Source: Lactobacillus sp. (GTDB lineage Bacteria > Bacillota > Bacilli > Lactobacillales > Lactobacillaceae). From it: 64,000 nucleotides of DNA. Of this stretch, positions 1 through 64,000 are shown in pieces. Numbering within the stretch: position 1 is the first letter of the stretch; each line of letters begins with the position of its first letter. Under the pieces are notes generated by a model. It was not told where the DNA came from. It worked only from the letters and a program-made list of their open reading frames with translations, and ran no database searches. Location of the stretch: assembly GCF_014803895.1 (NCBI RefSeq), contig NZ_JAAVAU010000010.1, forward strand, positions 15,715 to 79,714, given 5' to 3'. A program made the translations under genes and the position numbers.

Positions 1-1
1 T

Positions 2-529
2 TGGAGCGAAAAATTAAAAGGTCTTGATGATGCTGAAGGCTATAAAATAACGGCACTTAAAGATACAACTATTTATTATGATATGAGTTATGACTGGTAT
101 GAAACCGGAGTATTTCATGGAGAAATTAATTTTCCTAAAGGTAGTTCAATCTATCTTACTCATTTCACAAAATATAAACAATGGCTTGAAAACATGGAAA
201 TCGATGAAGGTGGGGATGATGAAGGGACTAGTATAGATATTCGTGATGTTTCTTTAAGCAAATGGATTCCACCAGAGGACTATACCAACAATTTAGATGA
301 TGGTGGCTTAGATGCTTTGGTTCCTCAAACAGGCGAATATAAAGAACAAAAAGCCAATGGAATTAATGGAGGTATGTATAGTTTATTAGGCACCGAACGA
401 GAATTAACTAAACGTGGACTCTTTAAAAAAGTAACTTATGATACAGATATCACAAAAGTACTACATGAAAGTGATACTGACTATAAAAAAGATTTAGATG
501 CAGTTCAAAACTATTATCTCTATCATTAG
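2..529 (+). CDS. C-terminal part of an unidentified protein (5' end outside window)
   Basis: The frame is open from the window edge to a TAG near 529, so this is the 3' part of a longer gene. An internal ATG at 83 has no ribosome site and is probably not the start. The visible 175 residues are acidic and rich in Tyr, Asp and Gly, with no membrane segment and no motif I recognise. The next gene encodes a SLAP-domain exported protein and a strong hairpin terminator follows, so it is probably another cell-surface protein. That is inference from neighbours only. Confidence 0.6.
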   Translation, partial: WSEKLKGLDDAEGYKITALKDTTIYYDMSYDWYETGVFHGEINFPKGSSIYLTHFTKYKQWLENMEIDEGGDDEGTSIDIRDVSLSKWIPPEDYTNNLDDGGLDALVPQTGEYKEQKANGINGGMYSLLGTERELTKRGLFKKVTYDTDITKVLHESDTDYKKDLDAVQNYYLYH

Positions 530-554
530 TTAAGTATCTAAGAAAATAATACTC

Positions 555-600
555 TATCATAAAAAGCTAACTCAAACTAATGAGTTGGCTTTTTATGATA
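555..600 (+). terminator. Bidirectional intrinsic terminator
   Basis: A long inverted repeat pairs TATCATAAAAAGC and TAACTCA with TGAGTTG and GCTTTTTATGATA around a 6-nt loop. U-runs appear in both orientations. It follows the stop codon of the first gene. Confidence 0.8.
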
Positions 601-630
601 ACAATTTTATATAAATTGACTTAAATAACT

Positions 631-709
631 GATGTATTATTTTACTTTGGCAGATTTTGAGACAAATGTTATTTTTAAGGGTAAAGTTATGCCTGTTAAA
701 AATAATATT
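631..709 (+). repeat. Upstream repeat copy A, shared with 2067-2146
   Basis: These roughly 80 bases just upstream of the SLAP gene match the region upstream of the lipoprotein gene at 2189. Shared blocks include atgtatt, tttggca, attttgaga/attttaaga, gttattt and an exact tgttaaaaataatatt. It lies in the promoter or 5' leader and may be a common operator or leader element. Its function is unknown. Confidence 0.5.
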
Positions 710-726
710 TAATTAAGGGAGTATAT

Positions 727-1857
727 ATGAAAATTAAAAAGTTTGTTTTTGCTAGTGCCACTGCTTTAACTTTAATTTCAGCAGGTGTTACATTAGTCTC
801 AACTCAAGATACAACTTCAATAGTTCAAGCTGCAACTACTAAAAAGAAAGTAATGCACAACACTTACTACTATAAAAAAGATGGTAAGACTATCGTTAAG
901 AGCGCAAATGGTAAGAAAAAGATGGCAAAATCTTACCAATCTGTCAAAGTAAGTAAGAAAGTTACCATTAACGGTTCTAAGTTTTACAAGATTTCAGGTA
1001 AAAATGAATACATTAAAGTTGGATCTATTGATGGTACTAAGCGTACACTAACTCATAATGCTTACGTTTACACTTCAAAGGGTAAGAAAAAAGCTGCCTC
1101 TAGTATTAAGAAAGGTAAAGCAGTAACTACTTATGGCAGTGCTTATACTATTAATGGGAAGTTAATGTATAGAATTGCGCCAGGTGAGTATATAGTTGTT
1201 GGCAATTTTAAGAAACAAAGCGCTACTAAAACCGATAATAAAACTAATACTAAAACCAGTATAAATACTAATAATACATCTGATGCTATGACAAAAAAAT
1301 ATCAAAGTTGGATTGATAATGCTCATAAAGGCGCATTAGTAGCTATTCGTGATACCAAAGAATATAATGACGACGATACTACCACTTCTATAGCTAAAGG
1401 AGATTTCTATATTCTACCTGATCCTACTGATAATGATGGTATTTATTCTGAATATCATAGTTATGCAGACGTATATAAAGATAAGGATGGTAAATATTAT
1501 ATAGAAGTTATAGGACCTGATGGTTCAGGTATGATTCCTGCTGCTGATTTCACTTTCAGTACCTCCTACAACACTTATAAAGAATCTTCAGAATATAAGA
1601 ATTTAGTAAACAAATATGTTTACGATGATAACTATAGAGGGGCTAAAGTAACTTTAAGCAGTCCAGTGAAATCAGATGACGGAAAGATATCATATAGTGC
1701 AGGTGATACAATCGAAATCGAAGATCCTGACATAACTTTTAATAGTTACGGTAATTATAGCATTTATACTTTTGTGCCAGAAGATTCTGCTTCTATCCAT
1801 ATTCCAATTAGTAGTATTGCTTCCTATACTCCATTTTCTGATTATGAAGATGAGTAG
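727..1857 (+). CDS. Exported SLAP-domain surface protein
   Basis: 376 residues. The N-terminus is a typical Sec signal peptide (Lys-rich start, hydrophobic core to about residue 28, probable cleavage after VQAA near residue 36). Residues about 38-165 hold two Lys/Tyr-rich repeats of the SLAP type (PF03217; motifs MHNTYYY and THNAYVY), which in lactobacilli attach proteins non-covalently to wall polymers. A Thr/Asn-rich linker (about 168-190) leads to an acidic C-terminal region (about 195-376) that I do not recognise. GGGAG at 716-720 precedes the ATG. A terminator follows at 1927. The effector function of the C-terminal part is unknown. Confidence 0.85.
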   Translation: MKIKKFVFASATALTLISAGVTLVSTQDTTSIVQAATTKKKVMHNTYYYKKDGKTIVKSANGKKKMAKSYQSVKVSKKVTINGSKFYKISGKNEYIKVGSIDGTKRTLTHNAYVYTSKGKKKAASSIKKGKAVTTYGSAYTINGKLMYRIAPGEYIVVGNFKKQSATKTDNKTNTKTSINTNNTSDAMTKKYQSWIDNAHKGALVAIRDTKEYNDDDTTTSIAKGDFYILPDPTDNDGIYSEYHSYADVYKDKDGKYYIEVIGPDGSGMIPAADFTFSTSYNTYKESSEYKNLVNKYVYDDNYRGAKVTLSSPVKSDDGKISYSAGDTIEIEDPDITFNSYGNYSIYTFVPEDSASIHIPISSIASYTPFSDYEDE

Positions 1858-1926
1858 TATGAAAAATGGTTATCTTTTAAAGATTCTAAAGTAAGAAGTG
1901 TACTATTAATATCACCAAATTCTAAT

Positions 1927-1975
1927 AAAAAAGATAGAAGCTGAGTAGAACAATACTTGGCTTTTATCTTTTTTA
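1927..1975 (+). terminator. Intrinsic terminator after the SLAP gene
   Basis: An imperfect inverted repeat pairs AAAAAGATAGAAGC with GCTTTTATCTTTTT, with additional inner pairing AGTA/TACT, and ends in a T-rich tail. Confidence 0.7.
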
Positions 1976-2066
1976 TATTATTTATACTAATAGTGAAATC
2001 TAAGATAAATCTTATGCCCCATAATATATCAATTACATTTGATTTAAATAAACTAATTTTTATAAC

Positions 2067-2146
2067 GAATGTATTGTTTCAATTTGGCAAATTTTAAGAC
2101 TAACGTTATTTGTAGTAATAAAGTAATAGATGTTAAAAATAATATT
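2067..2146 (+). repeat. Upstream repeat copy B, shared with 631-709
   Basis: This is the second copy of the upstream element, ahead of the lipoprotein gene. A TTGATT/TATAAC promoter-like pair precedes it (about 2039-2066), so it probably lies in the 5' leader. It also overlaps the apparent upstream extension of the reading frame, which argues that the frame from 2069 is not the real start. Confidence 0.5.
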
Positions 2147-2188
2147 ATCTATCGAACAAAAATGAATAAAAAACAAAGGATTAATAAA

Positions 2189-2965
2189 ATGTCTAAAAAA
2201 TTAATTTTATTTAGTGGTTTAGTACTATTAAGTCTAGGAGCTACAGCTTGTCAAAATAAAAATCAAGTAAGTCCTAGTCGTTCTTCTCAAACATCTACTA
2301 GTACGTCAGAAAAACAATCATCTCTAACTAAAGAAAGTAGTTCTTCCACATCAGAAGAAAATAGTTCTTCAACAGCAACTGAAGATGAACAATCATCATC
2401 TCAAGAAGTAACAACTTCTACAAATCAAAATTCTACTTCAAGTAGTCAATCAAGTTCTTCAAATGAATCTTCAACTTCAACTAAAAATGATCAATCTCAA
2501 GATACTAGTAAAGAATCAAAAACTAATCTTCCAGGTGATGAAGGACTTTTCCAAATTCCAAGTGAATACCAAGGAACTTGGTATGGATATGATAGTGAAG
2601 GAAAGAAAGAAGAAATTACTTTTGAGGGCTCAAAAATCATTACAGAGTACGGTTCTACAGAATTACATAAAGTAAATATTGATAAGTTACCAACTATTCC
2701 AAGTGAAAAACAAGTAGTTGCTGCTAAAGACTATGGTCGTGCACTATTTATAAATAGTAATGGTATTAAATATATCAATGTTAGAGGTTATTTCCAAGGT
2801 GCAGGAGACGGTAGTTATTACGGCTATCATACTGAAAAAGGACAACCAGTAATTATTGGTGCATACGGTGCTGGTCTTTATACAAGTAGTGTATATTGGA
2901 AATCACCAGAGTTGGCTAAACAATATAAAGATGAAAAGTTTGCTGATTTAAATTATCAAAATTAA
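2189..2965 (+). CDS. Lipoprotein with Ser/Thr-rich stalk
   Basis: 258 residues from ATG 2189, which has AAAGGA at 2175-2180. The frame is open further upstream, but that part overlaps a leader repeat and is not signal-like. The start gives a short lipoprotein signal with lipobox LGATAC and lipidated Cys about residue 21. A very Ser/Thr/Gln/Glu-rich stalk follows to about residue 115, then a C-terminal domain starting IPSEYQGTWYGYD. The next gene carries a related domain (IPKAYRGTWYSYD), so the pair probably arose from one family. It is expected to sit on the outer face of the membrane. No enzymatic motif is visible. Confidence 0.75.
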   Translation: MSKKLILFSGLVLLSLGATACQNKNQVSPSRSSQTSTSTSEKQSSLTKESSSSTSEENSSSTATEDEQSSSQEVTTSTNQNSTSSSQSSSSNESSTSTKNDQSQDTSKESKTNLPGDEGLFQIPSEYQGTWYGYDSEGKKEEITFEGSKIITEYGSTELHKVNIDKLPTIPSEKQVVAAKDYGRALFINSNGIKYINVRGYFQGAGDGSYYGYHTEKGQPVIIGAYGAGLYTSSVYWKSPELAKQYKDEKFADLNYQN

Positions 2966-2995
2966 TTTGGTGATTCTATATTAAAAGGTAAATAA

Positions 2996-3547
2996 TTGAA
3001 GAAGATAAGAATGAATAAATTAACAAAGAAAATTATATTATTTTTAAATGTGTTCAGTGTGGTATTCTTATTTTTAGGGATGCACAGTAATCATCAAGTG
3101 GAAGCTGCAGCTTATGGTAGAGGAGCAAAATTTACTATTCCTAAAGCTTACCGTGGTACTTGGTACAGTTATGATAGTGGTCTAGGGAGGACAGTAAAAA
3201 TGACAACCCATACTTTTAATGGGCAAACAGTCTATAAAATTTCTTCTATGAAAGCAAGAAATAAAGCCAGTTACTATGCTCAAACTCATAGCGGTAAGAA
3301 AAAGAATAAGATGATGAATAGCGTAGGTAATTTAATGGGCGCTCAGTATGTAAAAATTAATGGTAAAAAATATATCTTTTTTATTCCATGGCTTGCTAAT
3401 ATTGGAGATGGGTGCTTTAGATCTGGTATCAAAAAGATTAATGGTCACAAATATCGGGTATTAACTTACACTATTACTTTTGCTGGTTGGAAGGTACATG
3501 GTACTTATTACCCTAGTAAGAGTTTGGCCAAACAAATGAAAAAATAA
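2996..3547 (+). CDS. Small exported protein with IPxxYxGTWYxYD domain
   Basis: 183 residues with a TTG start (AAAAGG at 2983-2988, 7-nt spacing); ATG 3011 in the same frame is the alternative. The signal peptide has a hydrophobic core at about 12-30 and probable cleavage near VEAAA (about residue 38). The mature part is basic and shares its opening motif with the lipoprotein just upstream, from which it is separated by 30 bp, so the two are probably cotranscribed. The mature part lacks a sorting motif, so it is probably secreted or held by charge. Function not recognised. Confidence 0.7.
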   Translation: MKKIRMNKLTKKIILFLNVFSVVFLFLGMHSNHQVEAAAYGRGAKFTIPKAYRGTWYSYDSGLGRTVKMTTHTFNGQTVYKISSMKARNKASYYAQTHSGKKKNKMMNSVGNLMGAQYVKINGKKYIFFIPWLANIGDGCFRSGIKKINGHKYRVLTYTITFAGWKVHGTYYPSKSLAKQMKK

Positions 3548-3548
3548 G

Positions 3549-3590
3549 AAAAAAATCGCTAGAATAGTTAAAAGTTCTAGCGATTTTTTC
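3549..3590 (+). terminator. Intrinsic terminator
   Basis: A perfect stem AAATCGCTAGAA/TTCTAGCGATTT with an 11-nt loop and a T-run, directly after the stop codon at 3547. Confidence 0.9.
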
Positions 3591-3682
3591 TATATAGTGC
3601 TTTTGGTGCTTTCATTAGTATTATTACCTGTAAAGTAATATAATATATTACACTAATAAATTAACTTTAATTAGAGGGATTT

Positions 3683-4549
3683 ATGAATAAGACTATTGGA
3701 GAAATTTTAAAAGGCATTAGAAAAGAAGCGGGATTATCCCAATCTGAAATGTGTGAAGGAGTACTATCTGTTTCTGCATATTCAAAAATCGAACGAGGTA
3801 TCCATAAAATAGATATCGATACACTATATGAAATTCTAGGTAGAAATTCTTCAATAATAGATGTTAAAACCTTTTTATATGAACTATTGTTTAATAGTAA
3901 TGGAGAAGAAGGGCAATTATATCTTGAAATTAATCTAGCTTTTCTTTCAAAAAATTTAAAAGCGTTAAAGGAACTTACGAACGAAATTAAGAATAATTTT
4001 ACAAATAAGCAGTTATTGAATACTGCAAATCTTGCTCTTCTTTCATTACAACAAGTTGATATTGATAAAGTAAGTAATAATATGAAGTCATATATTAATA
4101 AGCAAATTATGACTTTGCGTTCAATTGAAGTATGGAATTTGAGTAGTTTGAATCAATTAAGAATGCTTTTACCGTTTTTAGAAAGTAATGAAAGTAATTT
4201 TTATTTAGTAAAAATATGGAAAAATTACCAAAAGGGACAAAAAAGATCCCTTACTTTTTTAGAGGTATATGTTGAAGCGTTGCTTGTATACTGTGAGATA
4301 CTTTTAAAACGGCATTCGTCAAAGGATTCCTTCGCACAACCATTAAAATTAATTGATGATATACTTATGGAAGCAGATTTTGGCTCATTATTTGGATTTG
4401 GAATTAAGGCCAAGAAAATTAATGCTTTAATTAATCAAGATAGTCAAACTTATGAAAAAATATCCCAAGCAGAGAAATTAATCGGTTTAATTCTTGCAAA
4501 TGAATCAGATAAAATTGAAGATAACCCTTATTTTGGATATATAAAATAA
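3683..4549 (+). CDS. Rgg-like transcriptional regulator, first of a tandem pair
   Basis: 288 residues. Residues 5-55 form an XRE-type helix-turn-helix (GLSQSEMCEGVLSVSAYSKIERG). The rest is an all-helical region of the length seen in Rgg/GadR/MutR regulators, which commonly bind short secreted peptides. GAGGG precedes the ATG. A second, clearly related regulator starts 4 bp after its stop. No short hydrophobic peptide gene was found beside it, so the signal is unknown. The family assignment rests on the HTH motif and length. Confidence 0.75.
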   Translation: MNKTIGEILKGIRKEAGLSQSEMCEGVLSVSAYSKIERGIHKIDIDTLYEILGRNSSIIDVKTFLYELLFNSNGEEGQLYLEINLAFLSKNLKALKELTNEIKNNFTNKQLLNTANLALLSLQQVDIDKVSNNMKSYINKQIMTLRSIEVWNLSSLNQLRMLLPFLESNESNFYLVKIWKNYQKGQKRSLTFLEVYVEALLVYCEILLKRHSSKDSFAQPLKLIDDILMEADFGSLFGFGIKAKKINALINQDSQTYEKISQAEKLIGLILANESDKIEDNPYFGYIK

Positions 4550-4553
4550 TAAA

Positions 4554-5381
4554 ATGAAAGCAAATCAAATTTTAAAAACTGCACGAGAAATCGCTGGTAT
4601 TTCTCAACAAGAAGTGTGTGAAGGAATTATAAGTGAATCATATTATTCAAAAATTGAGCGGGGAGTGCATCAGGTAGATGCTGATATATTTTTTAAAATA
4701 ATTAATAAAAATTATCTTCCCCTGAATATGCTTGATGTACTAAATGATGGAATATTAGACAGTAAGTATATGAATAATATTCAAAAAGATATCACTGTTG
4801 AAAATTTTAAGAACTTCTATAAACAATTAAAAGCACAGAAGATAAAAATTAGTGCTTCCCATTATCTGGCTACAATATTGTATCTATACATATATCATAA
4901 AGAAATAATACCTGATTTAGATAAGGAAGATACGCTTCTTTTACAACAAAAAAAGAAGAAAATTTTGAATAATCCGATAAATATTCATTCAATGAGACAA
5001 GCTGTAGCTTTCAGTGGCTTATTAAATGAAGAAGAATTTTTACAGGTAGTTAAAGCTAGTCGAAAGTATACAAGTAATAATTTAAATAAATACGTAATAG
5101 GTGTTTATTTGAATGTAGTAAACAGATTTGTATCTAACTTATACATTGGTCAATTTAAACTAAATTCTGCTATAAAAGATGAATTAAAAGAAATCCAGGC
5201 TTTTATCAAAACTTTACTTCCCAATGATTATTCATTAGCATATCAAAAAATATCTATAACTTTGGGAATTAATACGGTACTTCAGATTGAAGATGCAGAG
5301 AATAAGAATAAATTATTGCGAGAAGTCTTAACAATGTCCAAACCTAATCTATCTTGGATTAAAAATAAAAATACCAAATAA
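4554..5381 (+). CDS. Rgg-like transcriptional regulator, second of a tandem pair
   Basis: 275 residues. The N-terminal helix-turn-helix (GISQQEVCEGIISESYYSKIERG, about residues 13-36) matches the preceding gene closely, while the C-terminal helical region has diverged. The 4-bp gap and absence of a clear ribosome site of its own suggest translational coupling. The pair looks like a tandem duplication whose products could act together or on different peptide ligands. The rnpB promoter begins just after its stop. Confidence 0.72.
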   Translation: MKANQILKTAREIAGISQQEVCEGIISESYYSKIERGVHQVDADIFFKIINKNYLPLNMLDVLNDGILDSKYMNNIQKDITVENFKNFYKQLKAQKIKISASHYLATILYLYIYHKEIIPDLDKEDTLLLQQKKKKILNNPINIHSMRQAVAFSGLLNEEEFLQVVKASRKYTSNNLNKYVIGVYLNVVNRFVSNLYIGQFKLNSAIKDELKEIQAFIKTLLPNDYSLAYQKISITLGINTVLQIEDAENKNKLLREVLTMSKPNLSWIKNKNTK

Positions 5382-5392
5382 TAGAAATAGTT

Positions 5393-5423
5393 TTGAATAA
5401 ATCAAAAGAAGTTATGTTATAAT
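5393..5423 (+). promoter_or_regulatory. Probable rnpB promoter
   Basis: TTGAAT (5393-5398) and a perfect TATAAT (5418-5423) with a 19-bp spacer, about 7 bp before the RNase P RNA. Confidence 0.65.
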
Positions 5424-5427
5424 GGTA

Positions 5428-5806
5428 CTACAGGTTTTGAGCAATCGCGGTTAGCTTTATGCTAGCTGAGGAAAGTCCACGCCCACACGAGCTGCGATGC
5501 TCGTAGTGTTTGTACTCAGCCCAATAAGCTGGGGGATCGTAAGATCACGGCGGAAAAAGCGCTAAATCCATTTTGGACATGCGTGACTATCCTGAAAAGT
5601 GCCACAGTGACGTAGCAATAGGAGAAATCTTATTGGTGGAACGAGGTAAACCCTGCAAGTGGGCAACCCAAATTTGGTAGGGGCGTCTTGTCTATGGAAT
5701 TGAACTAAAGACAAGGTCATTTTATGAAGATAGATGGTTGCTGAAAACAAGATCAGCCAAGTCTTGTTGGAACAAAACGTGGCTTATAGAAACTTGTGTG
5801 GTAGGT
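5428..5806 (+). ncRNA. rnpB: RNase P RNA, bacterial class B
   Basis: This is the catalytic RNA that matures tRNA 5' ends. Hallmarks are the 5' core with GAGGAAAGTCC (about 5467-5477), the GTAGTGTTTGTAC segment, the universal AACCCAAATTTGGTAGGGG stretch (about 5665-5683) and the 3' core ending ACAAAACGTGGCTTATAGAA. The helix arrangement and neighbours are those of the Bacillus type. A T-tailed hairpin follows. The exact ends are estimated from pairing of CTAC near 5428 with GTAG near 5800. A reverse-strand open frame across this RNA is not a gene. Confidence 0.95.
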
Positions 5807-5830
5807 TGAGCATTGTCTCAACCTTTTTTT
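5803..5830 (+). terminator. rnpB terminator
   Basis: Stem AGGTTGAG/CTCAACCT with a 6-nt loop, followed by seven T. Confidence 0.85.
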
Positions 5831-5853
5831 ATGGAGTAAAAGGTTTTTAAATT

Positions 5854-6978
5854 ATGGAAAAATATCGTTTATATGCTACTATGGGCGCAGGCTTTGAAAG
5901 TGTTGTAGCCAAGGAATTACAAAATTTAGGATATGAAACTCAAACAGAAAATGGTCGTGTTTTCTTTGAAGGTACACAAGAAGATATTGTTAAAACGAAT
6001 CTTTGGTTACGTAGTGCCGATCGAGTAAAAATTTTACTAAAAGAATTCAAGGCGACTGATTTTGATACTCTCTATAATGAAACTTACGCTTACGATTGGG
6101 CACTTCTTTTGCCAGTAGATGCCCGTTTTCCTGTAAAAGGACGTAGTGTACGTAGTAAATTACATTCAGAACCAGATGTTCAATCAATCGTTAAAAAGGC
6201 TATCGTTGATAAAATGACTGATCAGTATCGTCGTCGTGGCTTTTTGCCAGAAAGTGGATCAGAATATCCACTAGATGTGCATATTTATAAAGATATGGTT
6301 CGTCTAAGTTTAGATACCACAGGTCAAAGTTTATTTAAACGTGGTTATCGTGTAGAACATGGTGGAGCACCTCTTAAGGAAAACTTTGCAGCAGGTTTAA
6401 TTGAATTAACCCCATTTGATGGAAGCCATCCCTTCATCGACCCAATGACAGGTTCAGGGACAATAGCAATTGAAGCAGCTTTAATTGCTAAACATGTAGC
6501 TCCTGGAATGTGGCGTAGATTTGCTTTTGATGACTTTGATTGGTTTGATAAAAAGCTCCACCCAGAGATGATCGAAAAAGCTAAGAGTGAAATTATTACT
6601 GATCATGCACCAATCTGGGCAAGTGATATTGACCAATCTATTTTAGAAATTGCCAAGGTCAATGCTCATAATGCCGGCGTCTTACAAGATATTCGCTTTA
6701 AACAAGTAGCTGTAAAAGATTTTACAACTGATTTAGAAAATGGGGTAATTGTTGCTAATCCACCATATGGTAAACGTTTAAAGGATCGACAAGCTGCCGA
6801 AAAGATTTATGAAGAAATGGGACAAACTTTGCGCCCACTTACTAGCTTTAGTCAGTACTATTTAACTTCCGATTCTCAATTTGAAAAGTACTTTGGTGAA
6901 AAAGCCACTAAAAAACGTAAGTTCTTCAATGGTAACTTACGAACTGACTACTACCAATACTGGGCTAATCAAAAATAA
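5854..6978 (+). CDS. THUMP-domain class I RNA methyltransferase (YpsC/RlmL type)
   Basis: 374 residues. An N-terminal ferredoxin-like/THUMP region (about 1-160) precedes a Rossmann methyltransferase domain. SAM-binding motif I is DPMTGSGT (D196) and the catalytic-type NPPYG is at 302-306. This family makes N2-methylguanosine in 23S rRNA; E. coli RlmL is a larger fusion, while Firmicute proteins are this size. Position directly after rnpB is common in Firmicutes and supports the call. The exact target base cannot be read from sequence. Confidence 0.88.
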   Translation: MEKYRLYATMGAGFESVVAKELQNLGYETQTENGRVFFEGTQEDIVKTNLWLRSADRVKILLKEFKATDFDTLYNETYAYDWALLLPVDARFPVKGRSVRSKLHSEPDVQSIVKKAIVDKMTDQYRRRGFLPESGSEYPLDVHIYKDMVRLSLDTTGQSLFKRGYRVEHGGAPLKENFAAGLIELTPFDGSHPFIDPMTGSGTIAIEAALIAKHVAPGMWRRFAFDDFDWFDKKLHPEMIEKAKSEIITDHAPIWASDIDQSILEIAKVNAHNAGVLQDIRFKQVAVKDFTTDLENGVIVANPPYGKRLKDRQAAEKIYEEMGQTLRPLTSFSQYYLTSDSQFEKYFGEKATKKRKFFNGNLRTDYYQYWANQK

Positions 6979-6999
6979 TAGGTAGTTAATGGAGGAAAT

Positions 7000-7455
7000 A
7001 TGGAAAGTTGGCTATTCTTAGGGCTAGTTTTGGTTGTTGCTTTAATAGGAAAGAATATGTCTCTAATTATTGCAACCCTAGTAGTAATGGGATTAAAACT
7101 ACTGCCTTTTACTACAAAGTGGTTACCAATCATTCAGGCCAAAGGAATTAATTGGGGTGTAACAGTTATCTCAGTAGCAATTTTGATTCCTATTGCTACA
7201 GGTCAAATTGGTTTTAAAGATTTGTGGCATACATTTAAAACCCCAGCAGGTTGGATTGCGATTGCTGCGGGAATTGCGGTAGCAATTTTATCCCGCTATG
7301 GTGTAAACCAGTTAGCAGCAGTCCCTCAAGTTACGGTAGCATTAGTTTTAGGAACAATTATTGGGGTAGTGGCCTTTAAAGGTGTCGCAGCTGGTCCAGT
7401 AATTGCTAGTGGGATGACCTTTGTTATTGTAAGTTTATTTAATTTGCATTTTTAA
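7000..7455 (+). CDS. DUF441 family membrane protein
   Basis: 151 residues, almost entirely hydrophobic, with about four to five membrane segments and the small-residue-rich loops typical of DUF441 (UPF0756, YtwI-like) proteins. GGAGG precedes the ATG and the gene lies 21 bp after the methyltransferase, so it is probably cotranscribed. No biochemical role is known to me for the family. Confidence 0.8.
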
Positions 7456-7460
7456 AAAAC

Positions 7461-7490
7461 AAAAAGCAGCACATTAAGTGCTGCTTTTTT
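7461..7490 (+). terminator. Bidirectional intrinsic terminator
   Basis: Stem AAAAAGCAGCAC/GTGCTGCTTTTT with a short loop between convergent genes; T-runs on both strands. Confidence 0.88.
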
Positions 7491-7503
7491 ATATGGTAAC
7501 TAA

Positions 7504-8562
7504 CTACTTCCAAGTTCCCTGATGATATTGTTTTACAGCAAAGCTAGGGATACAAATAAAATGTAAGCTATATGCTTTACCTTTATTAGAAATACTAAAG
7601 GCAAAATAATCCCAATCCCCATCATGACTTGAACCTTGGGTATTAAAAATAGAAGCCGCATGTTGCCACTCTATATACTTACTGGGGTTGTTGCGCTCAC
7701 TTTCACTACTACCAGCATAACCAAAAATCATTTGCTTTAAGCTGAAATAAATATCTTTTTTTATCTGGGTAATAGTAAGGGTGTTTTTAGTAGATAGAAA
7801 TCCAGCCATATTTTCAACGTAATTATCTTCAATCAAGGGGCCAGAAAATCCATTTTTCTTACAAGCTTTAGTAATTCCAGCAACATAGTGACCTCGTTGA
7901 TCTGAAATACTCCAATTACCTTTAACATATTCACTAGCAATATCATTAGCTAAGGCTTGAGCGCTTGAACTATATTTCCAAGCGGGTAACCCAAGTTGAG
8001 TTCGAGCTTGATTAATTAATCTTAAAATATATTCAGAAAGCTCCCTTTTTTGTTCGCTAGTTAATTTGTTTAAATTTACTTTAGTTGTATCATCTTTTTT
8101 GCTTTCGGACAGATTTGCGATGCGTGAAAAGCTGTTATCATTCATCCCTTCAACACAAGATTTTTTAAAACTTTTAGAAGGATTACCTTTAAAAGCTGCC
8201 AGTAAAGCACTACGAGTATAGCCAGTAGGTAAGGTTAAACTAGACTTACGATAAACCTTCTTTGAGGTCGCTTTATTTAAGGTTACATTAGCTTTTAAAA
8301 CCCATGCTTTCTTTTTAGGAAGGTAGTAAGCAAGATAATATTTTTGACCAATTTTAATTTTTTTACTAGAACTGTAAGTAAATACTGTCTTAGCAGCCAC
8401 ATATTCACCAGTCTTTTTACCATTGGTAGTATACAAGGGAGTTTTTTGCTTAATAGTTAAAGTTTTGGTTGCTGCTTGGAGAGGGGTAGTTTTTTGAGAA
8501 AAAAGGCCTCCAGTTAAGAGCGCCGCACTAGTTAAGCTAGAAATAATCCATTTTTTGTTCAT
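7504..8562 (-). CDS. Exported SEC10/PgrA-type surface protein
   Basis: 352 residues from ATG at 8562, preceded by AAAAGGAAAA; an in-frame GTG at 8589 lacks a ribosome site. A Sec signal peptide (cleavage near LQA-ATK, about residue 31) is followed by an SH3/SLAP-like basic region (about 35-95). The C-terminal part resembles the SEC10/PgrA surface exclusion family: an NQARTQLGLPAWKYSS motif followed by a CAP-like fold with conserved HYVAG and QHAASIF segments. No LPxTG anchor is present. It is probably held to the wall by its basic N-terminal repeat. Its role is unproven. Confidence 0.75.
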   Translation of the reverse strand: MNKKWIISSLTSAALLTGGLFSQKTTPLQAATKTLTIKQKTPLYTTNGKKTGEYVAAKTVFTYSSSKKIKIGQKYYLAYYLPKKKAWVLKANVTLNKATSKKVYRKSSLTLPTGYTRSALLAAFKGNPSKSFKKSCVEGMNDNSFSRIANLSESKKDDTTKVNLNKLTSEQKRELSEYILRLINQARTQLGLPAWKYSSSAQALANDIASEYVKGNWSISDQRGHYVAGITKACKKNGFSGPLIEDNYVENMAGFLSTKNTLTITQIKKDIYFSLKQMIFGYAGSSESERNNPSKYIEWQHAASIFNTQGSSHDGDWDYFAFSISNKGKAYSLHFICIPSFAVKQYHQGTWK

Positions 8563-8620
8563 TGAATTTTCCTTTTCATATTCACACACGATGCTTATAA
8601 GTGTATTTTAACAAATTAAA

Positions 8621-8645
8621 AATAAAAAGGACCTCACAAGGTCCT
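8621..8645 (-). terminator. Terminator of the reverse-strand DegV gene
   Basis: Stem AGGACCT/AGGTCCT with a 4-nt loop; on the reverse strand it is followed by TTTTTATTTTT. Confidence 0.75.
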
Positions 8646-8657
8646 ATAATTTAATCA

Positions 8658-9587
8658 CTAGTCGTTAAGTGGTTCTGAATGTATTTTATTTGCTGGTAGT
8701 GGCTTGCCATCTTTATCAAAGTAAGAATTGACATCACGACACCAAATCATCGCAATTGTATGCTGTCCAACGTGCACCCCGACTACTGGTCCAATAATGC
8801 TTGAATAAAAAGTTATCTTTGAAAATTTATCTTTATAGTCAGTTAGCCATTCATTTTCTCTTTCTAAATCATCGGCATGGAAAATAGTAGCTTGGACTGG
8901 ATAAGATAGTCCTTCAGTCAATTTTGCAAAATCATTTTGAATATGGTTGTAAGCACGTTTATATTTTCTTTCTTTAGCAATAGCAGAAATATGACCCTCG
9001 CCTTGAACATCCATCGAGAGAATAGGTGTAATTTTTAGTAAAGTACCTACAAAACTTGCCGCATTAGATAGACGACCCGTACGCTTTAAGTGTTTTAAAT
9101 TATCAACTACAAAACGTACATCAGTGGTGTTACGCAAGTCTTTTAAATCGTGCATAATTAAATCAATATCGGCTCCTGATTGAATTAACTTAGCAGCAAG
9201 TAAGCTAGCATTAGCTTGGCCAGCACAAGTAATCTTACAATCAAAAGGATGGATGTTGATACGTTTTTCTTCATTTGCCACACTTACAACATTACTATAA
9301 AAGCTTGAAAGGCCACTAGAGATAGTAACAACAATTAAATCGGTGTATCCTTCTTCAACATAGCGGTCAACATATTTTTGAACATCACCAATTGAAGGCT
9401 GAGAAGTAGTTGGTAATTCTTCAGAAGTGTTTAATTTTTCATAAAATTCATGAAATCCAATATCAATTAAATCACGATAAGTCTTTTTATTCCAAATAAT
9501 AGGAATAGGAATTACTCCAATATTATATTTTTCGCATTGTTCTTTAGTTAAATATGCTGAGCTATCTGTTAAGACACCAATCTTCAT
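8658..9587 (-). CDS. DegV family fatty-acid-binding protein
   Basis: 309 residues. The N-terminus KIGVLTDSSAYL and the TTSQPS and TISSGLSSFY motifs are the lipid-carboxylate-binding signatures of DegV/FakB proteins. FakB proteins bring fatty acids to the FakA kinase for phospholipid synthesis or act as lipid carriers. GGAGG at 9598-9602 serves the ATG at 9587; a TTG immediately before it (9590) is an alternative. A second, more distant DegV paralogue is at 20432. The lipid specificity and FakA partner cannot be deduced. Confidence 0.88.
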   Translation of the reverse strand: MKIGVLTDSSAYLTKEQCEKYNIGVIPIPIIWNKKTYRDLIDIGFHEFYEKLNTSEELPTTSQPSIGDVQKYVDRYVEEGYTDLIVVTISSGLSSFYSNVVSVANEEKRINIHPFDCKITCAGQANASLLAAKLIQSGADIDLIMHDLKDLRNTTDVRFVVDNLKHLKRTGRLSNAASFVGTLLKITPILSMDVQGEGHISAIAKERKYKRAYNHIQNDFAKLTEGLSYPVQATIFHADDLERENEWLTDYKDKFSKITFYSSIIGPVVGVHVGQHTIAMIWCRDVNSYFDKDGKPLPANKIHSEPLND

Positions 9588-9733
9588 CAATAGAAGGCCT
9601 CCATTTATTAAGTATGTTTTTTTGTATTTATATACATTATATTTTAAAACAAAAACCAGTAATAAAAAACAGTCATCTATATTTTTTGTTATAATGAGAT
9701 GTAAATCAGAAATAAGGTGGGACCTAAATTCTA

Positions 9734-10090
9734 ATGAAAAAACATTTTATCTTTTTAGGCGTACCAGGAGTTATTTATTATTCTTGGTTACTGAGCTTAA
9801 TTTTTGTAGCAGTTGTGTTTGGCTATGAAAAAGACAATTCTTTGAGTCTACCTTGTTTAACTTTAAGTATAATTTTTGTGGTTTGGTTAATTTATACATG
9901 GGTATTTTCTTACTTCAAAGACAAAGAAGGACAGTATTCATTTAAATTGCCCTACCACTCACTTAGTAAGATAGGGAAGCCTCAACTACGTACTTCATGG
10001 AAAATATTCAATTTCTACGAAATAAAAGATAACTATCATAACTACTTAGTAATGTGTATCAAAAGTAATAAGAAAAAGGAGAATATTTAA
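9734..10090 (+). CDS. Small membrane protein of unknown function
   Basis: 118 residues with two predicted membrane segments (about 8-30 and 40-60) and a basic, soluble C-terminal tail. A perfect TATAAT at 9690-9695 lies upstream, without a clear -35 box, and AAGGTGG at 9714-9720 is the likely ribosome site. The stop codon overlaps the fhs ATG by one base, so the two genes are translationally linked. I recognise no family. Confidence 0.6.
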
Positions 10091-11763
10091 TGGAATCAGA
10101 TATTAAAATTGCTCAAAGAACCGAAGTTCAACCCATTAATGAAATTGCTGAAAAATTGGATCTTACTAGTCAAGACATTGAATTATATGGCAATGATAAA
10201 GCTAAAATCAAATGGGAGGCTATTAATAAGTTTAGAAGAAATGGAAAGTTAGGTAAGTTAATTTTAGTAACTTCTATTTCTCCTACACCTGCAGGTGAGG
10301 GTAAGTCTACAATTACAATTGGTTTAGGGGATGCAATCAATAATCAACTTCACAAAAACACTTTAATTGCTTTACGTGAACCATCAATGGGACCTGTCTT
10401 TGGTCTTAAAGGTGGCGCTACTGGTGGGGGATATGCACAAATTATTCCAATGGAAGATATCAATTTACACTTCACTGGCGATATGCATGCCTTAACCAGT
10501 GCAATTGATACCTTAGCAGCATTAGTAGATAACTACATTTATCAAGATAATGCCTTAGATATTGATCCCGATAGAATTGTTTTAAAGCGTGGAGTTGACG
10601 TAAATGATCGAACTTTAAGAAAAGTTACAATCGGTCAAGGTTCTCGCATTAACGGAATTGAAAGACAAACTAGTTTTGCAATTACTGTAGCTAATGAATT
10701 AATGGCAATTTTGTGCCTAGCTCAGGACATTAATGATCTTAAGACTAGAATTGGTAACATGCTAGTTGGTTTTACTCGTGGAGGCGATCCTGTCTTTGTT
10801 AAGCAATTGGGATTTGAAGGAGCAATTGCAGCTTTACTATCAAATGCTTTAAAGCCAAATCTAGTCCAAACACTTGAACATACTCCAGCCTTAGTTCATG
10901 GTGGACCATTTGCCAACATTGCTCATGGTGCAAGTTCAATCATTGCATCTAATTTAGCACTTCATTTAAGTGATTACGTATTAACTGAAGCTGGTTTTGG
11001 TGCAGATTTAGGTGGACAGAAATTTATGGATTTTGTTTCTAAACATTTAGAGAAAAAACCAGATGCTGTAGCTGTTGTAGCAACTGTGCGTGCTTTAAAG
11101 TACCAAACTGAAAAGAAGACTGATAATTTAGAACAAGAAAATATTCCAGCCTTAGAAAAGGGATTTGTTAACTTAGATCGTCATATGAAGAATATGGCAA
11201 AATATGGCATCCCTGTAATGGTTGTAATTAATAAATTCGCAACAGATACTCCCGCTGAAATCGCTAAACTAAAAGAACTAGTGGAAAATGAAGGATTTGA
11301 ATGTGAAGTTGTTTCTTACCATGATGAAGGCTCAAAGGGTGGAGTTGAAGCAGCTAAAAAGTTGGTTGCTTTAACTGAAAAAGAAAGTAATTACACTCCA
11401 ATTTATGAAACTGAAGATTCTGTGAAAACAAAAATTGAAAAAATAGCTAAAAATATTTATGGTGCAAATCAAGTAGAATATTCAGAAGCAGCTGAAAAAC
11501 AACTTCAAGAAATTAAAGAATTAGCTAAAGATAAACTTCCAGTGATTATTGCTAAGACCCAGGCTTCATTTACTGATGATAAAAAGCAACTTGGCGCTCC
11601 TAAAGATTTTACTTTACATGTAAAATCTCTTTCACTTAAAAATGGTGCAGGCTTTATTGTTGTGGCAACTGGTTCTATCTTAGATATGCCAGGCTTACCT
11701 AAACATCCTGCTGCCTTAGATATTGATGTCGATAATAACGGAAAGATTTCAGGTTTATTCTAA
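10090..11763 (+). CDS. fhs: Formate-tetrahydrofolate ligase
   Basis: 557 residues, the normal length. It makes 10-formyl-THF from formate, ATP and THF, feeding purine synthesis and initiator tRNA formylation. The P-loop [10 protein letters not shown] (about 65-74) and the conserved [20 protein letters not shown] region are present. AAAAAGGAG precedes the ATG. lspA starts 3 bp after its stop, so it heads a run with lspA, rluD, carA and carB. Confidence 0.96.
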
Positions 11764-11766
11764 AAA

Positions 11767-12246
11767 ATGAAGAAAGCAAAACAAGCACTTTACTTATTGA
11801 TTTCAATAATTATTGTGGCATTAGATCAATGGTTGAAATATTATATACATAATAATTTTGAAATCGGACAAACCAAGACAGTTATTCCAGGAATTCTTTC
11901 ATTTAATTATTTAAGAAATAATGGAGCAGCATGGAATATTTTTTCCGGTCAAATGTGGTTGTTTTATGTGATTACTGTAGTTGCAATTGCAGTAGTTCTC
12001 TACTATCTTTTTAATCCTAAATATAAAAGTAAATTATTTGATACTGGTTTAGCACTAGTTCTAGGTGGAATTATTGGCAACTTTATTGATCGAATTCGAT
12101 TACATTATGTAGTTGATATGTTTCAATTAGACTTTATTAACTTTAATATTTTTAATATTGCTGATAGTGCAATTACCGTCGGAATTATCTTAGTATTCAT
12201 CTATTTGATATTTTTTGAAGATAAAAAGGAACAAACTACATCATGA
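11767..12246 (+). CDS. lspA: Lipoprotein signal peptidase II
   Basis: 159 residues with four membrane segments. It is an aspartic protease that removes the signal peptide of prolipoproteins after lipidation. Conserved features are NNGAAW (51-56), GNFIDR with catalytic D108, and FNIADS with catalytic D133. The coding end overlaps rluD by 4 bp (ATGA). The lspA-rluD pair is a standard Firmicute arrangement. The lipoprotein at 2189 would be a substrate. Confidence 0.95.
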   Translation: MKKAKQALYLLISIIIVALDQWLKYYIHNNFEIGQTKTVIPGILSFNYLRNNGAAWNIFSGQMWLFYVITVVAIAVVLYYLFNPKYKSKLFDTGLALVLGGIIGNFIDRIRLHYVVDMFQLDFINFNIFNIADSAITVGIILVFIYLIFFEDKKEQTTS

Positions 12247-13157
12247 GTAAAAAATATGACTTACTTGTCGAAAATGAGACAGGACGTTTGGATAAATACA
12301 TTTCTGAACAGATTCCTGAGCTTAGCCGTACAAGGGTAAAAGAATTAATCGATGATGGCAAAATTCTAGTTAATAGTAAAAAAGAAAAACCGTCATATAA
12401 AATTTCTCCTCAAGATGAGGTCAATGTCGAAATTCCTAAAAAAGAATCATTAAATTTAGAGCCTGAAGATTTAAATTTAGATATTGTTTATGAAGACAAG
12501 GATGTTATTGTTGTCAATAAACCACAAGGGATGGTAGTTCATCCTGCAGCAGGGCATCCCAATCATACCTTAGTTAATGGTTTGCTTTATCATACTCGTG
12601 ATTTAGCTCAAAGCCCTGAAGGTTTTCGCCCAGGAATTGTTCACCGTATTGATAAAGATACTTCAGGTCTTTTAATGGTGGCTAAAAATGATAAAGCAAG
12701 AGAAAGTTTAGAGCGACAACTTGCGACTAAAACTAATAAGCGTGAATATTTAGCATTAGTACATGGCAATTTTGAAACACAAAGTGGAGTAATTAATGCC
12801 CCAATTGGCAGAAATCCAGTTAATCGGAAGCAGATGGCGATTAATCCAAATGGTAAAGCTGCTATAACACATTTCACAGTTTTAGAGCAATTCAAAGATT
12901 ATAGTTTAGTTAAATGTATACTTGAAACTGGACGTACTCATCAAATTAGAGTTCACATGAAATATATCGGACATCCCTTAGCTGGGGATCCTTTATATGG
13001 ACCAAAAAAGACTTTAAAAGGGAACGGTCAATTTCTACATGCTGAAACACTTGGCTTTGAACAACCAACTACTGGTGAATGGCTAGAATTTTCTTGTCCA
13101 ATTCCATCTATTTTCCAAAGACAGTTAGATAATTTACGACTAAATAAGAAAATGTGA
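12243..13157 (+). CDS. rluD: RluA/RluD family pseudouridine synthase
   Basis: 304 residues: N-terminal S4 RNA-binding domain (about 13-60) and a pseudouridine synthase domain with HRIDKDTSG containing catalytic D137, plus the ETGRTHQIRVH motif. The family isomerises uridines in 23S rRNA; in lspA-linked Firmicute members the site is generally taken as the RluD-type helix 69 uridines. The exact site is inferred from context only. Confidence 0.92.
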   Translation: MSKKYDLLVENETGRLDKYISEQIPELSRTRVKELIDDGKILVNSKKEKPSYKISPQDEVNVEIPKKESLNLEPEDLNLDIVYEDKDVIVVNKPQGMVVHPAAGHPNHTLVNGLLYHTRDLAQSPEGFRPGIVHRIDKDTSGLLMVAKNDKARESLERQLATKTNKREYLALVHGNFETQSGVINAPIGRNPVNRKQMAINPNGKAAITHFTVLEQFKDYSLVKCILETGRTHQIRVHMKYIGHPLAGDPLYGPKKTLKGNGQFLHAETLGFEQPTTGEWLEFSCPIPSIFQRQLDNLRLNKKM

Positions 13158-13163
13158 TTTCTC

Positions 13164-14219
13164 ATGAAAAGATACTTAATTCTGGAAGACGGTACAGCCT
13201 TTAGTGGACATGATTTTGGTGCTGCAACTACTGCCACAGGTGAACTTGCTATTCAGGTTGCAAATTTTGGTTATCAAGAGGCTATCTCTGATCCAGCTAA
13301 TTTTGGTAAAATTTTGACCTTTACCACACCGATGATTGGAGCTAGCGGAATCAGCGCTATTGATTATGAATCCATCAATCCTTCAGTAAAAGGAATTATT
13401 GCTAATGATATTGCATTTCATATTTCTCATAGCAGTAGTTTCCAAGATTTGAACGACTTTTTAAAAGAAAAAAAGATTCCAGGAATTTATGGTGTCGATA
13501 CTCGGGCCCTTGTCCAAAAATTGAAGAACCAACATCGAATCAAAGCATCTATTATGGATACAGATGATGAACATGCATTTGATCAAATTAGGGCCTTAGT
13601 TTTACCTAAAAATAAAACTGCTCAAATTTCAACATCTAATCCATACGCAGCACCTAATATTGGCAAAACAGTTGCAGTTATTGACTTAGGATTAAAGCAC
13701 TCGTTATTACGTGAGCTTTCTTTAAGAAAAATAAATAGTGTCGTTCTGCCATATAATGCTTCTATCTATGATATTATTAACATTCGTGCTGATGGAATAG
13801 TTATTTCAAATGGTCCAGGAAGTGCTAAAGAATTAGCTAAAGATCTTAATCCAATCTTTGATAAATTTTATGGTAAATTACCAATTTTAGTAATTGGACT
13901 AGGTTTTCTAAGTTTAAGTAATTATCTAGACTTCGACTTATTCAATCTACAACCAGCTTATAATGGGAGCAATTTTCCAGTGATTGAACAACAGACTCAT
14001 CGTATCTGGCAAACTGCTATGAATATTAGTCAATTAGTTTTACCGGAAAATATTACAGTCAATTTTTCTGATGTTTATTATGATCTTAAGTCGGATTTAA
14101 TCGCTGGCTATAGAATAAAAAATGATAAATGTATTGCCACAGCTTTTAATCCTGAAGGTTCACCGGGAAATTTTGATGCGGTAAGTATTTATGATCAATT
14201 TTTGCAAATGATGGAGTAA
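13164..14219 (+). CDS. carA: CarA-like protein lacking glutaminase catalytic residues
   Basis: 351 residues, full length and clearly homologous to the small subunit of carbamoyl-phosphate synthase: N-terminal LILEDGT, GYQEAISDP, ESINPSVKG, PGIYGVDTR and ISNGPGS motifs all align. The class I glutaminase site has decayed. The CLGHQ nucleophile motif reads GLGFL (Cys replaced by G245, codon 13896-13898) and the HPEASPG motif reads NPEGSPG (His replaced by N329). Of the Cys-His-Glu triad only the Glu (E331) remains, so glutamine hydrolysis by the normal mechanism should be impossible. There is no stop or frameshift. It is 3 bp upstream of carB. Confidence 0.85.
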   Translation: MKRYLILEDGTAFSGHDFGAATTATGELAIQVANFGYQEAISDPANFGKILTFTTPMIGASGISAIDYESINPSVKGIIANDIAFHISHSSSFQDLNDFLKEKKIPGIYGVDTRALVQKLKNQHRIKASIMDTDDEHAFDQIRALVLPKNKTAQISTSNPYAAPNIGKTVAVIDLGLKHSLLRELSLRKINSVVLPYNASIYDIINIRADGIVISNGPGSAKELAKDLNPIFDKFYGKLPILVIGLGFLSLSNYLDFDLFNLQPAYNGSNFPVIEQQTHRIWQTAMNISQLVLPENITVNFSDVYYDLKSDLIAGYRIKNDKCIATAFNPEGSPGNFDAVSIYDQFLQMME

Positions 14220-14222
14220 ATT

Positions 14223-17200
14223 ATGCCATTACATAGTGAATTTAATAAAGTTTTGATAATCGGTGCTGGACCAACAATTATTGGTGAAGTTTCTGAAATG
14301 GATATTTTGGGTGAACAAGCACTAGAAGCTTTTTTAGAAGAAAATCTTCAGGTGGTTTTGATTAATCCTAATCCGGCTACAGTTCAAACAGACAAACGTA
14401 AAAATTTAAAGGTTTTCCTAGAACCTATGACATTAACTTTTCTAAAACGTATTATTCGTATGGAGAAGCCAGATGCCATTTTTACAGCTTGTGGAGGTAA
14501 ACCTGCCTTAAAATTGACTAAACAATTGCTTGATGACGGTATTTTACAAGATATGAAAATCAAGCTTTTGAGTATTAACCAATTGGCACTAGAGTTGCAA
14601 GACCATACAAAATTTCACGATTTTTTAGAACGCCATGCTATTCCCACTGCTCAGCAATGGTTATTAGATAAAGATGAAGATTTAGAAGGTGATTTTCAAA
14701 AGGTTCATTATCCATTATTGTTGACCAAAAAATTAAAATATCGTCGTGATATTTATCGTTCTTTTACTAATTGGGAAAGTTTAAAAAAATATTTTGAGCA
14801 AGAACGTGAGATGGATCACTTTGACTTTAGAAATTATGTTCTGGATGAGGATCTATCTAATTGGGAAGAAATCATTTTAGATGTTGTTCGAGATAATAAT
14901 GGGAATTTTTGTTTCATCAATAATACCGGAAGTTTAGAACCTGTTAAAATTAATTCAGCAGATTCATTATTAGTTTCGCCAGTAATTACTAGAAACAATA
15001 ATCAAATGCAGCAACTTAGAAACTATATGAAACGGTTGGCTAATGTGTTAAATATTCATGGTTGCTTATCAGTTCATTTTGCTGTTAAGCAAGATGGTGA
15101 AACTTTTAATTTTAAAGTTTTGAGTGCTAAACCTCGTATAACTCATACTAGTTTGATTGCTTATCGGAGTGGGGTATATAGTGTAGGCTATATTACTGCT
15201 AAAATTGCTCTTGGCTATAACCTGAATGAAATTATTGATCCACAATCCGGGTTGAATGCAGCTATTGAGCCTGTAAAGGATGCCTTTAGCGTCCAACTTC
15301 CTTATTGGTCATTTGTTGAATCAGGTTATAATCATTACAAATTAAGTAATAAGCCAACTTCAGGAGGAACTGCATTAGGTATTGGGCGGAGTTTTGAAGC
15401 AGCTTTTATGAAAGCTTTGCAGGCTACAACCAATTTCGCTAATAATTTACGTGTGTTTAAGCAAGAGTATGCAAAAAGTGAAACAGAAATTATTAAAGAT
15501 TTAGAACAACCTTTAGAGAATCATATTATTATCCTAGCTGCTGCAATTGCTAAAAATATTCCTTACACTACACTTCATCAAACTTTACATATTCATCCTG
15601 CATTCTTACAAAAATTTAATCATATGATAATTTTAATGAAGAAGTTACAGGCTGAAACTTTAAGTGAAAACTTATTACTCAAAGCTAAACGTAATGGTTT
15701 CTCTAATAAATTAATTTCTTATCTTGCTAATAAAACTGAGTCTGAAGTTGTAGCTTTATTAAAAGAATGGAAAATAAAACCTAGCTATATTCGTATTGAT
15801 GGTACTGCTGGACTTGAAGAACCTAAAGTTAATGCTGTTTATTCAGCTTATGGTGTAGAAAATGAAATTAAACCTCTTAATAATGACAAAAAGTGTCTAA
15901 TCTTAGGTTTAAAACCTTTTCAGGTCTCATTGACTGGTGAATTTGATTATATGATTTATCATGCAGCCAAGACACTCAAAGAGAATGGTATTAGCCCGGT
16001 TATTATTAGTAATAATCCCGAAAGTATAAGTGCCTCATATAATGTTTGTGATCGGGTATATTTTGAACCCCTAATTTTAGAAAATATTTTAGATGTGGCT
16101 GAAAAAGAAAATATTGAGTATGTAATGACTCAATTTTCTGGTAAACAAATTAATCAATATCGCTCAGAATTGTTAAAGCATGGTTTGAAAATTATTGGCC
16201 AACCAAATATTGGAAAACTTTTGGAAGGAAATGTAACTAATTTAATTTTAAATGCGGGCGTAAATCCTGTTCCAGCCCTTACTACATCTCACCTCGATAA
16301 AATTGATCAATTTGTTGAACAATATGGTTTTCCAGTTTTAATTGGTGGTATTAGCAACACCAAAAAACAAAAATCTGCGGTGGTATTTGATGTACCAGCT
16401 TTAAAAAAGTATATTTCTGAAAATGAATTAGATAAAATGACTATATCTAAATTTATTGAAGGTCATAAATATGAGATTACCGCTATTTCTGATGGTGAAA
16501 ATGTAACTTTACCAGGAATTATTGAGCACTTTGAACAAACTGGATCACATGCATCTGATTCAATTGCAGTTTATCAACCGCAAAATTTAAGTACGACTCA
16601 CCAACGTCTTTTACGAGATGCTGCAGTAAATATTGCTAGTCAAATGCACGTTTGTGGACCGATAAATTTGCATTTTTTGATAGCTAAAGATCAAATTTAT
16701 GTTTTACAGGTTAAAATTTATTCTGGGCATAATGTGGCTTTCTTAAGTAAATCACTTCATCAAGATATTGCCGCTATCACTACTGAAGTTTTATTAGGTA
16801 AAAAATTACCAGAATTAGGTTTAAAGAATGATGTCTGGCCATCTAATTCACTAATTCACGTAAAGATGCCTGTATTTTCATATTTACGCTATCACGGTGA
16901 AAATACTTTTGACTCTTTAATGAAAACGTCGGGTAGTGTAATTGGACGTGCGAAAAGATTACCTTTTGCTTTATACAAGGGGTATGAGGCAAGTGATTTA
17001 ATTATTCCAAGTTATGGAACAGTCTTTATTTCTGTAAAAGATTCCGATAAAAATGCAGCAATAAAAATTGCTGCTCGTTTCCATAGACTAGGCTTTACTT
17101 TACTAGCAACTGAAGGGACGGCTAATATTCTTGCAGAAGAGGGAATTACTACGGGAATTGTTGAAAAAATTCAAAATGGTAACGATAGTCTTTTAGAAAA

Positions 17201-17387
17201 AATAGCACAGCACCGAATTAGTCTAGTTATCAATGTTACTAGCTTATCCGATTCTGCTAGTCAAGATGCAATTATAATAAAGGATCAAGCGTTAAGTACC
17301 CATATTCCTGTATTCTCAAGTCTGCAATCTGCTGATGATATTTTACAAGTTCTAGAAACAATGGCTATGACAACTCAACCTCTATAA
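14223..17387 (+). CDS. carB: CarB-like protein with both ATP-grasp sites degraded
   Basis: 1054 residues, the normal length for the large synthetase subunit. The fold is recognisable in both halves (LIIGAGPTIIG, INPNPATVQTD, EFDY, ISNNPES, SDSIAVYQPQ). Key residues are missing in both ATP-grasp domains. In the first, the metal-binding E-x-N-P-R is S301-A-K303-P-R and the glycine-rich loop is not conserved. In the second, E-x-N-P-R is Q829-V-K-I-Y and the GSGPIRIGQG loop reads GLKPFQVSLT. The C-terminal MGS-like allosteric domain (about 935-1054) is well conserved (LLATEGTA, LVINV). The intact frame with lost active sites suggests a non-catalytic or repurposed protein. Confidence 0.85.
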   Translation: MPLHSEFNKVLIIGAGPTIIGEVSEMDILGEQALEAFLEENLQVVLINPNPATVQTDKRKNLKVFLEPMTLTFLKRIIRMEKPDAIFTACGGKPALKLTKQLLDDGILQDMKIKLLSINQLALELQDHTKFHDFLERHAIPTAQQWLLDKDEDLEGDFQKVHYPLLLTKKLKYRRDIYRSFTNWESLKKYFEQEREMDHFDFRNYVLDEDLSNWEEIILDVVRDNNGNFCFINNTGSLEPVKINSADSLLVSPVITRNNNQMQQLRNYMKRLANVLNIHGCLSVHFAVKQDGETFNFKVLSAKPRITHTSLIAYRSGVYSVGYITAKIALGYNLNEIIDPQSGLNAAIEPVKDAFSVQLPYWSFVESGYNHYKLSNKPTSGGTALGIGRSFEAAFMKALQATTNFANNLRVFKQEYAKSETEIIKDLEQPLENHIIILAAAIAKNIPYTTLHQTLHIHPAFLQKFNHMIILMKKLQAETLSENLLLKAKRNGFSNKLISYLANKTESEVVALLKEWKIKPSYIRIDGTAGLEEPKVNAVYSAYGVENEIKPLNNDKKCLILGLKPFQVSLTGEFDYMIYHAAKTLKENGISPVIISNNPESISASYNVCDRVYFEPLILENILDVAEKENIEYVMTQFSGKQINQYRSELLKHGLKIIGQPNIGKLLEGNVTNLILNAGVNPVPALTTSHLDKIDQFVEQYGFPVLIGGISNTKKQKSAVVFDVPALKKYISENELDKMTISKFIEGHKYEITAISDGENVTLPGIIEHFEQTGSHASDSIAVYQPQNLSTTHQRLLRDAAVNIASQMHVCGPINLHFLIAKDQIYVLQVKIYSGHNVAFLSKSLHQDIAAITTEVLLGKKLPELGLKNDVWPSNSLIHVKMPVFSYLRYHGENTFDSLMKTSGSVIGRAKRLPFALYKGYEASDLIIPSYGTVFISVKDSDKNAAIKIAARFHRLGFTLLATEGTANILAEEGITTGIVEKIQNGNDSLLEKIAQHRISLVINVTSLSDSASQDAIIIKDQALSTHIPVFSSLQSADDILQVLETMAMTTQPL

Positions 17388-17393
17388 GGTGAT

Positions 17394-17424
17394 AAAAAAG
17401 CATCCCATTTGGGATGCTTTTTTT
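17394..17424 (+). terminator. Bidirectional terminator between carB and rqcH
   Basis: Stem AAAAAAGCATCCCA/TGGGATGCTTTTTT lies between convergent genes with T-runs on both strands. Confidence 0.9.
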
Positions 17425-17428
17425 GTAA

Positions 17429-19120
17429 TTAATCTACTCGTTTAGCTAAGATTTCTTTTTCATTTGGTGTTACTTCAATTGAATTTTGCCCAGTATAAAT
17501 TACGAACCCTGGCTTGGCACCATTAGGCTTTTTAATTCGTTTTACTTGAACATAATCAACTGGTACATGTCCTGATTGGCGCCCTTTAGAGTAGTAAGCA
17601 GCAATCTCAGCAGCTTCACGGATATCTTGTTGACTTGGATCAGAATCTTGTAAGATAACATGAGAACCAGGCATATTTTTAACGTGGAACCAATAATCAC
17701 GTTTATCAGCTTTCTTAAGAGTAAGCCAATCATTTTGGTAATTATTTTTGCCTACCCAGACTTTTTTTCCATCAGATAGTTTAAAAGTATTTAAATTTTG
17801 TTCAGTAATTTTTTTCTTACGACGATGAGCTGTTTGCTTCTTAATATAGCCTTGATTCATTAATTCATCGGTAATTGAGTCAATATCTTCAGGTTCAGCA
17901 TTATCGATTGCTGTTTGAATTGAGTCAAAATAGGCCAGATTTTCTTTAGCAATCTTAATTTGTTCATTAATATGCTTAATTGAATTACGAAGTTTTTGAT
18001 AACGTGTAAAATATTTTTGCGCATTCCGAGCAGGAGAGAGTGCGGGATCAAGCTTAATTGGGATTTCCTTATTATTTTCGTAGTAATTAGGTAATATGAT
18101 TTCTTCCATACCAGGCTTAACTTGGTGAAGATAAGTATTAAGTAATTCTCCCTTAACTCGAAATCCTTCTGAATTTTCGGCTTGATCAAGTTGCTTTTGT
18201 AATTTAATAATTTTTTTACTGAGTTTTTTGCGCTCATTAGAAACAACATTTTCAATCTTTTTAGATTTTTGGCGTACCCAATCTTTATTAGCCTGTTCAC
18301 GGTAAAAATCTTCTAAAGCCTGGTTAACATTATCATTTGAACTTACTAAAATTAAGTCTAAGTGATAGGGTAAGTAAATAAAAAAGCGATCCTTGTGTTT
18401 AGGCGTTTGTAAAACATAACCCTTGGGATGGTCAAAATGATCGAAGAAGGTAGTGAACGTATTAAAACTAAAGTCATCTTCCATATATCCCATAAATTCT
18501 CGACGATCATCACCATCTAAGCCATTGAATCGTTTAACAAATTCGCTAGGTTCAGGATAGGTTGCTTTTATTTGATTGAACTTATCTTCTGTTAATGTAA
18601 ACCCATTGATTCCAGGGTTAAGTGGTGGCAATTCATACGGTGCATGTGGCAAAAGTAAACGTGCACGATTTTCATCAGGGTTAATGCGTTTAAGCAAGTC
18701 AATGATTTTACCAGTATTTTGATCATACAAAATCACATTACTGTGGCGCCCCATTAATTCAACAGAAAGTACTAATTGTACTTCATCACCTAATTCATTA
18801 CGATTAGAAAAGTAGAAATTGACAATACGTTCAACTCCAACTTGTTCAATTTTTTGCAAAATAGAGCCGATGAGATACTTCCTTAAAACCATTACAAAAG
18901 TAGGAGCTACATCGGGATTAGCAATAGATTCAGTCGTTAAATAAAAGCGTGGATTTTGTGCATTTGCGGAAACTAGCAACTTCTTATTCTTACGATCTTT
19001 TCTAAAATTTAAAACTAAATCATGTGTAAATGGTTGGTAAATTTTTGTTAATTTTCCTCCAACTAAAGCAGGAGAAAGATTTGTTAATAAACTATGTATA
19101 AATAAGCCATCAAAAGCCAT
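17429..19120 (-). CDS. rqcH: Rqc2 homologue RqcH (NFACT, FbpA family)
   Basis: 563 residues, standard length. NFACT-N domain (about 1-180), helix-hairpin-helix, a long coiled coil (about 270-420) and the NFACT-R domain with the conserved DYWFHVKNMPGSHVIL (about 475-490). RqcH binds obstructed 50S subunits carrying peptidyl-tRNA and adds C-terminal alanine tails that mark the stalled peptide for degradation. Older annotations call it fibronectin-binding protein. AGAGGTGAT precedes the ATG at 19120. Confidence 0.93.
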   Translation of the reverse strand: MAFDGLFIHSLLTNLSPALVGGKLTKIYQPFTHDLVLNFRKDRKNKKLLVSANAQNPRFYLTTESIANPDVAPTFVMVLRKYLIGSILQKIEQVGVERIVNFYFSNRNELGDEVQLVLSVELMGRHSNVILYDQNTGKIIDLLKRINPDENRARLLLPHAPYELPPLNPGINGFTLTEDKFNQIKATYPEPSEFVKRFNGLDGDDRREFMGYMEDDFSFNTFTTFFDHFDHPKGYVLQTPKHKDRFFIYLPYHLDLILVSSNDNVNQALEDFYREQANKDWVRQKSKKIENVVSNERKKLSKKIIKLQKQLDQAENSEGFRVKGELLNTYLHQVKPGMEEIILPNYYENNKEIPIKLDPALSPARNAQKYFTRYQKLRNSIKHINEQIKIAKENLAYFDSIQTAIDNAEPEDIDSITDELMNQGYIKKQTAHRRKKKITEQNLNTFKLSDGKKVWVGKNNYQNDWLTLKKADKRDYWFHVKNMPGSHVILQDSDPSQQDIREAAEIAAYYSKGRQSGHVPVDYVQVKRIKKPNGAKPGFVIYTGQNSIEVTPNEKEILAKRVD

Positions 19121-19241
19121 AAATTATCACCTCTAAAAGTTATCTTTTCTATTATACTATTTTTTGAAAAGTAAGAAAAAAGATAGTGGAATCCCGTATA
19201 AAAATAGTATTTAATAATAATTGTTATTAGGAGGGATAATA

Positions 19242-20357
19242 ATGGCTAAAATACTTACTAAAAGAGTATCACTCGTGGAATTATTTTATGATTTAGTTTT
19301 TGTTTATATGATTTCAAGAGCAACTAGTTTGATCCATCATCTGCATAATGGAATAATTAATCCACTAACTTTAGGGATTTTTGCTTTAGTTATAATTGTT
19401 TTTATCAATTCATGGATGGTACAAACAGTTTTTACCAATCGTTATGGGACTTCTTCATGGACAGACGTGATCATTTCGTTTATTAATATGGCAATCGTGC
19501 TATACATGTCAAATTCGTTTACAGCTACTTATGATCACAATTTGAAGACTTTCTTCTTAGCAGCAGGCTTGTTGTCATTAACATTGATGATTCAATACTT
19601 GATTGTCTATTTTAAAACCGATAATTTAGTTGATAAACAAATCTCACGGGCTTTTGCCTTGATTTTAATTTTTAGAACTATTTGTTTATTAATTGGGGGC
19701 TTGATTGAAAATAAAGTGGGTTTGGCAATAGCTCTGATTGGAATTATCGTTAGTTGGATCTTACCTGGTTTTACAGGAAAATATACGGAAAATCATCCAA
19801 TTATCTTTTCACACTTACTAGAAAGATTAACGGCTTTAATTATTGTAATGTTTGGTGAAACAATCGTAGGAATAGCAGATTACTTTACTAAACAAAACTT
19901 TTCAATTCAATCACTTTTGATTTTTGTGATTGTTGTTGGCTTATTCTTTACTTATATTGTTGAATTTGATCATATGATTGACGAAAATCGTGCACATGAA
20001 ACTGGGAATAAGTTAATCTATTTGCATTACTTTATCTTGTTTGGTTTAAGCATGATTACAGTTTCTTTGAAATTTATTAACGAGGAAAGTGCCAATCCAT
20101 TATTCTCAGTAAGCTTTTTATACGGTGGTATTGCTTTATTTTATATTGGTTTGGCTTTAAGTAATTATTATAATAAAAAAGAAATGTCGAATAATTTGAG
20201 CCTAATGGTCTTTTTTGCGATAACTACATTAGTAGGATATTTGCTAGCACTAAAGTTTGATACATTTACGCCGATTGTAATCATTACTACCATAGTAGTA
20301 ATGATAAATGTTATTTTTCAAACTAGTTTCATGTTTAGAAATACAAAAAGCAATTAA
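19242..20357 (+). CDS. LtrA-like low-temperature-requirement family membrane protein
   Basis: 371 residues from ATG 19242, which has AGGAGGG at 19229-19235; an in-frame TTG at 19221 lies before that ribosome site and is rejected. About eleven membrane segments, with the N-terminal VELFYDLVFVYMISRATSLIHH signature region (LFYDLVFV) of the LtrA family and the MFGETIVGI motif. The family was named from a Listeria cold-growth mutant; the transported substrate or activity is unknown. Confidence 0.82.
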   Translation: MAKILTKRVSLVELFYDLVFVYMISRATSLIHHLHNGIINPLTLGIFALVIIVFINSWMVQTVFTNRYGTSSWTDVIISFINMAIVLYMSNSFTATYDHNLKTFFLAAGLLSLTLMIQYLIVYFKTDNLVDKQISRAFALILIFRTICLLIGGLIENKVGLAIALIGIIVSWILPGFTGKYTENHPIIFSHLLERLTALIIVMFGETIVGIADYFTKQNFSIQSLLIFVIVVGLFFTYIVEFDHMIDENRAHETGNKLIYLHYFILFGLSMITVSLKFINEESANPLFSVSFLYGGIALFYIGLALSNYYNKKEMSNNLSLMVFFAITTLVGYLLALKFDTFTPIVIITTIVVMINVIFQTSFMFRNTKSN

Positions 20358-20362
20358 TATGC

Positions 20363-20391
20363 TTAAAAAAAGTCTTATGGTATGCTATAAT
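20363..20391 (+). promoter_or_regulatory. Probable promoter of the second degV gene
   Basis: TATAAT at 20386-20391 with a weak TTAAAA at 20363-20368 and a 17-bp spacer, immediately after the LtrA-like gene. Confidence 0.5.
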
Positions 20392-20431
20392 CAATTTTTG
20401 ATAAGCATTAAAGCGGAAGGGGTTTAATTAC

Positions 20432-21316
20432 ATGAAGATTGCATTAGTTACCGATAGTACTAGTGTTTTAACTAAAAAAGAGGCTGAGGACAATAATGTA
20501 ATCGTCACTCCTATTCCAATTATTGTTGGTGATAAGGAATACTTGGAAGGAGTTGACATTACAGCAAGTCAACTCTTCGATATGCAGAGAGCTGGAGCAG
20601 ATTTCCCAAAGACTTCGCAACCTGCAATTGGAGAAATGATTGAGCTTTTTGATAAGCTTCATAATGAAGGTTATGATGCAATCATTGCAATTACACTTTC
20701 TAGCGGAATTTCCGGTTTTTATGAAACTTTACAGACCATGGCTCGTAATAATCCACAATATGGTTTATACCCATATGATTCTAAGATGACTGTGCGTTTA
20801 CAAGGTTATTTAGTTTTAGCTGCTGCGCGCATGATTAAAGCAGGTTATGAACCTCAGGATATTTTGAATCGTCTGGACCAGATTAGAAGTACTATTGATG
20901 AATTCTTCGTTGTAGATGATTTAAAAAACTTAAGCCGTGGTGGACGTTTAAGTAATGCGAGTGCTTTTATTGGTACAATGCTACATATTAAGCCACTTCT
21001 TACTTTTGAAGATGGTAAGATTGTTGCTTTTGATAAAATTCGTTCACTCAAGAGAGCTGTTTCTAAAGTAGAAGAATTAACTTTAGAAAGAACAGGTAAT
21101 CTTTCCTACCGGAATAAGTTGCGTTTGTTCGTTTTCCACTCAAATGATGCTAAGCAAGCATCAGGTATTAAAGAGTTTATTGAAGAGAATTTTTCAGGGA
21201 TGCCAGTAGACGTAGCGGAATTTAGTCCTGTAATTGCGACTCACTTGGGTGAAAAATCTATCGCAATAGCTTGGATGATTGACATTGATCAGATTGATTT
21301 TAATGAAAAAAACTAA
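20432..21316 (+). CDS. DegV family fatty-acid-binding protein
   Basis: 294 residues. It starts KIALVTDSTSVL and carries TSQPAIGE, ITLSSGISGFYE and LKNLSRGGRLSNASAF, all DegV signatures for binding a fatty-acid carboxylate. It is paralogous to the gene at 8658. GGAAGGGG precedes the ATG, its own promoter lies upstream, and a terminator follows. The bound lipid is not predictable. Confidence 0.88.
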   Translation: MKIALVTDSTSVLTKKEAEDNNVIVTPIPIIVGDKEYLEGVDITASQLFDMQRAGADFPKTSQPAIGEMIELFDKLHNEGYDAIIAITLSSGISGFYETLQTMARNNPQYGLYPYDSKMTVRLQGYLVLAAARMIKAGYEPQDILNRLDQIRSTIDEFFVVDDLKNLSRGGRLSNASAFIGTMLHIKPLLTFEDGKIVAFDKIRSLKRAVSKVEELTLERTGNLSYRNKLRLFVFHSNDAKQASGIKEFIEENFSGMPVDVAEFSPVIATHLGEKSIAIAWMIDIDQIDFNEKN

Positions 21317-21320
21317 CTAA

Positions 21321-21352
21321 AAGACCTTAGGTGCTGAGCCTAAGGTTTTTTA
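21321..21352 (+). terminator. Terminator after degV
   Basis: Stem ACCTTAG/CTAAGGT with a 9-nt loop and TTTTTT. Confidence 0.82.
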
Positions 21353-21356
21353 CATG

Positions 21357-21385
21357 AAGAAAAAGCCAGTTCGAAGCGAACTGAC
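21357..21385 (-). terminator. Terminator of the cytochrome b5-like gene
   Basis: On the reverse strand, CAGTTCG/CGAACTG with a 3-nt loop is followed by GCTTTTTC. It lies about 50 bases after the reverse-strand stop. Confidence 0.75.
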
Positions 21386-21433
21386 TATAAATTTATTATT
21401 AATAGTAATCTGATTCTTGGGGGGAAGGTAGAA

Positions 21434-21670
21434 TTAATCAGAAAGTTTACCAACAACAGGTAAACCTTTTATTACAGCAGCGCCATGTGGAGCATGCTGT
21501 AAAATTTGGGTGATATCTTTACCAGCTAGATTACCGTGATTTTTGCTAGCACCTACATGTGAGTTTCCAGTTGCATCATAAACAGTACCATCTACAGCAA
21601 AATAGGCCTTATGACCATTTTCACCATCAAATTCTGACAATTCTTCTCGTGTAAAAAATTTCTCTGCCAT
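21434..21670 (-). CDS. Small cytochrome b5-like (heme/steroid-binding) domain protein
   Basis: 78 residues, no signal peptide. The order FTREELSEFDGENG, AYFAVDGTVYDATG, KDITQILQHAPHG matches the cytochrome b5 fold (PF00173). The classical heme ligand motif HPGG is replaced by HVGA, and His residues remain at HVGA and in QHAPHG, so heme binding is uncertain. Similar free-standing domains occur in lactobacilli. It is monocistronic, with its own terminator. Confidence 0.78.
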   Translation of the reverse strand: MAEKFFTREELSEFDGENGHKAYFAVDGTVYDATGNSHVGASKNHGNLAGKDITQILQHAPHGAAVIKGLPVVGKLSD

Positions 21671-21942
21671 TGATACTTCCTTTCATTACTTATAATTTAA
21701 AGGCTACTATATCAAAATTGTGTAGGAGGTTCAACTAGTTTGTTTGAGTTGAAAACTATATGAATTACTAAATTGCTAGCCCATTAAGATTTTAGAAAAG
21801 TATCTATAAAATTATTTAGATTTTATTAAGAGAAACTAGTGCATTTTTCATTGCAGTAATTGCACAAAAGTTGATAGATTTTTTGAGAGTAATCTTAATA
21901 TTTTTAATATATTAATAACTATTCGTAAAAAAATTGTAACCC

Positions 21943-22611
21943 TCAATTCATCAATTCATTTAAGCGATGGATATCTTTTTGCTTGCCAATTACTAAAATT
22001 TTATCATTATTATGAATAACATCCGTAGCTTGTGGTAGTTGATTAATATCATCGTCTTCATTAATAATTGCCAGAATATTAACATTATAGCGATTACGAA
22101 AATCGAGTTCATCAATAGTTTTACCGATAATTTTAGGATTAGCTACATTAATCTCAGCTAAGGTAAGATTTTTATTTAAATCCACATAATCAATTACACT
22201 AGGGTGAAGCTGATGAAAGACAATTTGCATCGCCAGATCATGTTCTGGACGCACAACTTTAGTAGCACCAACTTTTTCTAAAACACGTGCATGCGTTGCG
22301 TTTTCTGCTCGACAGATAATATCTGGTACACCAGCTTCTTTAACAATCATTGTCGCCATTACGCTCGCCGCAATATTTCTACCGATAGAAACATAAACAT
22401 GGTCAAAACTACCAATATCAAGTTCGTGCATAGCTTCTTCATCTTGAGCATCCGCAATTACAGCTTCCATTACCATATCAGCGTATTCCTCAACAACTTC
22501 TTCATTAATATCAATAGCTAATACTTCTTGATTTGCTTCTACTAATGCTTGACAAATTGCTGACCCAAATTGTCCCAGCCCAATTACTGCATAACTTTCT
22601 TTTTTAGCCAA
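21943..22611 (-). CDS. ktrA: Ktr K+ uptake regulatory subunit (RCK domain)
   Basis: 222 residues: RCK_N Rossmann domain with GLGQFGSA (11-18) and acidic D34 for nucleotide binding, then an RCK_C domain (about 140-222). It forms the cytoplasmic gating ring on the KtrB channel and responds to ATP/ADP and c-di-AMP in related systems. It overlaps the transporter gene by 8 bp (22604-22611), so the two are coupled. Whether it is KtrA or KtrC type is not resolved. Confidence 0.9.
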   Translation of the reverse strand: MAKKESYAVIGLGQFGSAICQALVEANQEVLAIDINEEVVEEYADMVMEAVIADAQDEEAMHELDIGSFDHVYVSIGRNIAASVMATMIVKEAGVPDIICRAENATHARVLEKVGATKVVRPEHDLAMQIVFHQLHPSVIDYVDLNKNLTLAEINVANPKIIGKTIDELDFRNRYNVNILAIINEDDDINQLPQATDVIHNNDKILVIGKQKDIHRLNELMN

Positions 22612-23944
22612 TTAATACACTCTCCTTTGGATAACGATAATTCTCTGGTTTCTTTCTTGTATTAAAAATTGAGAACATAACGGTAAAGATACCAACTCTT
22701 CCAATAAACATTAAGAAAATAATAATTAGTTTACCGATTAAGTTTAAGTTCTGAGTGACTCCAACAGAAATTCCCGTGGTCCCAAATGCAGAGACTGCTT
22801 CGAAAACAATTGAACCTAGTGGATTACGTTCTGGTAAAGTTTGAGTTTCTATCAAAATCAAAATAGCAATAAATAAGATGAAAAGAGCTACAAATAATAA
22901 AGTCAATGCTCGAAATATATTCTCTTGAGTAAAGCGACGATGAGCTAATGTAGTGTCACGTTTACCTCGCAAAGTGGCAATTGTTTGAATAGTTAAGATA
23001 CCAATTGTCGTTGTCTTGATCCCACCAGCAGTAGAACCGGGTGTACCACCGATAAACATTAAAAGGGTAGTAAAGGCTAATCCAGTTGCACTTAGGTCTG
23101 TATAAGAAAATGTCGTTAATCCTGCAGTTCGAGGAGTGATAGCCATAAAAATAGTATTTACTATCCGCTCACCAAAGTTAACATGGTTACTTAACTGAGC
23201 TAAATTTTTTTCAGTAATGAAATAAACAATAATAGAAAGAATAGTTATAATAGCCCCAGTTCGCAACGCTAAGATTGTATGTAGGGAAAGGCGATGGGTA
23301 CGATGATAATCAAGAATATCTTTCCAAACTAAAAATCCTAAAGAACCAGCAATGATTAACATTGCTAGTACACCTAACACATAAGGATCATTAATATATT
23401 CTGCTAAGCCATGATCGAATAAGTCAAAGCCAGCATTACAAAATGCAGCAATAGAATGAAAAATACTGTACCAAATTCCTTTCGCCAAACCATAGCGTGG
23501 ATAAAATTTAACTAATAATAAGGCACTTCCTAAAAGTTGAATTGCAATCGATAAGCGAAGGATTAAGAAAATGACATTAACTTGCGATAAATTATCAAAA
23601 TTCCAAGCTTCTTTAGCCAATAACTTAGTTGACATTTGCATTCGTTGCCGAATAAGACGTGACATTAACACCGCAAATGTCATAAAGCCAAGTCCACCTA
23701 CTTCCATTAAGACAGCAATAATTAATTGACCAAAGAAAGACCAGTGCGTAGATGTGTGAACTACGGATAATCCAGTTACACAAGTAGCACTTGTCGATGT
23801 AAAAAGAGCAGTCATAAAATCAGTATGGCCAGACTTAGTAGAAATTGGTAAAAGTAAAAGTAATGTTCCAATTAAAATTATAAAAACAAAGCCTAAAGTT
23901 AAAACTTTAGGGAAGGTATATTTATGATGATATATTTCTATCAA
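22604..23944 (-). CDS. ktrB: Ktr/Trk K+ transporter membrane subunit
   Basis: 446 residues from a TTG at 23944 that has AAAGGAGAGG 5 bp upstream; an in-frame TTG at 23968 would place the ribosome site inside the gene. Multiple M1-P-M2 repeats with selectivity-filter glycine segments (ATCVTGLSV, FCNAGFDLF, TPGSTAGGIKT, FGTTGISVG). It imports K+ with Na+ coupling in related bacteria. The operon is transporter then regulator. Confidence 0.9.
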   Translation of the reverse strand: MIEIYHHKYTFPKVLTLGFVFIILIGTLLLLLPISTKSGHTDFMTALFTSTSATCVTGLSVVHTSTHWSFFGQLIIAVLMEVGGLGFMTFAVLMSRLIRQRMQMSTKLLAKEAWNFDNLSQVNVIFLILRLSIAIQLLGSALLLVKFYPRYGLAKGIWYSIFHSIAAFCNAGFDLFDHGLAEYINDPYVLGVLAMLIIAGSLGFLVWKDILDYHRTHRLSLHTILALRTGAIITILSIIVYFITEKNLAQLSNHVNFGERIVNTIFMAITPRTAGLTTFSYTDLSATGLAFTTLLMFIGGTPGSTAGGIKTTTIGILTIQTIATLRGKRDTTLAHRRFTQENIFRALTLLFVALFILFIAILILIETQTLPERNPLGSIVFEAVSAFGTTGISVGVTQNLNLIGKLIIIFLMFIGRVGIFTVMFSIFNTRKKPENYRYPKESVLIG

Positions 23945-24078
23945 GGCGTCCTCTCCTTTATAAGTCAAAGTTTTTTCACTACTAAGTCTAACATATGTCT
24001 TCTTTTTTCTTTTACTTTGCGCTAATATCTAGTAATCTTAATATATATAAATCATATGATTAGAGAGAAAAATGATAA

Positions 24079-25287
24079 ATGGAAAATGCTTCGATGTCAG
24101 AACGTGACAAAATAATTTCACTACTTAATGATAAATTAATTGATTGGGAAAAGTTAGGAATTCAATTTAATATTTCTTCTTATGCACTCAAGCAGTATTT
24201 AGCTGGTGAAGAAAATTATTTATCTATGACTACAAGAGAAAAGCTCTCTTTCTTCTATGATCAACTAGCTGCTTTGAAACAAAGAGGACAACATAGGTTG
24301 AAGGATCAACAAATACAATCTTCTTTGAGATATGCTAACTTAATGCTTGATAATTTATGGTATGTACCAACTTCAGATAATTCAGGTGATTTACTAGATT
24401 ATTTTCATTTTTTAGTTATTAAAGTTAGTAATTATCTAGCCACTGATGGCTTTTATTATGGATATGTTAGGACGAAGTATTATCCTAATATATTTATTCG
24501 TTATGAAAATGATGAAGGTAGGGTGGGTAAACCTATTACTTGTGTTTATATTAATGATGAGAATATAGATCTGGATAACAGACTACATTCATTAGTTAAA
24601 GGGGAAATCCAACTTGAAGAATTTAGCCCATACTTAATCAGACGTAATCAAGAATTAGCAGTTAATCTTTATCAAGAAATCTTGTCTATCCTTTACAATA
24701 CAGTTCATAAATTTTTAAGTAAATATGGTATGAAGGCTAAACTTCAAAAGGATCAAAAAGATGTTACCAGTATATATACTTTTTTAGGAACTTATCCAAT
24801 TTTTAAATCATTTACTCAAGAGATTGATAGATTAAATGGCTTAAATGAAAACGAATATTTATCTGTAGATGATTTTTATCAAGATAATTTAGGTTTAAAA
24901 ATTATTACCGTCGCTAACCAATTATTCAATGGCTACCAAGAAGTTCAACAACAAATAAATTATATAGTTTCAAATGAAGAAATTAGTCTTGGAGAGGCAG
25001 TTGATATAGAATTAGACGCACTTGAAGATATATATCATAAATTACAAGAAAAGCTGTCGGAGACCCTGATTAGTTTTTATCAAGGAAAATGGGCGTTCCA
25101 TGAACCTAAAGAATTATCTACTGCAACTGATACTAATTATACTTATCACCAATTTAATGCAGCTTTAAATGATGCATATCAGGAAAGTGCTGCTTACTTG
25201 CAATTAAAAGCACTCTTAGATGTTTTTAAACCATTATTGAAAAAAAGTGATTATCGTAACTTATTTAATAAGCAGAATGAATATTAG
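24079..25287 (+). CDS. Uncharacterised 402-residue cytoplasmic protein
   Basis: No signal peptide or membrane segment. Residues about 10-50 resemble a helix-turn-helix or small helical bundle (KLGIQFNISSYALKQYLAGEENY). The remainder is long, charged and mostly helical with many Tyr and Asn. The ATG at 24079 is preceded by a weak GAGAGAAA; ATG 24094 is an alternative. It is monocistronic, divergent from ktrB and followed by a bidirectional terminator. I recognise no family and base composition matches the neighbours. Confidence 0.6.
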   Translation: MENASMSERDKIISLLNDKLIDWEKLGIQFNISSYALKQYLAGEENYLSMTTREKLSFFYDQLAALKQRGQHRLKDQQIQSSLRYANLMLDNLWYVPTSDNSGDLLDYFHFLVIKVSNYLATDGFYYGYVRTKYYPNIFIRYENDEGRVGKPITCVYINDENIDLDNRLHSLVKGEIQLEEFSPYLIRRNQELAVNLYQEILSILYNTVHKFLSKYGMKAKLQKDQKDVTSIYTFLGTYPIFKSFTQEIDRLNGLNENEYLSVDDFYQDNLGLKIITVANQLFNGYQEVQQQINYIVSNEEISLGEAVDIELDALEDIYHKLQEKLSETLISFYQGKWAFHEPKELSTATDTNYTYHQFNAALNDAYQESAAYLQLKALLDVFKPLLKKSDYRNLFNKQNEY

Positions 25288-25296
25288 GATACAAAA

Positions 25297-25331
25297 TAAG
25301 GAGTCCACAACTTGAAATGTGAACTCCTTTA
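25297..25331 (+). terminator. Bidirectional terminator
   Basis: Stem AAGGAGT and CACA pair with TGTG and ACTCCTT around an 8-nt loop, between convergent genes. Confidence 0.78.
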
Positions 25332-25655
25332 TTAATTTACAAATTTAACTGCTGTACCATAAGCAACAATACTTTGCATATCCCCGGCAATTGAGCCTGA
25401 ATCAAAGCGCATCATTACCACAGCGTCAGCTCCTTTTTCTTGGGCGGCAGCTCGCAAACGTTGAATTGCTTCAGTACGAGAAGTTGTAAGCATTTTAGTA
25501 TATCCTCGAACTTCGCCACCAATCATACTCTTCAATCCTGCTCCGATATCACTGATTGCATTGCGGGATTGCGTAGTCACGCCGAAAACTTCACCAAGAA
25601 TTTCATAATTTTTGCCAGGAACATTTTCAGTTGTTGTAACTAATATATCTGCCAT
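25332..25655 (-). CDS. YbjQ/UPF0145 family protein
   Basis: 107 residues. It carries the family core: [47 protein letters not shown] and the C-terminal YGTAV. The fold is a homopentameric YbjQ domain sometimes called heavy-metal-binding, though function is unproven. GGAGG lies 5' of the ATG on the reverse strand. Confidence 0.88.
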
Positions 25656-25809
25656 TTTAATGTCCTCCTTAGAATTATTTTCAGTCTACACGAGCTAGTA
25701 GCGAGATTCAAGTAATAAACTGTTTGGGTTATAGTTTATAAATTAACTATCAATAAGTTACCAAACTTGTATTATTCAATTAATCATTATAGTTTTATTA
25801 TAAAAATCA

Positions 25810-25837
25810 TTGACTTTTAATATTTTTAAACTATTAT
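25810..25837 (+). promoter_or_regulatory. Probable promoter of the amidohydrolase gene
   Basis: TTGACT (25810-25815), 16-bp spacer, TATTAT (25832-25837). The -10 box covers the ATG at 25836, so that ATG would lie upstream of the transcript start. This supports the GTG start at 25872. Confidence 0.6.
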
Positions 25838-25871
25838 GAAAAGTAATTATTCAAGAAAGGTGGCCTTTATT

Positions 25872-27059
25872 GTGACTAAAACTGCATTTACAAACTGTAA
25901 TTTATTTGTGGGAACCCAAGATGAAATATTAAAAGATGCTTGGTTCATAATTGACGATACAACCAGCAAAATTATTGCAAAAGGAACTGGAATTCCATAT
26001 AAAAAGGCAGATAAAAGTATAGATTTAGAGAATCAATATGTAATGTCTGGTTTACTTAATTCACACGTACATATTACTAATTGGTTTCCAGAAACTGAAA
26101 CTATTGGGATATACAATGCTTTTGCTAATTTAAAAGCGGCTCTTAAAGGTGGCGTTACTTATATTCGAAGCTGTGGAGTACCATTTGATACGGATATAAA
26201 ACTTAATAATATGCGAACTCAATATCCATTTGAAGGACCACAAATCATGCCATCAGGAATGCCGATTTCTATCCTGGGTGGGCATGGTGATCAATTACTC
26301 GGTGAAAATCATGCTCAAAATGCATCCCATCTTGTAAACGGAATTTCTGATATACAAAATGCTGTTCGTTCTCAATTTAAAAAAGGTGCTAAAAATATTA
26401 AGCTAATGGTAACTGGTGGAGTACTTTCTCAAACTGATCAAGTAGATGATGTTGAATTATCACTAGACGAAATGAAAGCTGCTGTTCAAGATGCTCACTT
26501 AAAACATATGACTGTTAGTGCTCATGCTCAAGGTAAATTAGGTATTCATTATGCTGTTTTAGCAGGTGTCGATTCAATTGAACATGGAATTTATATTAGT
26601 GATGAAGATGTTGAATTAATGAAAAAGCAGGGAACATTTTTATCCCCTACATTAATTGCTGCTAAAAATATTGTTGATAAGGGTAAAGGAAAATTATCAG
26701 AATTTTCTTACCATAAAATGACTAGTGTAATTGAAGATTACTACAGGAATATTAGCAAAACTATAAAAGCAGGAGTTAACTTAGCTTTAGGAACTGATGC
26801 AGGAACTTTTGGTAATCCGATTGAAGAAACAGCTGAAGAATTGGTAGAGTTAGTTAATGCAGGAGCTACTAATTACCAAGCTCTACATGCAGCAGGTTTA
26901 GGAAATGCCACTTTAATGAAGATAGACGATGAATATGGCTCCTTAGAGGTGGGCAAATATGCTGATTTTTTGGTTTTAAAACAAAACCCTCTAGTTGATG
27001 TAGCTGCTGTCCAACAAAAAGATAAGCAAGTATATCAACATGGTATTAGAAAATACTAA
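25872..27059 (+). CDS. Metal-dependent amidohydrolase (imidazolonepropionase-like)
   Basis: 395 residues from GTG 25872, which has GGTGG at 25859-25863. The TIM-barrel metal site is visible: HVHI near the N-terminus (first His pair), VSAHAQG, SIEHG and LGTDAGTFGNP (metal Asp). The C-terminal LEVGKYADFLVL strand motif is typical of amidohydrolases. Related proteins act as Xaa-Pro or acyl-amino-acid dipeptidases or imidazolonepropionase paralogues; no hut gene is nearby, so the substrate is open. Confidence 0.82.
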   Translation: MTKTAFTNCNLFVGTQDEILKDAWFIIDDTTSKIIAKGTGIPYKKADKSIDLENQYVMSGLLNSHVHITNWFPETETIGIYNAFANLKAALKGGVTYIRSCGVPFDTDIKLNNMRTQYPFEGPQIMPSGMPISILGGHGDQLLGENHAQNASHLVNGISDIQNAVRSQFKKGAKNIKLMVTGGVLSQTDQVDDVELSLDEMKAAVQDAHLKHMTVSAHAQGKLGIHYAVLAGVDSIEHGIYISDEDVELMKKQGTFLSPTLIAAKNIVDKGKGKLSEFSYHKMTSVIEDYYRNISKTIKAGVNLALGTDAGTFGNPIEETAEELVELVNAGATNYQALHAAGLGNATLMKIDDEYGSLEVGKYADFLVLKQNPLVDVAAVQQKDKQVYQHGIRKY

Positions 27060-27125
27060 GTATTAATAAAAGTTGAAATATTAAGAGAAGCATTAAAACC
27101 TATTAGATTATTATGTAAATAACAA

Positions 27126-27165
27126 AAATCTCCTTTACCATGTAATTGATAAAGGAGATTTTTTC
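27126..27165 (+). terminator. Bidirectional terminator
   Basis: Perfect stem AAATCTCCTTTA/TAAAGGAGATTT, 12-nt loop, T-runs on both strands, between convergent genes. Confidence 0.88.
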
Positions 27166-27198
27166 TATAAGAGTTAAAGCTACTTTTTTGAATTCAAG

Positions 27199-28005
27199 TT
27201 ATTTAGTTATGTCAGCATTAAAGTACTTTTGAGACAATTTTTTCACAGTGCCATCTTTTTCTAATTGAGTCATTGCACGATTATAAGACTTTTGAAGATC
27301 GGTATCTTTCTTATTGAATAAAGCAGAAATACTTACTGGAGCTTCTTGCTTAGAAACATCAATAATTTTCAATCCCTCAGTATTACCGCTCTTTTTGTAA
27401 TCATACCAAGCTTCGCGACTGTTGATTGCGCCAGCTACACGACCTTGTCGAATCATTGATAAAGAATTAGAAAATTCTTCACTTGGTACTACAATACCAC
27501 CATACTTTTTAGTGACAGCAGCATTGTTAGTCCCCGTTGAAGCAGCCATCTTTTTACCCTTAATATCTTTTAAACTCTTGATATTACTATTTTTAGGAAC
27601 AATTAATACATAACGAGATTTGATATAGGGAATCGAAAAATTATATTGTTTAGCGCGTTCGGGTGTACGAGAAATATTATTCATTACGACATCAAATTTG
27701 CCTGCACCTAAACCCGCAATCAATGAATCCCACTTAGTTGGAACAAATTTAGCTTTTAAACCCATTTTTTTAGCAACTTCTTTACCAAGCTCCACTTCAA
27801 AACCAGTTAGTTTACCATTTTTTACATATGAATAAGGTTTATATGTTCCCTCTAAGCCAATTATTAATGTCTTTTTGGTTTGATTAGGAGAAGAACTAGC
27901 TGTGGATGAATTAGTTGAATGAATAGCATTCCAACTTCCAATAAATCCATACCCCAGAATTAAAGTTCCTATAATTGTTAGGAAGATTTTTTGTCGTAGT
28001 TTCAT
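27199..28005 (-). CDS. Amino-acid ABC transporter substrate-binding protein
   Basis: 268 residues, a type II periplasmic-binding fold (SBP_bac_3). N-terminal hydrophobic segment (about 7-27) without a lipobox Cys, so it is probably membrane-anchored or secreted rather than lipidated. Family motifs: GLEGTYKPYSY, LTGFEVELGKEVAKKMG, DVVMNNISRTPERA. It is the last gene of the operon with the PLP enzyme and attenuator leader, which suggests cystine or another sulfur amino acid as ligand; this is inference. Confidence 0.85.
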   Translation of the reverse strand: MKLRQKIFLTIIGTLILGYGFIGSWNAIHSTNSSTASSSPNQTKKTLIIGLEGTYKPYSYVKNGKLTGFEVELGKEVAKKMGLKAKFVPTKWDSLIAGLGAGKFDVVMNNISRTPERAKQYNFSIPYIKSRYVLIVPKNSNIKSLKDIKGKKMAASTGTNNAAVTKKYGGIVVPSEEFSNSLSMIRQGRVAGAINSREAWYDYKKSGNTEGLKIIDVSKQEAPVSISALFNKKDTDLQKSYNRAMTQLEKDGTVKKLSQKYFNADITK

Positions 28006-28020
28006 AGTCTAAGCCATCCT

Positions 28021-28767
28021 TTATAAATTTTCTAGTGTCATTGAAGAAATAAAATTTTTGATACGGTTATTAGGATTATCTGCTGAGAAAAATGTGTTTG
28101 CGTCACCATCATAGTTAATTTCGCCATCTTCAATGAAAACAATTTTATCAGCAATTTTTTTTGCAAATAATAAATTATGAGTAACAATGACCATTGATTG
28201 TTTTTCACTAGCTAATTGTAATAAAACTCGCAAAACACTTAATTCTAGTTCCGGATCAAGAGCTGAAGTAGGTTCATCTAAAAGAATATATTTAGGTTTC
28301 ATTGCTAAAGCTCTAGCAATTGCTACTCTTTGGGCTTGTCCACCAGAGAGTTCAAATGGATAAGAGTTTTCGTATTTACTTAGATCTACTTTATTAAGTA
28401 ATTGCAGAGCTTCCAGAGTGGCTTGTTTTTTACTTTCTTTTAAAACTTGTGTAGGTCCTTCAATGATGTTCTTTAAAACAGATTTATGAGGAAAGAGATT
28501 GTAATTTTGAAAGACCATTCCCGTTTCTTGCCGAATTGATAGGATAGCTTTTCGCTCGATTTTATGGCTAAAGTCAATTTGATGAGCATCAAATTCATAT
28601 TTACCTTTTTTAGGAACGGTTAATAAATTTAATGACCGTAAGATAGTAGATTTTCCTGCTCCAGATGGACCAACAATTACAGTAGTTTTTCCTTCAGGAA
28701 ACTCTAAATTAATATTTTTTAAAATGTGCTTATTGCCTACAATATGGTTCACATTAATTAATTTCAT
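28021..28767 (-). CDS. Amino-acid ABC transporter ATP-binding protein
   Basis: 248 residues. Walker A GPSGAGKST (33-41), Q-loop, signature LSGGQAQR, Walker B LLDEPTSALDP and the switch His (VTHN). This is the polar-amino-acid (GlnQ-like) class. It lies 15 bp after the permease gene and 15 bp before the binding-protein gene; the three form one importer. Confidence 0.93.
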   Translation of the reverse strand: MKLINVNHIVGNKHILKNINLEFPEGKTTVIVGPSGAGKSTILRSLNLLTVPKKGKYEFDAHQIDFSHKIERKAILSIRQETGMVFQNYNLFPHKSVLKNIIEGPTQVLKESKKQATLEALQLLNKVDLSKYENSYPFELSGGQAQRVAIARALAMKPKYILLDEPTSALDPELELSVLRVLLQLASEKQSMVIVTHNLLFAKKIADKIVFIEDGEINYDGDANTFFSADNPNNRIKNFISSMTLENL

Positions 28768-28781
28768 GATATTCTCCTAGC

Positions 28782-29474
28782 TTAATGATTTATTTGGGGG
28801 TCCAAAACTTTTTCTAAATATTTTTGTAGGTAAGTCAAAACCGTTGTGAAAAGTGCATAAACTACGGCGGCCAAACTATACATTAATAATGGTTGATAAT
28901 TGGCTGCAGCAATTTGTTGGCTAACCGCAAACATTTCCATAATTGTAATGGAAGCTGCTAAGGAGGTATCTTTAACTAAACTAATAAAAGAGTTAGCTAG
29001 CGGAGGTAAAGCAACTCTGAGAGCTTGGGGAATAATAATTCGCCAAAGAGTTTTTAATTTTCCCATACCAATTGCAGCACCAGCTTCCCATTGACCTTCA
29101 GGAACAGAACTAATTGCTGCACGTAATGTTTCAGAAGCATATGCTCCGGTATTTAATGAAAAAGTAATCAAGCCAGCAACATAAGCTTCTAATTTTATAC
29201 CATCAGGAGTAATACCCTTGATTTTTAAATAGGGTAGACCAAAAAATACAATGAACAGTTGTACGATTAATGGAGTAGCCCGAAATAGCCAAACGTAAAA
29301 ACTAGCCAACCATTTCAAAATTTTAAAAGCTCCTTGACGCTTAGATATCCGGATTAACGCTGTTACTAAGGCAATAATTAAACCGAAGAAAAATGAAGTA
29401 ATAGCTAGAGGAAGGGTAAATTGTAATCCGGCTACTATCATTTGGGGAAGAGCTGTAATAATGGTATTCCACAT
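28782..29474 (-). CDS. Amino-acid ABC transporter permease
   Basis: 230 residues from ATG 29474 (GAAAGGAA upstream); an in-frame start at 29519 overlaps the upstream gene and is unlikely. Five membrane segments and the EAA loop (EAGAAIGMGKLKTLWRIIIPQALRVALP) that contacts the ATPase. HisM/GlnP-type polar amino-acid permease; the same protein probably homodimerises because only one permease gene is present. Confidence 0.9.
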   Translation of the reverse strand: MWNTIITALPQMIVAGLQFTLPLAITSFFFGLIIALVTALIRISKRQGAFKILKWLASFYVWLFRATPLIVQLFIVFFGLPYLKIKGITPDGIKLEAYVAGLITFSLNTGAYASETLRAAISSVPEGQWEAGAAIGMGKLKTLWRIIIPQALRVALPPLANSFISLVKDTSLAASITIMEMFAVSQQIAAANYQPLLMYSLAAVVYALFTTVLTYLQKYLEKVLDPQINH

Positions 29475-29502
29475 TTTAAAAAATTCCTTTCGTTTATATT
29501 GA

Positions 29503-30645
29503 TTAATCCAATTGGGCAAGAGCTTGCTTTAAATCAGCAATTAAATCTTCTTCAGCTTCAATCCCTACCGAAAGACGAATTAAACCATCAGTAATCCCAA
29601 CTTTAATTCTTTCTTCACGAGGTACACTCCCATGAGACATATAGGAAGGCACTTCGATTAAACTTTCAATTCCACCTAAACTTTCAGCTAGATCAATCAA
29701 TTTCAAACTCTCTACAAACTTTTTAACATCTAAGCCCTCTTTTAATTCAAAAGAGACCATAGCACCAAAGTGTTTCATTTGTTTCTTAGCTACTTCACTT
29801 TCTGGTGAATCATCTAAACCAGGGTAGTAAATTTTCCCAATATGTGAATCTTTTTGTAAAAATTTAATGACCGCTTGGACATTTTCTAAATGAACACGCA
29901 TGCGAGCACTTAAAGTTTTTATACCTCGTTGTACTAACCAACTATCATCAGGACCCAGAACACTACCGATAGAATTTTGTAAGAAAGCTAATTTTTGAGC
30001 AATTTGAGGATCATTGGTTACTGCTAATCCAGCAACTACGTCACTATGACCGGCTAAGTATTTAGTAGCTGAATGAAGAACTAAATCAGCACCAAGAGTT
30101 AAAGGTTGTTGATTATATGGTGTAGCAAAAGTATTATCAACAATCGTTTTAAGATCATTTTGCTTAGCAATTGTCGCTATGGCTTCAATATCATCAACTT
30201 GCATTAATGGATTAGTTGGACTTTCAAAATAAACAGCTACTGTATTATCTTGAATAGCATTTTTGATTTCGGATAAATTACGCATGTCAACTACTGTAAA
30301 TTTAAAACCAAATCGCTTAAATACATGATTAATCAGGCGGAAGGTACCGCCATAAATATTATTATCAATAATAAAATGGTCACCAGCAGAAAACATCGAA
30401 AATGTAGTATTAATTGCAGCTAAACCTGATGAAAAAGCAAATCCGGTGATTCCGCCTTCTAAATCAGCGATTAGTTTTTCTAAAGCTGCTCGAGTTGGAT
30501 TACCGGTTCTAGCATATTCCCACTTAATCTCACCACCTAAAATTTTTTGATGAAATGTGGATGCTCGATAAATTGGTACTGAAACTGCACCTGTGGCAGG
30601 ATCTTCACTAATACCACCATGAATTAACTTTGTATCAAATTTCAT
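29503..30645 (-). CDS. Cystathionine lyase/synthase family PLP enzyme
   Basis: 380 residues from ATG 30645 (AAAAAAGGAG upstream). A Cys/Met metabolism PLP enzyme: YARTGNPTR (cofactor-binding), phosphate-binding SSGLAA, and SATKYLAGHSD with PLP-binding K195. Depending on specificity it would cleave cystathionine (gamma- or beta-lyase) or join Cys to an acylated homoserine. The Cys-codon attenuator upstream and the amino-acid importer downstream favour a role in cysteine supply or cystine uptake. The exact reaction cannot be told from these residues. Confidence 0.85.
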   Translation of the reverse strand: MKFDTKLIHGGISEDPATGAVSVPIYRASTFHQKILGGEIKWEYARTGNPTRAALEKLIADLEGGITGFAFSSGLAAINTTFSMFSAGDHFIIDNNIYGGTFRLINHVFKRFGFKFTVVDMRNLSEIKNAIQDNTVAVYFESPTNPLMQVDDIEAIATIAKQNDLKTIVDNTFATPYNQQPLTLGADLVLHSATKYLAGHSDVVAGLAVTNDPQIAQKLAFLQNSIGSVLGPDDSWLVQRGIKTLSARMRVHLENVQAVIKFLQKDSHIGKIYYPGLDDSPESEVAKKQMKHFGAMVSFELKEGLDVKKFVESLKLIDLAESLGGIESLIEVPSYMSHGSVPREERIKVGITDGLIRLSVGIEAEEDLIADLKQALAQLD

Positions 30646-30668
30646 AATTTTTATCTCCTTTTTTAGCA

Positions 30669-30803
30669 ACAAAAAAAGACGCAACTCATTAATTTAATGA
30701 ATTACGTCTTAAGCAAAAATTTATCCAGATTTTTTGATAGTTTAACGGTTCCTCAATTTATGAGGGCACATCAAAACCGTGGATTGCTCAAGACGCAATC
30801 CAC
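30669..30803 (-). promoter_or_regulatory. Ribosome-mediated Cys attenuator (three competing hairpins)
   Basis: On the reverse strand the leader hairpin GTGGATTGC/GCAATCCAC (30803-30779, 7-nt loop) begins at the last Cys codon. Its GCGTCTTGAGCAA strand (30796-30784) can pair over 13 bases, two of them G-U, with TTGCTTAAGACGT (30716-30704), forming an antiterminator. The second strand overlaps the 5' arm of an intrinsic terminator (AAGACG.../...CGTCTT plus seven T, 30710-30669) just before the PLP gene. Leader hairpin and terminator can coexist; each excludes the antiterminator. Ribosome stalling on Cys codons would cover the leader arm and favour readthrough. Confidence 0.82.
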
Positions 30804-30846
30804 AACAACAAGTATTGATCATTTTGGTAACTTGATTGTTAAACAT
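30742..30846 (-). CDS. Cysteine-rich regulatory leader peptide
   Basis: 34 codons beginning ATG 30846 with a perfect AGGAGG at 30855-30860 and 8-nt spacing. Residues 13-15 are three consecutive Cys (TGT TGT TGT), and Cys27 is a fourth. No membrane or enzyme feature is present. It ends at TAA 30742-30744, before the terminator. Its role is inferred to be Cys-tRNA sensing: slow decoding of the Cys run controls the downstream RNA fold. Confidence 0.82.
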   Translation of the reverse strand: MFNNQVTKMINTCCCGLRLEQSTVLMCPHKLRNR

Positions 30847-30877
30847 GATGTGTACCTCCTATATTGATTTGATTTTC

Positions 30878-30906
30878 ATCATAACTGACAATAAGTAAGA
30901 AGTCAA
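30878..30906 (-). promoter_or_regulatory. Promoter of the attenuator-controlled operon
   Basis: On the reverse strand TTGACT (30906-30901), exactly 17 bp, then TATGAT (30883-30878). It lies about 20 bp upstream of the leader peptide ribosome site. Confidence 0.75.
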
Positions 30907-31039
30907 GATTAGTTTTTAGATAATCATCAAAAATACAATCTAAGCATAATTTAAGCTTGAAAATAAGCATTTCACATAAGTGCTTTTTCTTTATAAACTT
31001 AGTAGTAAAAGTTATAAAGAAAAAAGAGGTTAGTAATTA

Positions 31040-31717
31040 GTGGACAAGCCTTATATTATTTGCCATATGATGATGTCATTAGATGCCAGAATCGATTGTG
31101 ATATGACAATTGATATTCCAGGTAATAATGTTTATTATGACACTTTAAATTCATTGGACGCACCTAGCCGAATCAGTGGCAAGGTAACTGCTGCGACAGA
31201 ATTAACTAATGGTAAGCTTTTTAGAGCTAAAAATTCTGAAGTAATCGGTCACCAAAGTTTTAAGGTAAATGCCAACGCCCATAGTTACGAAATTGTAACT
31301 GATACTCGAGGTACACTTACTTGGGGTGATGATCATAACAGTAGTAAACCGCATTTAATTTTAATGAGTGAAAATGCTCCTAAAGAATATACCGACTATC
31401 TTAATGAGCGTGGAATTTCTTGGATTGCTACTGGTAAAAAACGTATTGATTTAGTACATGCTATGGAAATTTTGACCAAGGAATTTGGTGTAGAGAGAGT
31501 GGCTGTCGTTGGTGGCGGTAAGATTAATGGTGGCTTTCTTGAAGCTGGTTTAATTGATGAAATTAGTGTTGTAATTGGACCTGCTGTTGATGGCAGAATT
31601 AATCAACCAAGTTTATTTGATGGTCGCAGAGAAAGCAAAAATCCAATTCAATTAAAACTCAAAGATGTTAAAAAATATGACAATGGTGCTATTTGGTTAA
31701 GATACTTAACTGAATAA
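31040..31717 (+). CDS. RibD C-terminal/dihydrofolate-reductase-fold oxidoreductase
   Basis: 225 residues with a GTG start preceded by AAAAGAGG. The N-terminal ICHMMMSLDARID and the C-terminal VVGGGKINGGFLEAGLIDEISVVIGP are signatures of the RibD-C/DHFR-like reductase family (NADPH-binding). Stand-alone members without the deaminase half are common in lactobacilli and their substrate is unknown; no riboflavin genes are nearby. Confidence 0.8.
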   Translation: MDKPYIICHMMMSLDARIDCDMTIDIPGNNVYYDTLNSLDAPSRISGKVTAATELTNGKLFRAKNSEVIGHQSFKVNANAHSYEIVTDTRGTLTWGDDHNSSKPHLILMSENAPKEYTDYLNERGISWIATGKKRIDLVHAMEILTKEFGVERVAVVGGGKINGGFLEAGLIDEISVVIGPAVDGRINQPSLFDGRRESKNPIQLKLKDVKKYDNGAIWLRYLTE

Positions 31718-31815
31718 CCTTTACTTATAATTGATACAAAGAAATAAATATTTCACAATTGAAAACATCACTTATATACTTAGTGTAATTTGAAATTAGA
31801 AAGGATAAATTTATT

Positions 31816-32568
31816 ATGACAGAAATTCATCAAACCGCCGGTAGAGATCAATTAGGTGATTTTGCGCCACAATTTGCACATTTTAACGATGATGTATTAT
31901 TTGGTGAAAACTGGGCTAACGATGATATTAGTCAAAAGACTCGTTCAATTATTACTATTTCAGTATTCATTGGTCGTGGACTAGTTGACTCTTCACTAAA
32001 AGCTCATCTTGAAATTGGTAAAAAGAATGGTATCACTAGAAAGGAAATCGCGGCAATAATTACTCATGCTGCATTTTATGCAGGTTGGCCTGTGGCTTGG
32101 GCTGCATTTAGACTCGCTAAGGATGTTTGGGCAGACGAAACTGTTGAAGATGAAAAGGCAGCTTACCAAAATACTATCATCTTCCCAATCGGTGAATCTA
32201 ATGATGCTTATGCACAGTACTTTACTGGTCAAAGCTATTTAGCGCAAATCACTGATGATGCATTTCCAATCAGTAATGTTACCTTTGAACCAGGTGTAAT
32301 TAACCATTGGCATGTTCACTATGCTTCTAAAGGTGGTGGTCAAATGCTTATTGCTGTTGGTGGTCGTGGTTACGTTCAACTTGAAGGTCAAGATCCAGTT
32401 GAATTGAAGCCAGGGGATAGTTTCTTCGTTCCAGCAAATACCAAACATTGGCATGGTGCTTCTCCTGATTCATGGTTCTCACACTTGGCATTCATGGTTC
32501 CAGGTGAAGACCAATCTAATGAATGGCTTGAACCAGTAGATGAAGAATTCTATACCAATTTGAAATAA
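31816..32568 (+). CDS. Carboxymuconolactone decarboxylase-cupin fusion protein
   Basis: 250 residues. Residues about 15-110 form a CMD/AhpD-like helical domain (TRSIITISVFIGRGL, AHLEIGKKNGITRKEI, HAAFYAGWP); the AhpD CxxC is absent. Residues about 140-240 form a cupin with metal-type His residues (NHWHVHYASKGGG, PGDSFFVPANTKHWHGA). Such fusions are often annotated as decarboxylases or quinol/aldehyde-related; the substrate is unknown. It is the last host gene before the prophage. Confidence 0.85.
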   Translation: MTEIHQTAGRDQLGDFAPQFAHFNDDVLFGENWANDDISQKTRSIITISVFIGRGLVDSSLKAHLEIGKKNGITRKEIAAIITHAAFYAGWPVAWAAFRLAKDVWADETVEDEKAAYQNTIIFPIGESNDAYAQYFTGQSYLAQITDDAFPISNVTFEPGVINHWHVHYASKGGGQMLIAVGGRGYVQLEGQDPVELKPGDSFFVPANTKHWHGASPDSWFSHLAFMVPGEDQSNEWLEPVDEEFYTNLK

Positions 32569-32684
32569 AAAGTTCGAAAAGAATTTTATAAGGCCATTTT
32601 TTCAAGAGCATTTATTAATCTTTAAGTTAAAGCTGTTTTCAGCTGTTCCTTAAATTAATACAAATAAACTTTCTCAACTAATCT

Positions 32685-32718
32685 AAAAAGCCGTGTCCTT
32701 TATTGGGATGCGGCTTTT
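32685..32718 (+). terminator. Intrinsic terminator
   Basis: Stem AAAAGCCGTGTCC/GGGATGCGGCTTTT with a 6-nt loop, about 115 bp after the CMD-cupin stop. Confidence 0.75.
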
Positions 32719-32964
32719 GCTTAAAATAAAAGAAAGTACTTCTTATATCAAAATATGCTTATTCCTTGATACTACTAGCTGAAGGTTAATATATCAGTGC
32801 TAATAAGTTTTCTGCCACCATACGTATAAGGTATACTGTTATAAAGACAAGGTATATTTTAAGAGACTTTAAGCGATGTTAAGAATTAAAAATATTGATA
32901 TAACAGCAAATAAAACTTTATAAAGCTTAAAGAAGTTTATGGTTGATGCACATCTGATGCACAC
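32719..32964 (-). other. Host-prophage junction interval; attachment site expected here
   Basis: These 246 bases hold no gene. Prophage attachment sites usually lie just beyond the 3' end of the integrase gene, which ends at 32965. The other junction is outside the window, so the core repeat cannot be identified. No tRNA gene is present. A short direct repeat GATGCACA occurs at about 32944 and 32954. Confidence 0.4.
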
Positions 32965-34092
32965 TTATTTTAAATTGTTTAACGATTTAATAATTTTCGC
33001 ATCTTCTTCGTTTTTGTATTCGTCCATTAAATAACCATATCTATCAAGTGTGATAGAAACATTACTATGGCCAAGGCGTTTACTAATCGCATAAATATCT
33101 ATATGTTGGGATAGTAGAAAAGCAACATGACTATGTCTAAAAGAGTGAATGGTAACTCCCTGATTTTCAATGCGATATTTTTTTAAAATTCTTCCTATAG
33201 TTTTATTGGCATCTGAAGCCTTTGGAGGATATTTAGAACGCTTAGTTCCAAATACAAATTCCATATTATTAGCTTTCAATTGCTTTAAATACTTCAGTAA
33301 CTCATCAGATACAGCAATTGCTCGTGATTTTCCGTTTTTAGTAGGTCCCATTTCTCGGTGATCTAAATCAAAAGATTTGGTAATTGAGATAGTTTTGCTT
33401 TTAAAATCAATATCGTCCCAATGTAGGGCGCCGATTTCTCCAACACGCATACCAGTTAGAATTGCAGTGATTATCATATATCTACTAGTATAGCTAGGGC
33501 GAATGTCTTCTTCGCAAGCTTTTAAGAACGTTTTTAACTGAGTTAAACTAAGATATTCTACAACTCTATCTTTTGATTTATTGCCGTATAATTTTACCTG
33601 ATTAGTAAAATTTTTCGATATTATACCATCATCGATAGCATAGAATACACAAGCTCTAATCGTGGAATTTATCTTTTTAACGGTGCTGATAGCATAAGTT
33701 TGAGCCAGGCTATTTATGAATTGTTGATACTCTCGTTTGGTTATATCTTTCATATGCTTTTGAATGATCGAGTGCTTTTTTATCATTCCATATAAAGAAT
33801 TATAGCTTCTAATCGAATTGCGACGTAAATTTACAATTTTGACATTTATAAGCCAATATTGAAAATAATCCTTGAAAAGGGGGTTTTTAGTAACATCAAT
33901 ACCCTTTAAAGCAGCTGCTTCAAGCTCAATGCCATAATTAGTTGCCTCTACCTTAGTTTTAAAGCCACCTTTTTGCTTCTGAGTAAGAACAGACTTAAAT
34001 TCTTGCTTATCAGGGTCCCAAACTTTTACTCGTTTAGTAAATCTTACCGTCCAAGTTTTACTCTTTGGGTTGCGTTTAAATACGTGGGCCAT
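32965..34092 (-). CDS. int: Prophage tyrosine-recombinase integrase
   Basis: 375 residues. N-terminal arm-type AP2-like DNA-binding region (about 1-50), SAM-like core-binding domain (about 68-160), catalytic domain with R216 (GMRVGEI), Lys in the beta-hairpin (TKNGKSRAI), H316-x-x-R319 (HSFRH), H342 (LGHSN) and nucleophile Y352 (TLDRYGY). All catalytic residues are present, so it should be active. It is reverse to the early and late genes at the left end, the standard lactobacillus prophage position. Confidence 0.95.
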   Translation of the reverse strand: MAHVFKRNPKSKTWTVRFTKRVKVWDPDKQEFKSVLTQKQKGGFKTKVEATNYGIELEAAALKGIDVTKNPLFKDYFQYWLINVKIVNLRRNSIRSYNSLYGMIKKHSIIQKHMKDITKREYQQFINSLAQTYAISTVKKINSTIRACVFYAIDDGIISKNFTNQVKLYGNKSKDRVVEYLSLTQLKTFLKACEEDIRPSYTSRYMIITAILTGMRVGEIGALHWDDIDFKSKTISITKSFDLDHREMGPTKNGKSRAIAVSDELLKYLKQLKANNMEFVFGTKRSKYPPKASDANKTIGRILKKYRIENQGVTIHSFRHSHVAFLLSQHIDIYAISKRLGHSNVSITLDRYGYLMDEYKNEEDAKIIKSLNNLK

Positions 34093-34124
34093 TTTTTAAT
34101 TGCTCCATTTATGATAAAATAGAA

Positions 34125-34240
34125 TAGACTAAAAGCGTGAGAGAAATGCCAGTTTCTGTTCACGTGTTAGATTAGTCTACAATATTACAAGTTTTAGTGA
34201 GAACTCATTATCATGCCAGTGGTAGTGAGTTTTTATTTAT
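34125..34240 (+). ncRNA. Candidate structured RNA with two identical hairpin loops
   Basis: An extended -10 box (TGATAAAAT, 34112-34120) precedes an RNA that would fold as TAGACTAA/TTAGTCTA (34125-34132, 34172-34179), CGTGA/TCACG inside it, and AGAA/TTCT closing the loop ATGCCAGT (34146-34153). A second hairpin, CTCATTATC/GGTAGTGAG (34204-34229), displays the same loop ATGCCAGT (34213-34220) and is followed by TTTTTATTTAT, like a terminator. It contains no ORF of note. It resembles integrase-associated structured motifs reported in lactobacilli, but I cannot confirm identity. Confidence 0.55.
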
Positions 34241-34267
34241 CTTTTTAGGTCTTCAAAATATTGGACC

Positions 34268-34347
34268 TTGTATTTTTTTAATAAAAGTATATAATTAACT
34301 TAGTTTTCTGATACGAGTCCTGCTCCTTATGGAGCAGGGCTTTTTTT
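34268..34347 (+). promoter_or_regulatory. Promoter-like pair followed directly by a strong terminator
   Basis: TTGTAT (34268-34273), 16-bp spacer, TATAAT (34290-34295) on the forward strand. About 20 bases later comes the perfect hairpin CCTGCTCC/GGAGCAGG with a T-run (34319-34347). The transcript would be only about 45 bases, antisense to the region after the exported-protein gene. It may insulate the lysogeny module or be a tiny RNA. Confidence 0.45.
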
Positions 34348-34349
34348 GT

Positions 34350-34760
34350 TTATTTAATTACTTTAAACCATTTTGTATCGCTATAAATTTTACCGATTAC
34401 CCATGCATAGCCAGAAGTTTTTGTGCGATAGTCTCTGCTGTATAAACTGAGACCTGAGTGAGTGTAACCATTTTTGATAAGGAACCATCCAAATTGCATA
34501 CCACCGGATACAGTTTTTATTACCGTCCCCTTTTTTAGGTCCTTGCCTTGTCTAATAAATTGTGTTTGGTAAACATGCTTGGCCATTTTAATTTTATAAA
34601 TGTGCACATTTTTGGTTAATTTTACTGTTCTAGGGGCATACCAATTTGTTGCAGCTTCTACAGTATCAGGGGAGTGATGTGTAGTTGTGGTGGCTGTAAC
34701 TCCAATGCCTGATGCTAACGATGCTGTAATTAATAATTTAGTCAACAATTTATGTTTCAT
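34350..34760 (-). CDS. Small exported prophage protein, candidate lysogenic conversion factor
   Basis: 136 residues. A Sec signal peptide (hydrophobic core about 8-26, probable cleavage near VEAAT, residue 38) precedes a basic, Tyr/Lys/Trp-rich mature domain of about 98 residues with no sorting motif. It lies 76 bp after the repressor gene in the same direction, so it is probably expressed in the lysogen. Its place between repressor and integrase is the usual spot for lysogenic-conversion genes. Function unknown. Confidence 0.65.
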   Translation of the reverse strand: MKHKLLTKLLITASLASGIGVTATTTTHHSPDTVEAATNWYAPRTVKLTKNVHIYKIKMAKHVYQTQFIRQGKDLKKGTVIKTVSGGMQFGWFLIKNGYTHSGLSLYSRDYRTKTSGYAWVIGKIYSDTKWFKVIK

Positions 34761-34836
34761 AATTTCCTCCTGAAAAAAGCCTCAGGTTTATAGTCACTGG
34801 TTGATGGACAAAATTTTATAGTTCTTTAATTAAGAA

Positions 34837-35478
34837 CTATAATTCATAACTTACTTTAATAACTTGACCGATAATACGATCTTTATTCTTATCATTTAAA
34901 AGAATAGGGTCGTATTTTTGATTTTCAGCCATTAGCATCAATTGGTTTCCTAAACGCTTAATGCGCCTTAAAATCAAATTATCATCATCGTCAATATAAA
35001 CTGCTGCTATTTTATCATTTTTAGTATTTTTTTGTTCTTTGATAGTAACTAGAGCGCCTTTTGGAATAATAGGGGCCATACTATCATCTTTACAATAATA
35101 GGCAAAAAACTTACCTTGGGGTTCTTTTACAAATAATTGTGAAACATAACCAGATATATCAGCATTCATATTTTGAATATCAGTTATATTTTGAATTATG
35201 GGAATCCTTACTATATGCTGATCATGTTTTTCTAGGTATTCCACATTCGTAGGCCTATTAAAAGCTGTTGCTGGAAAAAAGTCATCTATTGAGACTTCTA
35301 AAACATCAGATAGCTTAAATAGAATGTCTTGGTTAGTATTTCTAATGCCGGTTTCATAACGAGTAACGGTTGCACGCGATACACCCAACTTATTTGCTAA
35401 TTGTTCAGCAGTTAAATGCCTAGATTTGCGTATCGCTCGTATCTTATTGCCAATATAAATATTTAAATCGGTAGCCAT
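34837..35478 (-). CDS. Prophage CI-like repressor (XRE HTH plus S24 peptidase domain)
   Basis: 213 residues. Helix-turn-helix at about 10-60 (LTAEQLANKLGVSRATVTRYETG) and a C-terminal LexA/S24 domain with the nucleophile Ser in YCKDDSMAP (about residue 130) and a Lys in NDKIAAVYID. It should keep the lytic genes off and be inactivated by RecA-stimulated self-cleavage in SOS. The reverse-strand promoter (TATAAT about 35500) is overlapped by an operator, consistent with autoregulation. Confidence 0.9.
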   Translation of the reverse strand: MATDLNIYIGNKIRAIRKSRHLTAEQLANKLGVSRATVTRYETGIRNTNQDILFKLSDVLEVSIDDFFPATAFNRPTNVEYLEKHDQHIVRIPIIQNITDIQNMNADISGYVSQLFVKEPQGKFFAYYCKDDSMAPIIPKGALVTIKEQKNTKNDKIAAVYIDDDDNLILRRIKRLGNQLMLMAENQKYDPILLNDKNKDRIIGQVIKVSYEL

Positions 35479-35515
35479 ATTTTTTCTCCTTATGATTTTT
35501 ATTATAACTATTATT

Positions 35516-35609
35516 GGACCTAATTGGAACTTTTTTTTATTAAATCATAAAAAAAGTGTTGACATAGTTCCATATTGGAATTATTATTAATATTGTTCCA
35601 ATAAGGAAC
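35516..35609. promoter_or_regulatory. Three repressor/Cro operators in the switch region
   Basis: Three related 15-bp palindromes: GGACCTAATTGGAAC (35516-35530), GTTCCATATTGGAAT (35567-35581) and GTTCCAATAAGGAAC (35595-35609), consensus GTTCC-N5-GGAAC. The first overlaps the -35 region of the repressor promoter. The second fills the spacer of the rightward promoter. The third lies near its transcript start. Confidence 0.8.
35559..35587 (+). promoter_or_regulatory. Rightward early promoter
   Basis: Perfect TTGACA (35559-35564), 17-bp spacer, TATTAT (35582-35587), reading into the Cro-like gene. Confidence 0.8.
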
Positions 35610-35631
35610 AATATTAAAGGAAGGTGAATTT

Positions 35632-35850
35632 GTGCAAAAGAATTTATATGCCCTTCGTAAAGAGATGGGATTAACTCAAGATGATGTAGCGAATTACTTG
35701 CATATCTCGCAACAAACTTACAGAAATAAAGAATTAGGTTATAAATTGTTTAATGCGGAAGAAATGTTTAAATTAAGTCATTTGTTCCATAAACCTATAG
35801 AAAAAATTTTTTTACCCCCTAATGTTCCAAAATGGACCAAAAACAATTAA
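35632..35850 (+). CDS. Cro-like XRE regulator
   Basis: 72 residues with a GTG start (AAAGGAAGG upstream). The entire protein is a helix-turn-helix domain (MGLTQDDVANYLHISQQTYRNKELG). It is the first gene from the early promoter and divergent from the repressor, so it should act as Cro. The gene's 3' end contains a further operator-like palindrome. Confidence 0.82.
   Translation: MQKNLYALRKEMGLTQDDVANYLHISQQTYRNKELGYKLFNAEEMFKLSHLFHKPIEKIFLPPNVPKWTKNN
35824..35838. promoter_or_regulatory. Fourth operator-like palindrome, inside the cro 3' end
   Basis: GTTCCAAAATGGACC matches the switch-region operators (mirror of the first one, which has GGACC on the other side). It lies within codons near the end of the Cro-like gene, about 230 bp from the cluster. 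Confidence 0.5.
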
Positions 35851-35868
35851 GTGTAGAGGTTAACAATC

Positions 35869-36576
35869 ATGAGACGTATCAAAAAACAATACACCAGACA
35901 TTTCACCACAATTGATAATCAAGTTTTAAATGACTCAAAAATTAGTTTTGGGGCTATCGGATTGTTTAGCTATTTGTGGGCACAAGCAGACACGTTTGAT
36001 TTTTATATCAGTGCAATCGTTAAGCATAGTGACAAAGATGGCCGAACTAAGGTTGAAGGTTATCTTAAAGAGCTTGAAATGCGCGGTTATCTCACTAGAA
36101 CTAAGAAGCGAGTTAAAGGTCAGTTCAACGGTTACGAATGGATATTAACTGATCATTTACCACAACGGAAATCTTCGAAAGCGGAAAATACCATATCGGT
36201 TAAAACCGATGACGGTAAAACCGTGGACGGAAAATCCGCAGCGGTAAACAAGCAACTAATAAATACTAATCAAACAATAACTAATCAAATAAATACTAAG
36301 TCTAATAATAATCAATCTCTCTCTAACAATACTGAGAGAGAGAAAGAAAATAAAAATTATTTTTTAGCACAAATGGTTAAGCTTCAGTTTGAAAGTTGTG
36401 AAATTTCAGTAAGCGATAAGGAACTGGATAAGATTGCTATCGCTGTAGCAAACAAAAATGCGCGTGCTGTTCATGATGAGCTCTATAAAGCCTTAGCACT
36501 GTCTAACCAATATCCCGTTGGATACTTCTTAAGTTGCGTTAATAACTTACCTGATATGGAGGTTTCAAATGACTGA
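35869..36576 (+). CDS. Phage replisome organiser-like winged-helix protein
   Basis: 235 residues. An N-terminal winged-helix domain (about 10-90: FTTIDNQVLNDSKISFGAIGLFSYLWAQ) resembles phage replication organisers that have helix-turn-helix plus DnaD-like architecture. A low-complexity Asn/Thr/Gln linker (about 125-155) leads to a C-terminal helical region. Placement right after cro supports a role in replication initiation. The DnaD-like nature of the C-terminus is not certain. Confidence 0.65.
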   Translation: MRRIKKQYTRHFTTIDNQVLNDSKISFGAIGLFSYLWAQADTFDFYISAIVKHSDKDGRTKVEGYLKELEMRGYLTRTKKRVKGQFNGYEWILTDHLPQRKSSKAENTISVKTDDGKTVDGKSAAVNKQLINTNQTITNQINTKSNNNQSLSNNTEREKENKNYFLAQMVKLQFESCEISVSDKELDKIAIAVANKNARAVHDELYKALALSNQYPVGYFLSCVNNLPDMEVSND

Positions 36577-36652
36577 TAAAGTGTATTACATTTTGCTGAT
36601 TGTCATATTGATTGTTGGCCCGGTACTTGGTTGGTACTGTGGCGGATTGTAA
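36569..36652 (+). CDS. Single-span 27-residue membrane peptide
   Basis: ATG 36569 with GGAGG 6 bp upstream overlaps the previous gene by 8 bp. Nearly the whole product is one membrane helix (VYYILLIVILIVGPVLGWY). Too short for family assignment. Confidence 0.5.
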   Translation: MTDKVYYILLIVILIVGPVLGWYCGGL

Positions 36653-36664
36653 GAGGTGATCCTT

Positions 36665-36964
36665 ATGCAACATACGCATGATAAAACAGAAATCAAAAAT
36701 ATTGTTGATGAGATAATGCAAGAGCGTGATTATCGACCAGCTGAAGAAATCATCGGCCGCACTATTGGTATTAAGGAATTTGCTAAGAAATATTGTTGTC
36801 CTCATGGCATAGAGTGGGTTAAAAATGAAATTTTCTACAAGTTTAATCCTGACTGGGTAGTGGATATTCATCCTGGAGTTGGACGCGGCTTTACGATTTT
36901 CGAAGATGAAGCAGCGGTGTGGATGAAAGAGCACCGTAATGAAATTAACTGGAGGTCTTCATGA
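36665..36964 (+). CDS. Small prophage early protein (DUF771-like)
   Basis: 99 residues from ATG 36665 with AAGAGG upstream; an in-frame GTG at 36656 lies inside the ribosome site. The C-terminal WVVDIHPGVGRGFTIFEDEA-type ending and a short HTH-like middle (GIKEFAKKYC) resemble DUF771 phage proteins, which may bind DNA. It overlaps the next gene by 4 bp. Confidence 0.5.
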   Translation: MQHTHDKTEIKNIVDEIMQERDYRPAEEIIGRTIGIKEFAKKYCCPHGIEWVKNEIFYKFNPDWVVDIHPGVGRGFTIFEDEAAVWMKEHRNEINWRSS

Positions 36965-37194
36965 AAGAGCTGATAGATCAATTCACCAAAGACATCGATG
37001 AAAAGTTATTGCAGCTGAAAATAACAAAAACTGACCTTGAAAAAGAAGTTGGTTGGTTAAGCCATAACCCTGATAGAATTAATAGCTTAATTGCGGTCGC
37101 TAATCGTTATCAGAGTTTGTTAATTGAGCTAAAGGCATTGGAAAACCAAAAGCAACTTTTAGTTTTGTTAACTGCTACACGGGAGGAAAAATAA
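36961..37194 (+). CDS. Small coiled-coil prophage protein
   Basis: 77 residues, rich in Leu, Lys and Glu with heptad spacing throughout, predicted helical. It overlaps neighbours by 4 bp upstream and 1 bp downstream, so it is part of the tightly packed early operon. Function unknown. Confidence 0.5.
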   Translation: MKELIDQFTKDIDEKLLQLKITKTDLEKEVGWLSHNPDRINSLIAVANRYQSLLIELKALENQKQLLVLLTATREEK

Positions 37195-37418
37195 TGGAAC
37201 TACCTAGATACAAAGAACAAGTTGAAATTAACAAACAAATCGCATTTGAACATCAATCTTGGGGATACAAGCTTTCTTGTAAGTTCAATGATGCCGTTAA
37301 TCATTTCTTAAAACCAACACACCTATTTAGTCGCCGTGGAACTGATTGCATGGCATTAGGTTCAGTTATCGTGGTTCTTGCGATGTTACTCGGTGCATAC
37401 CTTCACATGAGAGGTTAA
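37194..37418 (+). CDS. Small prophage protein with C-terminal membrane segment
   Basis: 74 residues. Soluble basic N-terminal part, one membrane helix at about 52-70 (MALGSVIVVLAMLLGAYL). GGAGG of the preceding gene end serves as ribosome site. Function unknown. Confidence 0.5.
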   Translation: MELPRYKEQVEINKQIAFEHQSWGYKLSCKFNDAVNHFLKPTHLFSRRGTDCMALGSVIVVLAMLLGAYLHMRG

Positions 37419-37423
37419 ACCAA

Positions 37424-37492
37424 ATGAGTGACAAAACAATAAAAAAGCTACTTGCGGCTATCATCGCTTTACCAGCTGGATTAGCTATATAG
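37424..37492 (+). CDS. 22-residue hydrophobic peptide
   Basis: ATG 37424 preceded by AGAGG. The product has a short hydrophobic stretch (LLAAIIALPAGLAI) after Lys residues. It lies exactly between two coding regions in the packed operon, so it is plausible but unproven. Confidence 0.35.
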   Translation: MSDKTIKKLLAAIIALPAGLAI

Positions 37493-37495
37493 GTG

Positions 37496-37642
37496 ATGAA
37501 GATGCAGAACCAAACTAAAAAGAAACTAATCAAAGCTTCCAATGCTTTAGATGCCGGCTTCATTATCTTACAAGGTTTTGAAAGCACAAAAAAGAGCCTT
37601 GATATCCGACATATCAAAGCTCGCAAAAATTATAAAAGCTAA
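37496..37642 (+). CDS. 48-residue basic prophage protein
   Basis: ATG 37496, with GGTG just upstream overlapping the end of the previous small ORF. Lys-rich, partly hydrophobic (LDAGFIILQGF), no family recognised. It ends 14 bp before the Gp157 gene. Confidence 0.4.
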   Translation: MKMQNQTKKKLIKASNALDAGFIILQGFESTKKSLDIRHIKARKNYKS

Positions 37643-37656
37643 GGAGATTATAACAC

Positions 37657-38136
37657 ATGAACAATATTTTTGAAATCAACGCCGCAATTAAAGCGGTTCA
37701 AGAAAAGGATTTAGATCCTGAAGTTATCCAAGACACTTTAGATAGCTTAGCTTTAGCTAGAGATAAAAAGCTTGATGGCGTAGCAGGCTGGATTGAAAGC
37801 AACAATGCAAAAATCGATTGGCTTTCTGAAAAAATCAAACAACTTCAGGACGTAAAGAAACACTTCAACAACCAAAATATCCGGTTGATGGATTACTTAA
37901 CCGCTGCAATTGACAACACCGGCAAAAAGGAAATCAAGACAGCTCACCACTTACTTAAACCTAGAAACTACCGGGATTCGGTAGTTGTTGAAAATAGTGA
38001 AGAACTTCCAGCTGACTATATAAAGCTTGAGGAAGTTCAAAAAATCGATAAAGCCAAGCTTTATGAAGATTTGAAGAAGGGTAAGGAAATTACCGGTGCC
38101 CATCTAAAAGAAAATCGAAAGACAAGAATCATGTAA
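37657..38136 (+). CDS. Siphovirus Gp157 family protein
   Basis: 159 residues. Matches the Gp157 pattern: early helical part (NNIFEINAAIKAVQ), central coiled-coil (WIESNNAKIDWLSEKIKQLQ) and C-terminal KIDKAKLYEDLKKGKEITGA. Streptococcus phage members have been linked with resistance to phage infection; within phages it accompanies the Sak4-type ATPase. AAGGAG precedes the ATG. Confidence 0.78.
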   Translation: MNNIFEINAAIKAVQEKDLDPEVIQDTLDSLALARDKKLDGVAGWIESNNAKIDWLSEKIKQLQDVKKHFNNQNIRLMDYLTAAIDNTGKKEIKTAHHLLKPRNYRDSVVVENSEELPADYIKLEEVQKIDKAKLYEDLKKGKEITGAHLKENRKTRIM

Positions 38137-38173
38137 TGGCTACCAAACTAATAAAAGAAAGAGAGGGAAATCA

Positions 38174-38902
38174 ATGCCACTAGTTAGTTCATTAAAAGCA
38201 AAAGAACAGGGTTGGCGTATTTTGATTTATGGTAAACCCGGTGTAGGTAAAACATATTTGGGAAAATTCTTAAAAGGCAAAACTTTCCTATTAAGTTTTG
38301 ATAAATCGTATACCAGATTAAAGAAAACAATATATCAAGATGAAAATTCTATTTGGAATTTAGATTCTGATAATGTCCAAAAAGATTTAGCTAATTTTGC
38401 GATTTGGTGGAGAGATGCTCACAAAAAATATGACAATCTTATCATAGATAATATTACGAGTTTACAAGATTTATGGTTTGTCGAAAAAGCTAGAGAGTCT
38501 AAAAACGGTCTAGATAATCAAATAGCCCATTACAACGAATTCGTAAATTATTTGATCAGATTTATGGCTTCAATGTTGAATTATGATTTGAATATCTTGA
38601 TTACTGCATGGGAAGCTCAGCGCGATATTACCATTGATTCGGGTCAACAGATAAGCCAATATGCGCCAAGTATGCGTGATAAAGCGCGTGACTGGTTAAT
38701 GGGCCATTGCGACATTGTCGGTCGATTAATTCAGAAACCATCTACTGGTGAAAGAGGTGTAATTCTATCGGGAAATGATGGAATTTATGCCAAAAATCGA
38801 ATGGATAGCCGTAAGGGATGCAAAGTTGAAGAATTATTTAACTTTGATACAGCTGATAATTACGATAAAAAAGTTAAACAATCATCTAAGAGCGATAGTT
38901 AA
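38174..38902 (+). CDS. Phage AAA_24/Sak4-like ATPase
   Basis: 242 residues. Walker A GKPGVGKT (about 20-27), Walker B-like YDNLIIDNIT (about 94-103). RecA-core phage ATPases of this type (Sak4) promote single-strand annealing with phage SSB-like proteins. The neighbours Gp157, helicase and DUF669 are the usual partners. It overlaps the helicase ATG by 1 bp. Confidence 0.78.
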   Translation: MPLVSSLKAKEQGWRILIYGKPGVGKTYLGKFLKGKTFLLSFDKSYTRLKKTIYQDENSIWNLDSDNVQKDLANFAIWWRDAHKKYDNLIIDNITSLQDLWFVEKARESKNGLDNQIAHYNEFVNYLIRFMASMLNYDLNILITAWEAQRDITIDSGQQISQYAPSMRDKARDWLMGHCDIVGRLIQKPSTGERGVILSGNDGIYAKNRMDSRKGCKVEELFNFDTADNYDKKVKQSSKSDS

Positions 38903-40260
38903 TGTTTAAATTATTTGATTATCAACAAAAGCTAGTCACCGAAATTAGAAAAGCTTTAATTGATGGAAATCAAAGTGTTCTTATAGTTAGTCCCCCGGGT
39001 AGTGGAAAATCAGTTGTAATTGCTGAAATAGCAAGATTAACTACTTTAAAAGGTAATAGGGTTATGTTTACGGTTCATAAAAAAGAATTAGTAAAGCAAA
39101 TTCGAGAAACATTTATCAAACAAAATGTTGATATGAAGCTTTGCACTATTATGACCGTTGGCAAAATCAAAAACAGATTATCTATCTTACCTAGACCTAA
39201 CTTAATCATTACGGATGAGACTCATCACAGTTTAGCTAAGACGTATCAAAAAATATATGATTACTATTCTGATGTACCGCGTTTAGGTTTTACAGCAACA
39301 CCTTGGCGATTATCCGGCCAAGGATTAAGTGAAATCTATGATGTGATGATTGAAGGTAAAGCGGTTAAGTGGCTGATTGATCATCATCACCTGGCACCTT
39401 ATAAATACTGGTGTAGTGAAGATGGCAATCGTGAATTATTAAAAAAGTCGTCTACCGGGGATTTTACGCAAGCCTCAATGGATGAATTTTCTAAATACAT
39501 AATCCGTGGAGATATCGTTAAAAATTGGATTGAACACGGCGAAAATAGAAAAACAATTATCTATTGTCACTCAATCCAGTTTAGTCAAGAAGTAGTTAAA
39601 GCATTTAATGACGCTGGAATTAATGCAATTCATGTTGATAGTAAGACACCCTCTAAAAAGCGTGATCAAATCATGGAAGACTTTAGAAACGGGAAAATAA
39701 AAATACTATCTAACGTAGATTTAATTTCTGAGGGCTTTGATGTTCCGGATTGTGGATGCGTAGTTTTACTTAGGCCAACGGCTAGCTTAGTACTGTACTT
39801 GCAGCAAGCAATGCGTTGCATGAGGTATCAACCTGGAAAAGAAGCAATTATTATTGACCAAATCGGCAATGTTCATAGCTTCGGAGCACCGGCCACGGAA
39901 AGAAAATGGTCACTGGAAGCTAGAAAGCGTAAGAATAATGCTAGTAATGAAGGTCCTAGTATTAGGGAATGTCCTCAATGCTATGCATGGTTTGAACCAG
40001 TGAAATCTAAAAACATTTGTCCAATTTGCGGATTCAAAGTCCCGGTAGAGGAACGCAAAGATAAGATTGAAGTTGATGAAAAAGCTAAATTAACAAAATT
40101 TACTTCAGACGATGAACAATATGTAGCTAATTATAAGTACTTAGATGTTAAGCCATCTGAATTGAATTCAGTAGAAGAATTAAAAGAGTACGCCAAAGTT
40201 AAAGGATATAAGCCAGGCTGGATTTATTTTCAGCAAAAACAACGCGGCTGGCTTAAATAG
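38902..40260 (+). CDS. Phage DEAD/DEAH-box helicase
   Basis: 452 residues, superfamily 2. Walker A SPPGSGKS (about 30-37), DETH box (ITDETHH), GFTATPWR, and a C-terminal helicase domain ending in QAMRCMR. A zinc-ribbon (CPQC...CPIC, about 357-377) follows. It would unwind DNA in replication or recombination alongside the Sak4-like protein and primase. Confidence 0.9.
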   Translation: MFKLFDYQQKLVTEIRKALIDGNQSVLIVSPPGSGKSVVIAEIARLTTLKGNRVMFTVHKKELVKQIRETFIKQNVDMKLCTIMTVGKIKNRLSILPRPNLIITDETHHSLAKTYQKIYDYYSDVPRLGFTATPWRLSGQGLSEIYDVMIEGKAVKWLIDHHHLAPYKYWCSEDGNRELLKKSSTGDFTQASMDEFSKYIIRGDIVKNWIEHGENRKTIIYCHSIQFSQEVVKAFNDAGINAIHVDSKTPSKKRDQIMEDFRNGKIKILSNVDLISEGFDVPDCGCVVLLRPTASLVLYLQQAMRCMRYQPGKEAIIIDQIGNVHSFGAPATERKWSLEARKRKNNASNEGPSIRECPQCYAWFEPVKSKNICPICGFKVPVEERKDKIEVDEKAKLTKFTSDDEQYVANYKYLDVKPSELNSVEELKEYAKVKGYKPGWIYFQQKQRGWLK

Positions 40261-40275
40261 AAAGGAAAAATTAAA

Positions 40276-40815
40276 ATGACACAACCATTATTTACTACAG
40301 ATTACTCAAATTTGGATGAAGACAACAATTACGATGCATTGCCAAAAGGTAATTATGAATGCATCGTGACTAAAGCCCAACCCGATGCAACTCCTAGTGG
40401 TACTGAAAATATCAGTATTACCTTACAAGTTCGTTCAGACCTTGACCAAGCTATGCCGGATACAAATGGTAAGTATCATAAGCGCTTAATTTTCTTAAAC
40501 ATTTGGAAACGTAAAAAGACTGGCAAGTATGATGCCAACGAAATTAATCGCATTATGAAAGCTATTGGAGTGCCACAAGGAACATCAATTGCGACTTGGG
40601 ATGATTTTACCGATATATTAGTAAACAAACCGGTTAGAGTAAGTTTAGTTTTAGATAAAAGTGAATATAATGGGAAAACAACCGAAAGAAATTCAGTATT
40701 TCCAAATGGTTGGCATACAACCCAATTTCCACTTCAAGGAACTAACACTGCAGCTGATCCATTTAAAGATAGCAAAGAAGGTACTGAACTTTCAGATTCT
40801 GATATTCCATTTTAG
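40276..40815 (+). CDS. DUF669 family phage protein
   Basis: 179 residues. LPKGNYECIVTKAQPDATPSG, NISITLQVRSDLDQ and the acidic C-terminal tail ending SDSDIPF match DUF669, and the DIPF-type tail resembles that of single-strand-binding proteins. It sits between helicase and primase, where an SSB-like function would fit. That function is inference. Confidence 0.78.
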   Translation: MTQPLFTTDYSNLDEDNNYDALPKGNYECIVTKAQPDATPSGTENISITLQVRSDLDQAMPDTNGKYHKRLIFLNIWKRKKTGKYDANEINRIMKAIGVPQGTSIATWDDFTDILVNKPVRVSLVLDKSEYNGKTTERNSVFPNGWHTTQFPLQGTNTAADPFKDSKEGTELSDSDIPF

Positions 40816-40824
40816 GAGGCTTAA

Positions 40825-43188
40825 ATGTCTGAATTTAATTACACTACAATCCCCGATAAGCTCAGACAGTTAAGCCAATGGGGAAACTTCAACTTAAAAT
40901 GGGTTGAAGAGCGTCACAAAAATACAAAAATTCCAATTAATTCATACACAGGATTAAATGGCAAATCAAATGCCCCTAGTTCATGGGCTGATTTTTCCAC
41001 AGCTCTTAAAGCGCTGGATAAGTATGATAGGGCTGATGGACTAGCATTGTACCTAGAAAACGGCCTTGTTGGCCTAGATGTTGATCACATTAAAGACGAT
41101 TTAGAAAGTTACTTACTCGGTGACCCTGACCCGGATAACCTGATTAGACAAATTAAAGAATTAACTAAAAATAGTTATATGGAAGTTAGTCAATCGGGCG
41201 AAGGAATCCATGTCATCTTTAAAGGAAAAATTCCAGGTAAACGCAGAAGAAAAGGCCAATTCGAAATGTATCAATCTGGTAGGTTCTTCGCAATGACTGG
41301 TAACCGCATTGGTTCCGGCGACGTTAAAGAGCTAAACCACGATGAGATGTTGAAGTTATATGAATTTTGCTTTGGTAAAGACCCTGAGCCAGTAATGAGG
41401 GAAGCAGTAGCAAAGCCAATTAATAATTTATCGATTGGTGATGTTATTCGAAAAGCTTTAAGTTCAAAAACTGGTGATCGATTTGCTTGGTTTATGTATG
41501 GAGGCTGGGAAGGACATTATAATTCGCATTCTGAAGCAGATATTGCATTTGCGAATGATTTAGCATTTTGGTGCTCTGGGGATGTATCTATGATGAGACA
41601 AATTTTTGAAAATTCGGCTATGATACGCCCTAAATTCAATTCAAAACGTGGCAATTCGACTTACGGACAAGAACTGTTAGAAAAAGCAGCTAGTGAAGCA
41701 CACAATTTCTACTCTCAAGAAGTTGAAGAAGCAGACGATTATCATGCTGATTTGAGCTTTCTGGATACAGAGCCAAACTTACCAGACGCTCCTAAGCACT
41801 ATTCACAAGATGATACTGGTAATGCAAAGAGATTTGTAGAGATGTTTGGTGATGATGTTCGTTACATGTCAGGTGAACGTAAAGGTTGGTATATCTATGA
41901 AAATGGCGTTTGGTCATCTGATGACATGGGAAAAATTGAAACTATGGCTGATAAAGTTCCGGAAAGAATGCTTAAAGAAAAATTGCCTATTTCCGAAGAT
42001 ATGGATAAAAGCGATATTAGCAAAGCAGAAAGAAATTGGAATAAATTTATTTCTCAAACACGAAATCGTCGCGGGATTCAAAATATGTTAGCTACGGTTC
42101 AACACTATGTTCCAGTTAAACATGGAAGTTTTGATAAAGATCCAATGCTACTAAACGTGAAAAATGGCTATATTGATTTACATGATGGCTCACTTCATCC
42201 ACATAGCAAAAAGATGATGTTCTCCCTTCAAGCTAATGCTGAGTATCATCCTCAATCAGCGTTCCCGGTATGGGAAGGATTTCTAAATCAAATCTTTAAA
42301 AATAATAAGGACGTAATTCATTATCTTCAAAAGTGGATTGGCTACACTGTTACGGGTCTAACTATTGAGCAGCAAATGGTTATGTTTAACGGTGGAGGCC
42401 GTAATGGTAAGTCAACTCTAGCAGATACGATTTATGACTTATTAGGAAGTTACGCAAAATCAATAAATGTAAAATCACTGATGAATCAAAAAGGTTCTAA
42501 TGCCAGTAATCCTGAAATAGCAGAACTCGAAGGGGCTAGATTTGTTCTTACGTCTGAACCAAATGAAGGGGATGTATTAGACGAATCACAAATCAAACAA
42601 ATGACCGGTGGGGATCCAATAAATGCAAAGAAACTATATGGTGACCCATTTGAAATGACTCCTAAGTTTAAGTTACTTATGCAGACCAACCACCTTCCTA
42701 CCATTAAAGGAACGGACGACGGAATTTGGCGAAGAATTGTAGTTTTTCCCTTTAACGTTCAAATTCCCATTGAAAAAGTCGATAAGCATTTGAAGGAAAA
42801 ACTGCACAAAGAGTATTCAGGAATTCTTAATTGGATTGTCCAAGGTACACTAATGTATCAAAAAGAAGGTTTAGACAATGTTCCGGAAATCATGAGAAGT
42901 GCTGCTAATGATTACCGTGAAGAATTGGATATCATACAGCAATTCTTAAATGATACGTGTATTAAAGGTAGGACCCCTGATTATATGGTTAAAGCGAGTG
43001 AGCTTTATCAAAAATATCAAGAATGGGCTAAAAATACTGGTAGTTACGACGGATATTCTATGACTAAATTTGGCATCAAAGTGAAAGAAAAAATACAATC
43101 CCAGCACACCAGAAATGGTAATTTTTATATCGGAATAAAAATAAATTCGTTCAATGAACCATATCCAAACTCAATTTGGAATAAATAA
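40825..43188 (+). CDS. Phage primase-helicase (D5/P4 type)
   Basis: 787 residues. N-terminal prim-pol-like domain (about 10-170, with GLDVDHIK and GEGIHVIFKG), then a D5_N region (about 350-460) and a superfamily 3 helicase with Walker A GGGRNGKST (about 523-531), LTSEPNEGD, and the QTNHLPTIKGTDDGIWRR sensor motif. One polypeptide therefore supplies priming and unwinding. Its end adjoins a repeat-rich AT-rich origin candidate. Confidence 0.88.
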   Translation: MSEFNYTTIPDKLRQLSQWGNFNLKWVEERHKNTKIPINSYTGLNGKSNAPSSWADFSTALKALDKYDRADGLALYLENGLVGLDVDHIKDDLESYLLGDPDPDNLIRQIKELTKNSYMEVSQSGEGIHVIFKGKIPGKRRRKGQFEMYQSGRFFAMTGNRIGSGDVKELNHDEMLKLYEFCFGKDPEPVMREAVAKPINNLSIGDVIRKALSSKTGDRFAWFMYGGWEGHYNSHSEADIAFANDLAFWCSGDVSMMRQIFENSAMIRPKFNSKRGNSTYGQELLEKAASEAHNFYSQEVEEADDYHADLSFLDTEPNLPDAPKHYSQDDTGNAKRFVEMFGDDVRYMSGERKGWYIYENGVWSSDDMGKIETMADKVPERMLKEKLPISEDMDKSDISKAERNWNKFISQTRNRRGIQNMLATVQHYVPVKHGSFDKDPMLLNVKNGYIDLHDGSLHPHSKKMMFSLQANAEYHPQSAFPVWEGFLNQIFKNNKDVIHYLQKWIGYTVTGLTIEQQMVMFNGGGRNGKSTLADTIYDLLGSYAKSINVKSLMNQKGSNASNPEIAELEGARFVLTSEPNEGDVLDESQIKQMTGGDPINAKKLYGDPFEMTPKFKLLMQTNHLPTIKGTDDGIWRRIVVFPFNVQIPIEKVDKHLKEKLHKEYSGILNWIVQGTLMYQKEGLDNVPEIMRSAANDYREELDIIQQFLNDTCIKGRTPDYMVKASELYQKYQEWAKNTGSYDGYSMTKFGIKVKEKIQSQHTRNGNFYIGIKINSFNEPYPNSIWNK

Positions 43189-43446
43189 TGTGATAAGTGT
43201 GATAGCTGTGATAAGTGCCCAAAAACTTATCACGTCCTAGAGCGACAAGGGATAAGATATAATTTCGTGACGTGTCGAGTTATAAACTCCTTTTTTCTTA
43301 TATATATTCTTTATATTTATTATTATTTCTTTTTTATAAGTGTTCACAAAAGAATAAAAATAGTAAATAAAACCTTGAGAGAGTAAGAAAACTGAGTCGT
43401 CACAAACTAATCACAAACCAATCACAACTAATTGCACCTAATCACC
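43189..43446 (+). other. Candidate phage replication origin
   Basis: Starting at the primase stop, three TGTGATA repeats occur every 9 bp (43189, 43198, 43207) plus an inverted CTTATCAC (43226-43233). Next is a very AT-rich stretch (about 43290-43340). Then come tandem TCACAAACTAA, TCACAAACCAA, TCACAACTAA, TTGCACCTAA and TCACC units from 43400 at 11, 11, 10 and 10 bp spacing. There is no convincing gene in the interval. Repeats flanking an AT-rich block beside the primase are the usual layout of a phage origin. Confidence 0.6.
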
Positions 43447-43474
43447 GCAGGAGGCATAAGATAAAGCCCCTGAT

Positions 43475-43558
43475 ATGCCCTTGGAAGAAATCAAGGAGTT
43501 TTTCAGAAAATACAATGCCGGTGAGGACATTGGAGAATATAGGAGGAATTTAAAGTGA
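43475..43558 (+). CDS. Possible 27-residue ORF
   Basis: ATG 43475 to TGA 43556-43558, overlapping the next ORF start (GTGA). Charged product. No well-spaced ribosome site, only GGAGG about 22 bases upstream. Low support. Confidence 0.3.
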   Translation: MPLEEIKEFFRKYNAGEDIGEYRRNLK

Positions 43559-43748
43559 AAGCTGTATTTGCAAAAGAAACCAAAGAATCAGAAATCAAGA
43601 TTGGTTATGGAACAATCTTGTTATGTAAAGTTTATGATAACGACGAAAATTTTGATCTTTATAGAGTTTCAAACCATCTGCTAGTGGCTTTCATGACTTT
43701 TCAGATATAGCAGATGAATTAGCGGAAACTTTAACGGGGATTAAATGA
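43555..43748 (+). pseudogene. Frameshifted small prophage gene
   Basis: GTG 43555 has AGGAGG upstream. The frame runs 51 codons to TAG 43708-43710. From 43665 the -1 frame is open and reads SGFHDFSDIADELAETLTGIK, then stops at TGA 43746-43748, which overlaps the next ATG (43745) as ATGA. The coupled stop and ordinary protein character imply the original gene ended there and lost one base between 43665 and 43708. No usable slippery site was found: the only AAATTTT heptamer leads straight to a stop. A sequencing error is possible. Confidence 0.5.
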
Positions 43749-44008
43749 TTTTTATTGATAAAAGAGAAAAAATTAACGAAGAAATTCAAACCGGAGATTT
43801 AATTGAGTTTGGTGATTATACCGACTCACTGGATCTTGGAATGATTGTAATAGATTATGAGCGTAACCGATATGGATTAATTAGATTAGTTGACGGTAAA
43901 TTAATTTTTGAGAGTTCAAAAGACGAAAAATTAACTAGCTTTTTGAATTCTTTACGCGATGAATATGGCTATGTTAAGAAAATTACCGCAAATGTGGTTT
44001 TGGAGTAA
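43745..44008 (+). CDS. Small prophage protein, paralogous to the next gene's C-terminal half
   Basis: 87 residues, acidic. The pattern TGDLIEF...GMIVIDYERNRYGLIRLVDGK...LTSFLNSL...KITANVVL aligns with the C-terminal half of the following protein. No family recognised. Translation is coupled to the upstream broken gene by ATGA. Confidence 0.5.
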   Translation: MIFIDKREKINEEIQTGDLIEFGDYTDSLDLGMIVIDYERNRYGLIRLVDGKLIFESSKDEKLTSFLNSLRDEYGYVKKITANVVLE

Positions 44009-44012
44009 AAAT

Positions 44013-44501
44013 ATGAAAAAACCTATTTATTGGGAATTGGGTAATTGGAGAATAACTTTAGTTGATAGTACAGTGTATGCCGAAATACACATTTATACTA
44101 ATGGGCTTAGATATAAACATGTGTACTCGGTTAACGGTGAAGCTGTAATTGAAACGACCGGTATATTTGATTTTATTGCTCAATTAAAATCAAGACCTGA
44201 ATTGTTAGTTGCTTTGAAAGGAAATAAAAAAATGAGAATTATTGATGATTTTAAGGATTCCAATTTAGATAATTTAAGTATTGGTGATATAGTAGTAGCT
44301 TATGATAATGGCGATGGCGTTGATGACTTTGCTCATTATTTAGTAAGCTTCAGCGATGAAAACTATTTACTTGTAGAATTAACTGATGGTTGCGTTGCTA
44401 AAACAACTACCGAATTAGATGGTTTGAAAAGTTTCTTAATCGGCTATTTTGACAATGCAAAAATTGTAAACGCAGAATTAAAGTTAACTGATCATGAATA
44501 G
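44013..44501 (+). CDS. Two-module prophage protein of unknown function
   Basis: 162 residues from ATG 44013 with GGAG at 44002-44005; the open frame extends to 43959 but overlaps the previous gene. The C-terminal half (about 80-160: IGDIVVAYDNGDGVDDFAHY, LTDGCVAKTT) resembles the upstream 87-residue protein. The N-terminal half may resemble the frameshifted gene. It may therefore be a fused duplicate of the two preceding genes. Function unknown. Confidence 0.5.
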   Translation: MKKPIYWELGNWRITLVDSTVYAEIHIYTNGLRYKHVYSVNGEAVIETTGIFDFIAQLKSRPELLVALKGNKKMRIIDDFKDSNLDNLSIGDIVVAYDNGDGVDDFAHYLVSFSDENYLLVELTDGCVAKTTTELDGLKSFLIGYFDNAKIVNAELKLTDHE

Positions 44502-44706
44502 ATGTAGATTTTGCCAAGAACCTGCTCGAGATTTGGTTTTAAGTCATGGCAAAAATAGTGCAGTATTTTTAAGCTTAAAAAATAAGCCTGTTTTGCGTTA
44601 TATTGAGCATCAAACTAGTGGGATTGAAAAACATATAGTCGTAAAAATTTCAATTAAAGATTTTAAATTTTGTCCAGTGTGTGGAAATAAATTAGGAGAT
44701 AAATAA
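44494..44706 (+). CDS. Small zinc-ribbon-like prophage protein
   Basis: 70 residues with a CxxC pair at each end (MNRCRFCQE and FCPVCGNK), the spacing of a split zinc knuckle. Overlaps neighbours by 8 and 1 bp. Function unknown. Confidence 0.5.
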   Translation: MNRCRFCQEPARDLVLSHGKNSAVFLSLKNKPVLRYIEHQTSGIEKHIVVKISIKDFKFCPVCGNKLGDK

Positions 44707-44903
44707 TGCAAGGTAAGATTATTAGATTTAATGGAAACATCAACAAGTTTCAAGCAAATGGTGAAAAGGTAACGATTACCTTGGGCGTTGACTCTAAGGA
44801 TATTTCATTAGATGCCTTAAATGATATCGCCGCTGGTCCTATCATGGCTCAATTTGAAGCAAGTCAAACGGAATTGCTTCCAGGTGGCGATGATGAAGAA
44901 TAA
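44706..44903 (+). CDS. Small prophage protein of unknown function
   Basis: 65 residues, beta-rich appearance with an acidic end (LLPGGDDEE). AGGAG in the preceding gene end provides the ribosome site. The 3' end overlaps the nuclease start by 11 bp. Not recognised. Confidence 0.5.
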   Translation: MQGKIIRFNGNINKFQANGEKVTITLGVDSKDISLDALNDIAAGPIMAQFEASQTELLPGGDDEE

Positions 44904-45234
44904 AAGTGAGCACGATATTCAAAATGAAATTATGTTGGCAGTGTCACAAAATGCTTGCAGCATTATTAGAATCAACGTTGGTAAATTTAAACTTCCAGAT
45001 GGGCGTTGGTTTACTACTGGTGCGCCCAAAGGGCATCCTGATTTATATGGCTTTAGATGGTCAGATACAAAAATTTTTTATATAGAAGTTAAAGCTAAAA
45101 ATGGAAAGCCGAGTGATGATCAAGTGAGATTTCATAATTTCTTGCAATCTCATAAAGTCATTCACGGTATTGCACGTAGTAGTGAAGATGCAATCAAAAT
45201 TATTAAAGGTGGTTTAGTTGGATATGGATATTAA
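44893..45234 (+). CDS. VRR-NUC domain nuclease
   Basis: 113 residues from ATG 44893 (AGGTGG at 44882-44887). The PD-(D/E)XK-type motifs of VRR-NUC are present: SEHDIQNEI, GAPKGHPDLYGFR (metal Asp), FYIEVKAKNGKPSDDQ (E-x-K), and IARSSEDAI. Phage members may resolve branched DNA or process recombination intermediates. It is usual in this operon position. Confidence 0.85.
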   Translation: MKNKSEHDIQNEIMLAVSQNACSIIRINVGKFKLPDGRWFTTGAPKGHPDLYGFRWSDTKIFYIEVKAKNGKPSDDQVRFHNFLQSHKVIHGIARSSEDAIKIIKGGLVGYGY

Positions 45235-45544
45235 AGATTTTTTTGAAGAAGCAGCTAACTTAAAAAATCAACGTGGTGAAAATTATGACAATGGCGGTAA
45301 ATCTGCTTATGAAATTGCACTTGATGCATTTCCTGATAAATGTCAAAAGGTTGTGGGTGTGTGGCCTATCTTGCAAAAAGCTTCACGCTTAGTGACTATT
45401 GTGACTAAAGATAATTTAGATAAAGAAGCTTTACATGATACCGCAATAGATTTAGTCAATTACACGGCAATGTTTGATAGTGAAATGAGTGGGGATAATG
45501 AGAGACACGAGAATGCTGAGCTTAATTCACAAGTTGGAAAATAA
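45224..45544 (+). CDS. Prophage protein of unknown function
   Basis: 106 residues from ATG 45224; TTG 45218, closer to AAAGGTGG, is the alternative. It contains RGENYDNGGKSAYEIALDAF and HDTAIDLVNYTAMFDSEM, reminiscent of small phage all-alpha proteins of the MazG-like or DUF6378 kind. The assignment is tentative. Confidence 0.45.
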   Translation: MDIKDFFEEAANLKNQRGENYDNGGKSAYEIALDAFPDKCQKVVGVWPILQKASRLVTIVTKDNLDKEALHDTAIDLVNYTAMFDSEMSGDNERHENAELNSQVGK

Positions 45545-45974
45545 GTATGGCTCAATTGCAAAAGCTCCAAATAGTGATTCTGATTTTAAAAAATTAAGAG
45601 AAATTACTACTCATACTATTTTTGATGATGTAGCTAAGGTTATATCACAAGGCTATTCAGCTGATTATTGTAGTAAGTCATTAAATGTCACTATTCATTT
45701 TATTAAAGGTGTAGCACGTCGCCGTCATATTAAAATTTATCCTAAATTTAGATATAAACTTAACGATACTTTTTACTTTCTAACTAAAAGCAGTTTGTGT
45801 GAATGGGGACATACTAGTAGAGACGCATTAGCTTTGAATAGATTAAGAAAGAAATATCAAATTGAAGAGGGTAATTATGAGTTACCTGATATGCCTATCA
45901 ATTCGATTTATATCGACACTAATGGACATGAACAACTTAAATATAGCAACAATGTAAAAGATTATATTATTTAA
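45498..45974 (+). CDS. Prophage protein of unknown function
   Basis: 158 residues from ATG 45498; other in-frame starts exist at 45489 and 45513. It has a possible HTH-like stretch (YSADYCSKSLNVTIHFIKGVARRRHI) in the middle, which might bind DNA. It lies just before arpU. No family recognised. Confidence 0.45.
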   Translation: MRDTRMLSLIHKLENKYGSIAKAPNSDSDFKKLREITTHTIFDDVAKVISQGYSADYCSKSLNVTIHFIKGVARRRHIKIYPKFRYKLNDTFYFLTKSSLCEWGHTSRDALALNRLRKKYQIEEGNYELPDMPINSIYIDTNGHEQLKYSNNVKDYII

Positions 45975-45982
45975 TAATAAGG

Positions 45983-46438
45983 TTGGGTAATGCTGTGGGA
46001 CTTTTTAGAGATATAGACGTACCTAAGACTTGTAATAAAGTACATAAATTTCTTACTAAAGATCTGGATAGATTACTACTTATGAGTGGTAGAACTCTTA
46101 CAGATTTACGCAGTCCTCAATTGACATTAGCACCTGGTAGTACTAATAGAGGTAATAGCACTGAAGATAGATTAATCCGTGGTTTAGATGCCGAACTTGA
46201 AGTGCGCGCAATCAGGAATACAATTAATCGCTTGCCTGAAACAAGCAAAATTATTATTACTGATATGTATATTTATAAAATGAGTTCACAACAATGCAAA
46301 GAAGCAGTTCGTTATGAAAGTAGTAGGTATTATGATTTACGAAGACGAGCACAACTTGCGTTTGCTGATGCGTTCGATTACCAACAAAAAGTTTTAGGCA
46401 TCGAAACAGACTATGATTTACATGTTTATTTAGACTAA
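45983..46438 (+). CDS. ArpU-family late-gene transcriptional activator
   Basis: 151 residues (start uncertain; TTG 45983 or GTG 45995). The pattern matches ArpU/RinA-type phage activators: a helical N-terminal part, the TEDRLIRGLDAELEVRAIRNTINRL segment (quoted partly: GLDAELEVRAIRNTIN) and a C-terminal HTH (MSSQQCKEAVRYESSRYYDLRR). These proteins switch on packaging, head and tail genes. Three candidate binding repeats follow immediately after the gene. Confidence 0.82.
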   Translation: MGNAVGLFRDIDVPKTCNKVHKFLTKDLDRLLLMSGRTLTDLRSPQLTLAPGSTNRGNSTEDRLIRGLDAELEVRAIRNTINRLPETSKIIITDMYIYKMSSQQCKEAVRYESSRYYDLRRRAQLAFADAFDYQQKVLGIETDYDLHVYLD

Positions 46439-46444
46439 AAAGAA

Positions 46445-46518
46445 ATCGGAATCTTATCGGAATAATTGCAAATATTATCGGAACAAATGTAATGATTTAT
46501 ACGTTATATTGGTATAGT
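46445..46518 (+). promoter_or_regulatory. Candidate late promoter with phased activator repeats
   Basis: ATCGGAA occurs at 46445, 46456 and 46477, i.e. 11 and 21 bp apart (one and two DNA turns). A -10 box TATAGT lies at 46513-46518, with no -35 consensus at the expected place, as in activator-dependent promoters. It lies between arpU and the packaging genes. Confidence 0.55.
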
Positions 46519-46536
46519 GATAAAAAATAATTAATG

Positions 46537-46566
46537 AAAGAGCAGTCTTAATCGGCTGCTCTTTTT
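46537..46566 (+). terminator. Hairpin terminator in the late leader
   Basis: Stem AAAGAGCAG/CTGCTCTTT with a 10-nt loop and a T-run, about 20 bases before the HNH ATG and downstream of the candidate late promoter. Confidence 0.65.
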
Positions 46567-46587
46567 GTTTGAAGGGAATGAAGAAAC

Positions 46588-47133
46588 ATGCCACGGGTTC
46601 GAAGATGTCGCGAGTTTGGATGTCATGCAATGGCAATGATGCCAAATCATTATTGCAGCAAACACATTGCCAAAGAAAAAGAATATCAGGCGAAAAAAGA
46701 ATATTTTAAAAAGCATAAGTATTCAAATCCAGTTAAGACTCGCTATTATAATCAAGTTACTCGTAAACGTAATAGCGTCAAACGAGAACAAAACAAGTTT
46801 TACCATTCGGCTGTTTGGTCTAGGTTGAGAGCTATTGTTATCGATAAACAGTATGGTTTATGTCAATACTGTAAAGCTAGAGGTATCTTAAACGAAGGCA
46901 ATGTAGTTGACCACGTGGTACCCGTTGAAGCATATCCTGAAAAGATGAAAGACTTAGATAATTTGGTTGTTTGTTGCACCGGTTGTCACTATTGGAAGAC
47001 ACGGTGGGAGGAAAAATATTATGGCACTGGTCTGTATGGAAAACCAACACATAATTCAGCGATAAGTGACGTAAATTTAATTGCTAAGTTAAGCGGACAA
47101 CTAAAAGATGAAAAGACACGAGAACGCAAATAA
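46588..47133 (+). CDS. HNH endonuclease, packaging-associated
   Basis: 181 residues. Zinc-type N-terminus (CREFGCHAMAMMPNHYCSKH), basic middle, and the HNH motif CQYCKARG...VVDHVVPVEAYP...NLVVCCTGCHYWKT. Phage HNH proteins next to terS stimulate terminase cutting at cos. AAGGGAATG-type ribosome region precedes the ATG. It lies directly before the candidate cos region. Confidence 0.88.
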   Translation: MPRVRRCREFGCHAMAMMPNHYCSKHIAKEKEYQAKKEYFKKHKYSNPVKTRYYNQVTRKRNSVKREQNKFYHSAVWSRLRAIVIDKQYGLCQYCKARGILNEGNVVDHVVPVEAYPEKMKDLDNLVVCCTGCHYWKTRWEEKYYGTGLYGKPTHNSAISDVNLIAKLSGQLKDEKTRERK

Positions 47134-47189
47134 AAGCGATGTGAGACAATTTATTTTTATGAATGTAATTACACATAAAGATAATTTAA

Positions 47190-47250
47190 AAGCCCCCCGG
47201 GTATGATTTTTTAACTAGGGAGCCGCACCAGTGCCGTCGTCTTGTGTCAA
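47190..47250 (+). other. Candidate cos (cohesive end) region
   Basis: Between the HNH and terS genes, this non-coding stretch is GC-rich against an AT-rich background: AGCCCCCCGGGT at about 47191 and AGCCGCACCAGTGCCGTCGT at 47221-47240. The position matches cos sites of HK97-like lactobacillus phages. The exact nick positions cannot be read. Confidence 0.5.
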
Positions 47251-47288
47251 AGAGTAAATTTTGAATTTTTTTGAAAGGGGGGTCAAAT

Positions 47289-47738
47289 TTGTTGAAAGTT
47301 GATTTATCAAGGCCTAAAGTGCCTACGCAAGCGCCGAAATGGCTTGGAACTTACGGCAAAAACATCTATTCTAAGCTTGCTACTTATTTAAATAAGAACG
47401 ATAAAATTATCCGTGCTGACCAATTTTTGGTTGAAGAGTTTTGCGCAGCTTACGATAACTATCGCAATTCTTATGCTAGTATCCAAGAAGATGGTTTACA
47501 GCAAAAAATATTTAAAACTACTGTTTCACCAGTAGATGGTGAGATAGTAGCACGAGATTTTGCAGGATTTAGAAAAAATCCAGCTTATCAGATGATGAGT
47601 GATTCTCTTTCAAAAATGAATTCAATAGGACGAGAACTCGGCTTAAGTCCTAAAGCTAGAAGCGAAATGCTTGATTTTAAGAGTGAAACTAACGATAAAA
47701 AAACAACTAAAGACATGATGAAGGAGTTCTTTGAATGA
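47289..47738 (+). CDS. terS: P27-family terminase small subunit
   Basis: 149 residues. TTG 47289 (or 47292) follows GGGGGG at 47277-47282. The pattern APKWLGTYGKNIYSKLATYL, ADQFLVEEFCAAYDNYR and NPAYQMMSDSLSKMNSIGRELGLSPKARSEM (in parts) is typical of P27-type TerS, which recognises cos and regulates TerL. It overlaps the methyltransferase by 4 bp. Confidence 0.85.
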   Translation: MLKVDLSRPKVPTQAPKWLGTYGKNIYSKLATYLNKNDKIIRADQFLVEEFCAAYDNYRNSYASIQEDGLQQKIFKTTVSPVDGEIVARDFAGFRKNPAYQMMSDSLSKMNSIGRELGLSPKARSEMLDFKSETNDKKTTKDMMKEFFE

Positions 47739-48766
47739 TAAAAAGAGGCGATAAATTCATTTTAGGAAATCATCGTTTAATGTGTGGCGATTCCACCAAC
47801 ACCAATGACGTTAATGCATTAATGAATGGGAATAAGGCAATTTTAGTAATATGTGATCCACCATATGGTATGAAAAAGGATATTCTTTACGATGATTTAG
47901 AAGATGCAGAACTTAATGAATTTAATGGTAAATGGATTAGTAATAGTTTTAGCATTTTGAAACAATTCGGTTCTTGGTATTGTTGGGGCTGGGACGAAAG
48001 ATTAATGATGCTATTTGCTAATCATATTTATCCTAAAATTAAAAGCAGAGATTTGACTTTTAAAAATTTACTTGTTTGGGATAAAATCAACGCTTTCGGA
48101 ATGCATTCCAAACAACTTAATAGTTATGCTAAGGCGAAAGAATTGTGTTTGTTTGTTGAAAAAGGTTATGAAAACTTTAATTCAGCCCAAAATTTTGATG
48201 CAGATAATTTAGAGGTTTTTAATTATTTACGTAATGAAGCTGAGAAAGCAGGCTTAACACAAAATTTAACTAAACAAATTACAGGAACTCAAATGCATAG
48301 ACATTGGTTTAATAAGAGCGAATGGACTTTAATAACTAAAAAGCATTATCTGGAGTTTCAAAATTACTTTAAAGAAAAGGACTTTTTTTTAGTTGATTGG
48401 GAAAGTTTGAAAAAACGTGTTTCCAATAAACCTAAAAGTCCTTTTATTTTTAATAATACTTTTGACAAGTTTAACGATGTCTTTCACTTTTTTAGAACTC
48501 AAGGTAAGGCAAGAAAAGAATGTTTTGATCATCCTACAGTAAAACCGGTTGAAATGATGGAAAGAATTGTTAAAGCAAGTAGTAATCCTGATGATGTAGT
48601 AGTCGATTTGTTTAGTGGTAGTGGTAGTACACTAATCGCATGTGAAAACTCTAATCGTAAAGCATACGTTATGGAACTAGATCCTAAATGGGTTGAAAGA
48701 AATATTTTACGTTGGGAAAAATTGACAGGAAAGAAAGCGAGAAAAGTGAATGAATTTATTGATTAA
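47735..48766 (+). CDS. Prophage DNA methyltransferase (N6-adenine/N4-cytosine type)
   Basis: 343 residues. Catalytic motif DPPY at 41-44 precedes the SAM motif DLFSGSGSTLIACE (about 289-302), the beta-class order. No target-recognition name can be assigned. No restriction endonuclease is adjacent, so it is an orphan that may protect phage DNA from host restriction. It lies between terS and terL, an unusual insertion site, overlapping terS by 4 bp (ATGA), which places it in the late transcript. Confidence 0.88.
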   Translation: MIKRGDKFILGNHRLMCGDSTNTNDVNALMNGNKAILVICDPPYGMKKDILYDDLEDAELNEFNGKWISNSFSILKQFGSWYCWGWDERLMMLFANHIYPKIKSRDLTFKNLLVWDKINAFGMHSKQLNSYAKAKELCLFVEKGYENFNSAQNFDADNLEVFNYLRNEAEKAGLTQNLTKQITGTQMHRHWFNKSEWTLITKKHYLEFQNYFKEKDFFLVDWESLKKRVSNKPKSPFIFNNTFDKFNDVFHFFRTQGKARKECFDHPTVKPVEMMERIVKASSNPDDVVVDLFSGSGSTLIACENSNRKAYVMELDPKWVERNILRWEKLTGKKARKVNEFID

Positions 48767-48875
48767 TTTAGCAATCGGTTTTAATCTTTTAGCTTTTTTA
48801 ATTGTGATCGGATTATCAATCAGACAATATTTCAAAAATAAAAAAGATTTGAAGATGTGGACACATGAAGATTGA
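48750..48875 (+). CDS. 41-residue single-span membrane protein
   Basis: ATG 48750 to TGA 48873-48875, overlapping both the methyltransferase 3' end and the terL start. One membrane helix (GFNLLAFLIVIGLSI) followed by a charged tail. Its exact fit between two coding regions supports a real gene. Function unknown. Confidence 0.5.
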   Translation: MNLLINLAIGFNLLAFLIVIGLSIRQYFKNKKDLKMWTHED

Positions 48876-50742
48876 TTTAACTCAAACTCATGATGTAATC
48901 GGTACTTATAAAAAACATGATTTTAATGATATTCGCTTGAAATATAAAGATGATGGTACTAAATATTGTTTTGATATTCTGGATGAGAAAGTAATATCTG
49001 GTTACTTAACTAAGTTAGCTTGCTTTCGTCATTTAAGAGACTTACAACGCCAAGGAGCAACCGATTTTCCGTATCATTACGACTTAAAAGAAATTAAAGT
49101 TACTTTAAAAATAGCTTCTATTATTCCAGATGTGGATAAACACGAACCGTTGCCATTAATGGGGTGGCAAAAATTTGTATTAGCTATGATTAATGGTTGG
49201 AAAGATGAAAATAATGAACGCCGATTTACAGATATTCACATTAGTGTCGGACGGTCACAAGGGAAAACACAAATTGCAGGCATTCAAATGTGTAAGGCAG
49301 TTTTATATGACACTTTAGGCTATACAAACAAAGACTTTTTAGTTACTGCTAATACTAGTGACCAATCAACTAAACTGTTTGGTTACGTCAAGAAAATGTT
49401 AGAAGCCGCAGTTAAAATTGAACCTTTTAAGTCTATTGCTGACCAAACCGGGTTAGATATTCAAACTAACCAAATTATTGCAAAGGAAACTAACAATAAA
49501 GTCTGGAAAATTAGTTATGAGGCTGATAAATACGATTCAACACACAATGTTTTGGCTATTTATGATGAAACGGGCGCATTAAGTGATTACGATCGTATGA
49601 CTGATATTACAGACGGACAAGCGCAGGTTATCCCTTACCACCAATTCATTAAAATCAGTTCGGCTTATCCTGACCCAACTAGTCCTTTTCATAAAGAACA
49701 ACAAACTCTTCAAAATGTCATGGAAAAAGATTATGACCGTGAAGGAGACGGTATGTTGTGTTTGGTTTGGGCGCAAGACGATTTAGATGAAACTTTTAAG
49801 CCTGAAACATGGGAAAAATCAAATCCTTTAATCGGCTTATCAGATAGTGAAAGAGACCGTAGAACCAGCAATTTAATTAAGCAGCGTGATCAAGCAATGC
49901 TTAACAATACACTTCATAAGTTTCAAAATAAAAATTTGAATTTATGGCTAAAACAATCAACGGCTAGTTACTTAAATCTTAAAGATGTCGCACGCGCTAT
50001 TACTAGTGATTTTAGTATTAATCATCGAAAATGTTATATAGGGCTAGATTATTCAATGTTTAGCGATAATACGGCGTTAGGTTTTGTTTTTCCGTATTTA
50101 GATAACGATAATCCCAAATACCATATTGCACAGCACAGTTTCATTCCTTGGCAACAAGCCGGTTCTATTGAAACCAAAGAAAAACAAGATGGCATCCCTT
50201 ATCGGGAATATCCTGAATATTGTACGATTACTGCACATGAACAAGGAATTATTAATCCAGAACAGGTTTATAAATGGCTTTTAAATTTTGTAAAAGAGCA
50301 CGATTTAAAGCCTATTTTCTTTGGCTATGACCGTTTTGGATCTTACCAAGTTAAAAATATTGTTGAATCTTTGAATACAAATACTGAGTGGATGATTGAA
50401 GATGTTCAGCAAAGAACATCAGCACTAGGCAATCCTACAAAATTCTTACAACAACAATTTATAACCAGTAACATTTCAATGGATGATGATCCTATTTTAG
50501 AAAAGGCTTTACTTAATGCAGTTATTAAAGAAGATAAGATTGGTATTCAAGTTGATAAAGATAAGGCTACTTTGAAAATTGATGTCGTTGATGCATTGAT
50601 TGATGCGCTTTATCAAGGCATGTACCATTTTGAAGATTATGGAATTGCTAATGATAAAAGTAAACAAGTAGAAAATATGACACAAAAGCAAGTTCTAGAT
50701 TGGTTTATGAATCCAAAATCGGGACTTTTAGGAGGTGATTGA
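48865..50742 (+). CDS. terL: Terminase large subunit
   Basis: 625 residues. Walker A-like VGRSQGKT (about 128-135), Walker B VLAIYDETGA (about 229-238), and a C-terminal RNase H-like nuclease with acidic positions (YIGLDYSMF about 391, GYDRFG about 490, VDALIDAL near the end). This is the motor and nuclease that packages DNA into HK97-like heads. It acts with TerS and probably the HNH protein. Confidence 0.93.
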   Translation: MKIDLTQTHDVIGTYKKHDFNDIRLKYKDDGTKYCFDILDEKVISGYLTKLACFRHLRDLQRQGATDFPYHYDLKEIKVTLKIASIIPDVDKHEPLPLMGWQKFVLAMINGWKDENNERRFTDIHISVGRSQGKTQIAGIQMCKAVLYDTLGYTNKDFLVTANTSDQSTKLFGYVKKMLEAAVKIEPFKSIADQTGLDIQTNQIIAKETNNKVWKISYEADKYDSTHNVLAIYDETGALSDYDRMTDITDGQAQVIPYHQFIKISSAYPDPTSPFHKEQQTLQNVMEKDYDREGDGMLCLVWAQDDLDETFKPETWEKSNPLIGLSDSERDRRTSNLIKQRDQAMLNNTLHKFQNKNLNLWLKQSTASYLNLKDVARAITSDFSINHRKCYIGLDYSMFSDNTALGFVFPYLDNDNPKYHIAQHSFIPWQQAGSIETKEKQDGIPYREYPEYCTITAHEQGIINPEQVYKWLLNFVKEHDLKPIFFGYDRFGSYQVKNIVESLNTNTEWMIEDVQQRTSALGNPTKFLQQQFITSNISMDDDPILEKALLNAVIKEDKIGIQVDKDKATLKIDVVDALIDALYQGMYHFEDYGIANDKSKQVENMTQKQVLDWFMNPKSGLLGGD

Positions 50743-50931
50743 GTGAATAAAAAATTATTGCAATTAATTTGGAAATTCTTAGATATTTTACTTTATATTG
50801 TGGGCTTCAGCGCAGTTGTTGGAGCTCTTTTTTTATGGTCACAAATAGCCGGTTGGATTGGTGTTGGTATCGGTGCTATTGCAACAGGTTTAGTAGTTGA
50901 TACATTACCTCCGCAGGGAGGGGGTGATTGA
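50743..50931 (+). CDS. DUF1056-like small phage membrane protein
   Basis: 62 residues with a GTG start preceded by GGAGGTGATT. Two hydrophobic segments (about 12-32 and 34-52). Proteins of this size between terL and portal in HK97-like lactobacillus phages are DUF1056. Function unknown. Confidence 0.65.
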   Translation: MNKKLLQLIWKFLDILLYIVGFSAVVGALFLWSQIAGWIGVGIGAIATGLVVDTLPPQGGGD

Positions 50932-50933
50932 TA

Positions 50934-52088
50934 TTGCCTGTTTTTAATTTAAGAAAACAAAAAGTAACTTACTCACTTAATGACCCTGATTTGGTTGATT
51001 TTTTAAAAGATAATTCAGAAAGTAGTAACTATATTTCAGCAAAAATAGCTTTGCAAAATTCCGATATTTATAGCTTGATTGCGCAATTATCAGGTGATTT
51101 AGCATTAGTAAAATTTAAAGCCGCTACAAGCAGAGCGCAAAGAATGTTAAATAACCCTAGTCAAACAAGTAATGGCTTCAGTTTTTGGCAATCTATGTAT
51201 GCTCAATTACTTTTAGATGGTAATGCGTACGCTTATCGTTGGAAAAATAGTAACGGTGTTGATTTGTATTGGGAGTTTTTAAGACCGTCACAAGTAGAAC
51301 CTCAACTGCTAGAAGATGGTTCAGGTTTGGTTTATAACATTAGTTTTGATGAACCGGAGCGAGGGATGCTTACAGGTGTCCCTAGTGTTGATATGATACA
51401 TATCCGCTTAATGTCTTCTAATGGTGGGAAAACTGGTGTTTCTCCATTGATGGCGTTAGCTAATGAATTAAATATTCAAAAAGCATCTAATAGGTTAACT
51501 TTAAACGCCCTGAATAAATCGGTAGAAGCTCCAGGAATTTTATCAGTAACTGGCGGTGGATTACTTGATTGGCAAAAGAAGTCCGCAAGGTCACGTCAAT
51601 TCATGAAGCAAGTTAATAATTCTAATGGTGGTCCAATTGTTTTAGACGATTTAGAAACTTATCAACCTTTAGAAGTTAAAGGTGATGTAGCTAAGTTATT
51701 ATCGCAAGCCGATTGGACGGGGAAACAAATCGCTAAAGTTTATGGCATCCCTGATAGTTATTTAAATGGTCAAGGTGACCAACAATCTAATATTACTCAA
51801 ATTAGTGGTCAATATGCTAAATCTTTAAAAAGATATGTAGAACCGATTAGTAGTGAACTAAATAACAAATTGAATACCACCATCACCACCAATATTCGTC
51901 CGGCGGTTGATGCGTTAGGTGATGATTTTGCTACTTCAATTACTACTATGACTCGTTATGGAGTATTAACCGGAAATCAAGCACAGGATATTTTACAAAA
52001 GAATGGTTATTTGCCTGACAAGCTACCAAATCGAATAAAAGAAGGAGGTGATGCTAATGAAAATTCAGATGAAGGGTCCCGTGATTGA
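50934..52088 (+). CDS. HK97-family portal protein
   Basis: 384 residues from TTG 50934, with GGGAGGGGGTGAT upstream; TTG 50928 lies inside that ribosome site. Phage_portal motifs: LLLDGNAYAYRW, IRLMSSNGGKTGVSPL, GIPDSYLNGQGDQQSNITQ. It forms the dodecameric ring through which DNA enters and to which the tail connects. Confidence 0.92.
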   Translation: MPVFNLRKQKVTYSLNDPDLVDFLKDNSESSNYISAKIALQNSDIYSLIAQLSGDLALVKFKAATSRAQRMLNNPSQTSNGFSFWQSMYAQLLLDGNAYAYRWKNSNGVDLYWEFLRPSQVEPQLLEDGSGLVYNISFDEPERGMLTGVPSVDMIHIRLMSSNGGKTGVSPLMALANELNIQKASNRLTLNALNKSVEAPGILSVTGGGLLDWQKKSARSRQFMKQVNNSNGGPIVLDDLETYQPLEVKGDVAKLLSQADWTGKQIAKVYGIPDSYLNGQGDQQSNITQISGQYAKSLKRYVEPISSELNNKLNTTITTNIRPAVDALGDDFATSITTMTRYGVLTGNQAQDILQKNGYLPDKLPNRIKEGGDANENSDEGSRD

Positions 52089-52764
52089 CGATGAAGACGG
52101 CAAATTCATGGAATTCTTTGGTATGGGAGACGCTTATATTTACCCTTCAAGAGTTAATGCTGCTTTAGATGAAGCTGATGGAAAAGATGTAGTAATTGAA
52201 ATTAATTCACCAGGTGGATTAGTTGCTTCGGGTTCAGAAATTTATACTGCTTTAACTCAATATTCTGGCAATGTGGAAGCTCATATTGTAGGGGATGCAG
52301 CTAGTGCCGGTTCAATTATTGCTATGGGTGCCGATGAAGTTTTAATGTCACCAACGGCGCAAATGATGATTCACCGTGCAAGTGGTGGGGCTCAAGGTAA
52401 TACTGATAACCTGCATAGTGTTGGACAAGCCCTAGATGAAATCGACAAGAGCCTGGTTAACATTTATGCTGCAAAAACGGGTAAAGATAAGCAAGAGATT
52501 TATAACATGTTATGTAAAGAAACGTGGATGAATGCAGAAACTGCAGTTAATGAAGGATTTGCTGATGGAATTTTAGAGAGTAAAAAGAAATCAGATGAAG
52601 CAGAACCAATTTTTAATACTACAGTTCCTATTCCGCATCTTGATAGTAAAAAGCGTAAAAAATTTAATGATTTTTTACATAAGGAAAAAGCAAAAAAAGA
52701 GAATAAAAATATGAGTCAGCTTAGAGATAAAAAGCTGGCTCTTTTGTTTGGAAAGGGAAATTAA
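52057..52764 (+). CDS. ClpP-like head maturation protease
   Basis: 235 residues from ATG 52057 with AAGGAGG 8 bp upstream. S14 serine protease: EINSPGGLVASG, DAASAGSIIAMGAD with the nucleophile Ser, and MMIHRASGGAQG with the His. It cleaves capsid and scaffold during head assembly. It overlaps portal by 32 bp. A terminator-like hairpin lies within its last codons. Confidence 0.9.
   Translation: MKIQMKGPVIDDEDGKFMEFFGMGDAYIYPSRVNAALDEADGKDVVIEINSPGGLVASGSEIYTALTQYSGNVEAHIVGDAASAGSIIAMGADEVLMSPTAQMMIHRASGGAQGNTDNLHSVGQALDEIDKSLVNIYAAKTGKDKQEIYNMLCKETWMNAETAVNEGFADGILESKKKSDEAEPIFNTTVPIPHLDSKKRKKFNDFLHKEKAKKENKNMSQLRDKKLALLFGKGN
52713..52746 (+). terminator. Terminator-like hairpin inside the protease 3' end
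   Basis: AGTCAGCTT/AAGCTGGCT stem with an 8-nt loop followed by CTTTTG, ending 18 bp before the capsid ATG. Confidence 0.5.
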
Positions 52765-53963
52765 TGAACGTAAATGAATTAAAGGCCGCATTCGACAAAT
52801 CTGGCGAATATTTACAAGATTTATTAAATGAGCGTGCTGAAATGGGTATTAAACTTGCTTCTAACCCAGAAGCATTTACTGATGAAGAAATCACTAAATT
52901 AAGTAATGAAATTAAAGTAGCAGAAAGAAATAAGGCAATTAATAAGGCTAATTATGAAGAAGCTAAGAATACGATGAAAGCTCAGCCTTTACCATCAACG
53001 CCTTCAATGCCAAATGCTAAGAAAACAGCTGAAGAAATTAAAAATAAGTTTGTTTCTGATTTTACTAATATGGTTACTTCTGGAACTACTGGAGCAGGCA
53101 ATGCTGGTTTAACTATTCCGGAAGATATTCAATTAGCTATTAAAACTTTAACTCGCTCTTTCACTAGCCTTGAAAGTCTGGTAAATGTTGAAAATGTATC
53201 AACTAAGAGTGGTTCTCGCGTTTATGAAAAATTAGCTGATATTACTCCAATGGTTGACTTGGATGATGAAAGTGGCGAAATTCCAGAAAACGATGATCCA
53301 GAATTAACAGTAATTAAATACTTAATTCATAGATATGCCGGATTTAATCGTATTACTAACACTTTACTTAAAGATACTGCAGACAATATTATCGCATGGC
53401 TAACTAATTGGGTAGCTAAGAAGGATGTTATTACCCGTAACACTAAAATTTTAGATGCTATGGGTAAGGCTAAAGCTAAACCTACAATTTCTAACTTTGA
53501 TGATATTAAAGATTTATCAAACAATACTTTAGATCCGATGATCATTGCTACTTCATCTTGGGTAACTAATCAATCTGGATTTAATGTATTAAGTAAGCTT
53601 AGAGATAATGAAGGGCGTTATATGATTCAACCGAATGTAACGAATCCTGAAATTAAAGAAATTGACGGCCATCAAGTAACCGTGATTGCTGATAAGTTTT
53701 TGCCTGACGTATCTGGTTCACATCCAATTTACTTCGGTGACTTAAAACAAGGTATTACATTGTTTGACCGTCAACGTATGGAAATTGCTACTACTAATGT
53801 TGGGGGCAATGCCTTTAATACTGATACAACTTTACTCCGCTTTATTGATCGTTTTGATGTTGAAGTTATCGACGACGGTGCTTGGGCAGTTGGCTCATTT
53901 AAATCTATTACCGGTGGTGATAGTAAACAAGTAACTGCTGGTGGTAATGTAAATAATGACTAA
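52764..53963 (+). CDS. HK97-family major capsid protein
   Basis: 399 residues. An N-terminal delta-domain (about 1-100, charged helical) is probably removed by the ClpP-like protease. The mature part starts near the GAGNAGLTIPEDIQ region and carries the HK97 fold motifs (KDVITRNTKIL, GHQVTVIADKFLPD, FGDLKQGITLFDRQ). GGAAAGGG precedes the ATG. Confidence 0.92.
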   Translation: MNVNELKAAFDKSGEYLQDLLNERAEMGIKLASNPEAFTDEEITKLSNEIKVAERNKAINKANYEEAKNTMKAQPLPSTPSMPNAKKTAEEIKNKFVSDFTNMVTSGTTGAGNAGLTIPEDIQLAIKTLTRSFTSLESLVNVENVSTKSGSRVYEKLADITPMVDLDDESGEIPENDDPELTVIKYLIHRYAGFNRITNTLLKDTADNIIAWLTNWVAKKDVITRNTKILDAMGKAKAKPTISNFDDIKDLSNNTLDPMIIATSSWVTNQSGFNVLSKLRDNEGRYMIQPNVTNPEIKEIDGHQVTVIADKFLPDVSGSHPIYFGDLKQGITLFDRQRMEIATTNVGGNAFNTDTTLLRFIDRFDVEVIDDGAWAVGSFKSITGGDSKQVTAGGNVNND

Positions 53964-54303
53964 TTATTTAACTATTGATGACGGCCTAAAAAGAGCTTGT
54001 GGATACTTGCCTGATGATGATTTATTGGATGATGGCGCCTTGCAGAGAATGAAAGATGCGTTGGTAGCTGCAGAGTTATATGTTCAAGGCGCCGTAGGTA
54101 AAGATGATGGTAAATTTTACCAGTCCGATAACTACAAGAAACTTTATACATTAGCTTGCAACGCAATTGCTGCAAACTGGTATAATCATCCAACTAATGC
54201 TGTTTCAAGTACTACAGCCAAGCAAATTATTGGTCAATTACGTGGTTCTTATGATAGTGAGGTAGATGAAGATGGTTCAACTTCAGAATGCAGACCGACT
54301 TAA
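53956..54303 (+). CDS. Head-tail connector (gp6-like)
   Basis: 115 residues, helical; ARG-like pattern LDDGALQRMKDALVAAELYVQGAVG and LYTLACNAIAANWYNHP. HK97 gp6-type adaptors have this size and sit directly after the capsid gene. It overlaps capsid by 8 bp. Confidence 0.72.
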   Translation: MTNYLTIDDGLKRACGYLPDDDLLDDGALQRMKDALVAAELYVQGAVGKDDGKFYQSDNYKKLYTLACNAIAANWYNHPTNAVSSTTAKQIIGQLRGSYDSEVDEDGSTSECRPT

Positions 54304-54616
54304 TACAATTATTGAGTTTGGAACTGTAGATGATATTGAAAATGAAAATATGGTACAAGTACCAACATTTGTACCGAAATTTAAAGCTTTGTGTGGTCTT
54401 TACTCCTTATCTACTAATCAATTAATTGAATTAACAGGCTTAAATAAAAATAATACTGAAATTTATCTTACTCATAAGCGCCGTAGTTGGGATGGCATTA
54501 CAAAAGCTAGAATTAGTAATAAAATTTATGAAGTTACTAATATTAATCCGGACCCTTATGATAATCCTACTGCTTATGACCGCATTGTATTGCAAGAAGT
54601 TGAAAAGAATGGCTGA
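54272..54616 (+). CDS. Head closure / head-tail joining protein
   Basis: 114 residues from ATG 54272 (GAGG 9 bp upstream; ATG 54266 is too close). Beta-rich, with FVPKFKALCGLYSLSTNQ, ITKARISNKIYEVTNINPD and IVLQEVEKNG as in phage head-tail adaptor (SPP1 gp16-like) proteins. Order after gp6-like supports the call. Confidence 0.75.
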   Translation: MVQLQNADRLNTIIEFGTVDDIENENMVQVPTFVPKFKALCGLYSLSTNQLIELTGLNKNNTEIYLTHKRRSWDGITKARISNKIYEVTNINPDPYDNPTAYDRIVLQEVEKNG

Positions 54617-55076
54617 TTTTGATGATCAATTAGAAAAATGGTTCGATAGTATCGAAAATTCTTTAAATCTTAGTTTAGAAGAACAATCTGAGATAACTGG
54701 AGCTGGGGCTAAAGTTTATCAAAAAGTTTTAAAGAAAAATACCCCTCGTTCTGATGTTGATTATAGTCAAGGCGGTAAGAGTGCAGGACATGCTAATGCA
54801 AAACATGGTAATAAACACCGGAAAACACGACACATTGCAGATATGATTACATACAAGCCGGGATTTGAAGCAAATGGTTTGCATACAGGCTCAACAGCAG
54901 TTGGATGGCAAGGTCGTTATTATGCTTTTGTAGCCAAAATTACTAATAACGGTAAAAAACAAATGTCATCCAAACAGGTAAAAAACATGCACTTTAAAGA
55001 CCGCAGTGAAAAAGAAGCTGCTATTGCAGTGCGACAAGCAATTGCTAAAAAGTATCGCGAGGTAACAGGCTTATGA
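54609..55076 (+). CDS. HK97 gp10-like tail completion protein
   Basis: 155 residues from ATG 54609; the reading frame is open well upstream but that part is only a shadow of the previous gene. VYQKVLKKNTPRSDVDYSQGG, HADMITYKPG-like middle, and MHFKDRSEKEAAIAVRQAIAKKY match HK97 gp10 / tail-component proteins (quoted in parts). Confidence 0.8.
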   Translation: MADFDDQLEKWFDSIENSLNLSLEEQSEITGAGAKVYQKVLKKNTPRSDVDYSQGGKSAGHANAKHGNKHRKTRHIADMITYKPGFEANGLHTGSTAVGWQGRYYAFVAKITNNGKKQMSSKQVKNMHFKDRSEKEAAIAVRQAIAKKYREVTGL

Positions 55077-55444
55077 TTGTAAAAGAAGTAGCTAATTTAC
55101 TAAGAACATCAAAATTAGACGGGGTAGATAATATCTATCCTTTTTTTATTCCAGAAGATAAACAAACTTCAACCGAAACTACTGATATTTTGGTTACTGA
55201 GGTTTATGATGTACCAGATAGCTATGGTAGTGACGATATTTATAGTACGGAACAAGCGGTACAATTAAATATTTTTTATGGCCTTCATAGTAAGACCGTG
55301 GCAGACACTTTAGAAAAATCTATTGTGTCTTTTTTAATGCAAAAAAATTGGCGATTAACTGAAAAGGAGGGGCATAGTCTCGATCCTGATACACGTCAAC
55401 TAACTCAAATAATGAAATTTAGAAAGAGGAATTTATGGAATTAA
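55073..55444 (+). CDS. DUF806-like tail component
   Basis: 123 residues. Pattern VTEVYDVPDSYGSDD, EQAVQLNIFYG, ADTLEKSIVSFLMQKNW matches DUF806 proteins that follow gp10-like genes and probably form the tail terminator. It overlaps both neighbours by 4 and 10 bp. Confidence 0.75.
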   Translation: MIVKEVANLLRTSKLDGVDNIYPFFIPEDKQTSTETTDILVTEVYDVPDSYGSDDIYSTEQAVQLNIFYGLHSKTVADTLEKSIVSFLMQKNWRLTEKEGHSLDPDTRQLTQIMKFRKRNLWN

Positions 55445-56076
55445 CTGGTTTAAATGATTATTACATCTGGAGATATGACGAAGACGGTAATTTGCTAACT
55501 GATGAAGCAGCAGGCGGTTTAGCAACAAATTGTAGTAAAGCTGGAATTTTTATCGTCAATTTAGCATCTTCTTACGGTGCTACTCAAGCAAACATCACTG
55601 GTTTAGCACCAACAGCACAAAAAGTTTACGGTTCTAATGCTGTTGCGGAACAACAAGTCGGGGCTGTCAATCCACAAGTTGCATTGGCTGCTAATGACAT
55701 TCCCCACCTGATTTATGATAATTTTGCAGGTCTTAAGAAAGACCAATTAGGTGGTTACGGAAAAAAGGATAATTTCTTAGTTCGTGGTGGAGTAATTGTT
55801 CACTCTAAGAATGCTAATAAAAACATCGATTTGTATATGGCGTTTCCTTACGGTGTATTTACTCCTGGTGAAATGAATTTGCAAACTAATCAAGAAAATC
55901 CAACTGTCGTACATGATGCGTTAACTTTTGCGGCACAAGAACGTCCAAGCGATATGCTTTTATACGAAAAATTCTACAGTGATGAGAAAGATTTTGACCT
56001 TGATAAAATGATTAGTTATATTACTGGCACTATTAAGGAAAATATTACCCCCACTAAGCCTTCTACAAATGCTTAG
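55435..56076 (+). CDS. Major tail protein
   Basis: 213 residues. LNDYYIWRYDEDGNLLTDEAAGG start, a beta-rich body and YEKFYSDEKDFDLDKMISYI match the phi13-type major tail tube family (sequence segments quoted partly). It forms the stacked hexameric tail tube. A terminator lies 50 bp downstream, so it may be made in excess of the tail genes after it. Confidence 0.85.
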   Translation: MELTGLNDYYIWRYDEDGNLLTDEAAGGLATNCSKAGIFIVNLASSYGATQANITGLAPTAQKVYGSNAVAEQQVGAVNPQVALAANDIPHLIYDNFAGLKKDQLGGYGKKDNFLVRGGVIVHSKNANKNIDLYMAFPYGVFTPGEMNLQTNQENPTVVHDALTFAAQERPSDMLLYEKFYSDEKDFDLDKMISYITGTIKENITPTKPSTNA

Positions 56077-56128
56077 TTAATAAAAGCAGGGTGGGTGTGG
56101 TGGCAAAAATAAATAAAAATATTATTTT

Positions 56129-56153
56129 AAGACCGTTTTTCCGGTCTTTTTTT
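56129..56153 (+). terminator. Terminator between tail tube and tail chaperone genes
   Basis: Stem AAGACCG/CGGTCTT with a 6-nt loop and seven T. Confidence 0.78.
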
Positions 56154-56172
56154 CGAAAGGATTTAAAAAAAT

Positions 56173-56526
56173 ATGAGTTTAGTAACTGTAAATGCAAAAA
56201 GATTAGGTTTAGGTAGTTTTAACGTTAAAACTACTAATAAAAATGTACGTTATGCGTTAAAGACACAATTAGAATTGGCTAAGATTAATCGCGCTATTGA
56301 AGCATCTGCTAATTCTGATACTGATGATATGGATACTGTTATCAAGACTTTGGAAGCACAGGAAAAGCTTGTAGAAGTAGAAATTGATTTCTTAACTGGT
56401 ATTTCTCCTAAATCAGTAACACGCGAAAAAATCGAAGATGCTGATTTTGACGCAATGAACGATATTGTACTTAATGCAATTGGTCATATTTTGGGATATG
56501 ACCAAAATAAAAGTAGAAAGCATTAA
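56173..56526 (+). CDS. Tail assembly chaperone, G part
   Basis: 117 residues. The KTLEAQEKLVEVEIDFLTGISP and IVLNAIGHILGY segments are typical of tail-chaperone G proteins, which load the tape measure during tail tube growth (motif segments partly quoted). AAAGG precedes the ATG. The following ORF overlaps in the +1 frame, consistent with a programmed frameshift product. Confidence 0.78.
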   Translation: MSLVTVNAKRLGLGSFNVKTTNKNVRYALKTQLELAKINRAIEASANSDTDDMDTVIKTLEAQEKLVEVEIDFLTGISPKSVTREKIEDADFDAMNDIVLNAIGHILGYDQNKSRKH

Positions 56527-56737
56527 ATTCGATGATGATCCGGTTAAAACGCTTGAAGATGTTATAGAAGATTTTGACTATCAAGAGCAACAAATGATTA
56601 TTAATGGTCATATGAGTGTTGAAGATTTTGAAGAAACGGATTATTACCGATTAATCGAAATTATGAAAGCTAGACCACGTGAAAAGCGTCCAAAATCATT
56701 ATTCGACTTAGCCGATAGTTTAGATAGAAGGGGGTAG
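56498..56737 (+). CDS. Tail assembly chaperone, T part (probably made by frameshift)
   Basis: The downstream frame is +1 (or -2) relative to the G gene. It is open from at least 56465, and overlaps the G gene to 56526. The acidic helical product (VEDFEETDYYRLIEIMKARP, LFDLADSLDRRG) matches the T parts of gpG/gpGT pairs. An ATG at 56498 has no proper ribosome site, so a G-T fusion (about 56173-56737) is likelier than independent initiation. AAAA near 56506 offers tRNA-Lys re-pairing in +1. Confidence 0.65.
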   Translation: MTKIKVESIKFDDDPVKTLEDVIEDFDYQEQQMIINGHMSVEDFEETDYYRLIEIMKARPREKRPKSLFDLADSLDRRG

Positions 56738-56741
56738 GTTT

Positions 56742-59700
56742 ATGGCAGGAAGAACACCAGCTGGTTCTATTGTTACTAACATTGAACTGAATGGGACTAA
56801 GGCCACCACTGCTTTGAAAGATTTAAAGCAGGCAGTTCAAGGCACTACTACAGCGTGGCGAGCGCAACAAGCACAATTGAAAGCGGCTGGTGATGCAACT
56901 AAAGCGGCTGAAGCCAAGTTTAATGGGCTTGGTGAAGCTATAAAAAAGCAAAAGCAGTATATAGAAGGTCTTACTCAGTATCAAAGAAAACTGGAGGAAG
57001 GCCAGCGTAGGGTTGATACTTCAACCAAGCAAGGTAAGCAAGAATATGATAACTTTACCGAAGCTATCAAGAAGAATTTAAATGAAACTAATCGCGCAAG
57101 TACACGTTTAGAATCTTTAACAAAACAACAAGACCGGGCTAAGAAGTCAGTAGACTACTTTAAGTCCGGTCTTTCTGATTTACAAAAAGAATATCGTGAA
57201 AATAATCGTTATTCTAAGGCTTATATAGATCAGCTTGAAAGTGAAGGTAAGCATGTTGAGGCAACTCGACAAAAAATTAAATCTTATCGTTCAAACCTTG
57301 AAAATTTAACTAAGCAGCAAAAAATTCAGACTCAAGAACTAGAAAGAATTGAAAAAGAGTCCGGTAAAGCTAGCAATGCTTATAAAAATCAAAAAGTAAG
57401 AGTAGCAGAAACCGCAAGTGCAGTTGCAAAAATGAATTCTAAGCTTAATGCTTCTAAAAAAGCGCTAAGTGAACAAACTAGCGGTTTAAAATCATTAGAA
57501 AAAAATTATCAAACTGCACAAGCTAATGCTGCTTCGTACATTGAACGCTTAAAAAGTGAAAATAAAAATTATGAAGCTGCAAGAGTTCAACTAAATAGCT
57601 ATAAAAATTCAATAGCAAATTTAACAAAACAGCAGAAAATCCAACAGTCTCAACTGTCACAAATTGCTAGTAAGTCCGGTATAGCTAGCCGTGCATATAT
57701 TCAGCAAAAAACAAAAATTAACCAGACTATCACGTCGATTAATAAATATTCTGAAGCTATAAAGAAATCTCAAAAAGAAGTAAATCAATTAAATCCTAGG
57801 GGATTTAATCGACTTGCACTTAGTGCTCAAAAAGTAACAACCGCTTCCGAAGAAATGAAATCTAAACTTAGAAGTGGTTGGGACTCTATTAAAGCTGGAG
57901 CAGGAATAGCTGCAGCCGGAATTGGTGCAATTGGAGCAGCAGCTGTAAGTGGTGCTAAAAAAGCTGGAGATTTACAACAAACTTACAAAGAAATCAATAA
58001 CCTTGCTACTTTAGGCGGTGAAAAACAAGCTGAAGTAACTAAGAACCTTACTAAAATGCAGGAGCAAGGCCGTACAATGTCGATTAAGTACGGTGAAAGT
58101 CAAGAAAATATTGCTAAAGCATATGAAGACTTAGTAAAGCGTGGTTATACTTCCAGCCAAGCGCTAGGGGCAATGAAGACAGAACTTCAAGCTTCTGTTG
58201 CTTCCGGTGATAAATTTAGCGATGTAACTACTGTATCTAGTCAAACACTAGAAGCATTTGGTATGAAAGCAAAAAGTAGTACCGAAATGCTAAAAAATAC
58301 TAAAACAGTTGTAAATGAGCTGGCGTATTCGGCTGATGCAACCAGTACTGGTTTTAGTGATTTAGGTGTAGGTCTGTCTTATGTGGGTTCTGCTGCACAC
58401 CAAGCCGGTATTAGGTTATCTGAAACAGCTAGTGCAATGGGGATACTTTCGAACAATGGTTTGGAAGCTGACAAAGCTGGTACTGGACTTAGAAAGGTTA
58501 TCAACTCACTTACTAGTGAAGTGGGCAAAATTGGTAGTAAAAATTCAATTCTAACTAAGCTAGGAATTAAAAAATCTGATTTAGTTGATTCTAGTGGCAA
58601 AATGAAAAATCTTTCTACCGTTATGGGTGTCTTACATGACAAGATGAAAGGTATGTCTAAAGTCGAAAAAGTTGACTTAATGAAGTCTTTATTCGGCACA
58701 ACTGGTATGCAGGCTGGATTAATTTTAGCCGGAAATACCAAAGAATTAGCTAGACTAACCAAAGAAACTGAAAAAGCCGGCACAACTGGTTCTTACGTTC
58801 AAAAATTAGCTGATAAGAACATGAAGACTGCAAAAGGTTCCATTAGGCAAGCTAAAACCGCAATGGAAGATTTTAAAATTGTTTTAGGTGCAAAACTTTT
58901 ACCAGTAATGAATAAAGCTGGTGAAAAACTAGCTAAATTTTTAAGTACCAAAGATGGTGAAAAGTTTGAAAAAAATGTAGCTGGGGCATTAACTAAAGCT
59001 ACTGATGCTTTAATTAAATTTTTGGACTGGAGCACTAAAAATCAAGGAACCATTAAGGCATTAGGTATTACTTTTGCTACTGTATTTAGCACTGTAAAAA
59101 TTGCTAAGTTTATTATTGCGGTAAACAAATTAAGACTAGCCTTTAAAGGATTAGACATTGGTAAACATCTTTTGAATGGCTGGGATAAATCTTTAATTAA
59201 AATTAGCAACGGTAAAACTAAAATTGGTAAAGTATTCGACTTTATTAAGCGTAGTGCTTCCAAAACTGGAGATGCTGTTTCTAAAGCATTTTCCAAAGGC
59301 GTTGATACCACTAAAGGCTTATTCGGCAAAGGAGCCGGAGCAGGAAAATTAAATGGTTTACTTCAATCAAGTAAATCTGCTGGAGGCTTCAAAAACTTAA
59401 CAACGGCTGGAAAAATTGGTACTTCTGCAGCTGGTATTGGCGTGGCTGTTGACACGGCTACTTCTATTGTTAAGGCTATCAAGGATAAAGCTGGATCACG
59501 TAAGCAATATGAAGATATAGGTACCGCCGCAGGTAAGGGTATTGGCGGTGCTATTGGACTTTACTTTGGTGGTCCTGCTGGTGCTGCAATTGGTGCTCAA
59601 ATTGGTGGCGCCGTTGGTAAATGGGCTGGCGATGCTGCTAAAGACTTTCAAAAGGGTTGGAATGCTAAAAAACCGCCAAAAAACTTTTGGTCCATTGAAA

Positions 59701-62700
59701 ATATGGGATACTCAGCCCACAATATGTGGAAAGGCTTTAAAAGCGGAGTTTCCAGTCTTCTTAAGTGGTTTAAGAAGAACTGGAAAGAAATTGGATTATA
59801 TTTTGTTAGCCCATTAGCTGGTGCTATTAATTCACTTTACAAACATAATAAAAAATTCCGTAAATGGGTTAATGACTTAGTTAAAGACTTTAAAAAAGCT
59901 TGGAACGGTGTAACTAAATGGTTTGGTAATTTAGGCAAATCAATCCAGAAATCATGGAAAGGTATGACTTCCTGGTTTAGTAAACTCGGAAAAAATATGG
60001 CCAAAGGCCTTAAATCCGCTTGGAAGTCGATGACTAAATGGTTTTCCGATATCGGCAAGGGAATTCAAAAATCCTGGAGAGGAATGACGGGATGGTTTAG
60101 CCGTTTGGGATCCAGTATGGCCAAGGGTCTTAAATCTGCTTGGAAAAATGTAATTTCATGGTTTTCTAGCATCGTTAAAGGAATCCAAAAAGCTTGGAGT
60201 GGTGTAACTAGTTTCTTTGGGAAAATTGGTCATAGCACTGTTGGAGCTTTTAAAAAAGCCTGGAATGGTGTAACTTCGTGGTTCTCAAAATTAGTTAGCA
60301 CAATTAAAGATGCTTTTGATAAGGTCTTTGGCCCTATCGTTAAAACCATTGATAAAGTTAAAGATGGTATTGGAAGTGTTGGAAGTAAAATCGGCAAAGC
60401 CGTTAAAGGAGTTCATTTTGCTGATGGTACAAATTGGCGTGGTCGCTATGGCACACTAGCTATTTTAAATGACGGTACTGACAGTCCAGAAACTAATAAT
60501 CGTGAATCCGTTATCAATGAAGACGGTACGATTGAATTATTACCTAACATCAGAAATTACCAACGAATTCTTAGACCAGGGCAAGAAGTGATTAATGCAC
60601 GTGACACTGCTAAACTTCTAAGAAATCGTGTTCATTTAGCTTCGGGAACTGTAAGCATTAGTAATACTAAGCTATTTGAATTGGCCAAAAAGAACTACCA
60701 ATTATCGCTTAAAAAGTATACTGAGAACAAAAAACGCCATGATGACAACAAAAAGCATCGCGATAAACGTGATCACGAACGAGAACAAGACAAAAAGAAG
60801 TCTCAAAGTTCAAAAACATCTTCTCACAAAGGTCAAAAATTAGTTGATCGCGCATTTTTAACTGGTTCGGCTAAGAGAACCGGAGAAGCAATTTGGATTA
60901 GTGAAGCACTTTATAAGAAACTAACCACGCCTGCTAAAACTACCACTAAGAAAAGAACTAGTTCTAGAAGTAAATCAAGAACTACAACTACCAACAAAGT
61001 TACTAAATCGTCTGTTGTAGCAAGCGTTAGAGGAGCATCTTCGGTTAACTCATTAGCTAAAAGTATTAAGTATGTCGCAGGATCGCACTCAGCAAACGTT
61101 AAAGTAAATGCTTCAGGAGCTTCTAAAGCCAAGAAATCAATCAATGGTTTAAATAATTCTATTAAGAGCTTAATTAAAAAGAAATCTGTCAAACTAAAAG
61201 TTAACTATTCTAGTACATCTAAGGCTAAAAAATCGTTTGATAGATTAAGCGGTTCTATCAAATCTGCTGGAGGAAAAATAAAAGGTATTTCATCATCCAG
61301 TTCAAACGCGGGAAAGTCACTTAAGACACTAGACTCAAGAGTTAACTCGACGAACTCTCAAATAAAATCTTTAAGTAAGACACTAAAAAAAGAAAAGTTT
61401 GGAAGCTCAATTAAGTCACAAGCTGAAGAAGCTGTTAAATCTTTAAAAGGTAAAGGAAACTTTTCAAAACAGTTTGAGTCGATGACTAAAAAGTTTGGCA
61501 GTGACCTGAAGACTATGAGCAAAAATTCTCAAAAAGAATTTACTTCTATGTGGTCACATATAAAAAGTAGTTCCAATTCAGGTCAAAAATCAGTTCAAAG
61601 TGAATTTTCTTCTTTTAGTCGCAAATATAAAACTGGCTGGAATAGCTTAGATAGTGGCGTAAAATCAGTTTATGATAGATTTTGGACTTCTATGTATTCC
61701 ACTGCAAAAAGAGGACTAAATAAGGTTATTGATGTCCTAAACGCAGGAATTGGTAAAATTGACAGCGCCATTAGTGATTTTGGCGGTTCAAATCATGCTG
61801 TATCAAAAGTCAAAAGGTTGGCGACTGGTACTGGTGCTTTTAGCGGAATACGTCGTGAAATTACTAAGCCAACGCTAGCAATCTTAAACGATGGCAATGA
61901 CAGTCCAGAAACACAAAATAAGGAAACAATCTGGGATAGAAATACCGGAGAGTTTGGAGTGGTTCAAGGTAGAAACACTCCATTTTTATTGAAACCAGGG
62001 CAAGAAGTTCTTAATGCTACTGAAAGCCGCTTACTTGGATTCACTCATTATGCGACAGGTACTGGTGCACTTAAAAAGCTTTATGAAGAAGCAAAGAAAA
62101 ATTGGAAAAATCCTACAAAGACTGGCAAGGCTAATTTTGGTGATGTATCCGGGTTATCTGGAGCTGTAAATTCCTTGGCTAAACATGCTCAAGATAAAGT
62201 TGTTAAACAGGGTGTTGAGTGGTGGTCTCAACTGTGGAAGATGGTTGAAGACAAAGTAAACGACACTAGTGGAGATGTAAGTGGCCTACTTAAAGAAGCA
62301 ATTAAAGTTTCTAAAGGTAAGCCTTATGTTTTGGGTGCCAAAGGCCCTGATGAGTTTGATTGTTCAGGCTTAGTAGAATACGCCGCTAAAAAAGTAGGTA
62401 TTACTTTAACTGCACCTTCTGGTAGTCAATATAGCCAAGTCGAACACATTCCACGCAGTGAAATTAGACAAAACGACTTAGTATTTTACGGACCTGCTGG
62501 TGGAGAACACGTCGGTATTGTTAAAGATAAACATACCTACTGGTCAGCACACTCACCAAGTTCTCATCCAAACATCGGATGGGACAGCATTGATGATGCG
62601 CCAGCTAAGCCGATTTTATTTGGTAGAATTAGAGGTTATCATCCTAAAGATGATAAATCAGAAAATGTAAAAGCTAATACCAAGTTACAACGACAAATTA

Positions 62701-63509
62701 AAAGTCAAGTAGGCAATGGCTTCTGGAAAACTATTAAAAAGATAGCTGATAAATACGGTAATTCTTCATTACCTAACGTTTCTGGTAGCGCAAAAGCCTG
62801 GACGAGCTATATTAAGCGTGCTGCTGAGCAAATGCATACTTCTGCAACCAGTTCAGACATCGCAAAAATTGTATCGATGATCCAAAGCGAATCGGGCGGT
62901 AATGCTCAAGTCGTCCAAAGCTCCAGTGTGTGGGATATCAATATGGCTAATGGTAATCCAGCACAAGGGTTGCTGCAGTTTATTCCGCAAACTTTTGAAG
63001 CGTTTGCTGTAAAAGGCTATAAAAAAATTAAAAATGGATATGATCAATTACTCGCGTTGTTTAATGACAGCAATTGGAAAAATGATATCCATTATGGCGG
63101 TGGCTGGGGTCCAACAGGTCATCGTCGTTTCGCAAATGGTGGTATAGCTACACAAGCTTCAATTTTTGGAGAAGCTGGTCCAGAAATGGCAATTCCTTTA
63201 GCACCAATCAAAGCAACTAGAGCTTATGAATTACTTGGTAAAACCGCAGCAATTTTAGCTAGTCAAGATGGTGGTTTGAGTACCGCTGTAAATCAATCAG
63301 AAATTACTAAACAACAAAAAGAAGAGCACGACTTTAGACAAGCCGTGCTCTTGTTGTTAGAGCGGTTAGCCTCTAAGAATGATGATATAAATATCAAATT
63401 AACCACACCTGAAGGTCGTACCTTATGGGAAGTAGTTAAACCGTTTGAAAAAGCGGAGCAACGTGCATCAGAGATAAAAAGAAGGAGGGGATTAAGTGGA
63501 AACTTCTAA
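56742..63509 (+). CDS. Tape measure protein with NlpC/P60 and lytic transglycosylase domains
   Basis: 2255 residues. N-terminal coiled coils (about 30-370), a TP901-type core with hydrophobic segment (about 385-405), and a series of Trp-rich repeats of form SAWKxMTxWFS (about 1040-1190). Two copies of a LAILNDGxDSPE module occur (about 1240 and 1710). An NlpC/P60 peptidase has Cys at 1874 (DCSGLVEYA), and a soluble-transglycosylase-like domain has Glu near 2050 (MIQSESGGNAQ) and GLLQFIPQTF. The phage_tail FGEAGPEMAIPL motif follows. It sets tail length and probably opens the cell wall during injection. Confidence 0.92.
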   Translation: MAGRTPAGSIVTNIELNGTKATTALKDLKQAVQGTTTAWRAQQAQLKAAGDATKAAEAKFNGLGEAIKKQKQYIEGLTQYQRKLEEGQRRVDTSTKQGKQEYDNFTEAIKKNLNETNRASTRLESLTKQQDRAKKSVDYFKSGLSDLQKEYRENNRYSKAYIDQLESEGKHVEATRQKIKSYRSNLENLTKQQKIQTQELERIEKESGKASNAYKNQKVRVAETASAVAKMNSKLNASKKALSEQTSGLKSLEKNYQTAQANAASYIERLKSENKNYEAARVQLNSYKNSIANLTKQQKIQQSQLSQIASKSGIASRAYIQQKTKINQTITSINKYSEAIKKSQKEVNQLNPRGFNRLALSAQKVTTASEEMKSKLRSGWDSIKAGAGIAAAGIGAIGAAAVSGAKKAGDLQQTYKEINNLATLGGEKQAEVTKNLTKMQEQGRTMSIKYGESQENIAKAYEDLVKRGYTSSQALGAMKTELQASVASGDKFSDVTTVSSQTLEAFGMKAKSSTEMLKNTKTVVNELAYSADATSTGFSDLGVGLSYVGSAAHQAGIRLSETASAMGILSNNGLEADKAGTGLRKVINSLTSEVGKIGSKNSILTKLGIKKSDLVDSSGKMKNLSTVMGVLHDKMKGMSKVEKVDLMKSLFGTTGMQAGLILAGNTKELARLTKETEKAGTTGSYVQKLADKNMKTAKGSIRQAKTAMEDFKIVLGAKLLPVMNKAGEKLAKFLSTKDGEKFEKNVAGALTKATDALIKFLDWSTKNQGTIKALGITFATVFSTVKIAKFIIAVNKLRLAFKGLDIGKHLLNGWDKSLIKISNGKTKIGKVFDFIKRSASKTGDAVSKAFSKGVDTTKGLFGKGAGAGKLNGLLQSSKSAGGFKNLTTAGKIGTSAAGIGVAVDTATSIVKAIKDKAGSRKQYEDIGTAAGKGIGGAIGLYFGGPAGAAIGAQIGGAVGKWAGDAAKDFQKGWNAKKPPKNFWSIENMGYSAHNMWKGFKSGVSSLLKWFKKNWKEIGLYFVSPLAGAINSLYKHNKKFRKWVNDLVKDFKKAWNGVTKWFGNLGKSIQKSWKGMTSWFSKLGKNMAKGLKSAWKSMTKWFSDIGKGIQKSWRGMTGWFSRLGSSMAKGLKSAWKNVISWFSSIVKGIQKAWSGVTSFFGKIGHSTVGAFKKAWNGVTSWFSKLVSTIKDAFDKVFGPIVKTIDKVKDGIGSVGSKIGKAVKGVHFADGTNWRGRYGTLAILNDGTDSPETNNRESVINEDGTIELLPNIRNYQRILRPGQEVINARDTAKLLRNRVHLASGTVSISNTKLFELAKKNYQLSLKKYTENKKRHDDNKKHRDKRDHEREQDKKKSQSSKTSSHKGQKLVDRAFLTGSAKRTGEAIWISEALYKKLTTPAKTTTKKRTSSRSKSRTTTTNKVTKSSVVASVRGASSVNSLAKSIKYVAGSHSANVKVNASGASKAKKSINGLNNSIKSLIKKKSVKLKVNYSSTSKAKKSFDRLSGSIKSAGGKIKGISSSSSNAGKSLKTLDSRVNSTNSQIKSLSKTLKKEKFGSSIKSQAEEAVKSLKGKGNFSKQFESMTKKFGSDLKTMSKNSQKEFTSMWSHIKSSSNSGQKSVQSEFSSFSRKYKTGWNSLDSGVKSVYDRFWTSMYSTAKRGLNKVIDVLNAGIGKIDSAISDFGGSNHAVSKVKRLATGTGAFSGIRREITKPTLAILNDGNDSPETQNKETIWDRNTGEFGVVQGRNTPFLLKPGQEVLNATESRLLGFTHYATGTGALKKLYEEAKKNWKNPTKTGKANFGDVSGLSGAVNSLAKHAQDKVVKQGVEWWSQLWKMVEDKVNDTSGDVSGLLKEAIKVSKGKPYVLGAKGPDEFDCSGLVEYAAKKVGITLTAPSGSQYSQVEHIPRSEIRQNDLVFYGPAGGEHVGIVKDKHTYWSAHSPSSHPNIGWDSIDDAPAKPILFGRIRGYHPKDDKSENVKANTKLQRQIKSQVGNGFWKTIKKIADKYGNSSLPNVSGSAKAWTSYIKRAAEQMHTSATSSDIAKIVSMIQSESGGNAQVVQSSSVWDINMANGNPAQGLLQFIPQTFEAFAVKGYKKIKNGYDQLLALFNDSNWKNDIHYGGGWGPTGHRRFANGGIATQASIFGEAGPEMAIPLAPIKATRAYELLGKTAAILASQDGGLSTAVNQSEITKQQKEEHDFRQAVLLLLERLASKNDDINIKLTTPEGRTLWEVVKPFEKAEQRASEIKRRRGLSGNF

Positions 63510-64000
63510 GATGACAGGCTTGATTTTTCAAGATTATAAATCTACGGACTTTGGATTAATGGTTCAATATCCATTTAATCTTGTACATCCTATATCCGAC
63601 TTGACGCCTACTCATATAAAAGGGAGAAGTGGCGATTTTTTACAAGATGATAACTCTTATCAAAATGTAACAGAAACTTTTAATGTCATCGGGTATAGGA
63701 CCCCAGAAATTTCACAATTCGATTGGGAAAGAAAAGTTATAGACTGGTTAGCACCGCCTATAGCTACTGGGCAACGCAACTATCAATATTTGCAATTCGA
63801 TGTAGACCCTGATTATATCTATAACGCGGTAGTTAAAGATACGCCAACTTTTACTTGGGATACAGATAATTTTTTTAAAGTAACTGGAAGTATTTCTTTT
63901 TATTGTGAGCCTTATCAATATCGCATAGATGGTATCACTTACCAAAATATTCCCGATACTGGAGTTGTATATAATACCGAAACACGAATTGCATTACCAG
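63496..64000 (+). CDS. Distal tail (Dit-like) protein, 3' end outside window
   Basis: The frame opens at GTG 63496, with GAAGGAGGGG upstream, and overlaps the tape-measure stop by 14 bp; ATG 63511 is an alternative. It runs open to the window end (168 codons). Early GLIFQDYKSTDFGLMVQ and HIKGRSGDFLQDD match the siphovirus tail/Dit family (PF05709), the hub that joins the tail tube to receptor-binding proteins. Confidence 0.8.
   Translation, partial: METSKMTGLIFQDYKSTDFGLMVQYPFNLVHPISDLTPTHIKGRSGDFLQDDNSYQNVTETFNVIGYRTPEISQFDWERKVIDWLAPPIATGQRNYQYLQFDVDPDYIYNAVVKDTPTFTWDTDNFFKVTGSISFYCEPYQYRIDGITYQNIPDTGVVYNTETRIALP

Follow-up and report, generated by a model that had tools for sequence, protein, structure and literature searches.

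Within the window, by which we mean the whole 64,000-nucleotide stretch of Lactobacillus sp. DNA that was analyzed, a short leader region precedes a minus-strand operon, and its features are collected in Table 1. The first gene of this operon encodes a PLP enzyme of Cys/Met metabolism, whose nearest solved chain is the cystathionine γ-lyase 6ldo/6le4 (E 2.2e-147), and the NCBIfam matches displayed for it score under their curated cut-offs. The initial annotation had named a cystathionine-type PLP gene followed by an ABC importer, and here the family searches agree on the enzyme (PF01053) and on the presence of an importer, whereas its specificity for cystine is likely and not proved, since the best family matches (cystine subunits) fall under the curated cut-offs. 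Elsewhere in the window, positions 32965-35478 hold integrase-like and phage-repressor-like genes (judged by the appearance of their translations), perhaps the start of an adjoining prophage; a phage search of 33000-52000 returned as its only match 155 bp of a terminase at ~80%. In addition, an Rfam search places a class B RNase P RNA at 5433-5791.

Table 1. Leader features and operon genes in the window (window positions).
Feature	Positions	Strand	Basis
Leader region, ~200 nt	between the divergent ORF and the minus-strand operon		
Divergent ORF	31040-31717	plus	
Sigma-70-type promoter, TTGACT-17-TATGAT	30906-30878	minus	promoter-match scan
Shine-Dalgarno (SD) AGGAGG of leader ORF	30860-30855	minus	sequence
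Putative start-site lock, strand S, CACAUCA, between SD and AUG	30852-30846	minus	pairs with 30773-30767
Leader peptide ORF, 34 codons, MFNNQVTKMINTCCCGLRLEQSTVLMCPHKLRNR	30846-30742	minus	ORF translation; in-frame starts in relatives
Putative regulatory Cys codons 13-15 (TGT TGT TGT)	30810-30802	minus	sequence
Leader hairpin, regions 1:2, 9 bp	30803-30779	minus	folding and covariation
Antiterminator strand 2	30796-30784	minus	pairs with 30716-30704; covariation, swap test
Putative start-site lock, strand S', UGAUGUG, directly 3' of leader hairpin	30773-30767	minus	pairing tests
Antiterminator strand 3, overlapping the 5' arm of the terminator	30716-30704	minus	covariation, swap test
Intrinsic terminator, regions 3:4, then T run	30710-30676	minus	terminator scan and covariation
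Cys/Met metabolism PLP enzyme, cystathionine gamma-lyase type	30645-29503	minus	PF01053
ABC permease, best NCBIfam match cystine permease (under cut-off)	29474-28782	minus	family search
ABC ATPase, best NCBIfam match L-cystine ATPase TcyN (under cut-off)	28767-28021	minus	family search
Solute-binding protein family 3, best NCBIfam match cystine-binding (under cut-off)	28005-27199	minus	family search

The promoter, the AGGAGG, the 34-codon ORF, and its Cys codons 13-15 were all found on the minus strand as the initial annotation had described them, and a fourth Cys stands at codon 27 of the leader peptide. Its hairpin starting at the last Cys codon was likewise borne out, the 5' end lying within the third Cys codon, and so was the competing 13-bp antiterminator, which consists of 13 contiguous pairs (two of them G–U) and covaries in relatives, as well as the terminator just before the PLP gene. 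For the fold of the window leader we obtained a z of -4.9, with none of 200 shuffles equally stable. Between 30300 and 31300 there are two terminator-like sites against 0.3 expected, with promoter matches at chance level (4 against 4.8 expected), and a CCC run is present in just 2 of the 357 ATG-initiated ORFs of at least 20 aa in the window. Two features absent from that description, a pairing at the start site and a link to an unexplained operon of L. paracasei, are treated below.

Scanning named genomes at the protein level yielded 21 loci, and the two close ones (72% identity), from Paucilactobacillus nenjiangensis and P. suebicus, share an equal leader layout ahead of a cysteine-synthase-like gene, a lyase, and cysE. 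The first covariance model, built from these two sequences and the window, matched at 70 places, spread over 60 of the 397 Lactobacillaceae genomes; of these places, 64 have a Cys leader and six (L117, L121-L124, and L126) have none and were removed ahead of all counts. With later, larger models, 40 further places were opened (24 with a Cys leader and 16 without), and five of the 53 remaining weak places, which were opened as well, also carry one (L207, L218, L221, L222, and L223; all in the family sample), though these five stand outside all alignments and tests. The verified total thus comes to at least 93 places (64 + 24 + 5) in 81 of the 397 genomes, 12 of which have two; among them, L134 and L135 are true Cys leaders on minus-strand loci. 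This census is a lower bound because only eight candidates were scored per genome, the filters were strict, and the opposite-strand places of G299 and G159 were left unopened. In the order sample (395 genomes, 322 of them new, G398-G719), a leader was accepted in no new genome; matches occur in 25 new genomes, every one weak (E ≥ 1.8e-4), and one of this sample (L245) has a doubtful 15-codon ORF with two Cys and an SD match of just 3 nt. The class sample (398 genomes, E ≤ 0.001) returned only the centre genome (G001) and two weak matches lacking a Cys leader ORF. Within these samples the element was seen only in Lactobacillaceae, and the limits of the family depend on the sampling. Moreover, five plasmid regions, read from among 497 records that matched the lyase, place the element on plasmids of Lacticaseibacillus rhamnosus Lc 705, L. 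paracasei, L. casei, and Limosilactobacillus fermentum ahead of a cysteine-synthase-family gene, which in the three Lacticaseibacillus species belongs to an operon of the cysK-ctl-cysE type. No plasmid match was found for the L082 leader.

Genes for cysteine supply follow the leader in 64 of 65 loci surveyed, the remaining locus stopping at a contig edge. In this survey, which took the first same-strand cluster downstream and named clusters from their representatives, that cluster is cysteine synthase/CBS-like in 35 loci, a lyase in 19 (the window included), an ABC importer in eight, and a MetA-like acyltransferase followed by CysK in two. The latter two (L097 and L119) carry the Cys leader ahead of a MetA/HTS-like acyltransferase and CysK pair, and a metA-named gene of L. 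paracasei is annotated as serine acetyltransferase in a table footnote of PMC6004538. Some arrangements are less regular: in L068 an ORF on the opposite strand lies between leader and lyase, and in L076 a distance of 701 nt separates the start of the permease from that of the leader match. Five loci (L080, L086, L090, L092, and L093) have the Cys leader, then a cysteine-synthase-like gene, then an NADPH-dependent FMN reductase-like gene, and in L176, one of 24 loci opened later, the leader MLNNVMPNEFCSACCVVCNKLFGVIKIQ and a terminator stand ahead of another amino-acid ABC permease. Two more of these 24 loci (L173 and L189) have the leader ahead of peptide-binding-type proteins, that of L173 being SBP_bac_5 by family search and that of L189 assigned by resemblance; these oligopeptide-binding-type genes suggest that peptide uptake may also come under Cys control. 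The leaders of L173, L185, and L189 contain CCCC, and L185 stops close to a contig edge.

Upstream of the Cys run, a best promoter score of at least 10 of 12 is reached in 42 of 62 leaders (window included) against 2.4 expected from mononucleotide shuffles, and the median distance from the end of the -10 element to the start codon is 31 nt in leaders with a promoter score of at least 9. The Cys triplet itself is present in 73 of 89 leaders, the others having two of the three (as in CLC, CCS, and CCY), which is the minimum required for counting; Cys accounts for 0.29% of residues in the ORFs that follow the leaders. In one leader (L069, at 213-344), a UGA stop comes immediately after the three Cys codons (MNNIQFVNAVVCCC).

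The initial annotation had named compensating changes in homologous leaders as a check, and we found them for the hairpin, the antiterminator, and the terminator. For this, 62 distinct leaders (the 65 loci minus three identical ones, L073, L085, and L093; window included) were aligned by MAFFT blind to structure; mean pairwise identity in this alignment, A3, is 60%, and 55% between the window and the others. In the antiterminator, 88.3% of cells are paired and both-sided changes occur at 11 of 13 pairs, amounting to 69 cells against 21.5 ± 4.3 in shuffles; 85.3% are paired in the wider A4, a chosen subset of 69 rows that omits 14 A3 rows, 6 of the 24 later loci, and 2 of the 5 plasmid loci. 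For the leader hairpin and terminator together, 92.4% of A3 cells are paired, with both-sided changes at all 15 pairs (83 cells against 19.4 ± 3.3). The shuffles disregard relatedness; controls in which the partners are slid by 1-3 columns preserve it, and there the pairing falls to 27-53% for the antiterminator and to 34-61% for hairpin and terminator. Two pairs are poorly kept, namely the last antiterminator pair (unpaired in 30 of 62) and one of the leader hairpin (unpaired in 34 of 62). When partners were exchanged between leaders, the 2:3 duplex weakened from a mean of -22.9 kcal/mol to -15.3, though for single leaders as many as 48 of 61 foreign partners pair equally well. An intrinsic terminator upstream of the structural gene is thus present by folding, terminator scan, and covariation alike.

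Taken as a whole, the leader has the parts that are expected of a ribosome-mediated attenuator: an ORF with SD and start that is predicted to be translated, a run of codons for the amino acid of the pathway at the leader hairpin, and mutually exclusive 1:2, 2:3, and 3:4 pairings that covary. On this sequence evidence, we consider it to be a ribosome-mediated transcription attenuator of the trp/his type that senses the supply of Cys-tRNA (probability roughly 0.88), and most likely it switches Cys-supply genes on when the ribosome is short of cysteine. Both the translation of the leader and the sensing step through Cys-tRNA are what we infer. A ribosome would board the leader once the start site is transcribed. 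With ample Cys-tRNA, it would pass through region 2, so that 3:4 forms and transcription terminates, and with no ribosome, 1:2 and then 3:4 would form with the same result. When Cys-tRNA is scarce, the ribosome would stall on codons 13-15 and mask region 1, and region 2 would then pair with region 3 before region 4 exists, giving readthrough into the operon.

Folding with a masked ribosome agrees with such a scheme in part. When the A site holds Cys codon 2 and the transcript ends at region 3, the probability of the 2:3 pairing, P(2:3), exceeds 0.5 in 57 of 62 leaders, and with the ribosome at the stop codon that of the terminator does so in 60 of 62 (0.97 in the window). At equilibrium of the full-length leader, the terminator is still favoured with a stalled ribosome (median P 0.83), and compared with the stop-codon state its probability falls by more than 0.2 in just 21 of 62. 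Because equilibrium keeps the terminator even then, the choice would have to be kinetic and made during transcription. A decision taken while the polymerase is still transcribing is the textbook mechanism of attenuation.

We observed a further covarying pairing, between the SD-AUG spacer and the segment directly after the leader hairpin, other examples being CGCCAAAU:AUUUGGCG, GGGAACACCAA:UUGGUGUUCCC, and ACCAAAGA:UCUUUGGU. Among 29 non-redundant leaders, the longest helix with the own partner averages 6.7 bp against 5.3 with swapped partners, and none of 5000 permutations was as good; in 53 of 62 leaders the own partner has a better energy than distant partners have on average, and in 52 of 62 a better one than shuffled segments. 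The pairing is weak or absent in several leaders, with 4 bp in L074, L087, L100, and L110. As it crosses the antiterminator in order, the two cannot both form as simple nested helices. When the start region is allowed to pair, the mean P(2:3) of transcripts ending at region 3 drops from 0.82 to 0.53 across the 62 leaders, by more than 0.3 in 24 of them and with a rise of more than 0.1 in none, although the effect in the window is small (0.94 to 0.93); in the full leader, the mean terminator probability is nearly unchanged (0.84 to 0.87). We suppose that the pairing acts as a start-site lock, which by crossing the antiterminator should keep a leader that is not being translated shut and in the OFF state, and should restrict renewed initiation. 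With no ribosome and the transcript ending at region 3, P(2:3) is above 0.5 in 34 of 62 leaders, the window among them, a pairing that would leave untranslated RNA ON; in many members, the lock would counter it. For trpL, too, masking of the leader's start site by base pairing has been reported.

The same RNA switch would also work if the ribosome were arrested by the nascent peptide (CCC and the Arg-rich residues after it), or by a ligand or the redox state, and not by a shortage of Cys-tRNA, an improbable variant in our estimation. While conservation of residues after CCC might point that way, it is explicable in that their coding RNA lies in the pairing segments 1:2 and 2:3. Moreover, these residues do vary (CCCGSHS, CCCEARQ, CCCVPRLS, and CCCRTTRF), and the segment ahead of CCC is variable both in sequence and in length.

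That the codons are read at all would be denied if a small-molecule riboswitch or an RNA-binding protein drove the same terminator and the ORF were incidental. Premature termination alone is no proof of a ribosome, and control of the S-box or T-box kind was considered by the authors of the L. paracasei work (PMC6004538); even so, we regard this as very unlikely. The Cys run is in frame in all 49 testable leaders under a strict rule, in which a start codon had to follow an SD match of 5 nt or longer and was picked regardless of frame and the Cys position was taken from the alignment column (13 of 62 leaders had no start under this rule), and the Cys codons alternate synonymously between TGT and TGC. 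A first frame test on 89 leaders, superseded by the alignment-based one, had given frame 0 in 69, frame 2 in 11, and nine untestable; the 11 frame-2 cases are probably off-frame catches, since the search began 30 nt upstream and accepted TGY-NNN-TGY. Also telling against an incidental ORF, the most conserved columns of A3 are the Cys run, the paired arms, the post-hairpin segment, and the terminator, and no family of Rfam 15 (T-box RF00230, S-box, SMK, and others) matches the leader at gathering score, neither in the window nor in L001/L002 or ten further homologous loci.

Very little credit goes to the notion that the palindrome serves as an operator for a protein or simply terminates transcription constitutively: one of such kind had earlier been put among potential regulatory motifs (Liu et al., 2012, cited through PMC6004538), but its 5' arm here covaries also with region 2, dozens of nucleotides upstream, and a plain operator would need neither that pairing nor a Cys leader. 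As for a T-box or S-box/SMK leader, usual in Firmicutes, common for Cys/Met genes in this group, and present as a Cys T-box on another operon of L. paracasei FAM18149 (per the relevant part of PMC6004538), the chance is negligible and such an identity is already refuted as far as the Rfam tool reaches: the search is imperfect, leaving L024, T-box-like in sequence, under threshold, but it does detect, as a positive control, the T-box at 1143-1413 of L025 ahead of a paralogous lyase gene in G001, whose other lyase operon has the Cys leader. The P. nenjiangensis genome contains both a Cys leader and a T-box, the latter ahead of a paralogous gene.

The proposed Cys-tRNA attenuator bears on published data. 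According to passages of a 2018 paper, an operon of the cheese bacterium L. paracasei, cysK2-ctl1-cysE2, is induced without cysteine, likely through premature termination by a mechanism "yet to be discovered" (PMC6004538). There, the operon is linked to cysteine synthesis from methionine, and in cysteine-deficient medium its expression exceeds that in methionine-deficient medium (log2 ~3), with high 5'-UTR coverage, a terminator present, and a T-box absent; the contrast is between cysteine-free and methionine-free medium, and the authors caution that RNase III could enrich structured leaders (same passages). We noticed that the plasmid copies L127 (L. rhamnosus) and L128 (L. paracasei) have a terminator motif identical to the one given in that paper, and that L130 (L. 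paracasei) and L131 (L. casei) have a close variant. In all four, the leader ...INCCCRTT(R/L)FWRCSAC stands upstream of this motif, and the 2:3 duplex amounts to -25.8 kcal/mol in L127, L128, and L130 and to a weaker -20.4 in L131. What the published 5'-UTR shares with ours is thus the terminator motif, the Cys leader having been read in other plasmid copies from L. paracasei. Since the passages of PMC6004538 on cysK2-ctl1-cysE2 leave the mechanism open and describe neither leader peptide nor antiterminator, a Cys attenuator offers a concrete and testable answer to how this operon is controlled.

In a wider sense, we lean, by a small degree, toward a Lactobacillaceae-wide and partly plasmid-borne Cys regulon, in which a single homologous attenuator, taking in both Cys-tRNA supply through the stalled ribosome and leader initiation through the lock, may have spread over genes of biosynthesis, cystine import, and possibly peptide-binding proteins. 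If true, a regulon with two inputs sits in a group whose usual solution is the T-box. Genes of the cgl/cyuABC type are linked in L. reuteri to a cysteine-dependent redox stress response (PMC6722424), and as the gene set includes this type, Cys-tRNA supply may affect how lactobacilli of gut and food defend themselves against redox stress. The covariance model, for its part, allows immediate annotation of the element.

Within the open-licence literature (subscription papers lying outside this scope), we found no recognisable description of a Cys attenuator in lactobacilli, and our best reading is of a new RNA family with a probably classical mechanism, by which a large and well-supported leader-peptide family is added to a phylum known for T-boxes. 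From the trp and his attenuators of E. coli and Salmonella it differs in its amino acid (cysteine), its host family (Lactobacillaceae), and its genes (Cys import and reverse transsulfuration). Leader peptides with a run of Cys codons also precede cys or cbs genes in Mycobacterium, Propionibacterium, and Bifidobacterium, although, as described in the relevant part of that work, a conserved terminator hairpin was not found in them (PMC1262725). In Rhodobacterales, uORFC-8-2 stands before cysS, and for it the passage concerned reports tandem Cys codons usually at 14-15, a terminator, and proposed Cys-tRNA sensing (PMC8632094), but this is an alphaproteobacterial leader of a single gene with two Cys codons. 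The initial annotation had called ribosome-mediated leaders rare in Firmicutes, which is fair, though the present one is not unique. Judging from parts of the respective papers, the ilv-leu attenuator Rli60, mutation-tested in Listeria, is likewise a ribosome-mediated system of Firmicutes with a leader peptide and terminator/antiterminator, and it concerns branched-chain amino acids instead of cysteine (PMC5864092). The leader peptides before bacillar hisS/hisZ, a computational prediction in the corresponding section of PMC2965389, would respond to histidine and resemble the Cys leader in taking the place of T-boxes in Firmicutes.
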